DNA of 30,721 nucleotides from a virus, in the IMG/VR virus record IMGVR_UViG_3300045941_000177, positions 1-30,721 of that record; one strand, given 5' to 3'. Positions within the stretch are counted from its first letter, which is position 1; the number at the start of each line of letters is the position of its first letter. The notes below the pieces were generated by a model. The model worked only from the letters and a program-made list of their open reading frames with translations, had not been told where the DNA came from and searched no databases. Made by a program: the position numbers and the translations under genes. Shown here piece after piece: positions 1 to 30,721 of this stretch.

Positions 1-693
1 GATTCGCCCCGTGGACTTCGACGGCGTGCCCGTGTCCGCGACGAACGCCACCGTCTGGGTGAAGGTCGCGCCCGGCGTCCCCGGCGGGGCAGGCAGAATA
101 TCCTCGTCGATGCACAGGTCATTCGGATTCAGGAAGGGCCGGTCGAAGGTGCCGAGCAGGACCTTGCTCGCCCCGCTCGGGCGGATCACCGCGTCCTTCG
201 GGACGAACAGCCCGCAGATCGGGATGACGCCCGAGTGCAGCGGGTGCGTCGCGTAGTGCTTCATCGCCCCGCCGGGGTTAATCCCCATCCAGGTGTTGTT
301 GCCCTCGGTGTCGGGTATGCCGATCACCGTGTCGTCGCCGACGAACATGGCGTCGCACCGGCCCCCGCCCCACTCCTGCTTGGTGGGGATGCGCTGCGCC
401 GCGAGCTCGCTGGTGTCGCCGCTCTTGTTGTAATTGCGCCGCACCTGCCAGGAGCCGTCGTCCATCTGCTCGAGGACGGGCATGCCGTCGTACAGCGGCG
501 TGCCGGGGCCGTTGGGCTGGCGCGAGATCCACCGGCCCCAGAGACGGCCGTCCGGGTTGCCGTTCAACGGCGGCGCGTCACGGACGGGGAGCGGCACGAC
601 GGGGTTGTGGACGCGCCCCGGCTGGACATCAACGACTGCGGCGATCGGGGTAGATGGCCGCTCGTTCGTCGTCGGCGGAATCTCGATGATCAT
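1..693 (-). CDS. Hypothetical phage protein, 3' end cut by the window edge
   Basis: An open frame of 231 codons starts with ATG at 693 (MIIEIPPTTNERPSTP) and runs off position 1 with no stop, so the C-terminus is missing. The start follows a purine-rich GGGAAGGGG stretch that can serve as ribosome binding site. The protein begins with a Pro-rich segment and then holds Gly/Asp/Asn/Trp-rich, beta-like sequence (for example GRWISRQPNGPGTPLYDG and VGDDTVIGIPDTEGNNTW). I see no signal peptide or membrane segment. Its place after the tail genes, its composition and its codon use fit a virion-associated or receptor-binding protein, but I do not recognise a family. It lies behind a terminator, so it is probably transcribed separately from the tail operon or by read-through. 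Confidence 0.75.
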   Translation of the reverse strand, partial: MIIEIPPTTNERPSTPIAAVVDVQPGRVHNPVVPLPVRDAPPLNGNPDGRLWGRWISRQPNGPGTPLYDGMPVLEQMDDGSWQVRRNYNKSGDTSELAAQRIPTKQEWGGGRCDAMFVGDDTVIGIPDTEGNNTWMGINPGGAMKHYATHPLHSGVIPICGLFVPKDAVIRPSGASKVLLGTFDRPFLNPNDLCIDEDILPAPPGTPGATFTQTVAFVADTGTPSKSTGRI

Positions 694-722
694 GGCCTGC
701 CCCCCTTCCCTTCAGTCCGTCC

Positions 723-767
723 CCAAAGACAAAGGGGCCCGCCCACCCCGTACGGTGAGGGGCCCCT
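723..767 (-). terminator. Rho-independent terminator after the GNAT gene
   Basis: Read on the minus strand, AGGGGCCC (767-760) pairs perfectly with GGGCCCCT (740-733). An inner CACC/GGTG helix (757-754 with 747-744) closes a six-base loop. The helix is followed by the T-rich tail TTGTCTTTGG. The hairpin sits 72 bases after the stop of the GNAT gene at 839 and 40 bases before the start of the next gene at 693. It therefore probably ends the long tail/acyltransferase transcript. Confidence 0.75.
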
Positions 768-838
768 CTGTCTCGGCTTCACGCCCCAGGCGGTTCATGA
801 CGCCGCCCGGTGGGCTCGGTTTGTCTGTTAGCGGCTCG

Positions 839-1369
839 CTACGGTGTCTCCCACGGCGTCACCGGTCGCTGCGTCGCAGCCCAGGCCGGCCGCGTCGTCT
901 GAAAGATCCACAGGTCGATCCCCGGCCCGGCCGCGTCGACGATATGCCCGACGACCCGACGGTGCGGGCGGCCATGCCACACCCAGGTGTCGCCCTCGCG
1001 CACCAGGCCGTTGTAGCGCATGGCCGCCGGGTTGCTCGTGTACACGAGCGTCACCAGCGCCGACGTCGCGGGCAGCGCGAACAGCTCGCGCGTGATCGCC
1101 GCCGATACCTCGTAGCCCTGGCCCAGGGCGCGCCCCCGGTACTCGGGGAAGTAGGCCAGGCCGTAGCTCCACATGTGGGCGTTCTCGTAGCGGTTGGCCC
1201 AGGCCATCCCCAGCTCGGCGCCGTCCGCGTCCACGATGGCCCAGTAGCGATCGCCCGGGTGCGTGTCGGTGTCGAAGACCTCGGGGCCGTAGGTGGCGAC
1301 AGGGTCGAGGCCCTCGAGGCACCGGGGCCAGACCTTCGCCGCCCAAGCCGCATCACGCGGGGCGATCAT
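839..1369 (-). CDS. GNAT-family N-acetyltransferase
   Basis: This 176-aa protein has the Gcn5-related acetyltransferase signature. The acetyl-CoA pyrophosphate-binding motif R-x-x-G-x-G is met exactly by R80, G83 and G85 (YRGRALGQGY). It follows the strand SYGLAYFP and is followed by a helix (EVSAAITRELF). The late strand and helix (LVTLVYTSNPAAMRYNGL) give the usual N-x-x-A-x-x-x-Y element. It should transfer an acyl group from acyl-CoA to an amine; the substrate is unknown. The start is ATG at 1369, which overlaps the desaturase stop by ATGA, so the two are translationally coupled. The gene ends with TAG and is followed by a terminator. It is the most canonical acyltransferase of the three GNAT-like genes here. 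Confidence 0.85.
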   Translation of the reverse strand: MIAPRDAAWAAKVWPRCLEGLDPVATYGPEVFDTDTHPGDRYWAIVDADGAELGMAWANRYENAHMWSYGLAYFPEYRGRALGQGYEVSAAITRELFALPATSALVTLVYTSNPAAMRYNGLVREGDTWVWHGRPHRRVVGHIVDAAGPGIDLWIFQTTRPAWAATQRPVTPWETP

Positions 1370-2085
1370 GGGCGGCACACCGCGCGCAGGATGAATCCGA
1401 CCGGGTCGAGCCGCCCATAGCGACCGGCGCGCGGGGCGGCGTGGTGGCGCCCGTGCAACGCGGTGGCCCCGACCAGGGGATAGAACCACCACAGGTCAAC
1501 GATCTGCCCGCTGGGGCGGTGGGCGACAGCGTTGACGATCCCCGTCGAGACGTAGCCGGCCGCCGCAGGCAGGAGCAGCCCGAAGACCAGGCATTCCACC
1601 CCCACGAGCGCAGCCGCGCCCCATGCGAGCAGGAGCAGCGCCCCATAGTAGCGGTGCTGCCATTGAAGCCCCGGGTCGCGCAGCATCGCCATGCGCATGA
1701 CCCGGACGTAGGGCCCGAACATCCAGCCCACGTAGGCGTGCAGCCACCCATCCGCGGGCCGGTGCGGGTCCTCCGGGGTGTCGGCGTGCGCATGGTGCAG
1801 TCGGTGCGACGTCGCCCAGGCCAGCGCCGACCCTTGGGCGGCCGGGACGGCGAGCAGGAGCAGCGTGAACAAGCAGGCCCGGTTCCGGGGCCGCAAGCTG
1901 CGATGGGCCACCACCCGGTGGTAGCCGCCGTCCACCCCGATGAGCCCCATCAGGACGAAGCCGGCCCAGCTCGCGAGGATCCACCACGCGGAGCTCCGCC
2001 CGGTGAGGAGCCAGGCGAGGCCCACCACCGCCCCGAGGTGGACCACGAGGAGGCCGGGGACCGGGCCGACGAGCCAGCGCCTCAT
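1366..2085 (-). CDS. Membrane fatty-acid desaturase (delta-9 acyl-CoA desaturase type)
   Basis: This 239-aa integral membrane protein carries the complete di-iron histidine pattern of the acyl-CoA/acyl-lipid desaturase family. Box I is H56-x4-H61 (HRVVAHRS), box II is H94-x2-H97-H98 (HRLHH), N185-x3-H189 is the extra ligand pair (NAVAHR), and box III is H211-x2-H214-H215 (HGRHH). The spacing and neighbouring residues (DPHRP, GWLHAYVGW) are typical. Hydrophobic segments lie near residues 10-30, 33-52, 70-88 and 147-176. The family inserts a cis double bond into acyl chains using O2 and an electron donor; no ferredoxin or cytochrome b5 is visible here, so a host donor would be needed. It is shorter than most bacterial relatives (about 300 aa) but looks intact. 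ATGA overlaps join it to GNAT-like genes on both sides. Such a gene inside a phage late operon is unusual. Confidence 0.9.
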   Translation of the reverse strand: MRRWLVGPVPGLLVVHLGAVVGLAWLLTGRSSAWWILASWAGFVLMGLIGVDGGYHRVVAHRSLRPRNRACLFTLLLLAVPAAQGSALAWATSHRLHHAHADTPEDPHRPADGWLHAYVGWMFGPYVRVMRMAMLRDPGLQWQHRYYGALLLLAWGAAALVGVECLVFGLLLPAAAGYVSTGIVNAVAHRPSGQIVDLWWFYPLVGATALHGRHHAAPRAGRYGRLDPVGFILRAVCRP

Positions 2086-3209
2086 GGCGCCCCCGCGAAG
2101 GTCGCCAGCGCGGCGACGTCGCACTCGAAGCGCCCGGCCGCGACCGTCCCCTCGTCGAGCTGACGCCGGACGGCGTCCCAGTCGGCCAGGGTGGTCGATT
2201 GCAGCACGATCGTGACGCGCTCCGCGCCGACCTGGCGGAGCCAGGCGACGTAGCCGCGCAGCGAGCGCTTCATCGCGTCGGAGTAGCCGTCCGGTCCTTC
2301 GAGCGGGTCCCGGCAACACGCGGCGCGGAGGCGCGCGACGGGCGCGCGCGCGCTGCGATCCACCACGCGGAGGGCATACAGCCCCGCCTCGTCGAAGGTG
2401 CCGACGAGGGTACAGCCCTCGCTGAGCCAGCGCCGGAGCATCGCGCCCGCGCGGTCAGGGTCGATGCGGCAGCCCGACTGCGCCGAGTTCATGAGCGCGA
2501 CGATGGCCGGGGCGTCGGCGGCCTCCAGTTCCCGCGTCATCAACCCGTCGCCCGTCACGCGCCACGCCGTGCCGGCGGTCAGCGGCTGGCGGCCTGGCTG
2601 GGCGGGCGGATCGGGGAACTCGTATCGAAGCCAGACGAAGGGCCGGGCATTCTGCTGGAACACCACCTCATGCACCGGGGCCCAGCCGGAGGCGATCCGC
2701 GCGTCCAGAGTGGACGTGCCGGCGGGCAGCTGCATCATGCTCTCGCGCATCCCGGCGTCCCAGAGATGCCCGTAGATCGCTGACTCAATCGCGGCGTGGA
2801 TCTCCCACGCCAGGTCCTCGAGGGTCGCGTAGAACCGGCGGATCCAGAGCGTCGGCGACCAGAAGAAGCCGCCGTGCAGCCCGATCAGGACGCCGTCCCG
2901 CTCGATGCCGAACCAGACGAGGTTGGCGGCCAGCAGCGCCCCCGGTACCGCGTTGGGCGTCGCGAGCATGCGCCCCACCTGCCCGAAGGTGAGGAGGGTT
3001 TCGGAGACGACGCGGATGACCTCCACGCGCTCCGCCATCGGGTCCACCTCGCGCAGGGTCAGCGCCCCGATCACGACCGGTGAGAAGCCCGTGCCGATGG
3101 CGGGCCCGGCCTGCTCGAGGTAGGCCAGGTGCGCCGCCGGGGGGAAGTGGCTCGACGCGAGCATGATCGCGCGGGCCTGGGCCAGCCGGGCGAGGACCGC
3201 GTCCGTCAT
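2082..3209 (-). CDS. Tandem GNAT-like acyltransferase-fold protein
   Basis: This 375-aa protein appears to hold two GNAT-like units. The N-terminal unit (about 1-205) has LVWFGIERDGVLIGLHGGFF, then a long helix and an IYGHLWDAGMRESMMQL strand, and ends in a GWAPVHEVVF-like C-terminal strand. The second unit (about 225-375) starts RELEAADAPAIVALMNSAQ and contains RAGAMLRRWLSEGCTLVGTF. That stretch matches RARAMLEAWLAEGAWVLGLY in the gene just upstream, so the two genes share duplicated modules. I do not see a clean R-x-x-G-x-G acetyl-CoA loop, so activity is uncertain. The start is ATG at 3209, overlapping the upstream stop by ATGA. It ends in an ATGA overlap with the desaturase. Confidence 0.7.
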   Translation of the reverse strand: MTDAVLARLAQARAIMLASSHFPPAAHLAYLEQAGPAIGTGFSPVVIGALTLREVDPMAERVEVIRVVSETLLTFGQVGRMLATPNAVPGALLAANLVWFGIERDGVLIGLHGGFFWSPTLWIRRFYATLEDLAWEIHAAIESAIYGHLWDAGMRESMMQLPAGTSTLDARIASGWAPVHEVVFQQNARPFVWLRYEFPDPPAQPGRQPLTAGTAWRVTGDGLMTRELEAADAPAIVALMNSAQSGCRIDPDRAGAMLRRWLSEGCTLVGTFDEAGLYALRVVDRSARAPVARLRAACCRDPLEGPDGYSDAMKRSLRGYVAWLRQVGAERVTIVLQSTTLADWDAVRRQLDEGTVAAGRFECDVAALATFAGAP

Positions 3210-3817
3210 GGCCGCTCCATCAGGCGCTTGCCCTTGATCTCGACCGCCCCCGTCCGGCTGAGCGTGCGCCACCCGAAGCGGGCGACGCGGGCCGCGTGGG
3301 CCCGGCCCTCAGCCAGGGTCAGGACGTGGATCGTGAGGAGCTCGCGGATCCCCTGATCCCACAGGCGGCGCATGAAGATATCGCTGAATGCCTTGAAGGT
3401 GGCGGCGGGCATCTGCCCCCGCTCGGATGGCCGGATGGCGAACCACTGCGTGAGATGCCGCAGCGGGGCCGGTCCGGTCCTGGGGCCCGCGTCGGCGGTC
3501 ACGTCGCCGACGGCGTCGGGGCGCGGCACGAGGTAGTCGGCCGGCACGAATCGGCCGATATCGAAGACCCCGATGAGCCGGTCTGCCCGGTAGAGTCCCA
3601 GCACCCAGGCCCCCTCGGCGAGCCAGGCCTCGAGCATGGCGCGCGCGCGCCCGGGGGCGGCCGCGGCCCCCTCCCACGCCGTCTCGTCGATGATCGTCTC
3701 CACCGTGGCATCGCCCGGCCTCGTGGACCAGCGCTCGCCGTCGGGCACCTCACGCACCGTGAACTCGTCCACCGTCACCGTCTCCCACACGAGCCGGGGC
3801 AGGACGGCCGGCGCCAC
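3206..3817 (-). CDS. GNAT-like protein, paralogous to its downstream neighbour
   Basis: A 203-aa protein starting at GTG 3817; an in-frame TGA lies just upstream with no other start codon between, so this start is forced. The middle has the GNAT-like strand-turn-strand AWVLGLYRADRLIGVFDIGR. A helix follows (ATFKAFSDIFMRRLWDQG), then the strand ELLTIHVLTL and the terminal HAARVARFGWRTLSR, which resembles the last strand and helix of phage GNAT folds. Its central block aligns with the second half of the 375-aa downstream protein, and its C-terminal block aligns with the first half of that protein. The acetyl-CoA loop is not clearly conserved, so it may be a structural or degenerate member. It lies 18 bases after the preceding gene. 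Confidence 0.65.
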   Translation of the reverse strand: MAPAVLPRLVWETVTVDEFTVREVPDGERWSTRPGDATVETIIDETAWEGAAAAPGRARAMLEAWLAEGAWVLGLYRADRLIGVFDIGRFVPADYLVPRPDAVGDVTADAGPRTGPAPLRHLTQWFAIRPSERGQMPAATFKAFSDIFMRRLWDQGIRELLTIHVLTLAEGRAHAARVARFGWRTLSRTGAVEIKGKRLMERP

Positions 3818-3835
3818 CGGCGCCGGGCGCTTGTG

Positions 3836-4075
3836 TCAGTCACCGCCGGGCGCCTCCTCACACCGCTCCTGGATGATCCGCGTCAGGGGGCCGCGCGGCT
3901 TCCGGACGAGGCGGCCGTAGTCCGCCGTCACCTCGCGCCAGTCGGCCCGGCTCCCCGGGGGGGCGCCGTGCTGCGCCTCGTACTTGGCCAGCGCCAGCGA
4001 CCAGAGCCGCGCGAGCTCCGGGTCGTCCGGGCCGTCGATCGCGGCGGGGCGTGCGAGATCGGTAATGGCGGCCAT
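3836..4075 (-). CDS. Small hypothetical protein
   Basis: A 79-aa protein with ATG at 4075, coupled by a TGATG overlap to the stop of the tail-hub-like gene. The sequence is largely helical and charged (DDPELARLWSLALAKYEAQHG, then DWREVTADYGRLVRKPRG). It ends in a Cys-containing tail (IIQERCEEAPGGD). No signal peptide, membrane segment or known domain is visible. It is the last gene before the GNAT/desaturase cassette, so it may belong to either the tail or the cassette. I do not recognise a function. Confidence 0.65.
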   Translation of the reverse strand: MAAITDLARPAAIDGPDDPELARLWSLALAKYEAQHGAPPGSRADWREVTADYGRLVRKPRGPLTRIIQERCEEAPGGD

Positions 4076-5289
4076 CACGAGATGGACGTGACGTAGTCGA
4101 TCGTCACGTCGGCGTCCTCGTCGGTCTGCTGCGACGAATCGAGGGTGCCGGAGCAGCTCGGCGAGGAGCAGTACGCCCCCCCGAGGCCGCTGCACGGGTT
4201 GGCCTGCGCCGCGACCGACTCGAAGAAGACCTTGACGTTGTAGGTGGCCGGCGAAGCGCCCAGCACCTCGAAATGCTCCTGCCACGCATCCTCAGTCGGC
4301 AGCGAGGGTGCCTGGGGCGAGGCCGTGCACTTCTTCTCGTTGAACAGGGCGACCGTGCCGCGCGTGCTCGACGCTTTCAGGGTGACCCATCCCGTCGTCG
4401 GGTCGCTGCCGCTGCCCGGGGAGTCCGGGGCGCCCGAGGTCTTGTACTCGATCTTGTAGGTGACTTGACTGGTGTAGGCGCGGCTCACATAGCTCAGCCC
4501 CGTCGCCTGGCACGTGTCGGGGGTCTTGGGATCGAGGTCCCAGTTGCCCAGCGTCTGCGCGTTGAACACACATTCCCACGCCCGATAGGCGCGCTGCTTG
4601 AGGCCCAGCGTGAGGCGGCGCGTATTCGCCGCCGTCGTGACCGTCGCCGAGCCGGCGAGCGGCACCGGCACGTCGGTCTCGTCGGTCGCACCGAGGCCGG
4701 GCACGAGATTGAGTACCCCGCCGCTGGTCGGCGCCGCGGACGTCTCGACGGCCCCCGTCCAGAGCAGGAGGAGAATCAGCTTCCCCTCGGTCAGCCAGGC
4801 GGGCGTCACCTCGAGCACCTCGAATTGCTCACGATCCAGGCCCAGCCGCCCGGTCATCGGATTCTTGATCAGCGGATGGGTCAGGCGGACCGAGTCGAGG
4901 ATCTCGAAGAGATGCCGCCGGAACGTCACCGCGAGCCGCAGCATGGGCGGCGTATAGCCCCACCGCTGCAGGAAGTTGAGCGCGAGCCCGTCCATCAGGG
5001 CCTGGCCGCCCAGGTCGGTGCGGATCCCGCGGCACTCCATCCTGATCGCCGGCTGCGGACCATGCCGCGTCACGCTGGCATCGGCCGTCCACACCTGGCG
5101 GGTGCCGAAGTCCTCGGGCCTGAGCGCCGGATCGTTGTAGTTGTAGAAGATGTCCACCTTGTTGCGAATCGTGTTGTCCTTGCTCCAGACGGCCTGAGGG
5201 AGCCCGGTCTGTGGATCGACCAGGACGTCGTGCTCGTCGATGGTGTAGAGGTCCTCGAAGGCAATGGTCGTCCGACCGGCGGCGCCCAT
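4075..5289 (-). CDS. Tail hub-like protein, apparent C-terminal half
   Basis: This 404-aa protein starts at ATG 5289, the TGATG overlap with the preceding gene; a longer upstream frame lies inside that gene and is rejected. The N-terminal two thirds read like the distal part of siphoviral tail hub proteins. They contain NKVDIFYNYND (about 43-53), ASVTRHGPQPAIRMECRGIR (71-90), a long helix (ALMDGLALNFLQRWGYTPP), then LTHPLIKNPMTGRLGLDREQFEVLEV (137-161), where hubs carry a similar THP...G...R...V pattern. The C-terminal third is Ser/Thr-rich and beta-like, with four closely spaced Cys near the end (NPCSGLGGAYCSSPSCSG). The matching N-terminal half of such a hub lies at 6658-8409, two genes upstream. 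Assignment is by motif order, not a database match. Confidence 0.6.
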   Translation of the reverse strand: MGAAGRTTIAFEDLYTIDEHDVLVDPQTGLPQAVWSKDNTIRNKVDIFYNYNDPALRPEDFGTRQVWTADASVTRHGPQPAIRMECRGIRTDLGGQALMDGLALNFLQRWGYTPPMLRLAVTFRRHLFEILDSVRLTHPLIKNPMTGRLGLDREQFEVLEVTPAWLTEGKLILLLLWTGAVETSAAPTSGGVLNLVPGLGATDETDVPVPLAGSATVTTAANTRRLTLGLKQRAYRAWECVFNAQTLGNWDLDPKTPDTCQATGLSYVSRAYTSQVTYKIEYKTSGAPDSPGSGSDPTTGWVTLKASSTRGTVALFNEKKCTASPQAPSLPTEDAWQEHFEVLGASPATYNVKVFFESVAAQANPCSGLGGAYCSSPSCSGTLDSSQQTDEDADVTIDYVTSIS

Positions 5290-5630
5290 CAGGCCCCCTG
5301 GTCGAGCTGGCGGCGGTACTCCTCCCGCACCGCCTGGATGAGGTCCTGGGGCTGCATCGGCACCGGCAAGAGCGGGGCGAGCACGCGGAGGGCGGACCGC
5401 AACCAGAGGTCGATCTTCGTCGCCTCGAGATCTCGGGCGGCGGCGAGCGACGCGGCGAGCTCCTGCGGCGTGGCCGGGCGGACGCCGGTGGCCCCATCCC
5501 AGCGCTCCGTCTCGCTCGGGTAGGCGGGCAGCTCGACGAGGACCTGCGTGGCGGCGTCGAAGGCGGGCGGGGTCCACTGGATACCGCCGAGGAAAACCCG
5601 CGTCGTCTTGTCGAACACGCAGAAGGGCAT
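5289..5630 (-). CDS. Small tail-fibre-associated protein (possible fibre chaperone)
   Basis: A 113-aa protein starting three bases after the stop of the fibre-like gene. The first 35 residues are beta-like (CVFDKTTRVFLGGIQW). The rest is helical with acidic and Ala-rich stretches (TPQELAASLAAARDLEATKI, then PQDLIQAVREEYRRQLDQG). Short proteins of this shape directly behind fibre genes often act as fibre assembly chaperones or fibre caps, so that role is plausible by position. No motif proves it. It is coupled to the next gene by TGATG. Confidence 0.65.
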   Translation of the reverse strand: MPFCVFDKTTRVFLGGIQWTPPAFDAATQVLVELPAYPSETERWDGATGVRPATPQELAASLAAARDLEATKIDLWLRSALRVLAPLLPVPMQPQDLIQAVREEYRRQLDQGA

Positions 5631-5633
5631 GGC

Positions 5634-6653
5634 CTACCCGCGCCCGCGGCGGTCAAGCCAGCCGTGGGTGGAGATGCGGATCGTCACGCTGACCGACGAC
5701 CGCATCCGGATTTGCCCGGAGGTATTCGTCTTCAGCGGCCCGAACAGCTGCCCGACGACGCCGCTCGTGGTGCCCTGGCCGAGCGGGACGGCGGTACTGG
5801 AAGGCGCCTCGTCAGTCTCGTCGAGCGCACTGAAGTACTGCATCGAGATCGCCGACTGGAAGTACGCGCCAAGGGCCCAGACCACGATCCCGAGGGGCAC
5901 CGTGAGCGTGACCGTGTTTGCGCTGGTGCCGCTGGTCGTGTTGAAGTCGAGGGCAGGCTTGGTCGTCCACCGGAACAGATCCCCGTCCTGCTGGAATCCA
6001 AGGATCGCGCCGCTGGCGCGCACGATTGACCCGATCCGCCGCCGCTTCGTCCCACTGTCCGGCAGCGTGAAGGAGAGCGTGTTCGAGAAGCACACGTCGT
6101 CCTGCCCGCCGGAGCGCCGGAACAGGAACACGTGCCACGTCCCATCGGCGAGACTCTGGCCGGACACACGCCCGCCGGCGTTGTTCCCCGCCGCCCAGGT
6201 GGCATCGAGCTGCTTCGTCAGCACCGAGGTCACCGTCATGAGCACCCGGCTGGTGATCGTCGCGTCGTCGGAGGCCGCCGCCCCCACCCCGATGTTGATG
6301 TCGTTCGTGGCGTCGGTCCCGTTCGCCAGGCCGAGCCCGGTCAGCTCATCCGTATAGACCGGGGCCCCGAAGGCGGCCGCGGCATCGGCCGGGTCATAGA
6401 GCGCGATGTCTGAGGTGTCGGCCGCGACGAAGGTGACGCCGGTCTTCACCAGCTGGATGTCGTAGCGGCCGTTCGCCGCATAGAACTCGTAGGACCCGTT
6501 GGCCTCATTGAGGAAGGGGTTGGCCTTCGCGGTGCTGCCGTTGTCCGAGAAGATGCTCGCGTTGTTCGCGGTGCCCGCATCCTTGACGGTCACCGTGACG
6601 CCCGTCATCGGGGCGCCCTTGGCGTCAATGACGGCCATGGCGAGCTTCTGCAT
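5634..6653 (-). CDS. Tail fibre/appendage-like protein
   Basis: A 339-aa protein that begins four bases after the upstream stop. The N-terminal ~85 residues follow a pattern common in phage fibre and appendage proteins: a Pro/Val/Thr beta strand (GVTVTVKDAGTANNASIFSD), then NGSTAKANPF, then GSYEFYAANGRYDIQLVKTGV. This part probably attaches to the tail. The rest is beta-rich with no coiled coil (IGSIVRASGAILGFQQDGDL, VTLTVPLGIVVWALGAYFQS) and may be a jelly-roll or lectin-like head. It sits with the small downstream gene between the two apparent halves of the tail hub, which suggests that the pair was inserted there as a unit. Receptor binding is inferred. Confidence 0.65.
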   Translation of the reverse strand: MQKLAMAVIDAKGAPMTGVTVTVKDAGTANNASIFSDNGSTAKANPFLNEANGSYEFYAANGRYDIQLVKTGVTFVAADTSDIALYDPADAAAAFGAPVYTDELTGLGLANGTDATNDINIGVGAAASDDATITSRVLMTVTSVLTKQLDATWAAGNNAGGRVSGQSLADGTWHVFLFRRSGGQDDVCFSNTLSFTLPDSGTKRRRIGSIVRASGAILGFQQDGDLFRWTTKPALDFNTTSGTSANTVTLTVPLGIVVWALGAYFQSAISMQYFSALDETDEAPSSTAVPLGQGTTSGVVGQLFGPLKTNTSGQIRMRSSVSVTIRISTHGWLDRRGRG

Positions 6654-6657
6654 GGCG

Positions 6658-8409
6658 CTAGGCCCCCACCACGAGCCCGCGAACTCCGACGGCCGACCGC
6701 GCGAAGGTCGGCTGCCGCAAGGCCCGGGCGCTATAGCGGCCGCGCTGCGTCACATGCGGCACGAGATTGAGCGGCCGGAAGATCTGCTCCTCGATGAACG
6801 CCTTGCTATCCGTGGCCTCGACGTCGGCGAACTCCATCTCCAGGCCCGGAAAGAGGCTGTCCCGCAGCAGCTCGAGGATCTCGGTCGCGACCAGCGTCGG
6901 GGGCACCGCGGCCCCCATCGAGGCCGGCAGCACGTCGTAGGCTCCGTTGACCCCCGAGCCGGTGGAGAGCATCACCTTCAGCGCGATGGTCAGCGGGTGA
7001 TCCGGGCCGATCGCGGCGGGCGCGTCGGGAACGGCCGAGGTGAAGACCTCCTGCTTCATGAACCGCTGGATGTCCGCCGCCCGGATGATCCACGTCTGCC
7101 CAGCGTTCTGCGACTCGAAGGACTCCACCGAGAGCTTCACGTATCCCGGGCCCGGGCCGTACTCGTCCTCGTCCATCGGGGCATAGCCGAGGAAGAGGGT
7201 CATGCGCTGGCTTTTCCCGAGCTGCTCACCGTTGTGCACCAGCGCCCCCGCCACGTGGGCGGCCTCCGCGGTCCCGCGCGCGGCCCGTGTGATCCCGCTG
7301 AAGGTCGTCTCGTCGCTGGCCACCGTGTAGCCGGTATAGGTGATGTCCTCGCCGTCGACCGTGACCGTGCCCTTCTTCGGATAGCCCGTGCCGTCCCCGA
7401 GGGCCTTCAGGGTGATCTCCGGCTTCAGGGCGATCGACATGGTGCCCTTGAAACTCGTATTCGCCAGCGTCACAGTGGTGGCCCCGTAGGCCCCGGCGAC
7501 CGCGCGCTCCCCGGTCGCCATGCCGTGCCCGCCGCCGAGCCCCGCGGTGTCGCAATTGTCCTGGCGCTCGAGCAGGTTGGTCAGCCCCGCGTTGGTCCAC
7601 CCCGAGAACTCGGCGGTGCTCGTTCCATCGAAGCTCGTCGCGCAGAGCAGGACCACGAGGCAGTTGGCGACGGTGCTCGTGGCCCCTGGGATCGAGCCCG
7701 TGGTGTCATTCGCGGCGGAGTCGTTCCCTTCCGCGAAGACGTCCCACGGGTTGCCCGAGGCGCTGCAGCCCCGGAAGACATGGATCTGCGCCGCGGTGTG
7801 GTCCCCGGAGTCCGCGACCACGGGCGGAAGATCACCGCCAACCAGACGCTTCCAGTAGGTCGCGAGCCGGGTCGCGGGATTGACACCGGCCGTCCCCGCG
7901 GCCTTGTTGGCCTGGGCTCCGACCTCGGCGAACCCGTTGGCCGTCGTCAGGGAGATGGTCTGGTTCTCGCTCTGGACGACCAGGAGCGCGACGTCGCCCG
8001 CGATCGTGTCGGCGGGCAGGGGCGGCGTGATCGCTCCCGTGCCGGCCGTGAAGGGCCCCGAGGCCAGATAGCTCGGGAAGGGCCCCCCCAGGCTGGCGGC
8101 CAGCGGCAGCGCGGGATCCGCGATCTGCCGCGTGATCTCCCCGGCCAGGTCGACGAGCTCCACACTGAGCGAGCCGATGTCGGACGTCCCCGCGATCGGA
8201 TCCACCCGCTGGGGGTTGCCGCTCGCGCGCCGGATGCACTGGATCTTCTCCGTCGCGACATTCAAGACGGGGCCGCTGGCGTAGTCGCGGGCGAAGGGCC
8301 ACTCCTGCGTCGAGTCATAGGCGGGGACGTGATAGACGCGCAGGAAGAGGCGGGGCTGCGTCGCCCACTTTTTTCGCTCGGTCCGATACGCCTCGGTTTC
8401 TGCGCGCAT
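6658..8409 (-). CDS. Tail hub-like protein, apparent N-terminal half with inserted domains
   Basis: This 583-aa protein has the start of a siphoviral tail hub: IAGTSDIGSLSVELVDLAGEI (about 72-92). Near residues 400-445 it has SQRMTLFLGYAPMDEDEYG, then WIIRAADIQRFMKQEVF. The last 100 residues (LEMEFADVEATDSKAFIEE, LVPHVTQRGRYSARALRQP) read like the domain that precedes the YDY/NKV strand in intact hubs. Between the first two parts sits a beta-sandwich-like insert (about 115-335). It starts GTGAITPPLPADTIAGDVAL and includes DSGDHTAAQIHVFRG and STVANCLVVLLC, a repeat-type module often seen in phage surface proteins. A second short insert follows (VTVDGEDITYTGYT). The protein ends where a one-piece hub would continue, and the continuation is at 4075-5289. 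Confidence 0.65.
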   Translation of the reverse strand: MRAETEAYRTERKKWATQPRLFLRVYHVPAYDSTQEWPFARDYASGPVLNVATEKIQCIRRASGNPQRVDPIAGTSDIGSLSVELVDLAGEITRQIADPALPLAASLGGPFPSYLASGPFTAGTGAITPPLPADTIAGDVALLVVQSENQTISLTTANGFAEVGAQANKAAGTAGVNPATRLATYWKRLVGGDLPPVVADSGDHTAAQIHVFRGCSASGNPWDVFAEGNDSAANDTTGSIPGATSTVANCLVVLLCATSFDGTSTAEFSGWTNAGLTNLLERQDNCDTAGLGGGHGMATGERAVAGAYGATTVTLANTSFKGTMSIALKPEITLKALGDGTGYPKKGTVTVDGEDITYTGYTVASDETTFSGITRAARGTAEAAHVAGALVHNGEQLGKSQRMTLFLGYAPMDEDEYGPGPGYVKLSVESFESQNAGQTWIIRAADIQRFMKQEVFTSAVPDAPAAIGPDHPLTIALKVMLSTGSGVNGAYDVLPASMGAAVPPTLVATEILELLRDSLFPGLEMEFADVEATDSKAFIEEQIFRPLNLVPHVTQRGRYSARALRQPTFARSAVGVRGLVVGA

Positions 8410-8412
8410 GGG

Positions 8413-9498
8413 TTACGCGGCGTGCGCGACGCCCGCGCGTAGCACGAGCGGGTAGGTCCAGACCAGCGGGTCCAACAGCACCCGCTGCGGCTGCCAGCCC
8501 GTGCCCGTCAGCTCGGCGTAGGGGAAGTAATTCCGCCAGACCGGCTTCCAGAGCCGAAGGCTGCGATCGGGAGCGGTGAAGGCGCGCGTGAACCACGTCA
8601 GCCCCTGATAGACCCCCGGCGCGAAGTCGGTCCCATCGTTCTCGGAGCCGACATAGAGCGTGGCGCCCAGCGTGCCGATGATGCCCGTCCCTGCCCCGCT
8701 CGCCGTGGTGAGCTCGACCATCGCCCCCCCGTCGACCGCGTACCAGAGTTGCAGGGCGCCCGCCGTGGTCCAGCGCGCGATGATCTCCACGCGCGCATTC
8801 GCGCTCCAGGTCGGCGAGCCCGAGATGATCTTCGAGCCGGCCGCGGCGTCGAGGATCTCGAAGCGGAGCACGTTCCCCGACGTCTTGTAAAGCCGCAGCC
8901 GGTTCGACGTGGTGCCCGTGGTGTCGATCAGGTAGCGCTGCGTGTTGTCATTCGCGGCCCAGGTCGGGCGGACATCGAGGACTACCACCCCCTCGGACTT
9001 GCTCAGGGGGTCGTCGAAGCCCGTCTTCGTCACGGCGCTGGCCTGGGCCGTCGCCACCGAAAGCCGCTGGCTGGCGCTGAGCGAGAGGCCGCGACCATGC
9101 GTCTCGCCGATGTCAACGTACGTCTCGGTCCCCGTGTTCAGCGTCAGGGCCAGGCCATTCTGATCGACGAGGCTCTCGGCGAACATCCAGCAGGCACCCG
9201 TATACCGATCGACCCACGCCTCGAACTGCTCCCCCGTCACCAGGCTCTGCTCGATCGCCCGGCGGAGCTGGGCGTACTGCGAGGCCAGGCACGCCACGGT
9301 GAGCGAGCAGGCCTCCTCCAGCCGCCCGAAGAGATACTCGATCTCCCCGGTCGCGACGAGGTTCGCCCCCCGCAGGCCCTGGCTCGACGGCAACCAGTCG
9401 GCGAGGCCCTCGAGCAGGTCCAGCGTGACCGTCGGCGTCCCATACCGCAGGCGCGGGTAGAGCGACGTCGGGCGAATGATGCCGTGGATCTGCGTCAT
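8413..9498 (-). CDS. Distal tail (Dit-like) protein with concanavalin/LamG-like insert
   Basis: A 361-aa protein. Residues 1-115 are compact and look like a distal tail component (PRLRYGTPTVTLDLLEGLAD, then a helix and FEAWVDRYTGACWMFAESLVDQ). Residues about 120-300 read as a LamG/concanavalin-type beta sandwich (VVVLDVRPTWAANDNTQRYL, LRLYKTSGNVLRFEI, VEIIARWTTAGALQLWYAVD, ATLYVGSENDGTDFAPGVYQ). This fold binds glycans in many phage tails. The last 50 residues (WRNYFPYAELTGTG) return to the base domain. It directly follows the tape measure (ATGA overlap) and precedes the hub, the normal Dit position. Start ATG 9498, stop TAA, one of only two TAA stops I found. Confidence 0.7.
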   Translation of the reverse strand: MTQIHGIIRPTSLYPRLRYGTPTVTLDLLEGLADWLPSSQGLRGANLVATGEIEYLFGRLEEACSLTVACLASQYAQLRRAIEQSLVTGEQFEAWVDRYTGACWMFAESLVDQNGLALTLNTGTETYVDIGETHGRGLSLSASQRLSVATAQASAVTKTGFDDPLSKSEGVVVLDVRPTWAANDNTQRYLIDTTGTTSNRLRLYKTSGNVLRFEILDAAAGSKIISGSPTWSANARVEIIARWTTAGALQLWYAVDGGAMVELTTASGAGTGIIGTLGATLYVGSENDGTDFAPGVYQGLTWFTRAFTAPDRSLRLWKPVWRNYFPYAELTGTGWQPQRVLLDPLVWTYPLVLRAGVAHAA

Positions 9499-12476
9499 CG
9501 GAAGAGGAACTCGGTGCGGGTGAGATCGACGTCCTTCCGCACCGAGTATTCGCGGAGGCGATCGAGCAGGAAGGCGATCGTGTCATCTTCACCACCGAGA
9601 TCGCGCCGGTAGAACTCGCTGCTCCCGAAGAGCTGCTGCTGACCCTTCTCGAGGCCGTAGATCTTCTGGAAGGGGAGGTACGTCCGCCGGGTGACCCCCG
9701 CCCCGCGGTCGCTCTCGAGGATGCCGAAGGGAATGGCGGAGAGCGTCTCGAGCAGCTCGTCCCGCTTCGCCCGAAAGGCGGTGACCAGCGTGGCGTTCGT
9801 CTCGGGCGCGCCGGTCTGGCCGACGCGGATGTCGAGCGCGTCGAGAAACTCGGGGATCACCATCAGCTCGGGAGTCGCCGGCTGCCCGCCGGGATCATCC
9901 TGGTCGCCGGCCCAGTAGAGCGTGCCCTGGTAGACCGTCAGGATCTGCACCTCACCGTTCGGCGCCCAGCGCGTGTTGAAGATCGCGACCATGTCCTCGA
10001 TCGAGGACGCGCGGCTGATGGCGCTCTGCAAGTTCTCGGCGCCGAGCCGGCCGATCTCGGCGGACCGCTCCGCCGTGTTCAAGGGCCGCGGCCCGGCCTT
10101 GAGGCCCGTGGTCGCGCCCGCTGCGGCACCACCAATGATCGCACCGAGGGCACCACCGATGACGGTCCCGAGGCCTGGGTTGATCAGGGTGCCGATCGCC
10201 AGGCCCAGCACGGCGCCCGAGAGCGCACCGGAGGCCGCATTGATCGCGATGTTCGTCGCGGTGGGTTGCTGCGAGAGGCCCCCATAGATCGTGAAGCCCA
10301 GCGCGACGGCGGCGAGTACGCCCGCCGTCGCCGCCCCCGCCGTGCTCGCGAACACGCTCCCGCCAGTCCCGACCAGCCCGCTTGTCGTTCCGCTGGCGGC
10401 GGCGTCGACACCGACCGCGCCGAGCTCGGCCAGGGCGTAGCCGCTGGTCGAGGCCAGCTCCGACCCCAGGACGATGGTTTGCCCTGCGGCCGTGGTGATC
10501 GTCGCACCGGCCGGGAGCCCGAGGAGCGCACCCTGTACCCCACCGAGCGCGTAGTTGGATCCGAGCGTGGAGAGGATCGAGGAGCCGCCGGTGGCCAGCT
10601 TGTAGCCTTGCTGCGTGAGGCCGATGAGCGTACTCGGGTCAACGTCGAAGCCAGTCCCGCTCTCAAGGATCTGCACCGCCCCGGTCGGCGTGACCTGACC
10701 GAGGCCAGCCTGCGTCATGACGAGCTGCCCCACCGGGAGGCCCGTCGGCGACAGGGTCGTCGGCGCGGCGCCACTCCCGCCGATCAGGCTCAGGATGTCG
10801 AAGCCACCCCCGCCGCCAGCCACCGCCGTGCTCGGGACAACGCCTCGGACCGCCTGGAGGCCCTGCGAGAAGATGCCGCCGACTGAGCTGGAGAGCTGGC
10901 GCCCGACCACGTCGGTCACCGACCGGAGCAGGCTCTCCGCAAACTGCTTGCCGAGATCCTGCCCCTTGCGGCCGGTGAAGAGGTTGAAGAGGCCGTCGCT
11001 GAAGGTCTGCGACATCGTCCGGTCGGTTTCGCGCGCGAGCTGCCGAAGCTCGCTCCCCCACTCGCGCGACCGTGCCGCCGACTCCGCGAAGCCGGCGCTC
11101 AAGCCCGCCAAGGGGTCGAGGCGCACCATCTGCTCGAGCAGCGCCACCTCGGCCCGCGCGTTGATCAGCCCCTTCTCCTGGTCGGTCAGCTTCTCCTGGC
11201 TCAGGAGCAGGTCGCGCTCGCGCAGGATGAGCTGGGCGTTGAGCTCCGGCGTCATCTGCCCTGTGATCTCGAAGGCGTGCCGCTGCACGTCGAGCATCTG
11301 CACGTTGGCGACGAAGATCCGCCCCGCGACCTGCTCCTGCTCCTGCATCAGCCGGAGCTGCTCCTGGTCGATCGCCTTCCGCTCCGCCGCTTGGCCGGCG
11401 GCGGTCTCGAAGGGGTTGACGGGCGCCTGCTGCTGGAACTCGCGGATGCGCGCCTCGTAAGCCTCGGCCTCCTCGACGAGGGCTTGCGCGCGAGCGCGTC
11501 GCTCGGCCTCCTGGCCCTGCGCCGTCTCGAAGGGGTTCACCGGCGCCCCCTGCTGGAAGCGGGAGATCCGCGCATCCCGCGCCAGCAGGCCCGGGAAGGC
11601 CTGGAGCACCCGCGCCTGATCGGTCAGGCCCTGGCTCCGCAGGAGTTCGATCTGCGGGGCCAGGCTGGCCCGGAGCTCGGCCTCGCCCCGGGCGATCGGG
11701 TCCTGAATCAGCGGGGTGCGGAACTCGCCGCGGTTGACCCGATCGAGGATCTCGAGCGCCTGGCGGGCGCGGTCGCGGTCGATCTGCTCCCCCGCGCGGA
11801 AGGCCTGGCCGACCGTGGCCCCGGTGAGGTCGGCCGCCTCGCGCTCGCGGAGCTGGCTGATCTGCCCCTCGATCACCGCCTTGTCACGCTCGAGCTGCGC
11901 CCGGCGGGCCCCGGGCGAGAAGGGCCCGCGCAGCTGCTCGACCTTCCGCGGGTCGATCGCGGTGATCTCCTGGTTCACCTCGCGGAGGCGGTCGCGCAGG
12001 TCGCGCAGTTCCTTGGACTGGGTCGCGAGTTTGCTCGTCACGTCCCCGATCTCGGGCGACTGCAGCGCGCGCCGGAAGTCGAGCTGGGCCTCCTGGGCCC
12101 GCCGGCTCGCGGAGATCCACTCCCCCGCGAGCACGCCGGCGGTGCCAGCCACCGCCAAGGTGAGCGCCCCGAACCCCGTCCCAAGGGCAGCCGCGCCAGT
12201 GAGGACTCGGACCATCTCGCCGCTGGTCCGCCCGAGCGCGGGCGACAGCTCTGAGATCAGCGGCAGGGCGAGGGCCCGCACCCCCCGGGCGCTCTGCGCC
12301 ATCGCATTGTCGAACGCGGTGACGGTGCGGGTGGTCGTCGCGAGCTGTCGGTTGATCTGCTCGGTGCCGCGGGTCGCGGCCTGGCCGAACATCTCGAGCT
12401 GCTGCCCGACACCCTGCAGCACACGGGTCGCTTCGTCCCGCGCGGAGATGATGAAGTCGAGGGCTTCCTGCGCCAT
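9495..12476 (-). CDS. Tail tape measure protein
   Basis: At 993 aa this is the longest protein in the window, placed between the tail chaperone-like genes and the distal tail protein, as lambda gpH is. The N-terminus is helical (FIISARDEATRVLQGVGQQL). Long Glu/Arg/Gln-rich helices follow (about 130-480). Two tandem 40-residue repeats (304-343 and 344-383) share the core FQQ-APVNPFETA. The C-terminal half holds hydrophobic Gly/Ala-rich segments, including a glycine-zipper stretch (GLAIGTLINPGLGTVIGGAL and following) that could enter the host membrane during DNA injection. At about 1.5 angstroms per helical residue the length would allow a tail near 150 nm (inference). The start ATG 12476 is one base after the upstream stop; the stop TGA overlaps the next ATG. 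Confidence 0.93.
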   Translation of the reverse strand: MAQEALDFIISARDEATRVLQGVGQQLEMFGQAATRGTEQINRQLATTTRTVTAFDNAMAQSARGVRALALPLISELSPALGRTSGEMVRVLTGAAALGTGFGALTLAVAGTAGVLAGEWISASRRAQEAQLDFRRALQSPEIGDVTSKLATQSKELRDLRDRLREVNQEITAIDPRKVEQLRGPFSPGARRAQLERDKAVIEGQISQLREREAADLTGATVGQAFRAGEQIDRDRARQALEILDRVNRGEFRTPLIQDPIARGEAELRASLAPQIELLRSQGLTDQARVLQAFPGLLARDARISRFQQGAPVNPFETAQGQEAERRARAQALVEEAEAYEARIREFQQQAPVNPFETAAGQAAERKAIDQEQLRLMQEQEQVAGRIFVANVQMLDVQRHAFEITGQMTPELNAQLILRERDLLLSQEKLTDQEKGLINARAEVALLEQMVRLDPLAGLSAGFAESAARSREWGSELRQLARETDRTMSQTFSDGLFNLFTGRKGQDLGKQFAESLLRSVTDVVGRQLSSSVGGIFSQGLQAVRGVVPSTAVAGGGGGFDILSLIGGSGAAPTTLSPTGLPVGQLVMTQAGLGQVTPTGAVQILESGTGFDVDPSTLIGLTQQGYKLATGGSSILSTLGSNYALGGVQGALLGLPAGATITTAAGQTIVLGSELASTSGYALAELGAVGVDAAASGTTSGLVGTGGSVFASTAGAATAGVLAAVALGFTIYGGLSQQPTATNIAINAASGALSGAVLGLAIGTLINPGLGTVIGGALGAIIGGAAAGATTGLKAGPRPLNTAERSAEIGRLGAENLQSAISRASSIEDMVAIFNTRWAPNGEVQILTVYQGTLYWAGDQDDPGGQPATPELMVIPEFLDALDIRVGQTGAPETNATLVTAFRAKRDELLETLSAIPFGILESDRGAGVTRRTYLPFQKIYGLEKGQQQLFGSSEFYRRDLGGEDDTIAFLLDRLREYSVRKDVDLTRTEFLFR
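11328..11567 (-). repeat. Two tandem 120-bp repeats inside the tape measure gene
   Basis: The element TCGAAGGGGTT occurs on the plus strand at 11407 and again exactly 120 bases on, at 11527. On the coding strand this gives two adjacent 40-residue units (residues 304-343 and 344-383), with cores FQQGAPVNPFETAQGQEAER and FQQQAPVNPFETAAGQAAER. The ends of the units have diverged, so the duplication is not recent. In-frame unit duplication is a simple way to lengthen a tape measure and so the tail. Confidence 0.85.
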
Positions 12477-12477
12477 C

Positions 12478-13098
12478 TCAGGCTTCCCGCCCGACGCGGT
12501 CCATGATGTCGCTCTGCGGCAGGAGCCCCGACCGGCGACTAGCCTTGCCGGCGCGCCGCTTCAGGTCATCCTGCACGATGACCCGCCAGGTCCAGAGCCA
12601 CGTCGAGATCGGCCACCTCCAGACCGCAGCCGGAGCGGTCCGGGCGCGGTGGGAGATCTCCTTGACCAGCCCCCGGATGTTCGGCGACGGCACGGTCATG
12701 AGCGCCTCATAATCGTCCGTCCACCGCCGGTGGACCCCGTGGCGCTCGCTCGACCGGCGCGGCGGGGCCATGCGCTCGCGCTCCTGAGCGGTTGGCTGCT
12801 GATAACCGACCCCCCACATGTAGCCGAGGGCCAGCTCGTCGCTGGCACTTCCCAGGCGCTGCACGCCCTCAGGGGTCAGCCGCGGGTCCACCATCGCGCG
12901 ACAGAGGAGGCCACGCCCCCAGGCGTGAAAGCCCGCGATGATGTCGCGCTGCTGCGTGGCCCCCAGCTTGGCGTAGCACTCGGTGCCGGGAAACGAGTCC
13001 TGGAACCCGAAGAAGAAGACCCCGGCCGGCACGTCGCGCGCGATGAACTCGAGCGGCTCGCCGTTGACCGTGGCGATCAGAATCAGGTCGGGCGCCAT
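12478..13098 (-). CDS. Tail assembly chaperone-like protein, second of a pair
   Basis: A 206-aa protein whose ATG directly follows the TAG stop of the upstream gene in the same reading frame, with no Shine-Dalgarno sequence visible before it. Residues about 62-98 (RGLLCRAMVDPRLTPEGVQR and on) align with residues 98-133 of the upstream protein (RAAVDPILTEHAASRLGDA), so the two are likely paralogous. The C-terminal 100 residues are basic and Trp-rich (AVWRWPISTWLWTWRVIVQDD), unlike the first gene. Position between the tail tube and the tape measure is that of lambda T, the extension of the G tail chaperone. Production by amber read-through or by stop-restart is possible; both are inference. Confidence 0.7.
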   Translation of the reverse strand: MAPDLILIATVNGEPLEFIARDVPAGVFFFGFQDSFPGTECYAKLGATQQRDIIAGFHAWGRGLLCRAMVDPRLTPEGVQRLGSASDELALGYMWGVGYQQPTAQERERMAPPRRSSERHGVHRRWTDDYEALMTVPSPNIRGLVKEISHRARTAPAAVWRWPISTWLWTWRVIVQDDLKRRAGKASRRSGLLPQSDIMDRVGREA

Positions 13099-13557
13099 CT
13101 AGGGACCGGGCGGGGCCTGATCCGTGGGGGGCTCGACGCCGACGCGGGCCAGCTCGTTCCGCGAGAATGCGGTGATCTTCGTGGAGAGGCGCACGGCGGC
13201 GTCGCCGAGCCGGCTCGCGGCGTGCTCCGTCAGGATGGGATCGACCGCGGCCCGCGCGACGAGCCGATAGTGAAAGCGGCCCGCCTCCTCCGTGCGCGCC
13301 TCGATCTCCTCCTTCGACAGGCCGGCGAGCCACGCCTGCCGCCGCTCGATCAGGGCCTTCTGCCGCTTCTCGTCATCCTCTGGCAGCTCGTCGTAGATAT
13401 GGGCAGGCACCGGTGGCATGAGCGATTCGCGCTCGCCGGCGTCGACCTTGCGAACGCGAATCGACATCGGCTCGCCGTCCTTGGACACAAGGCCGGGGTC
13501 CTCGAGGTCCATCTCTCCGGCGGCGATGATCTCGGATTCCGTCGCACGTCGCGGCAT
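13099..13557 (-). CDS. Tail assembly chaperone-like protein, first of a pair (lambda G position)
   Basis: A 152-aa, charged, mostly helical protein between the tail tube gene and the tape measure, the position of the tail assembly chaperone in lambda-like phages. It contains IRVRKVDAGERESLMPPVPA, then a helix rich in Arg/Lys/Glu (DDEKRQKALIERRQAWLAGL), and FHYRLVARAAVDPILTEHAA. It ends GVEPPTDQAPPGP. The stop TAG is followed immediately and in frame by the ATG of the next gene. This differs from the usual -1 frameshift between the two chaperone genes. A run of six C lies nine codons before the stop but is not a canonical slippery site. Confidence 0.7.
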   Translation of the reverse strand: MPRRATESEIIAAGEMDLEDPGLVSKDGEPMSIRVRKVDAGERESLMPPVPAHIYDELPEDDEKRQKALIERRQAWLAGLSKEEIEARTEEAGRFHYRLVARAAVDPILTEHAASRLGDAAVRLSTKITAFSRNELARVGVEPPTDQAPPGP

Positions 13558-13578
13558 ACAGCCTCCTAGTCGAGCGGC

Positions 13579-14616
13579 CTAGTTATAGAGATAGCCCCAG
13601 TCATCGTTCCCGGCCGCGATCAGCGGCGTCAGGGTGATGCGCGCGCACACGACGTCGTCCCGCTCCTCGCGCTGGTAGTCGACGACCTGCAGGTTCGCGG
13701 TCGTGCCGTCGGAGGCGAACTGGAACTGCAGCCGGTTGGCGTGGCCCGCGGCCCCATCCTTGCCGACCTTCCACGTGCAGTCCTTGAGCGGAACGCCGTC
13801 ACGGAAGGCGGCGAACCAGCCGGAGTTGGCCTCGGTGTCGATCTCGGGGTCGATCACCAGCCGCGGGTTCCGATCGACCACCTTGAAGCCCGAGACGCCG
13901 GTCGCCGCGTTGATCGAGGGGAGTCGGGCGATCCGCTGGCCCGCGTCAAAGGTAAACGTCTTGATCCTCGGCGCGTAGTTCGTGCTGCCGATCTGGAAGT
14001 CGGCGTCGACCACCGTCGGAAACTCCGGCGTGTTGACCAGCGTGCCGGCGACGAAGGTCCCGTCGACCTCCTCGAGAAAGCTCCCGATGAAGCTGAACTC
14101 GTGAAAGGCCCCCTCCCCGGCGACGCCCATCGAGCGCACGTTGCCCTGGCACCCCGTATATTTCCGGATCTGTGCCGTCGAACCGGTGATGAGCACGGGC
14201 ACATAGATCGTGTACGTCTTGCCCGCGCTCGTCGGCTTGTAGAGGACCGAGCTGTTAGCGACCCCGGGGTTCGTGAAGGTGCGCCCCAGGCGGCACCCCT
14301 GAAGCGGACGGTCCGCGGTGGGTACTACCTCTGGAGTATCGTCGTACTCGGCCGCGCCGACCAGGCCCCGGATCGGCATCCGGAAGTCGATCCGGGTCAC
14401 GCGCGGGCCCTTGAGCGCCGGCGCGTTGCCGAGGTTGCCCTTCGTGATCAGGTTCCGGATCTCGTTCGGGTCGTTCGTCTCGCGGATCGAGGCGGCGTCC
14501 GCTTCGATGATGTCCGCGGCCAGGTAGGTGCCCGCCATCGGGTCGGTGCCCGACGTCGACTCCTCCCGCATGACGATTTGCTTCGTGATCGCGACGGCTG
14601 CAGCAAATTCGGGCAT
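13579..14616 (-). CDS. Major tail tube protein (lambda V position)
   Basis: A 345-aa protein with the acidic, beta-rich composition of siphoviral tail tube subunits. It starts MPEFAAAVAITKQIVMREES, then has GTYLAADIIEADAASIRETN. Strands include RIDFRMPIRGLVGAAEYDDT, TYTIYVPVLITGSTAQIRK and FHEFSFIGSFLEEVDG. It ends with VVCARITLTPLIAAGNDDWG. Tail tube proteins of this length often carry an extra domain besides the tube core. It lies directly between the tail terminator-like gene and the tail chaperones. Start ATG 14616, stop TAG. The assignment rests on gene order, size and composition. Confidence 0.75.
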   Translation of the reverse strand: MPEFAAAVAITKQIVMREESTSGTDPMAGTYLAADIIEADAASIRETNDPNEIRNLITKGNLGNAPALKGPRVTRIDFRMPIRGLVGAAEYDDTPEVVPTADRPLQGCRLGRTFTNPGVANSSVLYKPTSAGKTYTIYVPVLITGSTAQIRKYTGCQGNVRSMGVAGEGAFHEFSFIGSFLEEVDGTFVAGTLVNTPEFPTVVDADFQIGSTNYAPRIKTFTFDAGQRIARLPSINAATGVSGFKVVDRNPRLVIDPEIDTEANSGWFAAFRDGVPLKDCTWKVGKDGAAGHANRLQFQFASDGTTANLQVVDYQREERDDVVCARITLTPLIAAGNDDWGYLYN

Positions 14617-14618
14617 GG

Positions 14619-15122
14619 CTAGGCCACCTCCTTGGTGTCGCGGTAGCGGTACGTGACGAGCATGGTCAGCGTGATCTGCTGCGCAAAGTCCCCGGCCTCG
14701 TCGCCGTCATTGGTCACCCACTCGATGGGGTTCTCCCACCCGGAGCACAGGCGCTCGCCGCCAGCCCCGACCAGGCCGAGGTTCTTGGTCACCGTGGTCA
14801 GGAGATCGTCCTTGACGAGCTGCGCCCACTCCTGCGGCGTGCGGAGGCCCCCTTCGTCAAACGGAAAGGTCGCGTCGATCCGCACGCGCAGGAGCTGCTC
14901 GACATTCATCGACTGATTGATCGACGTGATGCTCGAGCGCGAGCCGCTGGCCTCGCGGAGGCGGATCCGCAGGAAGGACTTCAGCGTGCGCGGGGCCGTA
15001 TGGCCCATCTCGACGAGCGGCGGGTCTACGGGGTAGTTCCCGCCCCAGGGGCGCACGCCCACCATCCCGGCGAGGATCTCGCTGACACGCACGAGGATCT
15101 GCAAACCCTTGGGGTCGGCCAC
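14619..15122 (-). CDS. Tail terminator-like protein (lambda U position)
   Basis: A 167-aa protein beginning KGLQILVRVSEILAGMVGVR, with the central segment LKSFLRIRLREASGSRSSIT and the C-terminal strand AQQITLTMLVTYRYRDTKEV. The repeated pattern of a helical N-terminus and a final strand ending in YRYR is typical of phage tail terminator/completion proteins. The position between the Z-like and tail tube genes matches lambda gpU. Starts at ATG 15122, two bases after the upstream TAG, and ends in TAG two bases before the tail tube start. I consider the role probable but not proven by motif. Confidence 0.7.
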   Translation of the reverse strand: MADPKGLQILVRVSEILAGMVGVRPWGGNYPVDPPLVEMGHTAPRTLKSFLRIRLREASGSRSSITSINQSMNVEQLLRVRIDATFPFDEGGLRTPQEWAQLVKDDLLTTVTKNLGLVGAGGERLCSGWENPIEWVTNDGDEAGDFAQQITLTMLVTYRYRDTKEVA

Positions 15123-15124
15123 GG

Positions 15125-15703
15125 CTAGCTGTCCCCGCCCGCCGCGACGCCGCGGCGCAGGAAGGCCACCTCGTGCTGCAGGTTCTTCTCGAGCGTGGCC
15201 AGGCCGAGCGTGTGCATCGCGTCGCGAATCGCCTTCTTGCCGGCCACCCTGGGGATCGACGGCCCACGGAGCTCGATGATCGGCAGGCGGCCGGCGCCTG
15301 GCTCCCGACGGAAGACGCCGCGGTGCCCGCTACGCATGGTGGCGAGGAACGCCTGATGGATCCGCCGCCGCTGCCCGCCGAGTGAGTAGCTCACGCCGCG
15401 GCCCTTGCCGCGCGAGGGCTCCGGCCCGGCTGGGCGCAGCTCGACGAGCGGGATCCGGGTCCCACTGATCCGGATGCGCCCGGCCAGACGGTTGAAGGTC
15501 GCCTTCGTGATGTCCATCCGCTCGGTGACCTGGCGCACGGGCACGCCAATGTCCTCGGCGACCTCGCGCGCGGCCGCCGCGCGGACCGTCGTGAGCGTGC
15601 GGTTGATCGCGCGCGTGACCGCGCGCGGCACGCCGTTCTTGACATTGGCCAGGGCCAGCGTCAGGGCACGGTCGTCAAGCTTGATGGTGAAGCCGACGGG
15701 CAC
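15125..15703 (-). CDS. Minor tail protein Z-like
   Basis: A 192-aa, very basic protein resembling lambda gpZ: an early AVTRAINRTLTTVRAAAARE helix, then VPVRQVTERMDITKATFNRL, ARG/SGTRIPLVELRPAG, a RRIHQAFLATMRSGHRGVFR segment and AIRDAMHTLGLATLEKNLQH near the end. GpZ helps join heads and tails in lambda. The start is GTG at 15703, whose G is the last base of the upstream TAG (TAGTG). The longer upstream frame lies inside the preceding gene and is rejected. Stop TAG, two bases before the next ATG. Confidence 0.8.
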   Translation of the reverse strand: MPVGFTIKLDDRALTLALANVKNGVPRAVTRAINRTLTTVRAAAAREVAEDIGVPVRQVTERMDITKATFNRLAGRIRISGTRIPLVELRPAGPEPSRGKGRGVSYSLGGQRRRIHQAFLATMRSGHRGVFRREPGAGRLPIIELRGPSIPRVAGKKAIRDAMHTLGLATLEKNLQHEVAFLRRGVAAGGDS

Positions 15704-16056
15704 TAGACGGGCTCCTTGTAGACCATCGCGCGCACCTCGTCGCCGTCTACCTCGGTGACCACGTCCACCACCCACCGGTCAATCGGCCCGCCGGCCACCT
15801 CGGGCGCGCGCACCACCGCGCCCTTGCGCAGCAGGGGGGCGTCGGCGCGCCTGAAGCAGATCAGCTTGTCCCACCGCCGGAAGATCGAGGGGTCGAGCTG
15901 CTCAGGGACCGGCATCGGAGGCGGCGGCTGCATCACCACGGTGATGGCCGCCGACTCCGGCCCCTGGGCGAACTCGGCGAAGGTGGGCAGGGCCACGGTC
16001 GCCGGGACGCCGAAGTGCTGAAAGAGCACGTCGAGGCTCGGCCGGGCGTCCGTCAT
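15703..16056 (-). CDS. Head-tail joining protein (lambda FII-like)
   Basis: A 117-aa protein, the same length as lambda gpFII, and in the same position (after the decoration-like gene, before Z). It begins SLDVLFQHFGVPATVALPTF, has the Pro run QPPPPMPVPEQL in the middle, then LICFRRADAPLLRKGAVVRA and the C-terminal strands DRWVVDVVTEVDGDEVRAMV. The last part, a small beta barrel with V-D-x-V-T-E-V, is typical of FII/attachment proteins (the Phage_attach family). It would connect the DNA-filled head to the tail. Its stop overlaps the GTG start of the Z-like gene. Confidence 0.7.
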   Translation of the reverse strand: MTDARPSLDVLFQHFGVPATVALPTFAEFAQGPESAAITVVMQPPPPMPVPEQLDPSIFRRWDKLICFRRADAPLLRKGAVVRAPEVAGGPIDRWVVDVVTEVDGDEVRAMVYKEPV

Positions 16057-16077
16057 GGCGAGCCCCTGGCCGAAGCG

Positions 16078-16428
16078 CTACGCGAGCGCGGCGCCGAGGT
16101 TCACACCGTGCAGGACGACGAACCCCGTCGCGGAGGGGTTGACCGCCACCCTCGCCGCCACCCCTGCCTTGAAATTGCCGGTCGTCACGGTGGTGAACCG
16201 CTTGTTCGTGTCGTCCCAGTTGACCTGTTGCCCCTCGGTCCATGCTTGAGCGCTGAGCTTCGCGTGCTCCACGACGCCGAGCCGGAGCCCCCGGAAGGGC
16301 AGGGTCTGCGCGACCGTCTCCGTCGCGATCACCAGCACGTCGCCGATCTTCACGCCGACACCGGCGGTCACCCCGCCGGTGGGCGCGATGAACTCGAGGA
16401 TCTCGCCCGGCTGCACATAGCCCTTCAT
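16078..16428 (-). CDS. DUF2190-like capsid decoration protein
   Basis: A 116-aa protein starting MKGYVQPGEILEFIAPTGGV. It continues GVKIGDVLVIATETVAQTLP and LRLGVVEHAKLSA, then the strand-rich end QQVNWDDTNKRFTTVTTGNF and GVAARVAVNPSATGFVVLHG. This pattern (Pro-Gly-Glu start, V-x-G-D-x-V at 26-32, Ala/Val-Asn-Pro near the end) matches the DUF2190 family found next to capsid genes. Members are thought to be capsid cement or fibre proteins, the counterpart of lambda D. It directly follows the major capsid gene (51-bp gap). Confidence 0.8.
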   Translation of the reverse strand: MKGYVQPGEILEFIAPTGGVTAGVGVKIGDVLVIATETVAQTLPFRGLRLGVVEHAKLSAQAWTEGQQVNWDDTNKRFTTVTTGNFKAGVAARVAVNPSATGFVVLHGVNLGAALA

Positions 16429-16479
16429 CGCGCTGCCTCCTTGTCATGGCCCGGGGTGACCCCGAGCAGGTCGTCGGCG

Positions 16480-18570
16480 CTAGGCGCCGGGGTTCTTGTA
16501 GAAGCCGCGCCAGTCGATCACCTTCGCGCCGACGTCGTGCCGGCACTTCACCTCGATGCCGTCGACCTTGAAGCCGACCTGCGTCTCGACCACCGGCCCA
16601 TCCACCCCCTCAAGCATCGCGAGCTCGACCAGGTCGATCTGGTCGGCCGAGGCTGCCAAGTACCAGGAGACGGCCGAGGCGACATCGAGGCGAGGCTCCG
16701 CGACCACCGTCAGCCGGCCGCCGAAGGGGTTGACGTTGGACGACTGGCTCGCGAGCAGGTTCGTGCTCACGAACTGGTCGGCGATCGTCTCCTTGCCGGT
16801 CGGCACAATCAGGAGGCGCGGCACGAGGTTCAAGAACTGCACCGCGTCGACGCCCTTCTGCTGGCGCATCGCGGCCCGTGCGGCCCCGATCGGCGCGATG
16901 GCGATCGCGTCGGAGGTGCCCGAGAGGTTGCCATGGTTGGCGTGGAAGAGCGCGACGCCATCGCCCATGGTCGGGTTGCTGGTGATCTGCGCCCACACCA
17001 GGTCGGACTCGAGGTGCCGGGCTGACCGTCCGAAGAGGAGGGCGACGCGCGAGAAGGCGTCGGTGTCGTCGTTCACGAGGGCCTGGCGGGTGATGCCGAA
17101 CACGCGCCCGTAAGTGGCGAGCTGGTACTGCTCCTTGGCTTCGCCGATCGTCCCGCTGGTGAACTCCCCATGCTGGTTCACCGCGGAGAGCGTCGGCGCC
17201 TCACCGAGCTGGTTCCGCTTCACCGGCTTGAAGTCGGGAATTGTCGTCCGCCGCACGATCGGGCCGAAGGTTTGCGGGGCTTCCATGTAGGCCGCCCGCA
17301 GCGTCTTGTTCGCGACGTCGGCCAAGAGGTTCGCGTAGTCGGATGTCGTGTGCAGGCCGGCCCGCTGGTTCAGGCCGAGCGCCAGGCCCGCGATCTCCAT
17401 CTTCGACAGGCCGGTGGTCCGGACCCCGCGAGCCTGCAGGCAGATCTTCGCGGACTCGATCAGGGACAGGCCGCGGTAGTTCCGGCCGCTGTCGTCCAGC
17501 TTGAAGAGGCTCGGCGCGCACCGATGCAGCAGCGCATTCTCGAGGCCCCGCAGGACCGCGTCTTGCGGATCCACGCCGGGCACCATGACGATGCGCGGAC
17601 CGCGCTCGTCGCCGGCGCGCTCGCGGACCCGCTCCAGCACCCGCTCGAGCGCGTCAACCTTCGGCACCCGCTCCTCGATCAGGGCCTGCATGAACGCCAC
17701 CGGCATGTTCGCGTTGCGGCAGGCCTGCATGATCGACTGGACGCGGTCGCGCTCCTGCTCGACGCCGCGCTCGCGCTCGGCGTCGGCGACCTCCTCGGCG
17801 CTCGGCGGTGCGGGCGGCGCAGCGGGCGCCGGAGCTCCGGGGTCGAGGAGATCGGCGCGCTCATCGAGGTCGACGACCTCGGCGGGCTCGGTGGCGGGGA
17901 CGGCAGCGGGGGCACGACGGCTCATGGGTGTCTCCTTCGCGTCGCGCGTGACGATCACGCACGGGTTGGTCGGGGTCTTCTCGCCGGCGGCGCGAATCTT
18001 GGCGCCGTCGTCGGCGCCCATCGGCACCGCAGAGATCTCGTAGGGCTCCCAGTCGATCGCGTGGCGCCGCGGCACGCCGCCAGGCCCGCCGGTCGTCTGC
18101 TCGTACGTGTAGACGCGATAGCCCACGCTGAGATTGCGGATGATCCGGTCCTGAACGTCCTGCCACACAGGCTCCACGTCGGCGCGCTTCGAGAAGCGCA
18201 CGGTCGCCTCACCGCGCTTGCCATTCACCGTCGCGCTCTTGGGCTCGACGACGCCGATCACGTTGCGCAACGCGAGGGACATGTGCGAGTCGAGGACGGG
18301 CGCGCCGTTGTTGAGGCGGTCGATGCGCACGTGCTTCTCATCCAGCGACAGCGTCTCGATATACCGCTCATCGCGCAGCCAGTCGTAGCGCATCACGGGC
18401 GCGCCCACCGAGAACACGACGTCGACGGTCCGGGCCTCGCGGTCGATGCTGTCGGGTGCGACTTCGGCGCGGAACTCAAGCGCGGCCAGCTCCACCTGGG
18501 TCGTCGGCGGGGCGGCGGGCGCGCGGCGCTTCATGCGGGCCATGCTGCACGGCGGGCGCGCCGGCTGCAT
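16480..18570 (-). CDS. Prohead protease/major capsid protein fusion
   Basis: About 696 aa combining a head maturation protease and the major capsid protein. The protease region (about 30-195) has the HK97-type signatures GAPVLDSH (likely catalytic His 96) and RNLSVGYR (likely catalytic Ser 148), then EISAVPMGAD. A Pro/Ala/Glu-rich scaffold-like linker follows (about 215-300). The capsid part (about 340-696) includes SLIESAKICLQARGVRTTGL, RRTTIPDFKPVKRNQLGEAP, YGRVFGITRQALVNDD and NHGNLSGTSDAI. Cleavage after the scaffold would free the coat protein. Such fusions are known in a group of lambda-like phages. The start is ambiguous: ATG 18570 is chosen; TTG 18579 and ATG 18543 or 18534 are alternatives, none with a strong ribosome binding site. 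Confidence 0.92.
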   Translation of the reverse strand: MQPARPPCSMARMKRRAPAAPPTTQVELAALEFRAEVAPDSIDREARTVDVVFSVGAPVMRYDWLRDERYIETLSLDEKHVRIDRLNNGAPVLDSHMSLALRNVIGVVEPKSATVNGKRGEATVRFSKRADVEPVWQDVQDRIIRNLSVGYRVYTYEQTTGGPGGVPRRHAIDWEPYEISAVPMGADDGAKIRAAGEKTPTNPCVIVTRDAKETPMSRRAPAAVPATEPAEVVDLDERADLLDPGAPAPAAPPAPPSAEEVADAERERGVEQERDRVQSIMQACRNANMPVAFMQALIEERVPKVDALERVLERVRERAGDERGPRIVMVPGVDPQDAVLRGLENALLHRCAPSLFKLDDSGRNYRGLSLIESAKICLQARGVRTTGLSKMEIAGLALGLNQRAGLHTTSDYANLLADVANKTLRAAYMEAPQTFGPIVRRTTIPDFKPVKRNQLGEAPTLSAVNQHGEFTSGTIGEAKEQYQLATYGRVFGITRQALVNDDTDAFSRVALLFGRSARHLESDLVWAQITSNPTMGDGVALFHANHGNLSGTSDAIAIAPIGAARAAMRQQKGVDAVQFLNLVPRLLIVPTGKETIADQFVSTNLLASQSSNVNPFGGRLTVVAEPRLDVASAVSWYLAASADQIDLVELAMLEGVDGPVVETQVGFKVDGIEVKCRHDVGAKVIDWRGFYKNPGA

Positions 18571-18597
18571 AGCCGTCAAAAAATTACGGGTACGGTT

Positions 18598-18849
18598 TCA
18601 GGAGGACTGGCGCAGCCGAAGTGGTGAATCTTGCGAGCGAAGCCAGCCCTTGCGACACAGCGCGTCGATGTGCGCCTGCATGCCGGCTCGGCTCAGGGAA
18701 AAGCGCCGCGCCAGGTAGGCCGCACGGCAATTCTCCCCCGTGGTCTGGCGGAAGCGGACGATCTCGGCGAGGATGGCGGCCTGCTTGCGGGTCAGCGCGG
18801 GATCGTCGGCCAGGGTGGCGCGACGGTCCTCGAGCTGGGCGTCAATCAT
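18598..18849 (-). CDS. Small winged-helix DNA-binding protein
   Basis: An 83-aa protein that looks like a LexA/MarR-type winged helix. It has LTRKQAAILAEIVRFRQTTG (helix 1), CRAAYLARRFSLSRAGMQAH (helix-turn-helix with the recognition helix SRAGMQAHIDAL) and a wing KGWLRSQDSPLRL. It has no sensor or protease domain. Location between the portal and capsid genes is odd for a regulator; it may tune late transcription or have been inserted as a passenger. The ATG 18849 overlaps the preceding gene by ATGA. The stop lies 27 bases before the chosen capsid start. Confidence 0.7.
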   Translation of the reverse strand: MIDAQLEDRRATLADDPALTRKQAAILAEIVRFRQTTGENCRAAYLARRFSLSRAGMQAHIDALCRKGWLRSQDSPLRLRQSS

Positions 18850-19052
18850 CTGGCCAGGAGGTCGCCTTCGATTGCGGCAATGGCGGCGTCGCGGCCGTCA
18901 CCGAAGCAGTGCCCGCAGCACGTGCCCCGCGGGGGACGCACGGCGCGCGCCCCAGCCAGGAGGTCCTCGAGCGTCTTCGCTGGTGTGGGGGTAGCGGGTG
19001 GACACGCCGCGGTCGCGCCGCCCGCCTGACGGTCCTGCAGGTCTCGGATCAT
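18846..19052 (-). CDS. Small Cys-containing hypothetical protein
   Basis: A 68-aa protein. ATG 19052 is preferred over GTG 19073 because AAGGAG lies seven bases before it. The N-terminal half is Ala/Pro/Thr-rich (ATAACPPATPTPAKTLEDLL). The C-terminal half carries a short Cys cluster, GTCCGHCFGDGRDAA, with a C-x-x-C element that could bind metal with a partner. It is coupled to the winged-helix gene by ATGA. I do not recognise a function. It may act with that gene, since the pair is inserted together between portal and capsid genes. Confidence 0.6.
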   Translation of the reverse strand: MIRDLQDRQAGGATAACPPATPTPAKTLEDLLAGARAVRPPRGTCCGHCFGDGRDAAIAAIEGDLLAR

Positions 19053-19069
19053 GGCGGCGCTCCTTCGGC

Positions 19070-20602
19070 TCACCGGTGGCCGTTGCCGTTCAGCAGGAGG
19101 CGATCAGCGTCATCCATCTCAGCTGGCGCGTTCTTGGGCTGCTGCAGCGTCGTCGGCTGCCCCTGCTGCGACATGTGGCGCGGATCACTGTCGAGGATCA
19201 CGCCCTTGGCGTCGAACTTCTTGTTCCATTCCTCGATCTCGTCGAGGACCTCATCGGGGTCATAGCCGCGCTCACGCACCATCTCGGCCCATGTCATGCC
19301 ACCGATGCGGATCAGCCGCTGATAGGCGATGCCTTCCTTGTCGGGCTCGATCATCGGCATGGGGGGCGGCGTCCAGCGCGCTGCCGGCGCGTCCTGGACC
19401 TGCCCCACGATCGCCGCCGCCTGCATCGCCCAGGCCCAGGCGGGCGCGCAGAACTGCGGGATCAGCATCCCCCACCGCCACCCGTCGACGTCGGCCCAGT
19501 GCCGGATGCGCGACATGCGCGCCGCGGAGAAGGGCAGGTTCATGTAGTCGCCCGTCAGGTCCTCGTAGGTCACGCCGATGCCGGAGGCGATCGCGCGGAG
19601 CTGCGTCTGCGCATAGGGCGCGTGCTCCGACACGGTCGGCGGATCCACGACCGACACGCTGCGCCCCGGTGGCAGGTTCAGGATCATGCCGGGCCCGAGC
19701 GTGTCGACCTCCGGCTGCTCGCTCGCGGTGGTGCCGAGCGCCGGCGCGGACCCATCAATGTCGGTGGTCATGACCGCCAAGCACGCGGCGATCTTCTGCT
19801 TCATGAGGGCCGCGTCCTCGTACTCGTCGAAGTCCTTCATGCGCAGCGTCACCGCCGCGAACCACGGCACGCCGCGCACCTGCCCAGCGCGCCCTGGCTC
19901 GTACACGTGCAGGATCTCCGAAGCCGGGATGCGATCCGACACCCCGTAACCGCGCGCGTTCGTGAACTGTGCACCCGGGTGCTCGCGGAAGAGGCGATAG
20001 GCGACGCGCCGCCCGATCGCGTCGAACTCGACCCCCTGGATGATCCGGGCCCCTCCGGGCAGGCCAACCCCGTCAAGCGTCGTGTCGAGGTAGTCGGGCT
20101 CGAGGATCTGCAGCTGCATTGGGATCGGCAGTCCGTCCTCGAGCCGGCGCCACCGCCGGCGGACTAGGGCCTCGCCCGACTCGGCCACGGTGCGCATGAC
20201 CTGCTTCTGCAGGCCCGCGAAGTCCTGGCGACCCTCGGCGTCACACGCCGGGGTGCCGGCCCAGGCCGCCCACGCCTCGAGCGCGCGCGTACGATTCGGG
20301 ATCGTCCGCGGCAGCATGGCGGCGATCCCCCACCCGACGGTGTGCTCGACGATCGTCCGCAGCGCCCGCTTCGCATAGGCATTGTTCCGGACCAAGTCGC
20401 GGGCCACGCTCCGCAGATTGGCCAGGCCCTGCGCGCTCGCCGCGTTGGCATCGACACTGCTCCGGTTCCACCCCTGCGTGCGCCGGCCCGCCGCAGCCGC
20501 CTCGTAGTGGCGCGCCACGAGCTCGACGGCGGCGCGCGCCCGCATCCGACGGAGCGTCCACCGCGGCGCGACCGCTTCCGTCAGCCGATCGACCCAGTGC
20601 AC
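19070..20602 (-). CDS. Portal protein (lambda gpB family)
   Basis: A 510-aa portal of the lambda type, the ring at the capsid vertex through which DNA is packaged and to which the tail joins. Features are RRTQGWNRSSVDANAASAQG (58-75), the NNAYAKRALRTIVEHTVGWG helix, GLQKQVMRTVAESGEALVRR, LQILEPDYLDT, GVEFDAIGRRVAYRLFREHP, IPASEILHVYEPGRAGQVRG (a very conserved portal element) and IASGIGVTYEDLTGDYMNLP, then SAARMSRIRHWADVDGWRWG. Start is GTG at 20602, one base after the upstream TAG; an upstream extension lies inside the previous gene. A Gln/Pro-rich tail ends it. Confidence 0.95.
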   Translation of the reverse strand: MHWVDRLTEAVAPRWTLRRMRARAAVELVARHYEAAAAGRRTQGWNRSSVDANAASAQGLANLRSVARDLVRNNAYAKRALRTIVEHTVGWGIAAMLPRTIPNRTRALEAWAAWAGTPACDAEGRQDFAGLQKQVMRTVAESGEALVRRRWRRLEDGLPIPMQLQILEPDYLDTTLDGVGLPGGARIIQGVEFDAIGRRVAYRLFREHPGAQFTNARGYGVSDRIPASEILHVYEPGRAGQVRGVPWFAAVTLRMKDFDEYEDAALMKQKIAACLAVMTTDIDGSAPALGTTASEQPEVDTLGPGMILNLPPGRSVSVVDPPTVSEHAPYAQTQLRAIASGIGVTYEDLTGDYMNLPFSAARMSRIRHWADVDGWRWGMLIPQFCAPAWAWAMQAAAIVGQVQDAPAARWTPPPMPMIEPDKEGIAYQRLIRIGGMTWAEMVRERGYDPDEVLDEIEEWNKKFDAKGVILDSDPRHMSQQGQPTTLQQPKNAPAEMDDADRLLLNGNGHR

Positions 20603-20603
20603 G

Positions 20604-20774
20604 CTACGGCGCCCAGGCGAGGTCGTAGGCGCCGCACGCGCACACCGCCGCAGCACGCGGCGTCACGCAGGGATCATCCGCGCCCTCGGGCTGGTGCGAG
20701 AACTCCCCCGCCCCGGGGGTGACGTGGATCCGGGGGCGGGCGTCGTCGGCGACGGGCATCGGTGCATCGGCCAT
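20604..20774 (-). CDS. Small hypothetical protein between gpW-like and portal genes
   Basis: A 56-aa protein (ATG 20774, two bases after the gpW-like stop TAG; its own TAG is one base before the portal GTG). It is Pro/Asp-rich (MADAPMPVADDARPRIHVTP, then GAGEFSHQPEGADDPCVTPR) and ends AAAVCACGAYDLAWAP, with a C-x-C pair. The tight junctions on both sides support translation. No family is recognised. Lambda has no gene at this place, so it is an addition to the standard order. Confidence 0.6.
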   Translation of the reverse strand: MADAPMPVADDARPRIHVTPGAGEFSHQPEGADDPCVTPRAAAVCACGAYDLAWAP

Positions 20775-20776
20775 GG

Positions 20777-20971
20777 CTACACCCCCTTGTCGTGCGCGGC
20801 ATACCGGGTCGTCTGTGCGCCGCTGACGATCTGCTCCATGCTGGCCAGCAGGGCGCGCATCTCCTCGAGGCTCTGGTAGGTCACCGTGCGGTCGGCATAG
20901 GCCACGGTCTGCACGCCGGAGGCGATCGCCGCCTTGAGCGTGTCGATCTCGGCCTGGGTCCAGGTCGGCAT
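20777..20971 (-). CDS. Head-tail connector protein gpW-like
   Basis: A 64-aa protein with the gpW layout: an N-terminal helix (TQAEIDTLKAAIASGVQTVA), a short beta hairpin (YADRTVTYQSL) and a second helix (EEMRALLASMEQIVSG). Lambda gpW is 68 aa, lies between terminase and portal as here, and plugs the portal after DNA filling, before FII and the tail attach. The pattern (K/G)xxVxYxDRxVxYxSxxEM is the family hallmark. Start ATG 20971 has only a weak AGG ribosome binding site. Confidence 0.85.
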   Translation of the reverse strand: MPTWTQAEIDTLKAAIASGVQTVAYADRTVTYQSLEEMRALLASMEQIVSGAQTTRYAAHDKGV

Positions 20972-21009
20972 GGCTGGCCTGTATCGTGCGCATCACCGAT
21001 TCTGTTTTT

Positions 21010-21252
21010 TCAATGACAAACTGCCGCCAGGCCAGCGTCTCGGGCGCAGACCCGGCACTTCGCCTCCGTCACCCGGCCGGGCCGGCCCGGCCGGGTCCCC
21101 GTCGCCTTGAACCGCCACCACCACGCCTCGGGCCCCGGGCGCTCCGTCTCCGCCCCGCATGCGCAGCGCTGGTAGGTGTAGCTTCGCGCGGAGTAGCGCT
21201 GCCAGGCGGTCGCGACCGTGCATTGGCATGTCAGGCAGTGCACGCCGCTCAC
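21010..21252 (-). CDS. Small zinc-ribbon-like protein behind TerL
   Basis: An 80-aa protein starting at GTG 21252, which overlaps the TerL stop (GTGA). It contains three Cys pairs: CLTCQC (6-11), CAC (30-32) and CRVC (66-69), with a Trp-rich stretch between (PGPEAWWWRFKATG). The pairs suggest one zinc ribbon or two small zinc sites. Function unknown; a role in packaging is possible given its position but is not shown. A longer frame inside the TerL gene is rejected. Confidence 0.65.
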   Translation of the reverse strand: MSGVHCLTCQCTVATAWQRYSARSYTYQRCACGAETERPGPEAWWWRFKATGTRPGRPGRVTEAKCRVCARDAGLAAVCH

Positions 21253-23192
21253 CGGAGCCACCCCCGCCGCGGCTGCAGCCAGGGCGCGCGCGGCGGCGGC
21301 GCTGGCCGGGATGGCGGGCTCGGCGCCGCCTGGGGGGCCGCTGCCGGTGTCGCGGCCAGCGCCGGCGCGGCCTCGGTCCCGACCGCCGTTTCCAGTGCCT
21401 GCCAGTCCGAGTCGCGGAAGCGATCGAGGCCCACCACGGCCGCCGCCGCCCGCGCGTACACGCGCGCGTCCAGCGCGTGGTTCTCGCGCCCCGGGATCAG
21501 CTCCCACCGCAGCACCACGAAGCCACGCGCCGACTTGCGCGGCACAATCTGCTCCGCCGTCAATTCGCGGAAGTAGCCCTCCCCGTACTCGGGGAAGTGG
21601 CAGAAGCCGGGCGGCGGCGGGCCCCCGTCGACGGGGAGCTCGAGGCGGAGCGCCCCGTACAGCTCGCTCTTCGCGATCGCGCCGACGACCGGCCAGACCT
21701 TGTAGCCGCGCTTCAGCTTCCGCCCGCGGTCGGTCACGTCGACCGGCGTCGGCGGGGCGATGAGGGCGCCGCCGACCTCCTGGCCCTTGACCGCGACCAC
21801 GCGCGCCATGGGGTGCTGTCGCGCCCAGGCGTAGACCTGGCTCGTGTTATAGCCGCTGTCCACGGCCAGCATGCGCACCGGCAGCTCGACGCCACCCTCG
21901 TGCGGGTAGCGGCGGGCGAGCAGGGCGTTCACCTGGGGCCACGGGCCCTTCTCGAGGTCGGCCGTATCGCCCGGCAGGATCCCGTAGTCGATCGACCAGG
22001 AGGTGCGGCCGCGCCCCCACCCGACCACCTCGTACACGACGCGGTCCTTCTGCACGTCGACGCCGGCCGTCAGGAAGAGCGCGCCGGCCGGCACCGTCCC
22101 GATGGCGTAGGGCTCGCGTCGTCGCATGAGCCGCTCCCAGTCCGGCGCCTCGCCCCGGTCCTGCCAGGTTTCACCGAGCGCGGTGTTGACGAAGGTTTTC
22201 AGCGTCTCGGGCCCTCCGGCGTCGGCCTTGACGAACTCCGCGGCGAGCTGCCCCCAGGTCGCGTTCGGGCTGTAGGAGTAGCCAGCCCACAGGTGGAAGG
22301 ACGCGTGGCGGTTCCACTCGGTGAAGTGCTCGGGCTTCTCCGCCCGCCACTCCCCCGCTTCGAGCATGTCGCGCTTCTGTGCATGTTCGATCACGCAGCC
22401 GTTCGCTTCGCACACGAGGTACGCGCGCTCCGGTGCCCCGCGTGGCCACTTGAGATTGGGAAACCGCAGGACTTGGAACTCGCCGCAGGAGGGACAGGGC
22501 ACGTAGAACCGCCGCTGGTCGCCCTCGAGGAAGCGCCGCTCGATCGCGCTCCGGCCCGCCACGTGCGGGGTCGACCCGCAGACGATCTTCCGGTTCCAGT
22601 AATACTCTGTGCGCCGGATGCCGAGCTCGACCGGGTCGCCTTCCGCCCCCGCGCTGGCCGGGTAGCCGTCGATCTCGTCGAAGATCACCACCCGCCGCGA
22701 GGTCCGCCGGAAGCCCCGCGGGCTGTTCGCGCCGATCAGCAGCAGCGAGCCCCCGCGAAATTGCTTGTAGAGAATCGTGTTCGCGCTGTCCCGCGTCTTC
22801 GCTTCCGCCACCAGGCCCTGCAGCGCCGGCACCTCCGCGAGCATCGGGGCCAAGTCCTCCTTGCTGTGCTTCTCCGCATCGTCGACCGTGGGCTGCACGA
22901 CGAGGATCGGGCACGGATCGTGCTCGATGAAGTAGCCCACCGCGGCGCAGAAGCACTTGGTATACCCGACGCGCGCGCTCTTCATCCAGGTGACGCGCTC
23001 GATCAACGGGTCGGAGATCGCGTCGAGGATCCCGCGCTGATACGGCAGCGTCCGCCACCGTCCCGCGTTCGCGTCACCGGCCGGGAGGCGGTACTTGTCA
23101 TCGGCCCAGTCGGACAGCGCCAGGCGCGGCGGCGGCCGCCAGGCCTCGCGCGTGCGCGCCTGGACCTCTTCGAGGACCGAGACGGTGCTCAC
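21249..23192 (-). CDS. Terminase large subunit (lambda gpA family)
   Basis: A 647-aa packaging motor of the lambda type. The ATPase has a Walker A-like loop KSARVGYTK (71-79), almost the same as lambda gpA, and Walker B VVIFDEID (168-175). A zinc-like CPSC...C...C region follows around residues 227-255 (YVPCPSCGEFQVLRF, YLVCEANGC). The nuclease has GVDVQKDRVVYEVVGWGRG (first Asp), MLAVDSGYNTSQVYAWARQH and RENHALDARVYARAA (a final Asp). The gpA type indicates packaging by cutting at cos sites. Start ATG 23192 overlaps the TerS stop; stop TGA overlaps the next GTG. Confidence 0.96.
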   Translation of the reverse strand: MSTVSVLEEVQARTREAWRPPPRLALSDWADDKYRLPAGDANAGRWRTLPYQRGILDAISDPLIERVTWMKSARVGYTKCFCAAVGYFIEHDPCPILVVQPTVDDAEKHSKEDLAPMLAEVPALQGLVAEAKTRDSANTILYKQFRGGSLLLIGANSPRGFRRTSRRVVIFDEIDGYPASAGAEGDPVELGIRRTEYYWNRKIVCGSTPHVAGRSAIERRFLEGDQRRFYVPCPSCGEFQVLRFPNLKWPRGAPERAYLVCEANGCVIEHAQKRDMLEAGEWRAEKPEHFTEWNRHASFHLWAGYSYSPNATWGQLAAEFVKADAGGPETLKTFVNTALGETWQDRGEAPDWERLMRRREPYAIGTVPAGALFLTAGVDVQKDRVVYEVVGWGRGRTSWSIDYGILPGDTADLEKGPWPQVNALLARRYPHEGGVELPVRMLAVDSGYNTSQVYAWARQHPMARVVAVKGQEVGGALIAPPTPVDVTDRGRKLKRGYKVWPVVGAIAKSELYGALRLELPVDGGPPPPGFCHFPEYGEGYFRELTAEQIVPRKSARGFVVLRWELIPGRENHALDARVYARAAAAVVGLDRFRDSDWQALETAVGTEAAPALAATPAAAPQAAPSPPSRPAPPPRAPWLQPRRGWLR

Positions 23193-23707
23193 GCCGGCGC
23201 CCCCGCCGCAAGCTCCTCGAGTACCTCACGCACCAAGCCCTCGAGCACGACCAGGTCGGCCGCCCCCAGGTGCGGCAGCCGCTGCCGGGCCCGCGTCGGC
23301 AGGCCGAGCAGTGTCGTCCGCGCCTGCAGCACCATCCCCGCCCATCGCGTCTCGACCTCCGCCGCCGGCACCAGCTCGCGCTTCTTCCGCGCCGTCTGCA
23401 GCTCAAAGGCCTCCGCCCGGGCCAGCCGCTCCCGCAGCGTCGCGGCGGCCAGGTCGGAGGGCGCCGGTGTCGCAGCGCCGTTCGCCTTCACCCGCGGCCG
23501 CGTGTGCGCCGCCCACTCCGCCCGCGCCTTCTCCGCGTCGAGGATCATCCAGCGACCGCGCAGATCCCGTTGCACCGACGCCGACGTCAGGCGGCCCATG
23601 CGGATCGCCAGCCGCACCGATGGCAGCGCCCAGCCCTCGGCGCGCGCGAACGCCGACAGGCTGGCCGGACCCGTCGCCGCGGGCTCTAGAGTTTTCTTAT
23701 TCCCCAT
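23189..23707 (-). CDS. Terminase small subunit (Nu1-like)
   Basis: A 172-aa DNA-recognition subunit. The N-terminal half resembles the winged helix of lambda Nu1 (SLSAFARAEGWALPSVRLAI, then RGRWMILDAEKARAEWAAHT). The C-terminal half carries the most recognisable part of the family (LRERLARAEAFELQTARKKR, ELVPAAEVETRWAGMVLQAR and LLGLPTRARQRLP). The protein binds cos and hands DNA to TerL, whose start overlaps its stop by ATGA. The start is ATG 23707, after TAGGTA. Only the 205-bp gap before it separates packaging from replication genes. Confidence 0.9.
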   Translation of the reverse strand: MGNKKTLEPAATGPASLSAFARAEGWALPSVRLAIRMGRLTSASVQRDLRGRWMILDAEKARAEWAAHTRPRVKANGAATPAPSDLAAATLRERLARAEAFELQTARKKRELVPAAEVETRWAGMVLQARTTLLGLPTRARQRLPHLGAADLVVLEGLVREVLEELAAGAPA

Positions 23708-23912
23708 TACCTACCTGAATTTCGCGCCCGCGCTGACCCGCGATCCCTGGCCGCCGGAAGAACCTACGGCAGCCCGGTGGTGGGGCCTCGTTGTTCGCGA
23801 GAAAAATTCCACGGCGGCGCGCGGACCGTTTGGCGATGAGCCGGGGGCGTCGATCGCGCGCGAGTCGCCGGCCATGCTCAACGCTGTCGCATCTCGCGCC
23901 GGAGGTTGGCGG
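23708..23912 (-). other. Non-coding gap between the helicase loader and TerS; possible cos region
   Basis: This 205-bp stretch is the largest gap inside the gene array. In lambda-like phages the packaging site lies just before the small terminase gene, so a cos site is expected nearby; I cannot point to a particular nicking site. It holds AATTTTTCTCGCG at about 23804-23816 (read on the minus strand) and no convincing sigma-70 promoter. A 54-codon ORF (23875-23711) fits the TerS start (TAG GTA ATG) but has no recognisable domain, and I did not call it. Confidence 0.3.
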
Positions 23913-24584
23913 TCATAGGCGTGGGTAGTGTTGGTAGGCGTTGGCAGGCATGGCGGGTAGCTCGTCCTCCCAGCGACGGCCATTAAGCCAGGTCGCGGCG
24001 TGGGGGATCTTGTCGGCGGGGGCCTGAGCCCAGAGGCGGCGCTTGTGCTGCTCGACGGCAGCCTGGAGGGCGGCAGCGAGCTCAGGGTTGGGGTTGAGGG
24101 CGTTCCATGCCTTGAGGGCGCGGGCCTTGGCTTCACGCCGAGGGTACACGGACCAGAAGGCATCGAAGAGGTCATGTCCGTTGCGCGCGTGTATGTGTTC
24201 TTTCTTCTCTTCTCCTCTCTTCTCTTCTCCTCTCCTCTTAGACCGTAACGCTTTCATGCGTTCGGCGACTGTGCTATCTACTTGATACTTATTCCAATTC
24301 TTCCACGTTACGGTGAGCTCGCCGTTAACACTTTTGCCCTCCTCAATCGTGATGTTCGGCAGGTGTTCAATCGCTGTTCGAGCCATGTCCAACGTGTCTA
24401 CTTCGAGGACCTGCAGGAGTCGTTTTCCCGGGGGGGTGATGCGTAGTTTTCCGCCCTCACCGGCGAGAGCGGTCAGGGCCCCAAGGCGGGTCCACTGACC
24501 CGTCGCCTCTAGGCTCAGGTTGGCGTGGTCGGGGTCATCCAAGATGGACGTCCAGACCTTGAACCAGCGCTTGAGGTCGGCCAT
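23913..24584 (-). CDS. Helicase loader/replisome organizer
   Basis: A 223-aa replication protein. The N-terminal part (1-105) is winged-helix-like (RWFKVWTSILDDPDHANLSL, QWTRLGALTALAGEGGKLRI, VTWKNWNKYQ), like phage replisome organizers. A basic/acidic linker (115-130) contains two RGEEK units encoded by a perfect 15-bp tandem repeat. The C-terminal domain (140-223) has the widespread loader signature FWSVYPRREAKARALKAWN, then IPHAATWLNGRRWEDEL. It should bind the phage origin and bring in the helicase encoded directly upstream. Start ATG 24584, two bases after the helicase gene's TAG. The middle of the gene is AT-richer than its surroundings. Confidence 0.85.
   Translation of the reverse strand: MADLKRWFKVWTSILDDPDHANLSLEATGQWTRLGALTALAGEGGKLRITPPGKRLLQVLEVDTLDMARTAIEHLPNITIEEGKSVNGELTVTWKNWNKYQVDSTVAERMKALRSKRRGEEKRGEEKKEHIHARNGHDLFDAFWSVYPRREAKARALKAWNALNPNPELAAALQAAVEQHKRRLWAQAPADKIPHAATWLNGRRWEDELPAMPANAYQHYPRL
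24198..24239 (-). repeat. 42-nt polypurine tract with 15-bp tandem repeat, candidate origin element
   Basis: The plus strand from 24198 to 24239 is only C and T (42 bases). Within it a 15-base unit is repeated exactly (24204-24218 and 24219-24233), encoding RGEEK twice in the helicase loader. AT-rich sequence lies just upstream in the gene (about 24270-24310). A purine/pyrimidine-asymmetric, easily melted block inside the initiator gene resembles the layout of the lambda origin inside gene O. The origin role is an inference; I see no clear iterons. Confidence 0.5.
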
Positions 24585-24586
24585 GA

Positions 24587-26188
24587 CTAGGCGATCTCCT
24601 CAAACCGGAGGGTCTCGGGCGTGAAGGTCATGTCAATCACCCCGACGGCGCCGTCGCGGTTCTTGGAGACAATGCACTCGGCCTTGGTGTCGAGCATGCC
24701 GCGATGAAGGAACAGCACCACGTCGGCGTCGTGCTCGAGCTCACCAGACTCGCGCAGATCGGAGAGTGTCGGGCGGCGCCCCTCTTGGTCGCGCCCAGGG
24801 CGCGCGAGCGAGGAGAGGCAGAGCACAGGGAGTCGGCAGGTCACGGCAAGGGTCTTCAGGGCCTGACTCACCGCCTCGACCTGGAGCCGGCGCTCCTTGA
24901 TGTCGGCGGGGGCGCGGACGAGCTGGAGATAGTCCACAACGAGGAGGCCGAGGGGTGGGCCGGCCCAGCCGGTCACCATGGTCGAGACCTCGCCCACGGA
25001 GATCGCCTCGTCGGTGAGCCACACGGGCAGCCCACGGAGCTCGCGCAGCGTGCGCTCGACCTTCTCGTGTTCGATCAGGGTGAAGTCCGCGCGCTTGAGG
25101 GCCGAGGCCGAGACGCCGGAGGCTTGCGCGAGCAGGCGCCGCGCCAGGGCGAGATTGACCATCTCGCGGCTCACCACGAGCACAGCGCTCCCGTCTTCCG
25201 CGGCCCCGCGCGAGATCTGCAGGGCGAGCGCGGTCTTCCCGACGCCGGGCCGGGCGCCCAGGAGGACGAACTCCCCCGCCTGGTAGCCCCCGCCCAGGAC
25301 GCGGTTGAGCTTCGCGAACGGCGTCCGGAGGACGGGCGCCGGGCCGGCGCGCATGGAGGACTCGAGCTGATCGAGCACGGCGCCCAGCGGGACGGGGCGG
25401 AGCCCTTGGCGATCCCGCGAGCCGGCGAGTACCTCGCGACGGTCGATGGAGCGCACGCACTTACGGACGGAGGCGGGATCGAGTGGGGGCGTGCAGTGCT
25501 GGGCGAAGCCGTCCAGCAAGAGCGCCTCGACGGTCGCCGCGTCGAGGCCCACGCCGAGGAAGTACCCGGCGAGCCGCGTGCACGTCACGTCACGCTGGCC
25601 CTCGCCGACCCCGTGGAGGGCTTCGAGCACCCAGCTGGAGCCGACGCCCCCTCCGCCCGACACAGGCCCCGGCAAGCGCTGCCCGTGGATAAGGTCGAGC
25701 AGCTCGCTGGGCGCTGGCGGCAGTGGCCAGGTCAGCGGGACCTCCCATTCGTAGCGCGGGCCGTCCGGGTGGATGGACGGCGGAGCGACCACGATCCCGA
25801 CGCCGCGAATGTCGACCTGGGGCTTCTTGCCGTTCGTCGTGAGCAGGCCCACGCGATCTGGTACGTGCCCCGGCGCCGAGAGAAAGACATGCTGCCCATG
25901 GCCCGTGCGTGACCGCGGGGCGCCGGGGAGCAAGATGCCCTGCTCGAAGAGCAGGCGTTGCGCGGCGGCGCCGCCATCCAGATCGACGGCAAACGTTCCG
26001 CGGCCGAGGACCAGCGCCACGTTGGCGTCGGGCCACTGGCTCCACCACGTGTCGATCTCCTCGGGCAGCGGGGCGTCGCGCTGGTACGGGCGCCATTCCA
26101 CGAGTGGGCGCTTGGAGCGTGGCGCGCACGGGATGGGATGGAGCCCCATGGCGAGGTAGGCGCGCGCGGCCTCGTGGCAGGCGTTCAT
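24587..26188 (-). CDS. Prim-Pol primase fused to DnaB-type helicase
   Basis: A 533-aa bifunctional replication protein. The N-terminal Prim-Pol domain (1-about 170) has the acidic VDLDGG motif (D69, D71), SRTGHGQHVFL (H100) and VDIRGVGIVVAPPSIH (126-140), the three conserved motifs of archaeo-eukaryotic-like primases. A helical linker (190-255) follows. The C-terminal RecA-like helicase has FAKLNRVLGGGYQAGEFVLL, Walker A GARPGVGKT (311-319), SREM (340-343), Walker B LLVVDYLQL (415-423), LSDLRESGELEHDADVVLFL (475-494) and SKNRDG (508-513), all in DnaB order. It would make primers and unwind DNA at the fork. ATG 26188 is chosen for its ATGA overlap with the upstream stop; GTG 26200 is an alternative. 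Confidence 0.93.
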   Translation of the reverse strand: MNACHEAARAYLAMGLHPIPCAPRSKRPLVEWRPYQRDAPLPEEIDTWWSQWPDANVALVLGRGTFAVDLDGGAAAQRLLFEQGILLPGAPRSRTGHGQHVFLSAPGHVPDRVGLLTTNGKKPQVDIRGVGIVVAPPSIHPDGPRYEWEVPLTWPLPPAPSELLDLIHGQRLPGPVSGGGGVGSSWVLEALHGVGEGQRDVTCTRLAGYFLGVGLDAATVEALLLDGFAQHCTPPLDPASVRKCVRSIDRREVLAGSRDRQGLRPVPLGAVLDQLESSMRAGPAPVLRTPFAKLNRVLGGGYQAGEFVLLGARPGVGKTALALQISRGAAEDGSAVLVVSREMVNLALARRLLAQASGVSASALKRADFTLIEHEKVERTLRELRGLPVWLTDEAISVGEVSTMVTGWAGPPLGLLVVDYLQLVRAPADIKERRLQVEAVSQALKTLAVTCRLPVLCLSSLARPGRDQEGRRPTLSDLRESGELEHDADVVLFLHRGMLDTKAECIVSKNRDGAVGVIDMTFTPETLRFEEIA

Positions 26189-26637
26189 GCGGGCCGCCAC
26201 TGAACCTCGTTACCAGCAGCAATCCAGGCCCAATCTGCCCGACTGCCCCAGAAGAAGTTCCACAGCGCCATACCGTAGTACTCCGCGCTCCCCGAGCCAT
26301 GCGCGAAGTCAGCGTGCGCAACAGATGGATCGAGACCAACCAAGAGCACGCCATCACCGCCGTACCTGTCTCCGTAGAAGTCTTCGGCGGCCGGGTGCCC
26401 CACAAACTCGTCGAGGCTCCGGTAGGGTTTGCACTCGACGAAGAGCCGGTGGCCAGACGGACACTCGGAATGTCCGCACTTCCACGAGATCTCAAAGTCG
26501 GGGACCCAATCCGCGAAGTCGACCGGCTCGTAGGCCCATCGTATGCCGAGGCCCTCGAAGAATGCGGCCCATCGGGCTTCGAGCCGCGACCGAAAACGGA
26601 CGCCACGGAACACCGCGGGCCGGCAAACGAACTTCAT
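26185..26637 (-). CDS. PD-(D/E)XK nuclease-like protein
   Basis: A 150-aa protein with the endonuclease pattern FRSRLEARWAAFFEGLGIRW (E20), WAYEPVDFADWVPDFEI (D47) and HRLFVECKPYRS (E68-x-K70), i.e. the E, D, E-x-K catalytic arrangement. A Cys/His pair region (CGHSECPSGH) sits between. The C-terminal part is aromatic-rich (EYYGMALWNFFWGSRADWAW). Proteins of this kind are frequent in phages and are thought to cut or process DNA during replication, recombination or host DNA breakdown; the exact substrate is unknown. It overlaps the helicase gene by ATGA and its own start is ATGA-coupled to the HNH-like gene. Confidence 0.75.
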   Translation of the reverse strand: MKFVCRPAVFRGVRFRSRLEARWAAFFEGLGIRWAYEPVDFADWVPDFEISWKCGHSECPSGHRLFVECKPYRSLDEFVGHPAAEDFYGDRYGGDGVLLVGLDPSVAHADFAHGSGSAEYYGMALWNFFWGSRADWAWIAAGNEVQWRPA

Positions 26638-27134
26638 GGTGTGGGCTCCTCCCCGCGCAGCTCCGGATGCCGAGCCTCGATCTGGCGAATGACCGTATCC
26701 AGGGACTCCAGCTCCCGCATGATGTCCCGCGTCTCCTGCAGCGCGGCCCGAGACGCCTCCTGGCAGCGAGCACAGAAGGGGATGAGCGGCCCACGCTCAC
26801 CGCCGAGTACGACGGGGCGCACGTGCTGCATCGTGAGCCCGATGCGCAACCGGACACACAAGGTGCGTGATTTGCCGCAGAACGCGCAGAGATCGCCGTT
26901 GGCGGTCCACACGGCGTCGGGCGTCGGGTCGCCGGGCGCGTGTGGCCGTCGCGCGCGCGCGGAATCCTTCGGCAGCCACTGCATGCCCGCCAGCGGCGCC
27001 TTCGATTGGCAGGCCGGGCAGCGGGCTCCGACTGAGCCGCCGTTGACCTCGAACGTCTCCAGTCCGACCCGCCCGCAGTGGCGACAGGCAAGGGACGCGC
27101 GTTGAGCCTCGAACTCAGACCTGGTTAGTGGCAT
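26634..27134 (-). CDS. HNH-endonuclease-like zinc protein
   Basis: A 166-aa protein. The N-terminus has a zinc ribbon (CRHC at 17-20, CPAC at 39-42). The middle has CAFC (83-86), then GLTMQHVRPVVLGGERGPLI (H104) and FCARC (120-124), which follows the C-x-x-C ... H-V-x-P ... C-x-x-C layout of small HNH nucleases. The C-terminal 40 residues form a helix, possibly a coiled coil (ALQETRDIMRELESLDTVIR). The usual second His of the nuclease is replaced by Gln (QHV), so cleavage activity is doubtful. Starts at ATG 27134 inside the last codons of the RusA gene (10-bp overlap). Confidence 0.65.
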   Translation of the reverse strand: MPLTRSEFEAQRASLACRHCGRVGLETFEVNGGSVGARCPACQSKAPLAGMQWLPKDSARARRPHAPGDPTPDAVWTANGDLCAFCGKSRTLCVRLRIGLTMQHVRPVVLGGERGPLIPFCARCQEASRAALQETRDIMRELESLDTVIRQIEARHPELRGEEPTP

Positions 27135-27658
27135 CGGGTCACCGCCTTATCCACGATTGTGTCGACAGGTAGCGCGGGAGAACCGATCGACCCCGTGGAT
27201 AGCGGCAAGGTTGACACCCCGGAGCAAAATTTTTTTGCGGCCGAGACGAACGAGAATGGCGCGATGGTGATCTCGACCCCGGTCCGCCGGTCCTCGCGAT
27301 CGGTGGCGAAGCGCTTCCGCGCGACCAGCTCGACCACCTGGCTGTCGTCCTGCCAGAAGACCGCGTTGAACTGGTCGGTGAGCTTGTGCAGGAGGTTGTC
27401 GAGGTCCGGGCGCTTGAGCGGCACGACGTCGGCCTTCCGCGCGCGGGCCGGGCGCGGCATGTAGAACGTGGCCACGAAGACGAGCGGCCCCTCGGCGGGG
27501 ACGCGCGGCGCGACGGTGCGGCCCACCTGCCCGACGAGGAGCGCCCAGTCGGTGTTGCCGCGCTTCGGCACCATGTGCACCTTGTCGCCGCGGTGGAAGC
27601 GCGCGACGCCGCCCACCTTCATGGACTTGGGCAGGCCGGCCACGAAGAAGGAGATCAT
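27125..27658 (-). CDS. rusA: RusA-type Holliday-junction resolvase with C-terminal extension
   Basis: A 177-aa protein of the RusA family, which cuts four-way DNA junctions. Key residues are visible in LKRPDLDNLLHKLTDQFNAV (D85, D87, D95) and FWQDDSQVVELVARKRFA (D104, D105 and the following Lys). A typical RusA ends near residue 135-140. Here about 38 further residues follow, after Ala-Ala-Lys-Lys-Phe encoded by an A-A-A-A-A-A-A run (27236-27230). This run is a canonical A_AAA_AAA slip heptamer. A -1 shift would give a shorter tail of about 22 residues. The start ATG 27658 is preceded by GGGGGAGG within the tiny upstream gene and overlaps its stop (TGATG). Confidence 0.9.
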   Translation of the reverse strand: MISFFVAGLPKSMKVGGVARFHRGDKVHMVPKRGNTDWALLVGQVGRTVAPRVPAEGPLVFVATFYMPRPARARKADVVPLKRPDLDNLLHKLTDQFNAVFWQDDSQVVELVARKRFATDREDRRTGVEITIAPFSFVSAAKKFCSGVSTLPLSTGSIGSPALPVDTIVDKAVTRCH

Positions 27659-27756
27659 CAGCGGTCAGCCTCCCCCTGTGCCGCCCTTCGGGGGGTTGAT
27701 CGGCGCTCGTTCTTCCCGGGCTCCGGGTTGAGTGGCGGCACCGAGGGGGTGCTCAT
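27658..27756 (-). CDS. Tiny 32-aa coupled ORF before rusA
   Basis: ATG 27756 overlaps the preceding gene's stop as ATGA, and this ORF's TGA overlaps the RusA start as TGATG. It encodes 32 residues rich in Pro, Arg and Glu (MSTPSVPPLNPEPGKNERRS, ending QGEADR). Its last codons carry the ribosome binding site of rusA (GGGGGAGGC). The overlaps on both sides suggest translation, either to make a peptide or simply to keep ribosomes coupled to rusA. No function can be read from the sequence. Confidence 0.5.
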   Translation of the reverse strand: MSTPSVPPLNPEPGKNERRSTPRRAAQGEADR

Positions 27757-28058
27757 CGGTCTGGGTCCTGCTCAAAGAGCGTCCATCCGCCCGGTCCTTC
27801 GCGTCCGACGATAGGCGGGTCTTCGAGTTCGCGCGTGAGTTCAAGGCCGCGCTGGAGAATTGCTGCCGCCCGTGGGCCTGGCACCACGGCCAGGAAGGCC
27901 ATCGCATCGATCATCCACTCGCGGCGCTTGGTGTCGGAGTCCTCCCAGGAGTCGCCACGGAGGAGCCACCGATGCGCTTCCTCGCGCCACCAGCCGACCG
28001 AGCGCCCGCCGCAGTCGGGACAATGGCAGACCACATGCACGGGCTGGGGGCCGGTCAT
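27753..28058 (-). CDS. Small Cys-containing protein
   Basis: A 101-aa protein (ATG 28058 overlaps the preceding stop by ATGA). It begins QPVHVVCHCPDCGGRSVGWW, a C-x-C-x-x-C zinc-like motif followed by Trp. Then comes a helical region (DTKRREWMIDAMAFLAVVPG) and a C-terminal helix (AAAILQRGLELTRELEDP). The rest reads GREGPGGWTLFEQDPDR. It is not recognised. The zinc-like start and short length match several neighbours in this block. Confidence 0.65.
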   Translation of the reverse strand: MTGPQPVHVVCHCPDCGGRSVGWWREEAHRWLLRGDSWEDSDTKRREWMIDAMAFLAVVPGPRAAAILQRGLELTRELEDPPIVGREGPGGWTLFEQDPDR

Positions 28059-28306
28059 GCCGATCTCTTGACGATCTTCAGGGCGGGCTTCTTGCGCTTC
28101 CGTCGCGTGTTCCGCTCGATCTGTCGCAGGCGGGCGGGGATGCCGATGAACTCCCCGCAATCCAAGCGAGCCCGAATCGCTTGGAGAGCCTCGCGGATGT
28201 CGAGCAGGATGCACCGCTGAACGGAGTCGGCGTCGTACTTTCCTTCAGCGGTCTGCCACACGGACCACTCCGTGTTGCGCGGTCTCTTGACGAGTCGCTC
28301 ACTCAT
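28055..28306 (-). CDS. Small basic hypothetical protein
   Basis: An 83-aa protein, very basic at the C-terminus (NTRRKRKKPALKIVKRS). The centre is a helical segment (SVQRCILLDIREALQAIRAR, then LDCGEFIGIPARLRQIER). The start region is RLVKRPRNTEWSVWQTAEGK. Two Cys occur but no clear zinc site. Its start at ATG 28306 lies within the end of the upstream small gene (8-bp overlap) and its stop forms an ATGA overlap. The basic tail would suit binding to nucleic acid. Confidence 0.65.
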   Translation of the reverse strand: MSERLVKRPRNTEWSVWQTAEGKYDADSVQRCILLDIREALQAIRARLDCGEFIGIPARLRQIERNTRRKRKKPALKIVKRSA

Positions 28307-28460
28307 CCCTCTCTCCGTCGCGGCGGTTGAGAATGCGGCGCTCGCGCTTGATGCCGATGCGCTTGTTCTTCGTGCCGCGCACGCGCATGTGGTGGCCGAG
28401 TGGACGCTTGCCCCAATAGTCCCAGCCGGGCGGCTTGCTGCCCTTCACAGTGCGGCTCAC
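28299..28460 (-). CDS. 53-aa basic hypothetical protein
   Basis: A short gene that is easy to miss: GTG 28460 directly follows the TGA of the upstream gene. It encodes VSRTVKGSKPPGWDYWGKRP, then LGHHMRVRGTKNKRIGIKRE and RRILNRRDGERDE. The start S-R-T-V-K-G-S-K-P-P-G-x-D-Y-W is a recurring pattern in small phage proteins, which supports the frame over a longer overlapping one in 28303-28677. The whole protein is strongly basic and probably binds nucleic acid or acts with an RNA-like partner (inference). Confidence 0.7.
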   Translation of the reverse strand: MSRTVKGSKPPGWDYWGKRPLGHHMRVRGTKNKRIGIKRERRILNRRDGERDE

Positions 28461-28754
28461 TCACCCGCTCCGTCGCGGCGTGGGGGTGGACCATTCGTTC
28501 AGCGCGGTTTCGTATAGACGCTTGACTGAGTAGGCCCCGGTGCGGTGATACGCGCCGCTCTTCACATCGCGCCGCACCAGACCGTTCTCGATTAGCGCAC
28601 GCAGAAGGGCAAGTCCGCGCTCGCGTTCCTCGGGGCGCAGTCTCATGTTCCGGGCGGCTGATCCTTGCTCCAGCCAATAGACGAACCTATCGGCCAATCG
28701 AACGAGCCCCAGGCGAGTGACCTTCTCAGCGACCGCTGCGGTACTGTCTCGCAT
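28461..28754 (-). CDS. Small winged-helix-like hypothetical protein
   Basis: A 97-aa protein with ATG 28754, coupled to its upstream neighbour by TGATG. It has helices STAAVAEKVTRLGLVRLADR and ERERGLALLRALIENGLVRR, then DVKSGAYHRTGAYSVKRLYE. The alternation of a helix, a turn (LRPEERERG) and a hydrophobic strand pair resembles a winged-helix DNA-binding protein, but this is weak. The C-terminus is basic (PTPRRSG). A possible regulator in the early gene block. Confidence 0.6.
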   Translation of the reverse strand: MRDSTAAVAEKVTRLGLVRLADRFVYWLEQGSAARNMRLRPEERERGLALLRALIENGLVRRDVKSGAYHRTGAYSVKRLYETALNEWSTPTPRRSG

Positions 28755-29254
28755 CACGCCCCCCCCCTCCCGCCGAGCGTGGCGAGGAGGTGTGTAAAGC
28801 CGCACGTACACGCGCACTGGTCATCGTGTTCGGTGTGCTCGCCCTGGTCGTACCCGCACCGGACGTGTTCGCAGGTCTCCTCGTGCCAGGCATAGCGATC
28901 TAGCCCCGCCCGCACCGCGTCGAGGGCGGCTTGGAGTTGGGCCACCTTCTCGTCATGCCGCTCATGCTCACGATTCGTCGCCGCGAGAAGACCCTGGAGC
29001 ATGTCCCGCTCCTCCTCCACCCCTGCAATCCGAACACGCAGCGTTCGATTTTCATGGTCGAGGGCGTCTGAGATGCGATAGTGGACATACTGTGCGAGGC
29101 AGGCATCACCACCATGCAGGGGACAGCGGCCCGATTGCGCGCTCTGTCCGCTTCGCCCACAGATCGTTGCCGCCTCCACCTCGGCGGGGGTGACATACTC
29201 AGGACGCTGCGTACTTTCACTCAGCCGCTCGTCGGACTGGCGTTCAGCCGTCAT
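28754..29254 (-). CDS. Coiled-coil protein with Cys-rich ends
   Basis: A 166-aa protein. The start (ATG 29254, ATGA overlap) is followed by the segment CGRSGQSAQSGRCPLHGGDA, which has Cys spaced as in a zinc site. Residues 60-120 are a predicted coiled coil (DHENRTLRVRIAGVEEERDM, HERHDEKVAQLQAALDAVRA). The C-terminus is rich in Cys and His (HEETCEHVRCGYDQGEHTEH, then CACTCGFTHLL), probably a zinc-binding unit. Function unknown; the layout suggests a dimeric scaffold with metal-binding heads. It is much longer than its neighbours. Confidence 0.65.
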   Translation of the reverse strand: MTAERQSDERLSESTQRPEYVTPAEVEAATICGRSGQSAQSGRCPLHGGDACLAQYVHYRISDALDHENRTLRVRIAGVEEERDMLQGLLAATNREHERHDEKVAQLQAALDAVRAGLDRYAWHEETCEHVRCGYDQGEHTEHDDQCACTCGFTHLLATLGGRGGA

Positions 29255-29508
29255 CGCCACACCACGCCCGACCCGATGCACGAGCGGCAGGACTCTTGCG
29301 CGGGGTCCGTGTTCCCCGCAACGGGGAGCGGCCCCCACGGCGAGTAGAAACCTTGCAGCACCAGCCCCTTGCCCTTGCACACCGGGCAGACGTAGGGCAT
29401 GACGAGCACGGGCTCAAATGTCTTGCCGATGGCCGCGTAACTCGTGCTGTGCATGCCACACCGCCCACTGGTCGAACGGTCGCAGTCGCTACAGGCTGTC
29501 GCGCTCAT
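29251..29508 (-). CDS. Small protein with DnaJ-like zinc repeats
   Basis: An 85-aa protein with three Cys pairs: CSDC near the start, CPVCKGKG (41-48) and CRSCIGSG (74-81). The last two match the C-x-x-C-x-G-x-G repeat of DnaJ zinc fingers, which can fold as one two-strand zinc site. It lacks a J domain. It is linked by ATGA overlaps on both sides. Similar stand-alone fingers are common in phage early regions; the role here is unknown. Confidence 0.7.
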   Translation of the reverse strand: MSATACSDCDRSTSGRCGMHSTSYAAIGKTFEPVLVMPYVCPVCKGKGLVLQGFYSPWGPLPVAGNTDPAQESCRSCIGSGVVWR

Positions 29509-29831
29509 CCCCGCCCCTCCTCGGTGCGTGGCTTCGACTCAACCCATCCACAGTGCGTACAAACGCCCGGTACGGCACACAGGTACTCGCAAAGTGGGCA
29601 GTACTCCTTCCGCCTCGGCGAGTCCGGTCCACGACTCATCGGCGGGCCTGGGGGGTGGGGACGATATTCAGCGAGCCGGAATCGGTCATGGGGATTCCGC
29701 TTGCGCCACTCAGCGAGCACCTTCCGCGCATCCGCCCGACACAGGGCAACCCCCACGGTGGGATACCAGCCAGTAGGCTGCTCGCGATAACTCGCTTCTA
29801 CGACCCAGACGACCGGGATTCGCTGGCGCAT
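29505..29831 (-). CDS. Zinc-ribbon-like hypothetical protein
   Basis: A 108-aa protein. The N-terminal part is a beta-like stretch VVWVVEASYREQPTGWYPTV, then helix CRADARKVLAEWRKRNPHDR. The C-terminal 35 residues have CPLC, C and CTHC (CPLCEYLCAVPGVCTHCGWV), a compact zinc ribbon. ATG 29831 is preceded by GGGGAGGGGGAGC, a strong ribosome binding site, located inside the 10-codon ORF 29831-29863. Stop overlaps the next start (ATGA). Function unknown. Confidence 0.65.
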   Translation of the reverse strand: MRQRIPVVWVVEASYREQPTGWYPTVGVALCRADARKVLAEWRKRNPHDRFRLAEYRPHPPGPPMSRGPDSPRRKEYCPLCEYLCAVPGVCTHCGWVESKPRTEEGRG

Positions 29832-29863
29832 CACTGCTCCCCCTCCCCGGCGTGGCGGGTCAT
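29831..29863 (-). CDS. 10-codon ORF, possible coupling minigene
   Basis: ATG 29863 overlaps the upstream stop as ATGA, and the ORF's TGA overlaps the next gene's start as TGATG. It codes for MTRHAGEGEQ. The whole ORF is the ribosome binding region of the following gene, so its value is probably to move terminating ribosomes to the next start rather than to make a peptide. Whether it is really translated cannot be decided here. Confidence 0.3.
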   Translation of the reverse strand: MTRHAGEGEQ

Positions 29864-30057
29864 GGCTTGTATGATCCGTCACCACTGTTCAGCGCCTGCT
29901 TGATTGAATCGGGCAACTGGCAGACATGCTCCCGCATTGCCTCCCGCACCGCCTCGGCGGCGAAGGTCAAGATCATCTCGCGCAGCACATCATCACCGCG
30001 CAACCGAATGACCATCTCGGCCGGCAACTCCACCGCCCGCGCGCTGGGCGGGGTCAT
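29860..30057 (-). CDS. Small hypothetical protein
   Basis: A 65-aa protein with ATG 30057 (ATGA overlap). It reads MTPPSARAVELPAEMVIRLR, then GDDVLREMILTFAAEAVREA and MREHVCQLPDSIKQALNSGD. The middle is a strongly helical, acidic segment (VLREMILTFAAEAVREAMRE). It has a single Cys. A small helical protein of unknown role; it does not have the zinc pattern of its neighbours. Confidence 0.6.
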   Translation of the reverse strand: MTPPSARAVELPAEMVIRLRGDDVLREMILTFAAEAVREAMREHVCQLPDSIKQALNSGDGSYKP

Positions 30058-30275
30058 GGGCTCACCCGGTTGTGCGGGTGCGGCTGCCGGTCGCCGGGGA
30101 ACGCGAGTGGCATCATCCCGCCCTCCGTGTCGCAGGCACCGCAGATCACGAGCCCACACCCGAGACAACGATCGTGAATTGCACAGGCGTCGGCACCGCA
30201 GTGGGTGCAGCACCCAGACATACACGTCAGCAGTTCGCCCCTCGGCGCCACCGCGCGACAGGCTGCCAGGATCAC
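30054..30275 (-). CDS. Small Cys-rich (double zinc-site) protein
   Basis: A 73-aa protein starting at GTG 30275, which overlaps the upstream stop (GTGA). It carries a dense set of metal ligands: C-x3-CC-x2-C (18-26), C31, H34, C37, C40, C45 and C48 (CLGCGLVICGAC). This resembles a small cross-brace or B-box/RING-like zinc site (CTHCGADACAIHDRCLGCG). The C-terminal tail is Pro/His-rich. Function unknown; likely a protein- or nucleic-acid-binding zinc module. Confidence 0.65.
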   Translation of the reverse strand: MILAACRAVAPRGELLTCMSGCCTHCGADACAIHDRCLGCGLVICGACDTEGGMMPLAFPGDRQPHPHNRVSP

Positions 30276-30412
30276 GCCCGCTCCTTCGCCTTCTTCCCGC
30301 TCCCCGCACACACCGGCGCGCGCTCGGACGGATGCTCCCGCACCAGCCCGCCTTTCCGCAGGGCCACGCGCTTGTTGCACAGCCGACAGGTGCCACGCGG
30401 GAGCGTACTCAT
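30272..30412 (-). CDS. Small zinc-ribbon-like protein
   Basis: A 46-aa protein with ATG 30412 (ATGA overlap). It contains CRLCNKRVALRKGGLVREHP and then SERAPVCAGSGKKAKERA. The spacing C-x2-C ... H ... C is that of a small treble-clef-like zinc site. Short proteins of this sort (CxxCx(n)HxxxxxxxxC) are common among uncharacterised phage genes. The C-terminus is basic. Unknown role. Confidence 0.65.
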   Translation of the reverse strand: MSTLPRGTCRLCNKRVALRKGGLVREHPSERAPVCAGSGKKAKERA

Positions 30413-30633
30413 GCCAGCGCCTGCATCGCCGCTTCCAGCTTCGCCAGCTCGGCCTGCTTCTCGGCGATCCGCTGGGCCAGCAGATCCTTCAGCGGGTCGC
30501 CGTGGCCGTTGGTGGCCAGCACAGGCCTCAGCTTGACGACCTGGCGGGCCTTCCCCTCGCCATTCTTCGGGCAGTCCTTGCTCCGCGACGTGTGCCCCTG
30601 CTGCCCGCACGCCGTACACGTCCATTCCCCCAT
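30409..30633 (-). CDS. Zinc-knuckle and coiled-coil protein, start uncertain
   Basis: A 74-aa protein starting at ATG 30633 after GGAGGTATCGGTG, a good ribosome binding site. It has CTACGQQGHTSRSKDCP, a C-x2-C-x4-H-x6-C zinc-knuckle-like motif, then a helical C-terminus (DPLKDLLAQRIAEKQAELAK) that is likely a coiled coil. The same frame stays open to the window edge at 30721 and continues SGHCHHPEGRHGAACPKAA upstream, so the gene may begin outside the window. I give the conservative start. Confidence 0.6.
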   Translation of the reverse strand: MGEWTCTACGQQGHTSRSKDCPKNGEGKARQVVKLRPVLATNGHGDPLKDLLAQRIAEKQAELAKLEAAMQALA

Positions 30634-30721
30634 CACCGATACCTCCGGTTGCGCTGCCTTCGGACACGCGGCACCATGCCGCCCCTCGGGATGATGACAG
30701 TGGCCGGAGCGCCCCGAGCGA

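Follow-up and report, generated by a model that had tools for sequence, protein, structure and literature searches.

The window (the whole stretch of viral DNA analysed here, 30,721 nt in length, from a phage known through metagenomes alone) carries a block of 12 ORFs, of 32 to 166 codons, which occupies positions 30633 to 27658. These ORFs (g1 to g12, all on the minus strand and encoding 74, 46, 73, 65, 108, 85, 166, 97, 53, 83, 101 and 32 amino acids, respectively) correspond to the dozen or so genes shorter than 170 codons that the initial annotation had placed between 27.7 and 30.6 kb, and its description of nearly all of them as overlapping or touching is borne out, with 10 of the 11 junctions doing so (seven overlaps of 4 bases, one of 8 and one of 1, and one exact abutment) and a single gap of 28 bases between g4 and g5. 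This count takes the GTG at 30275 as the start of g3, which is preceded by AAGGAG and whose GTGA overlaps the g2 stop; the ATG at 30221 would give a gap of 50 instead. The g1 frame is open to the contig end, its real start possibly lying outside the window. With the exception of the 28-base gap, the chain of overlapping or touching genes extends from g1 to g16, g17 being 2 bases beyond. A scan of 23700-30721 gave no sigma-70-like site against an expectation of 0.5, which makes for a weak test in DNA of this GC content, and five terminator-like sites overall against an expectation of 3.3; no terminator-like site lies on the minus strand within the block, and four lie on that strand 3' of it (23808-26618). 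Judged by eye, several block genes are without a clear ribosome site.

The first gene, g1 (30409..30633), encodes a CX2CX4HX6C zinc knuckle and a C-terminal tail that is coiled-coil-like by eye. Its score against the Pfam family zf-CCHC_6 (PF15288) is 24.1 bits, above the curated cutoff of 22 (a relative in contig G051 reaches 29.5 bits), but the match spans profile positions 4-21 of 42 and leaves the rest of g1 uncovered. A CX2C...H...C motif and a phrog_6601 match (E = 6e-5) characterize g2 (30272..30412), and g3 (30054..30275) presents the pattern CX2CX4CX5CX2CX4CX2CD plus an HPH, possibly a two-zinc fold as far as the sequence indicates. The g3 cysteine spacing is like that of RING, FYVE and B-box two-zinc folds, to which several of its top-ranking matches belong; none of them reaches significance by sequence or by structure, and the g3 model is of low confidence. 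The structure models were weak both for g3 (mean pLDDT 57, best ten-residue blocks 70-78) and for g6 (45). The best PDB profile match of g3 had E = 0.13, and with this g3 model Foldseek gave no match at E<=0.001 and VIA a Z of at most 2.6. Further along, g5 (29505..29831) has a ribbon-like Cys cluster at its C-terminus, g6 (29251..29508) two DnaJ-like CxxCxGxG repeats together with an N-terminal CxxC, g7 (28754..29254) a middle region that looks coiled-coil-like by eye and then a Cys/His-rich C-terminus, and g11 (27753..28058) a CHCPDC plus a His at the N-terminus. The g6 protein stays below the cutoff of DnaJ_CXXCXGXG (PF00684; 14.5 bits, cutoff 32.7) and has two weak matches, one with a Q-like antitermination family (E = 0.047) and the other with anti-TRAP (E = 0.0034, the score being far under the cutoff). 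Metal motifs are absent from g4 (29860..30057, with a FAAEAVRE core present in the sister contig G049), g8 (28461..28754), g9 (28299..28460; basic, with a weak phrog_7399 match, E = 0.0039) and g10 (28055..28306), and g12 (27658..27756) is a weak gene candidate.

The neighbouring genes, also on the minus strand, belong mostly to DNA metabolism. They comprise a RusA-like Holliday junction resolvase (g13, 27125..27658; phrog_140, 4.3e-21; PF05866, 1.5e-13 and 51.9 bits against a cutoff of 22.8; 56% identical to its homologue in contig G010), a possible HNH endonuclease with extra CxxC pairs (g14, 26634..27134; phrog_7785, E = 0.0024, below the Pfam cutoff), a phrog_21138 member (g15, 26185..26637; E = 3.5e-13), a fusion of Prim-Pol and DnaB helicase (g16, 24587..26188; PF09250, 6.5e-28, and PF03796, 3.2e-57) and a replication initiation protein (g17, 23913..24584; phrog_270, 4.3e-18). 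The order is block, RusA, Prim-Pol/DnaB and replication initiator, and past g16 and g17 there is a putative small terminase gene (a conserved ORF preceding TerL). Upstream of the block, G049 holds a Cro/CI-like gene (phrog_2439, 6.9e-8) and a CII-like gene (phrog_101, 1.8e-8; PF06892, 32.4 bits, cutoff 26).

Part of the chain might be unreal, with some ORFs (g5, g8 and g12) being chance frames in DNA of 65-70% GC, although we regard this as somewhat improbable. In a synonymous-codon test only g1, g2 and g9 among the 12 reached a null fraction <=0.021, and the values for g5, g8 and g12 (0.43, 0.46 and 0.27) are within the null. Additionally, our own gene caller did not call g3, g5 or g12 and truncated both g6 and g7, and a gene boundary seen in G049 falls inside g5, which may in fact be two genes. 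Nevertheless, the codon test is insensitive, because g15, despite its PHROG match (3.5e-13), fails it too, and starts and stops interlock throughout the chain.

The initial annotation had recognized Cys/His metal patterns in seven of these genes, and four-ligand candidates are indeed present in 7 of the 12 (g1, g2, g3, g5, g6, g7 and g11), by a rule set after the motifs had been viewed and broad enough to include g2. The count of CxxC motifs is the cleaner test: 6 of the 12 genes have one, where shuffling within each protein would lead one to expect 1.97 (six is reached in a fraction of 0.0004 of 5,000 shuffles; still <=0.0085 when any single CxxC gene is dropped), and the block contains 11 such motifs against 2.6 expected, a number reached in 0 of 4,000 shuffles. 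The Cys content is 4.4% in the block and 0.94% in the called genes below 24,000. The high density of zinc-type modules is thus real and above chance, and just over half of g1 to g12 look zinc-binding from their sequences. Enrichment of the same kind, at lower density, occurs in the early-region small genes of TM4 (9/42), HK97 (nin, 3/8) and ctjLE16 (4/18), three phages picked through a RusA or helicase match and not randomly, with region limits chosen by us. These counts use deposited genes, and those for the contig relatives use our own gene caller, for which long genes from these phages served as training set and which was afterwards made neutral towards Cys/His.

Conservation of the Cys/His positions in homologues was found where an unbiased check was possible, namely for g1 and g3 in G010 and, weakly, for g2 in G048. 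In G010, reached by plain tblastn, g1 keeps 3/3 Cys and the knuckle His, and g3 keeps 7/8 Cys (counted from the ATG at 30221) against 14/43 residues other than Cys and His; the single weak g2 relative in G048 (E = 0.010) keeps the CxxC, the His and the last Cys. The g1 knuckle ligands are also kept in three contigs fetched by pattern, but these and the further g3 relatives were obtained with patterns fixing the ligand residues, making their conservation partly a matter of construction; a Fisher test on g3 (8/10 Cys against 10/59 other residues), which uses such Cys-pattern-fetched sequences, was not relied on. Outside the search pattern, G-D and H-P-H are likewise invariant among g3 relatives. 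A strict g3 pattern derived from two members retrieved 5 contigs among 2.9 million. The neighbour of g3 is RusA in G046 and G047, a DksA/TraR gene in G048 and, in G010, a PD-(D/E)XK-like gene that does not reach the Pfam cutoff. Both G010 and G048 encode, in the matching region, a DksA/TraR-type zinc protein (a small C4 protein, PF01258 above cutoff), a family with no PF01258 match in g1 to g12. Joining the g1 region of G010 into a single long protein was rejected: another frame, with higher third-position GC, occupies its middle.

Other searches were largely negative. No significant homologue was found for g5, g6, g7 or g11; protein searches of 50,697 phage records gave no match for g2, g5, g7 and g11, and for g3 and g6 only matches with E of at least 0.9, which were not used. 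Against the fetched loci, which are the loci that g1, g4, g8, g9, g10 and g12 were compared with, g5 had a single match (E = 0.045), which looks like chance and does not involve its Cys-containing part. Scans of viral_contigs returned no relative with g16, g15 or g7 and only G010 with the RusA and g1 alignments. A TerL scan of genome_contigs yielded 22 loci (mostly alphaproteobacterial MAGs, 40-55% identity), none with block genes by tblastn at E <= 0.1, and in four of these genomes a profile of g3 retrieved only weak matches, the best at E = 0.0275. Rfam had no match at the gathering score in the window, L107 or L147, and NCBIfam gave nothing significant. Zinc-rich runs of small early phage genes were not encountered among literature titles and abstract openings, most papers being unopened.

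The most informative comparison is with G049, whose bases 1-18219 differ from the window by 1 mismatch in 18,219, as expected of the same phage, and whose bases 30912-31075 are 97% identical to window positions 30721-30558. Within the block G049 differs: it lacks g2 and g3 as well as portions of g1 and g4, and its g5-g6 slots are taken up by other small genes. Short collinear identity remains there, mostly at gene boundaries, with four further same-strand patches (43 bp at 88%, 31 bp at 94%, 54 bp at 78% and 21 bp at 100%); 19 control stretches of the window, which overlap one another, gave 2 matches altogether. The G049 row of the g1 alignment was cut by hand, the frame running on there without the g1 tail, and the contig, which ends shortly past the block, shows neither RusA nor replication genes. 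Judging by these alignments, the corresponding slots seem to be occupied by other genes in a near-identical sister phage, where the modules are not kept as a set. Similarly, G046 and G047 share an identical 4,962-base block including RusA and g3, and their terminase candidates (that of G046 named through a below-cutoff match alone) have no significant similarity, as would fit phages with unrelated packaging genes sharing a RusA+g3 block. A third near-identical pair, G045 and G048 (99.97% over 38,267 bases), shows no block difference. Both exchange cases come from metagenome contigs, in which chimeric assembly is possible, and the end of the window falls in sequence that it has in common with G049, the kind of position at which assemblies branch.

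Taken together, the block looks like the exchangeable accessory region known from lambda-like phages and not like a new kind of system. Lambdoid nin regions contain genes of the NinB/Orf, NinE, NinF, NinG/Rap and NinH families. The HK97 nin region, like the block, has a run of small genes that overlap, several of them for CxxC proteins, and its genes include HNH and RusA. In both cases the run adjoins replication genes and a Holliday junction resolvase; the CxxC share is higher in the block (6/12) than in HK97 nin (3/8), both being small numbers. The likeness is incomplete, since no match named NinB, E, F, G or H was found among g1 to g15 (PHROGs and Pfam, with g3 as its 55-aa form), and the position differs: the lambda nin region sits between the replication genes O and P and the antiterminator Q, and its genes are reported to be dispensable (PMC10695390), whereas the block comes before the replication genes and not between O, P and Q. 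The difference in G049 is consistent with a block that, like nin, may be dispensable for plaque formation.

The initial annotation had read these genes as a set of small host-interaction proteins. The density of zinc modules on which that reading was built stands; the modules are not kept as a set in G049. A dedicated zinc-built set, co-expressed to shut down or redirect the host, would suit the motifs in 7 of the 12 genes and the DksA/TraR-type proteins of G010 and G048, lambda Orf73 and other homologues of TraR being reported to bind the RNA polymerase of the host (PMC9239242). We nevertheless hold it unlikely, and beyond the evidence: the adjoining genes serve DNA metabolism, the early regions of TM4, HK97 and ctjLE16 are enriched in CxxC as well, and none of g1 to g12 has a match named DksA/TraR or another takeover protein, the Q-like and anti-TRAP matches of g6 being weak. 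The probable early position, the small size and the replacement between near-identical phages would also fit a variable anti-defence cassette, its small proteins counteracting host immunity and being replaced as defences change. This we find distinctly improbable, considering the RusA and replication context and a PADLOC search of 9 of the 12 block proteins and g15 in which nothing was significant (g7 came closest, E = 0.014), itself a weak test with a library of defence proteins.

We favour, as the probable explanation, a lambda-style early operon of which the block forms the accessory part, working like the lambdoid nin region. In such an operon, g1 to g12 would be transcribed together early in infection, and genes without a clear ribosome site would be translated via coupling to the preceding gene. 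Each zinc module could keep a very small protein folded, with nucleic acid or another protein as its binding partner; the g1 knuckle would most likely bind single-stranded nucleic acid, and g3 may be a two-zinc adaptor. These small zinc proteins would be optional helpers in recombination, replication start or host reprogramming, individually dispensable, and recombination at short stretches conserved close to gene boundaries would add, remove and exchange them, as happens in nin. A more speculative and rather unlikely extension is that of exchangeable slots, in which the phage would use the conserved stretches near gene boundaries to exchange zinc-stabilised micro-proteins one at a time, probably directed at host defences or host transcription, within strains otherwise identical over 18 kb.

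Our results suggest that an orphan phage region densely strung with zinc motifs falls within a known kind of plastic accessory region. The window and G049 provide a natural near-isogenic pair of phage contigs differing in block genes, and g3, as a narrow family found beside RusA, DksA/TraR or a nuclease-like gene, is a good target for the question of its binding partner.

The window, a complete IMG/VR record of 30,721 bases, comes from a tailed phage (GpA-type terminase, portal and capsid genes are present), and all 44 genes called in it by our own gene caller lie on the minus strand. The block comprises 12 minus-strand ORFs, each shorter than 170 codons, from g1 (30409-30633) to g12 (27658-27756). 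The initial annotation had described about a dozen such genes, nearly all overlapping or touching, and this layout is borne out at 10 of the 11 junctions, the sole exception being g4-g5, which lie 28 bases apart. The most likely start of g3 is a GTG at 30275, coupled to g2. The chain runs on past g12 through RusA (g13), a possible HNH gene (g14), g15 and a Prim-Pol/DnaB fusion (g16), and the replication initiator g17 begins 2 bases further on. At 29639-29665, a boundary stretch within g5, a C-run is one C longer than in the sister contig G049. This extra base, which may be a sequencing error, matters for reading g5 as a single frame or as two genes.

Seven genes of the block had been credited with Cys/His metal patterns, and four-ligand candidates are indeed found in 7 of the 12 proteins, compared with 3.1 expected from shuffled proteins (0 of 5,000 shuffles reach 7), under a rule defined after the motifs were seen. 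The CxxC count, which is independent of that rule, is 6 of 12, compared with 2.0 expected (fraction of 5,000 shuffles reaching 6, 0.0004), and the enrichment holds when any single CxxC gene is dropped. The Cys content of the block is 4.4%, versus 0.94% in the 28 called genes below 24,000, where CxxC occurs in 3 genes (2 of the 11 small ones). These two small genes (21010-21252 and 18846-19052) have 8 and 4 Cys, respectively, and low coding scores.

The same measures were applied to other phages, with TM4, HK97 and ctjLE16 picked via a match to the window RusA or helicase and not at random. CxxC is present in 9/42 small genes of the TM4 early region (1.6 expected), 3/8 in the HK97 nin region (0.7 expected) and 4/18 early genes of ctjLE16 (1.2 expected), as well as in 9/25, 8/15, 6/14 and 3/13 for the related contigs G010, G048, G046 and G049; structural regions gave 0/12, 1/17 and 2/10. 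CxxC-rich small early genes thus look like a general trend, with the block near its high end and G048 equally high.

As to ligand conservation, the relative G010 was reached via its terminase and then searched by plain tblastn. Its g1 knuckle is 71% identical with every ligand kept, its g3 relative is 47% identical and its RusA 56% identical. Counting g3 from the ATG at 30221, 7 of 8 Cys are kept, versus 14 of the 43 non-Cys/His residues. Cys/His-pattern scans of viral contigs fetched four contigs for g1 and five for g3, among which Cys conservation is partly by construction; in the g3 contigs, H-P-H and G-D, lying outside the search pattern, are also invariant, and tblastn recovered all five, which amount to three distinct sequences because they include near-identical pairs. 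In G010, reached without the motif, conservation is upheld for g1 and g3. g2 has one distinct relative, a weak one (G045/G048, E 0.010), and the searches run gave no significant homologue for g5, g6, g7 and g11, four of the seven zinc-type genes. By eye, the CX2CX6HX3C spacing also occurs downstream of the G010 knuckle, and in G049 the g1 frame, followed upstream, codes a second knuckle-like CX2CX6HX3C, whose first Cys is Ser in the window (30634-30721).

G049 (IMGVR_UViG_3300045886_000087) agrees with window 18219-1 at all but one base and rejoins the window at 30721-30558 with 97% identity; if both are read as one phage, the genome would be about 43 kb. On that reading, the block is preceded by Cro/CI-like and CII-like genes, four more small genes in which Cys/His patterns are visible by eye, a gene of 247 aa unnamed by any library (RecT-like by eye) and an ORF containing a C2H2-like segment. 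Two neighbouring small genes of the sister-contig locus L147 (9949-10173 and 10334-10549) look like paralogues by eye, with a common RW-x-YxYxxxxG...RCPxH pattern. Three contigs (L003, L004, L005) share one homologous start base, which lies 31 bases upstream of the gene for the putative small terminase; the start of L002 is 7 bases earlier. These starts fit a cos end, likely at window position 23738 or thereabouts. Contig G046 (L139/L140) begins and ends with the same 97 bases, which suggests a complete circular assembly. In a 95%-identical relative (L107 of G002, 833-3859), the large terminase is interrupted in frame after residue 77 by about 360 residues that look like an intein by eye (starting with Ala and ending HN|T). 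This insertion is found also in L005 and, via matching pieces, in L004; the window terminase is without it.

Beyond the g1 knuckle, the sequence from the g1 tail to the g4 head is missing in G049, which then has different small genes up to its end; the one at 31300-31473 carries a zinc-type motif, and those at 31470-31706 and 31703-31906 do not. Four short collinear same-strand stretches survive, of 43, 31, 54 and 21 bases; most coincide with the start or end of a gene or lie close to one, and one falls within the g4 core. In total, 19 overlapping window stretches, used as control, gave two such matches. A second case comes from two separate metagenomes: over 4,962 bases that contain RusA, g3 and further small genes, G046 and G047 are identical. 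On one side of this segment the two remain 88-91% similar for about 1.5 kb, and their other similarity is weak. The terminase candidates of the two contigs are not significantly similar (E 3.1, that of G046 being named solely from a below-cutoff match), and neither is that of G047 to the window terminase (E 1.5). No difference was found in a third contig pair, G045/G048. As read from these metagenome contigs, the block is replaceable between phages; assembly artefacts may instead lie behind both cases.

The closest known arrangement is the lambdoid nin region, reported to be dispensable in lambda (PMC10695390) and ordered in HK97 as ninB, ninE, ninF, HNH, RusA, ninH. Since the block is without a Nin family match and differs in its order relative to the replication genes, we consider that it would work like a nin region, without classing it as one. 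Judging from its knuckle type, g1 would bind nucleic acid; for g3, several top PDB matches are of RING/FYVE type, all non-significant, the Cys pattern being the sole pointer. The density of zinc modules, initially read as a set of small host-interaction proteins, stands above the shuffles, but that reading was too strong; nothing within the window itself shows host action. Such action is nevertheless plausible for some members by analogy, because relatives carry DksA/TraR proteins in the region matching the block and binding to RNA polymerase has been reported for homologues of TraR (PMC9239242).

The block probably belongs to an already known kind of accessory region. Its genes would be accessory members of a lambda-style early operon, probably co-transcribed with the resolvase and replication genes and translated partly through coupling; none of them would be essential, and each zinc-type gene would give a small zinc-held protein aiding or tuning recombination, replication start or host functions.
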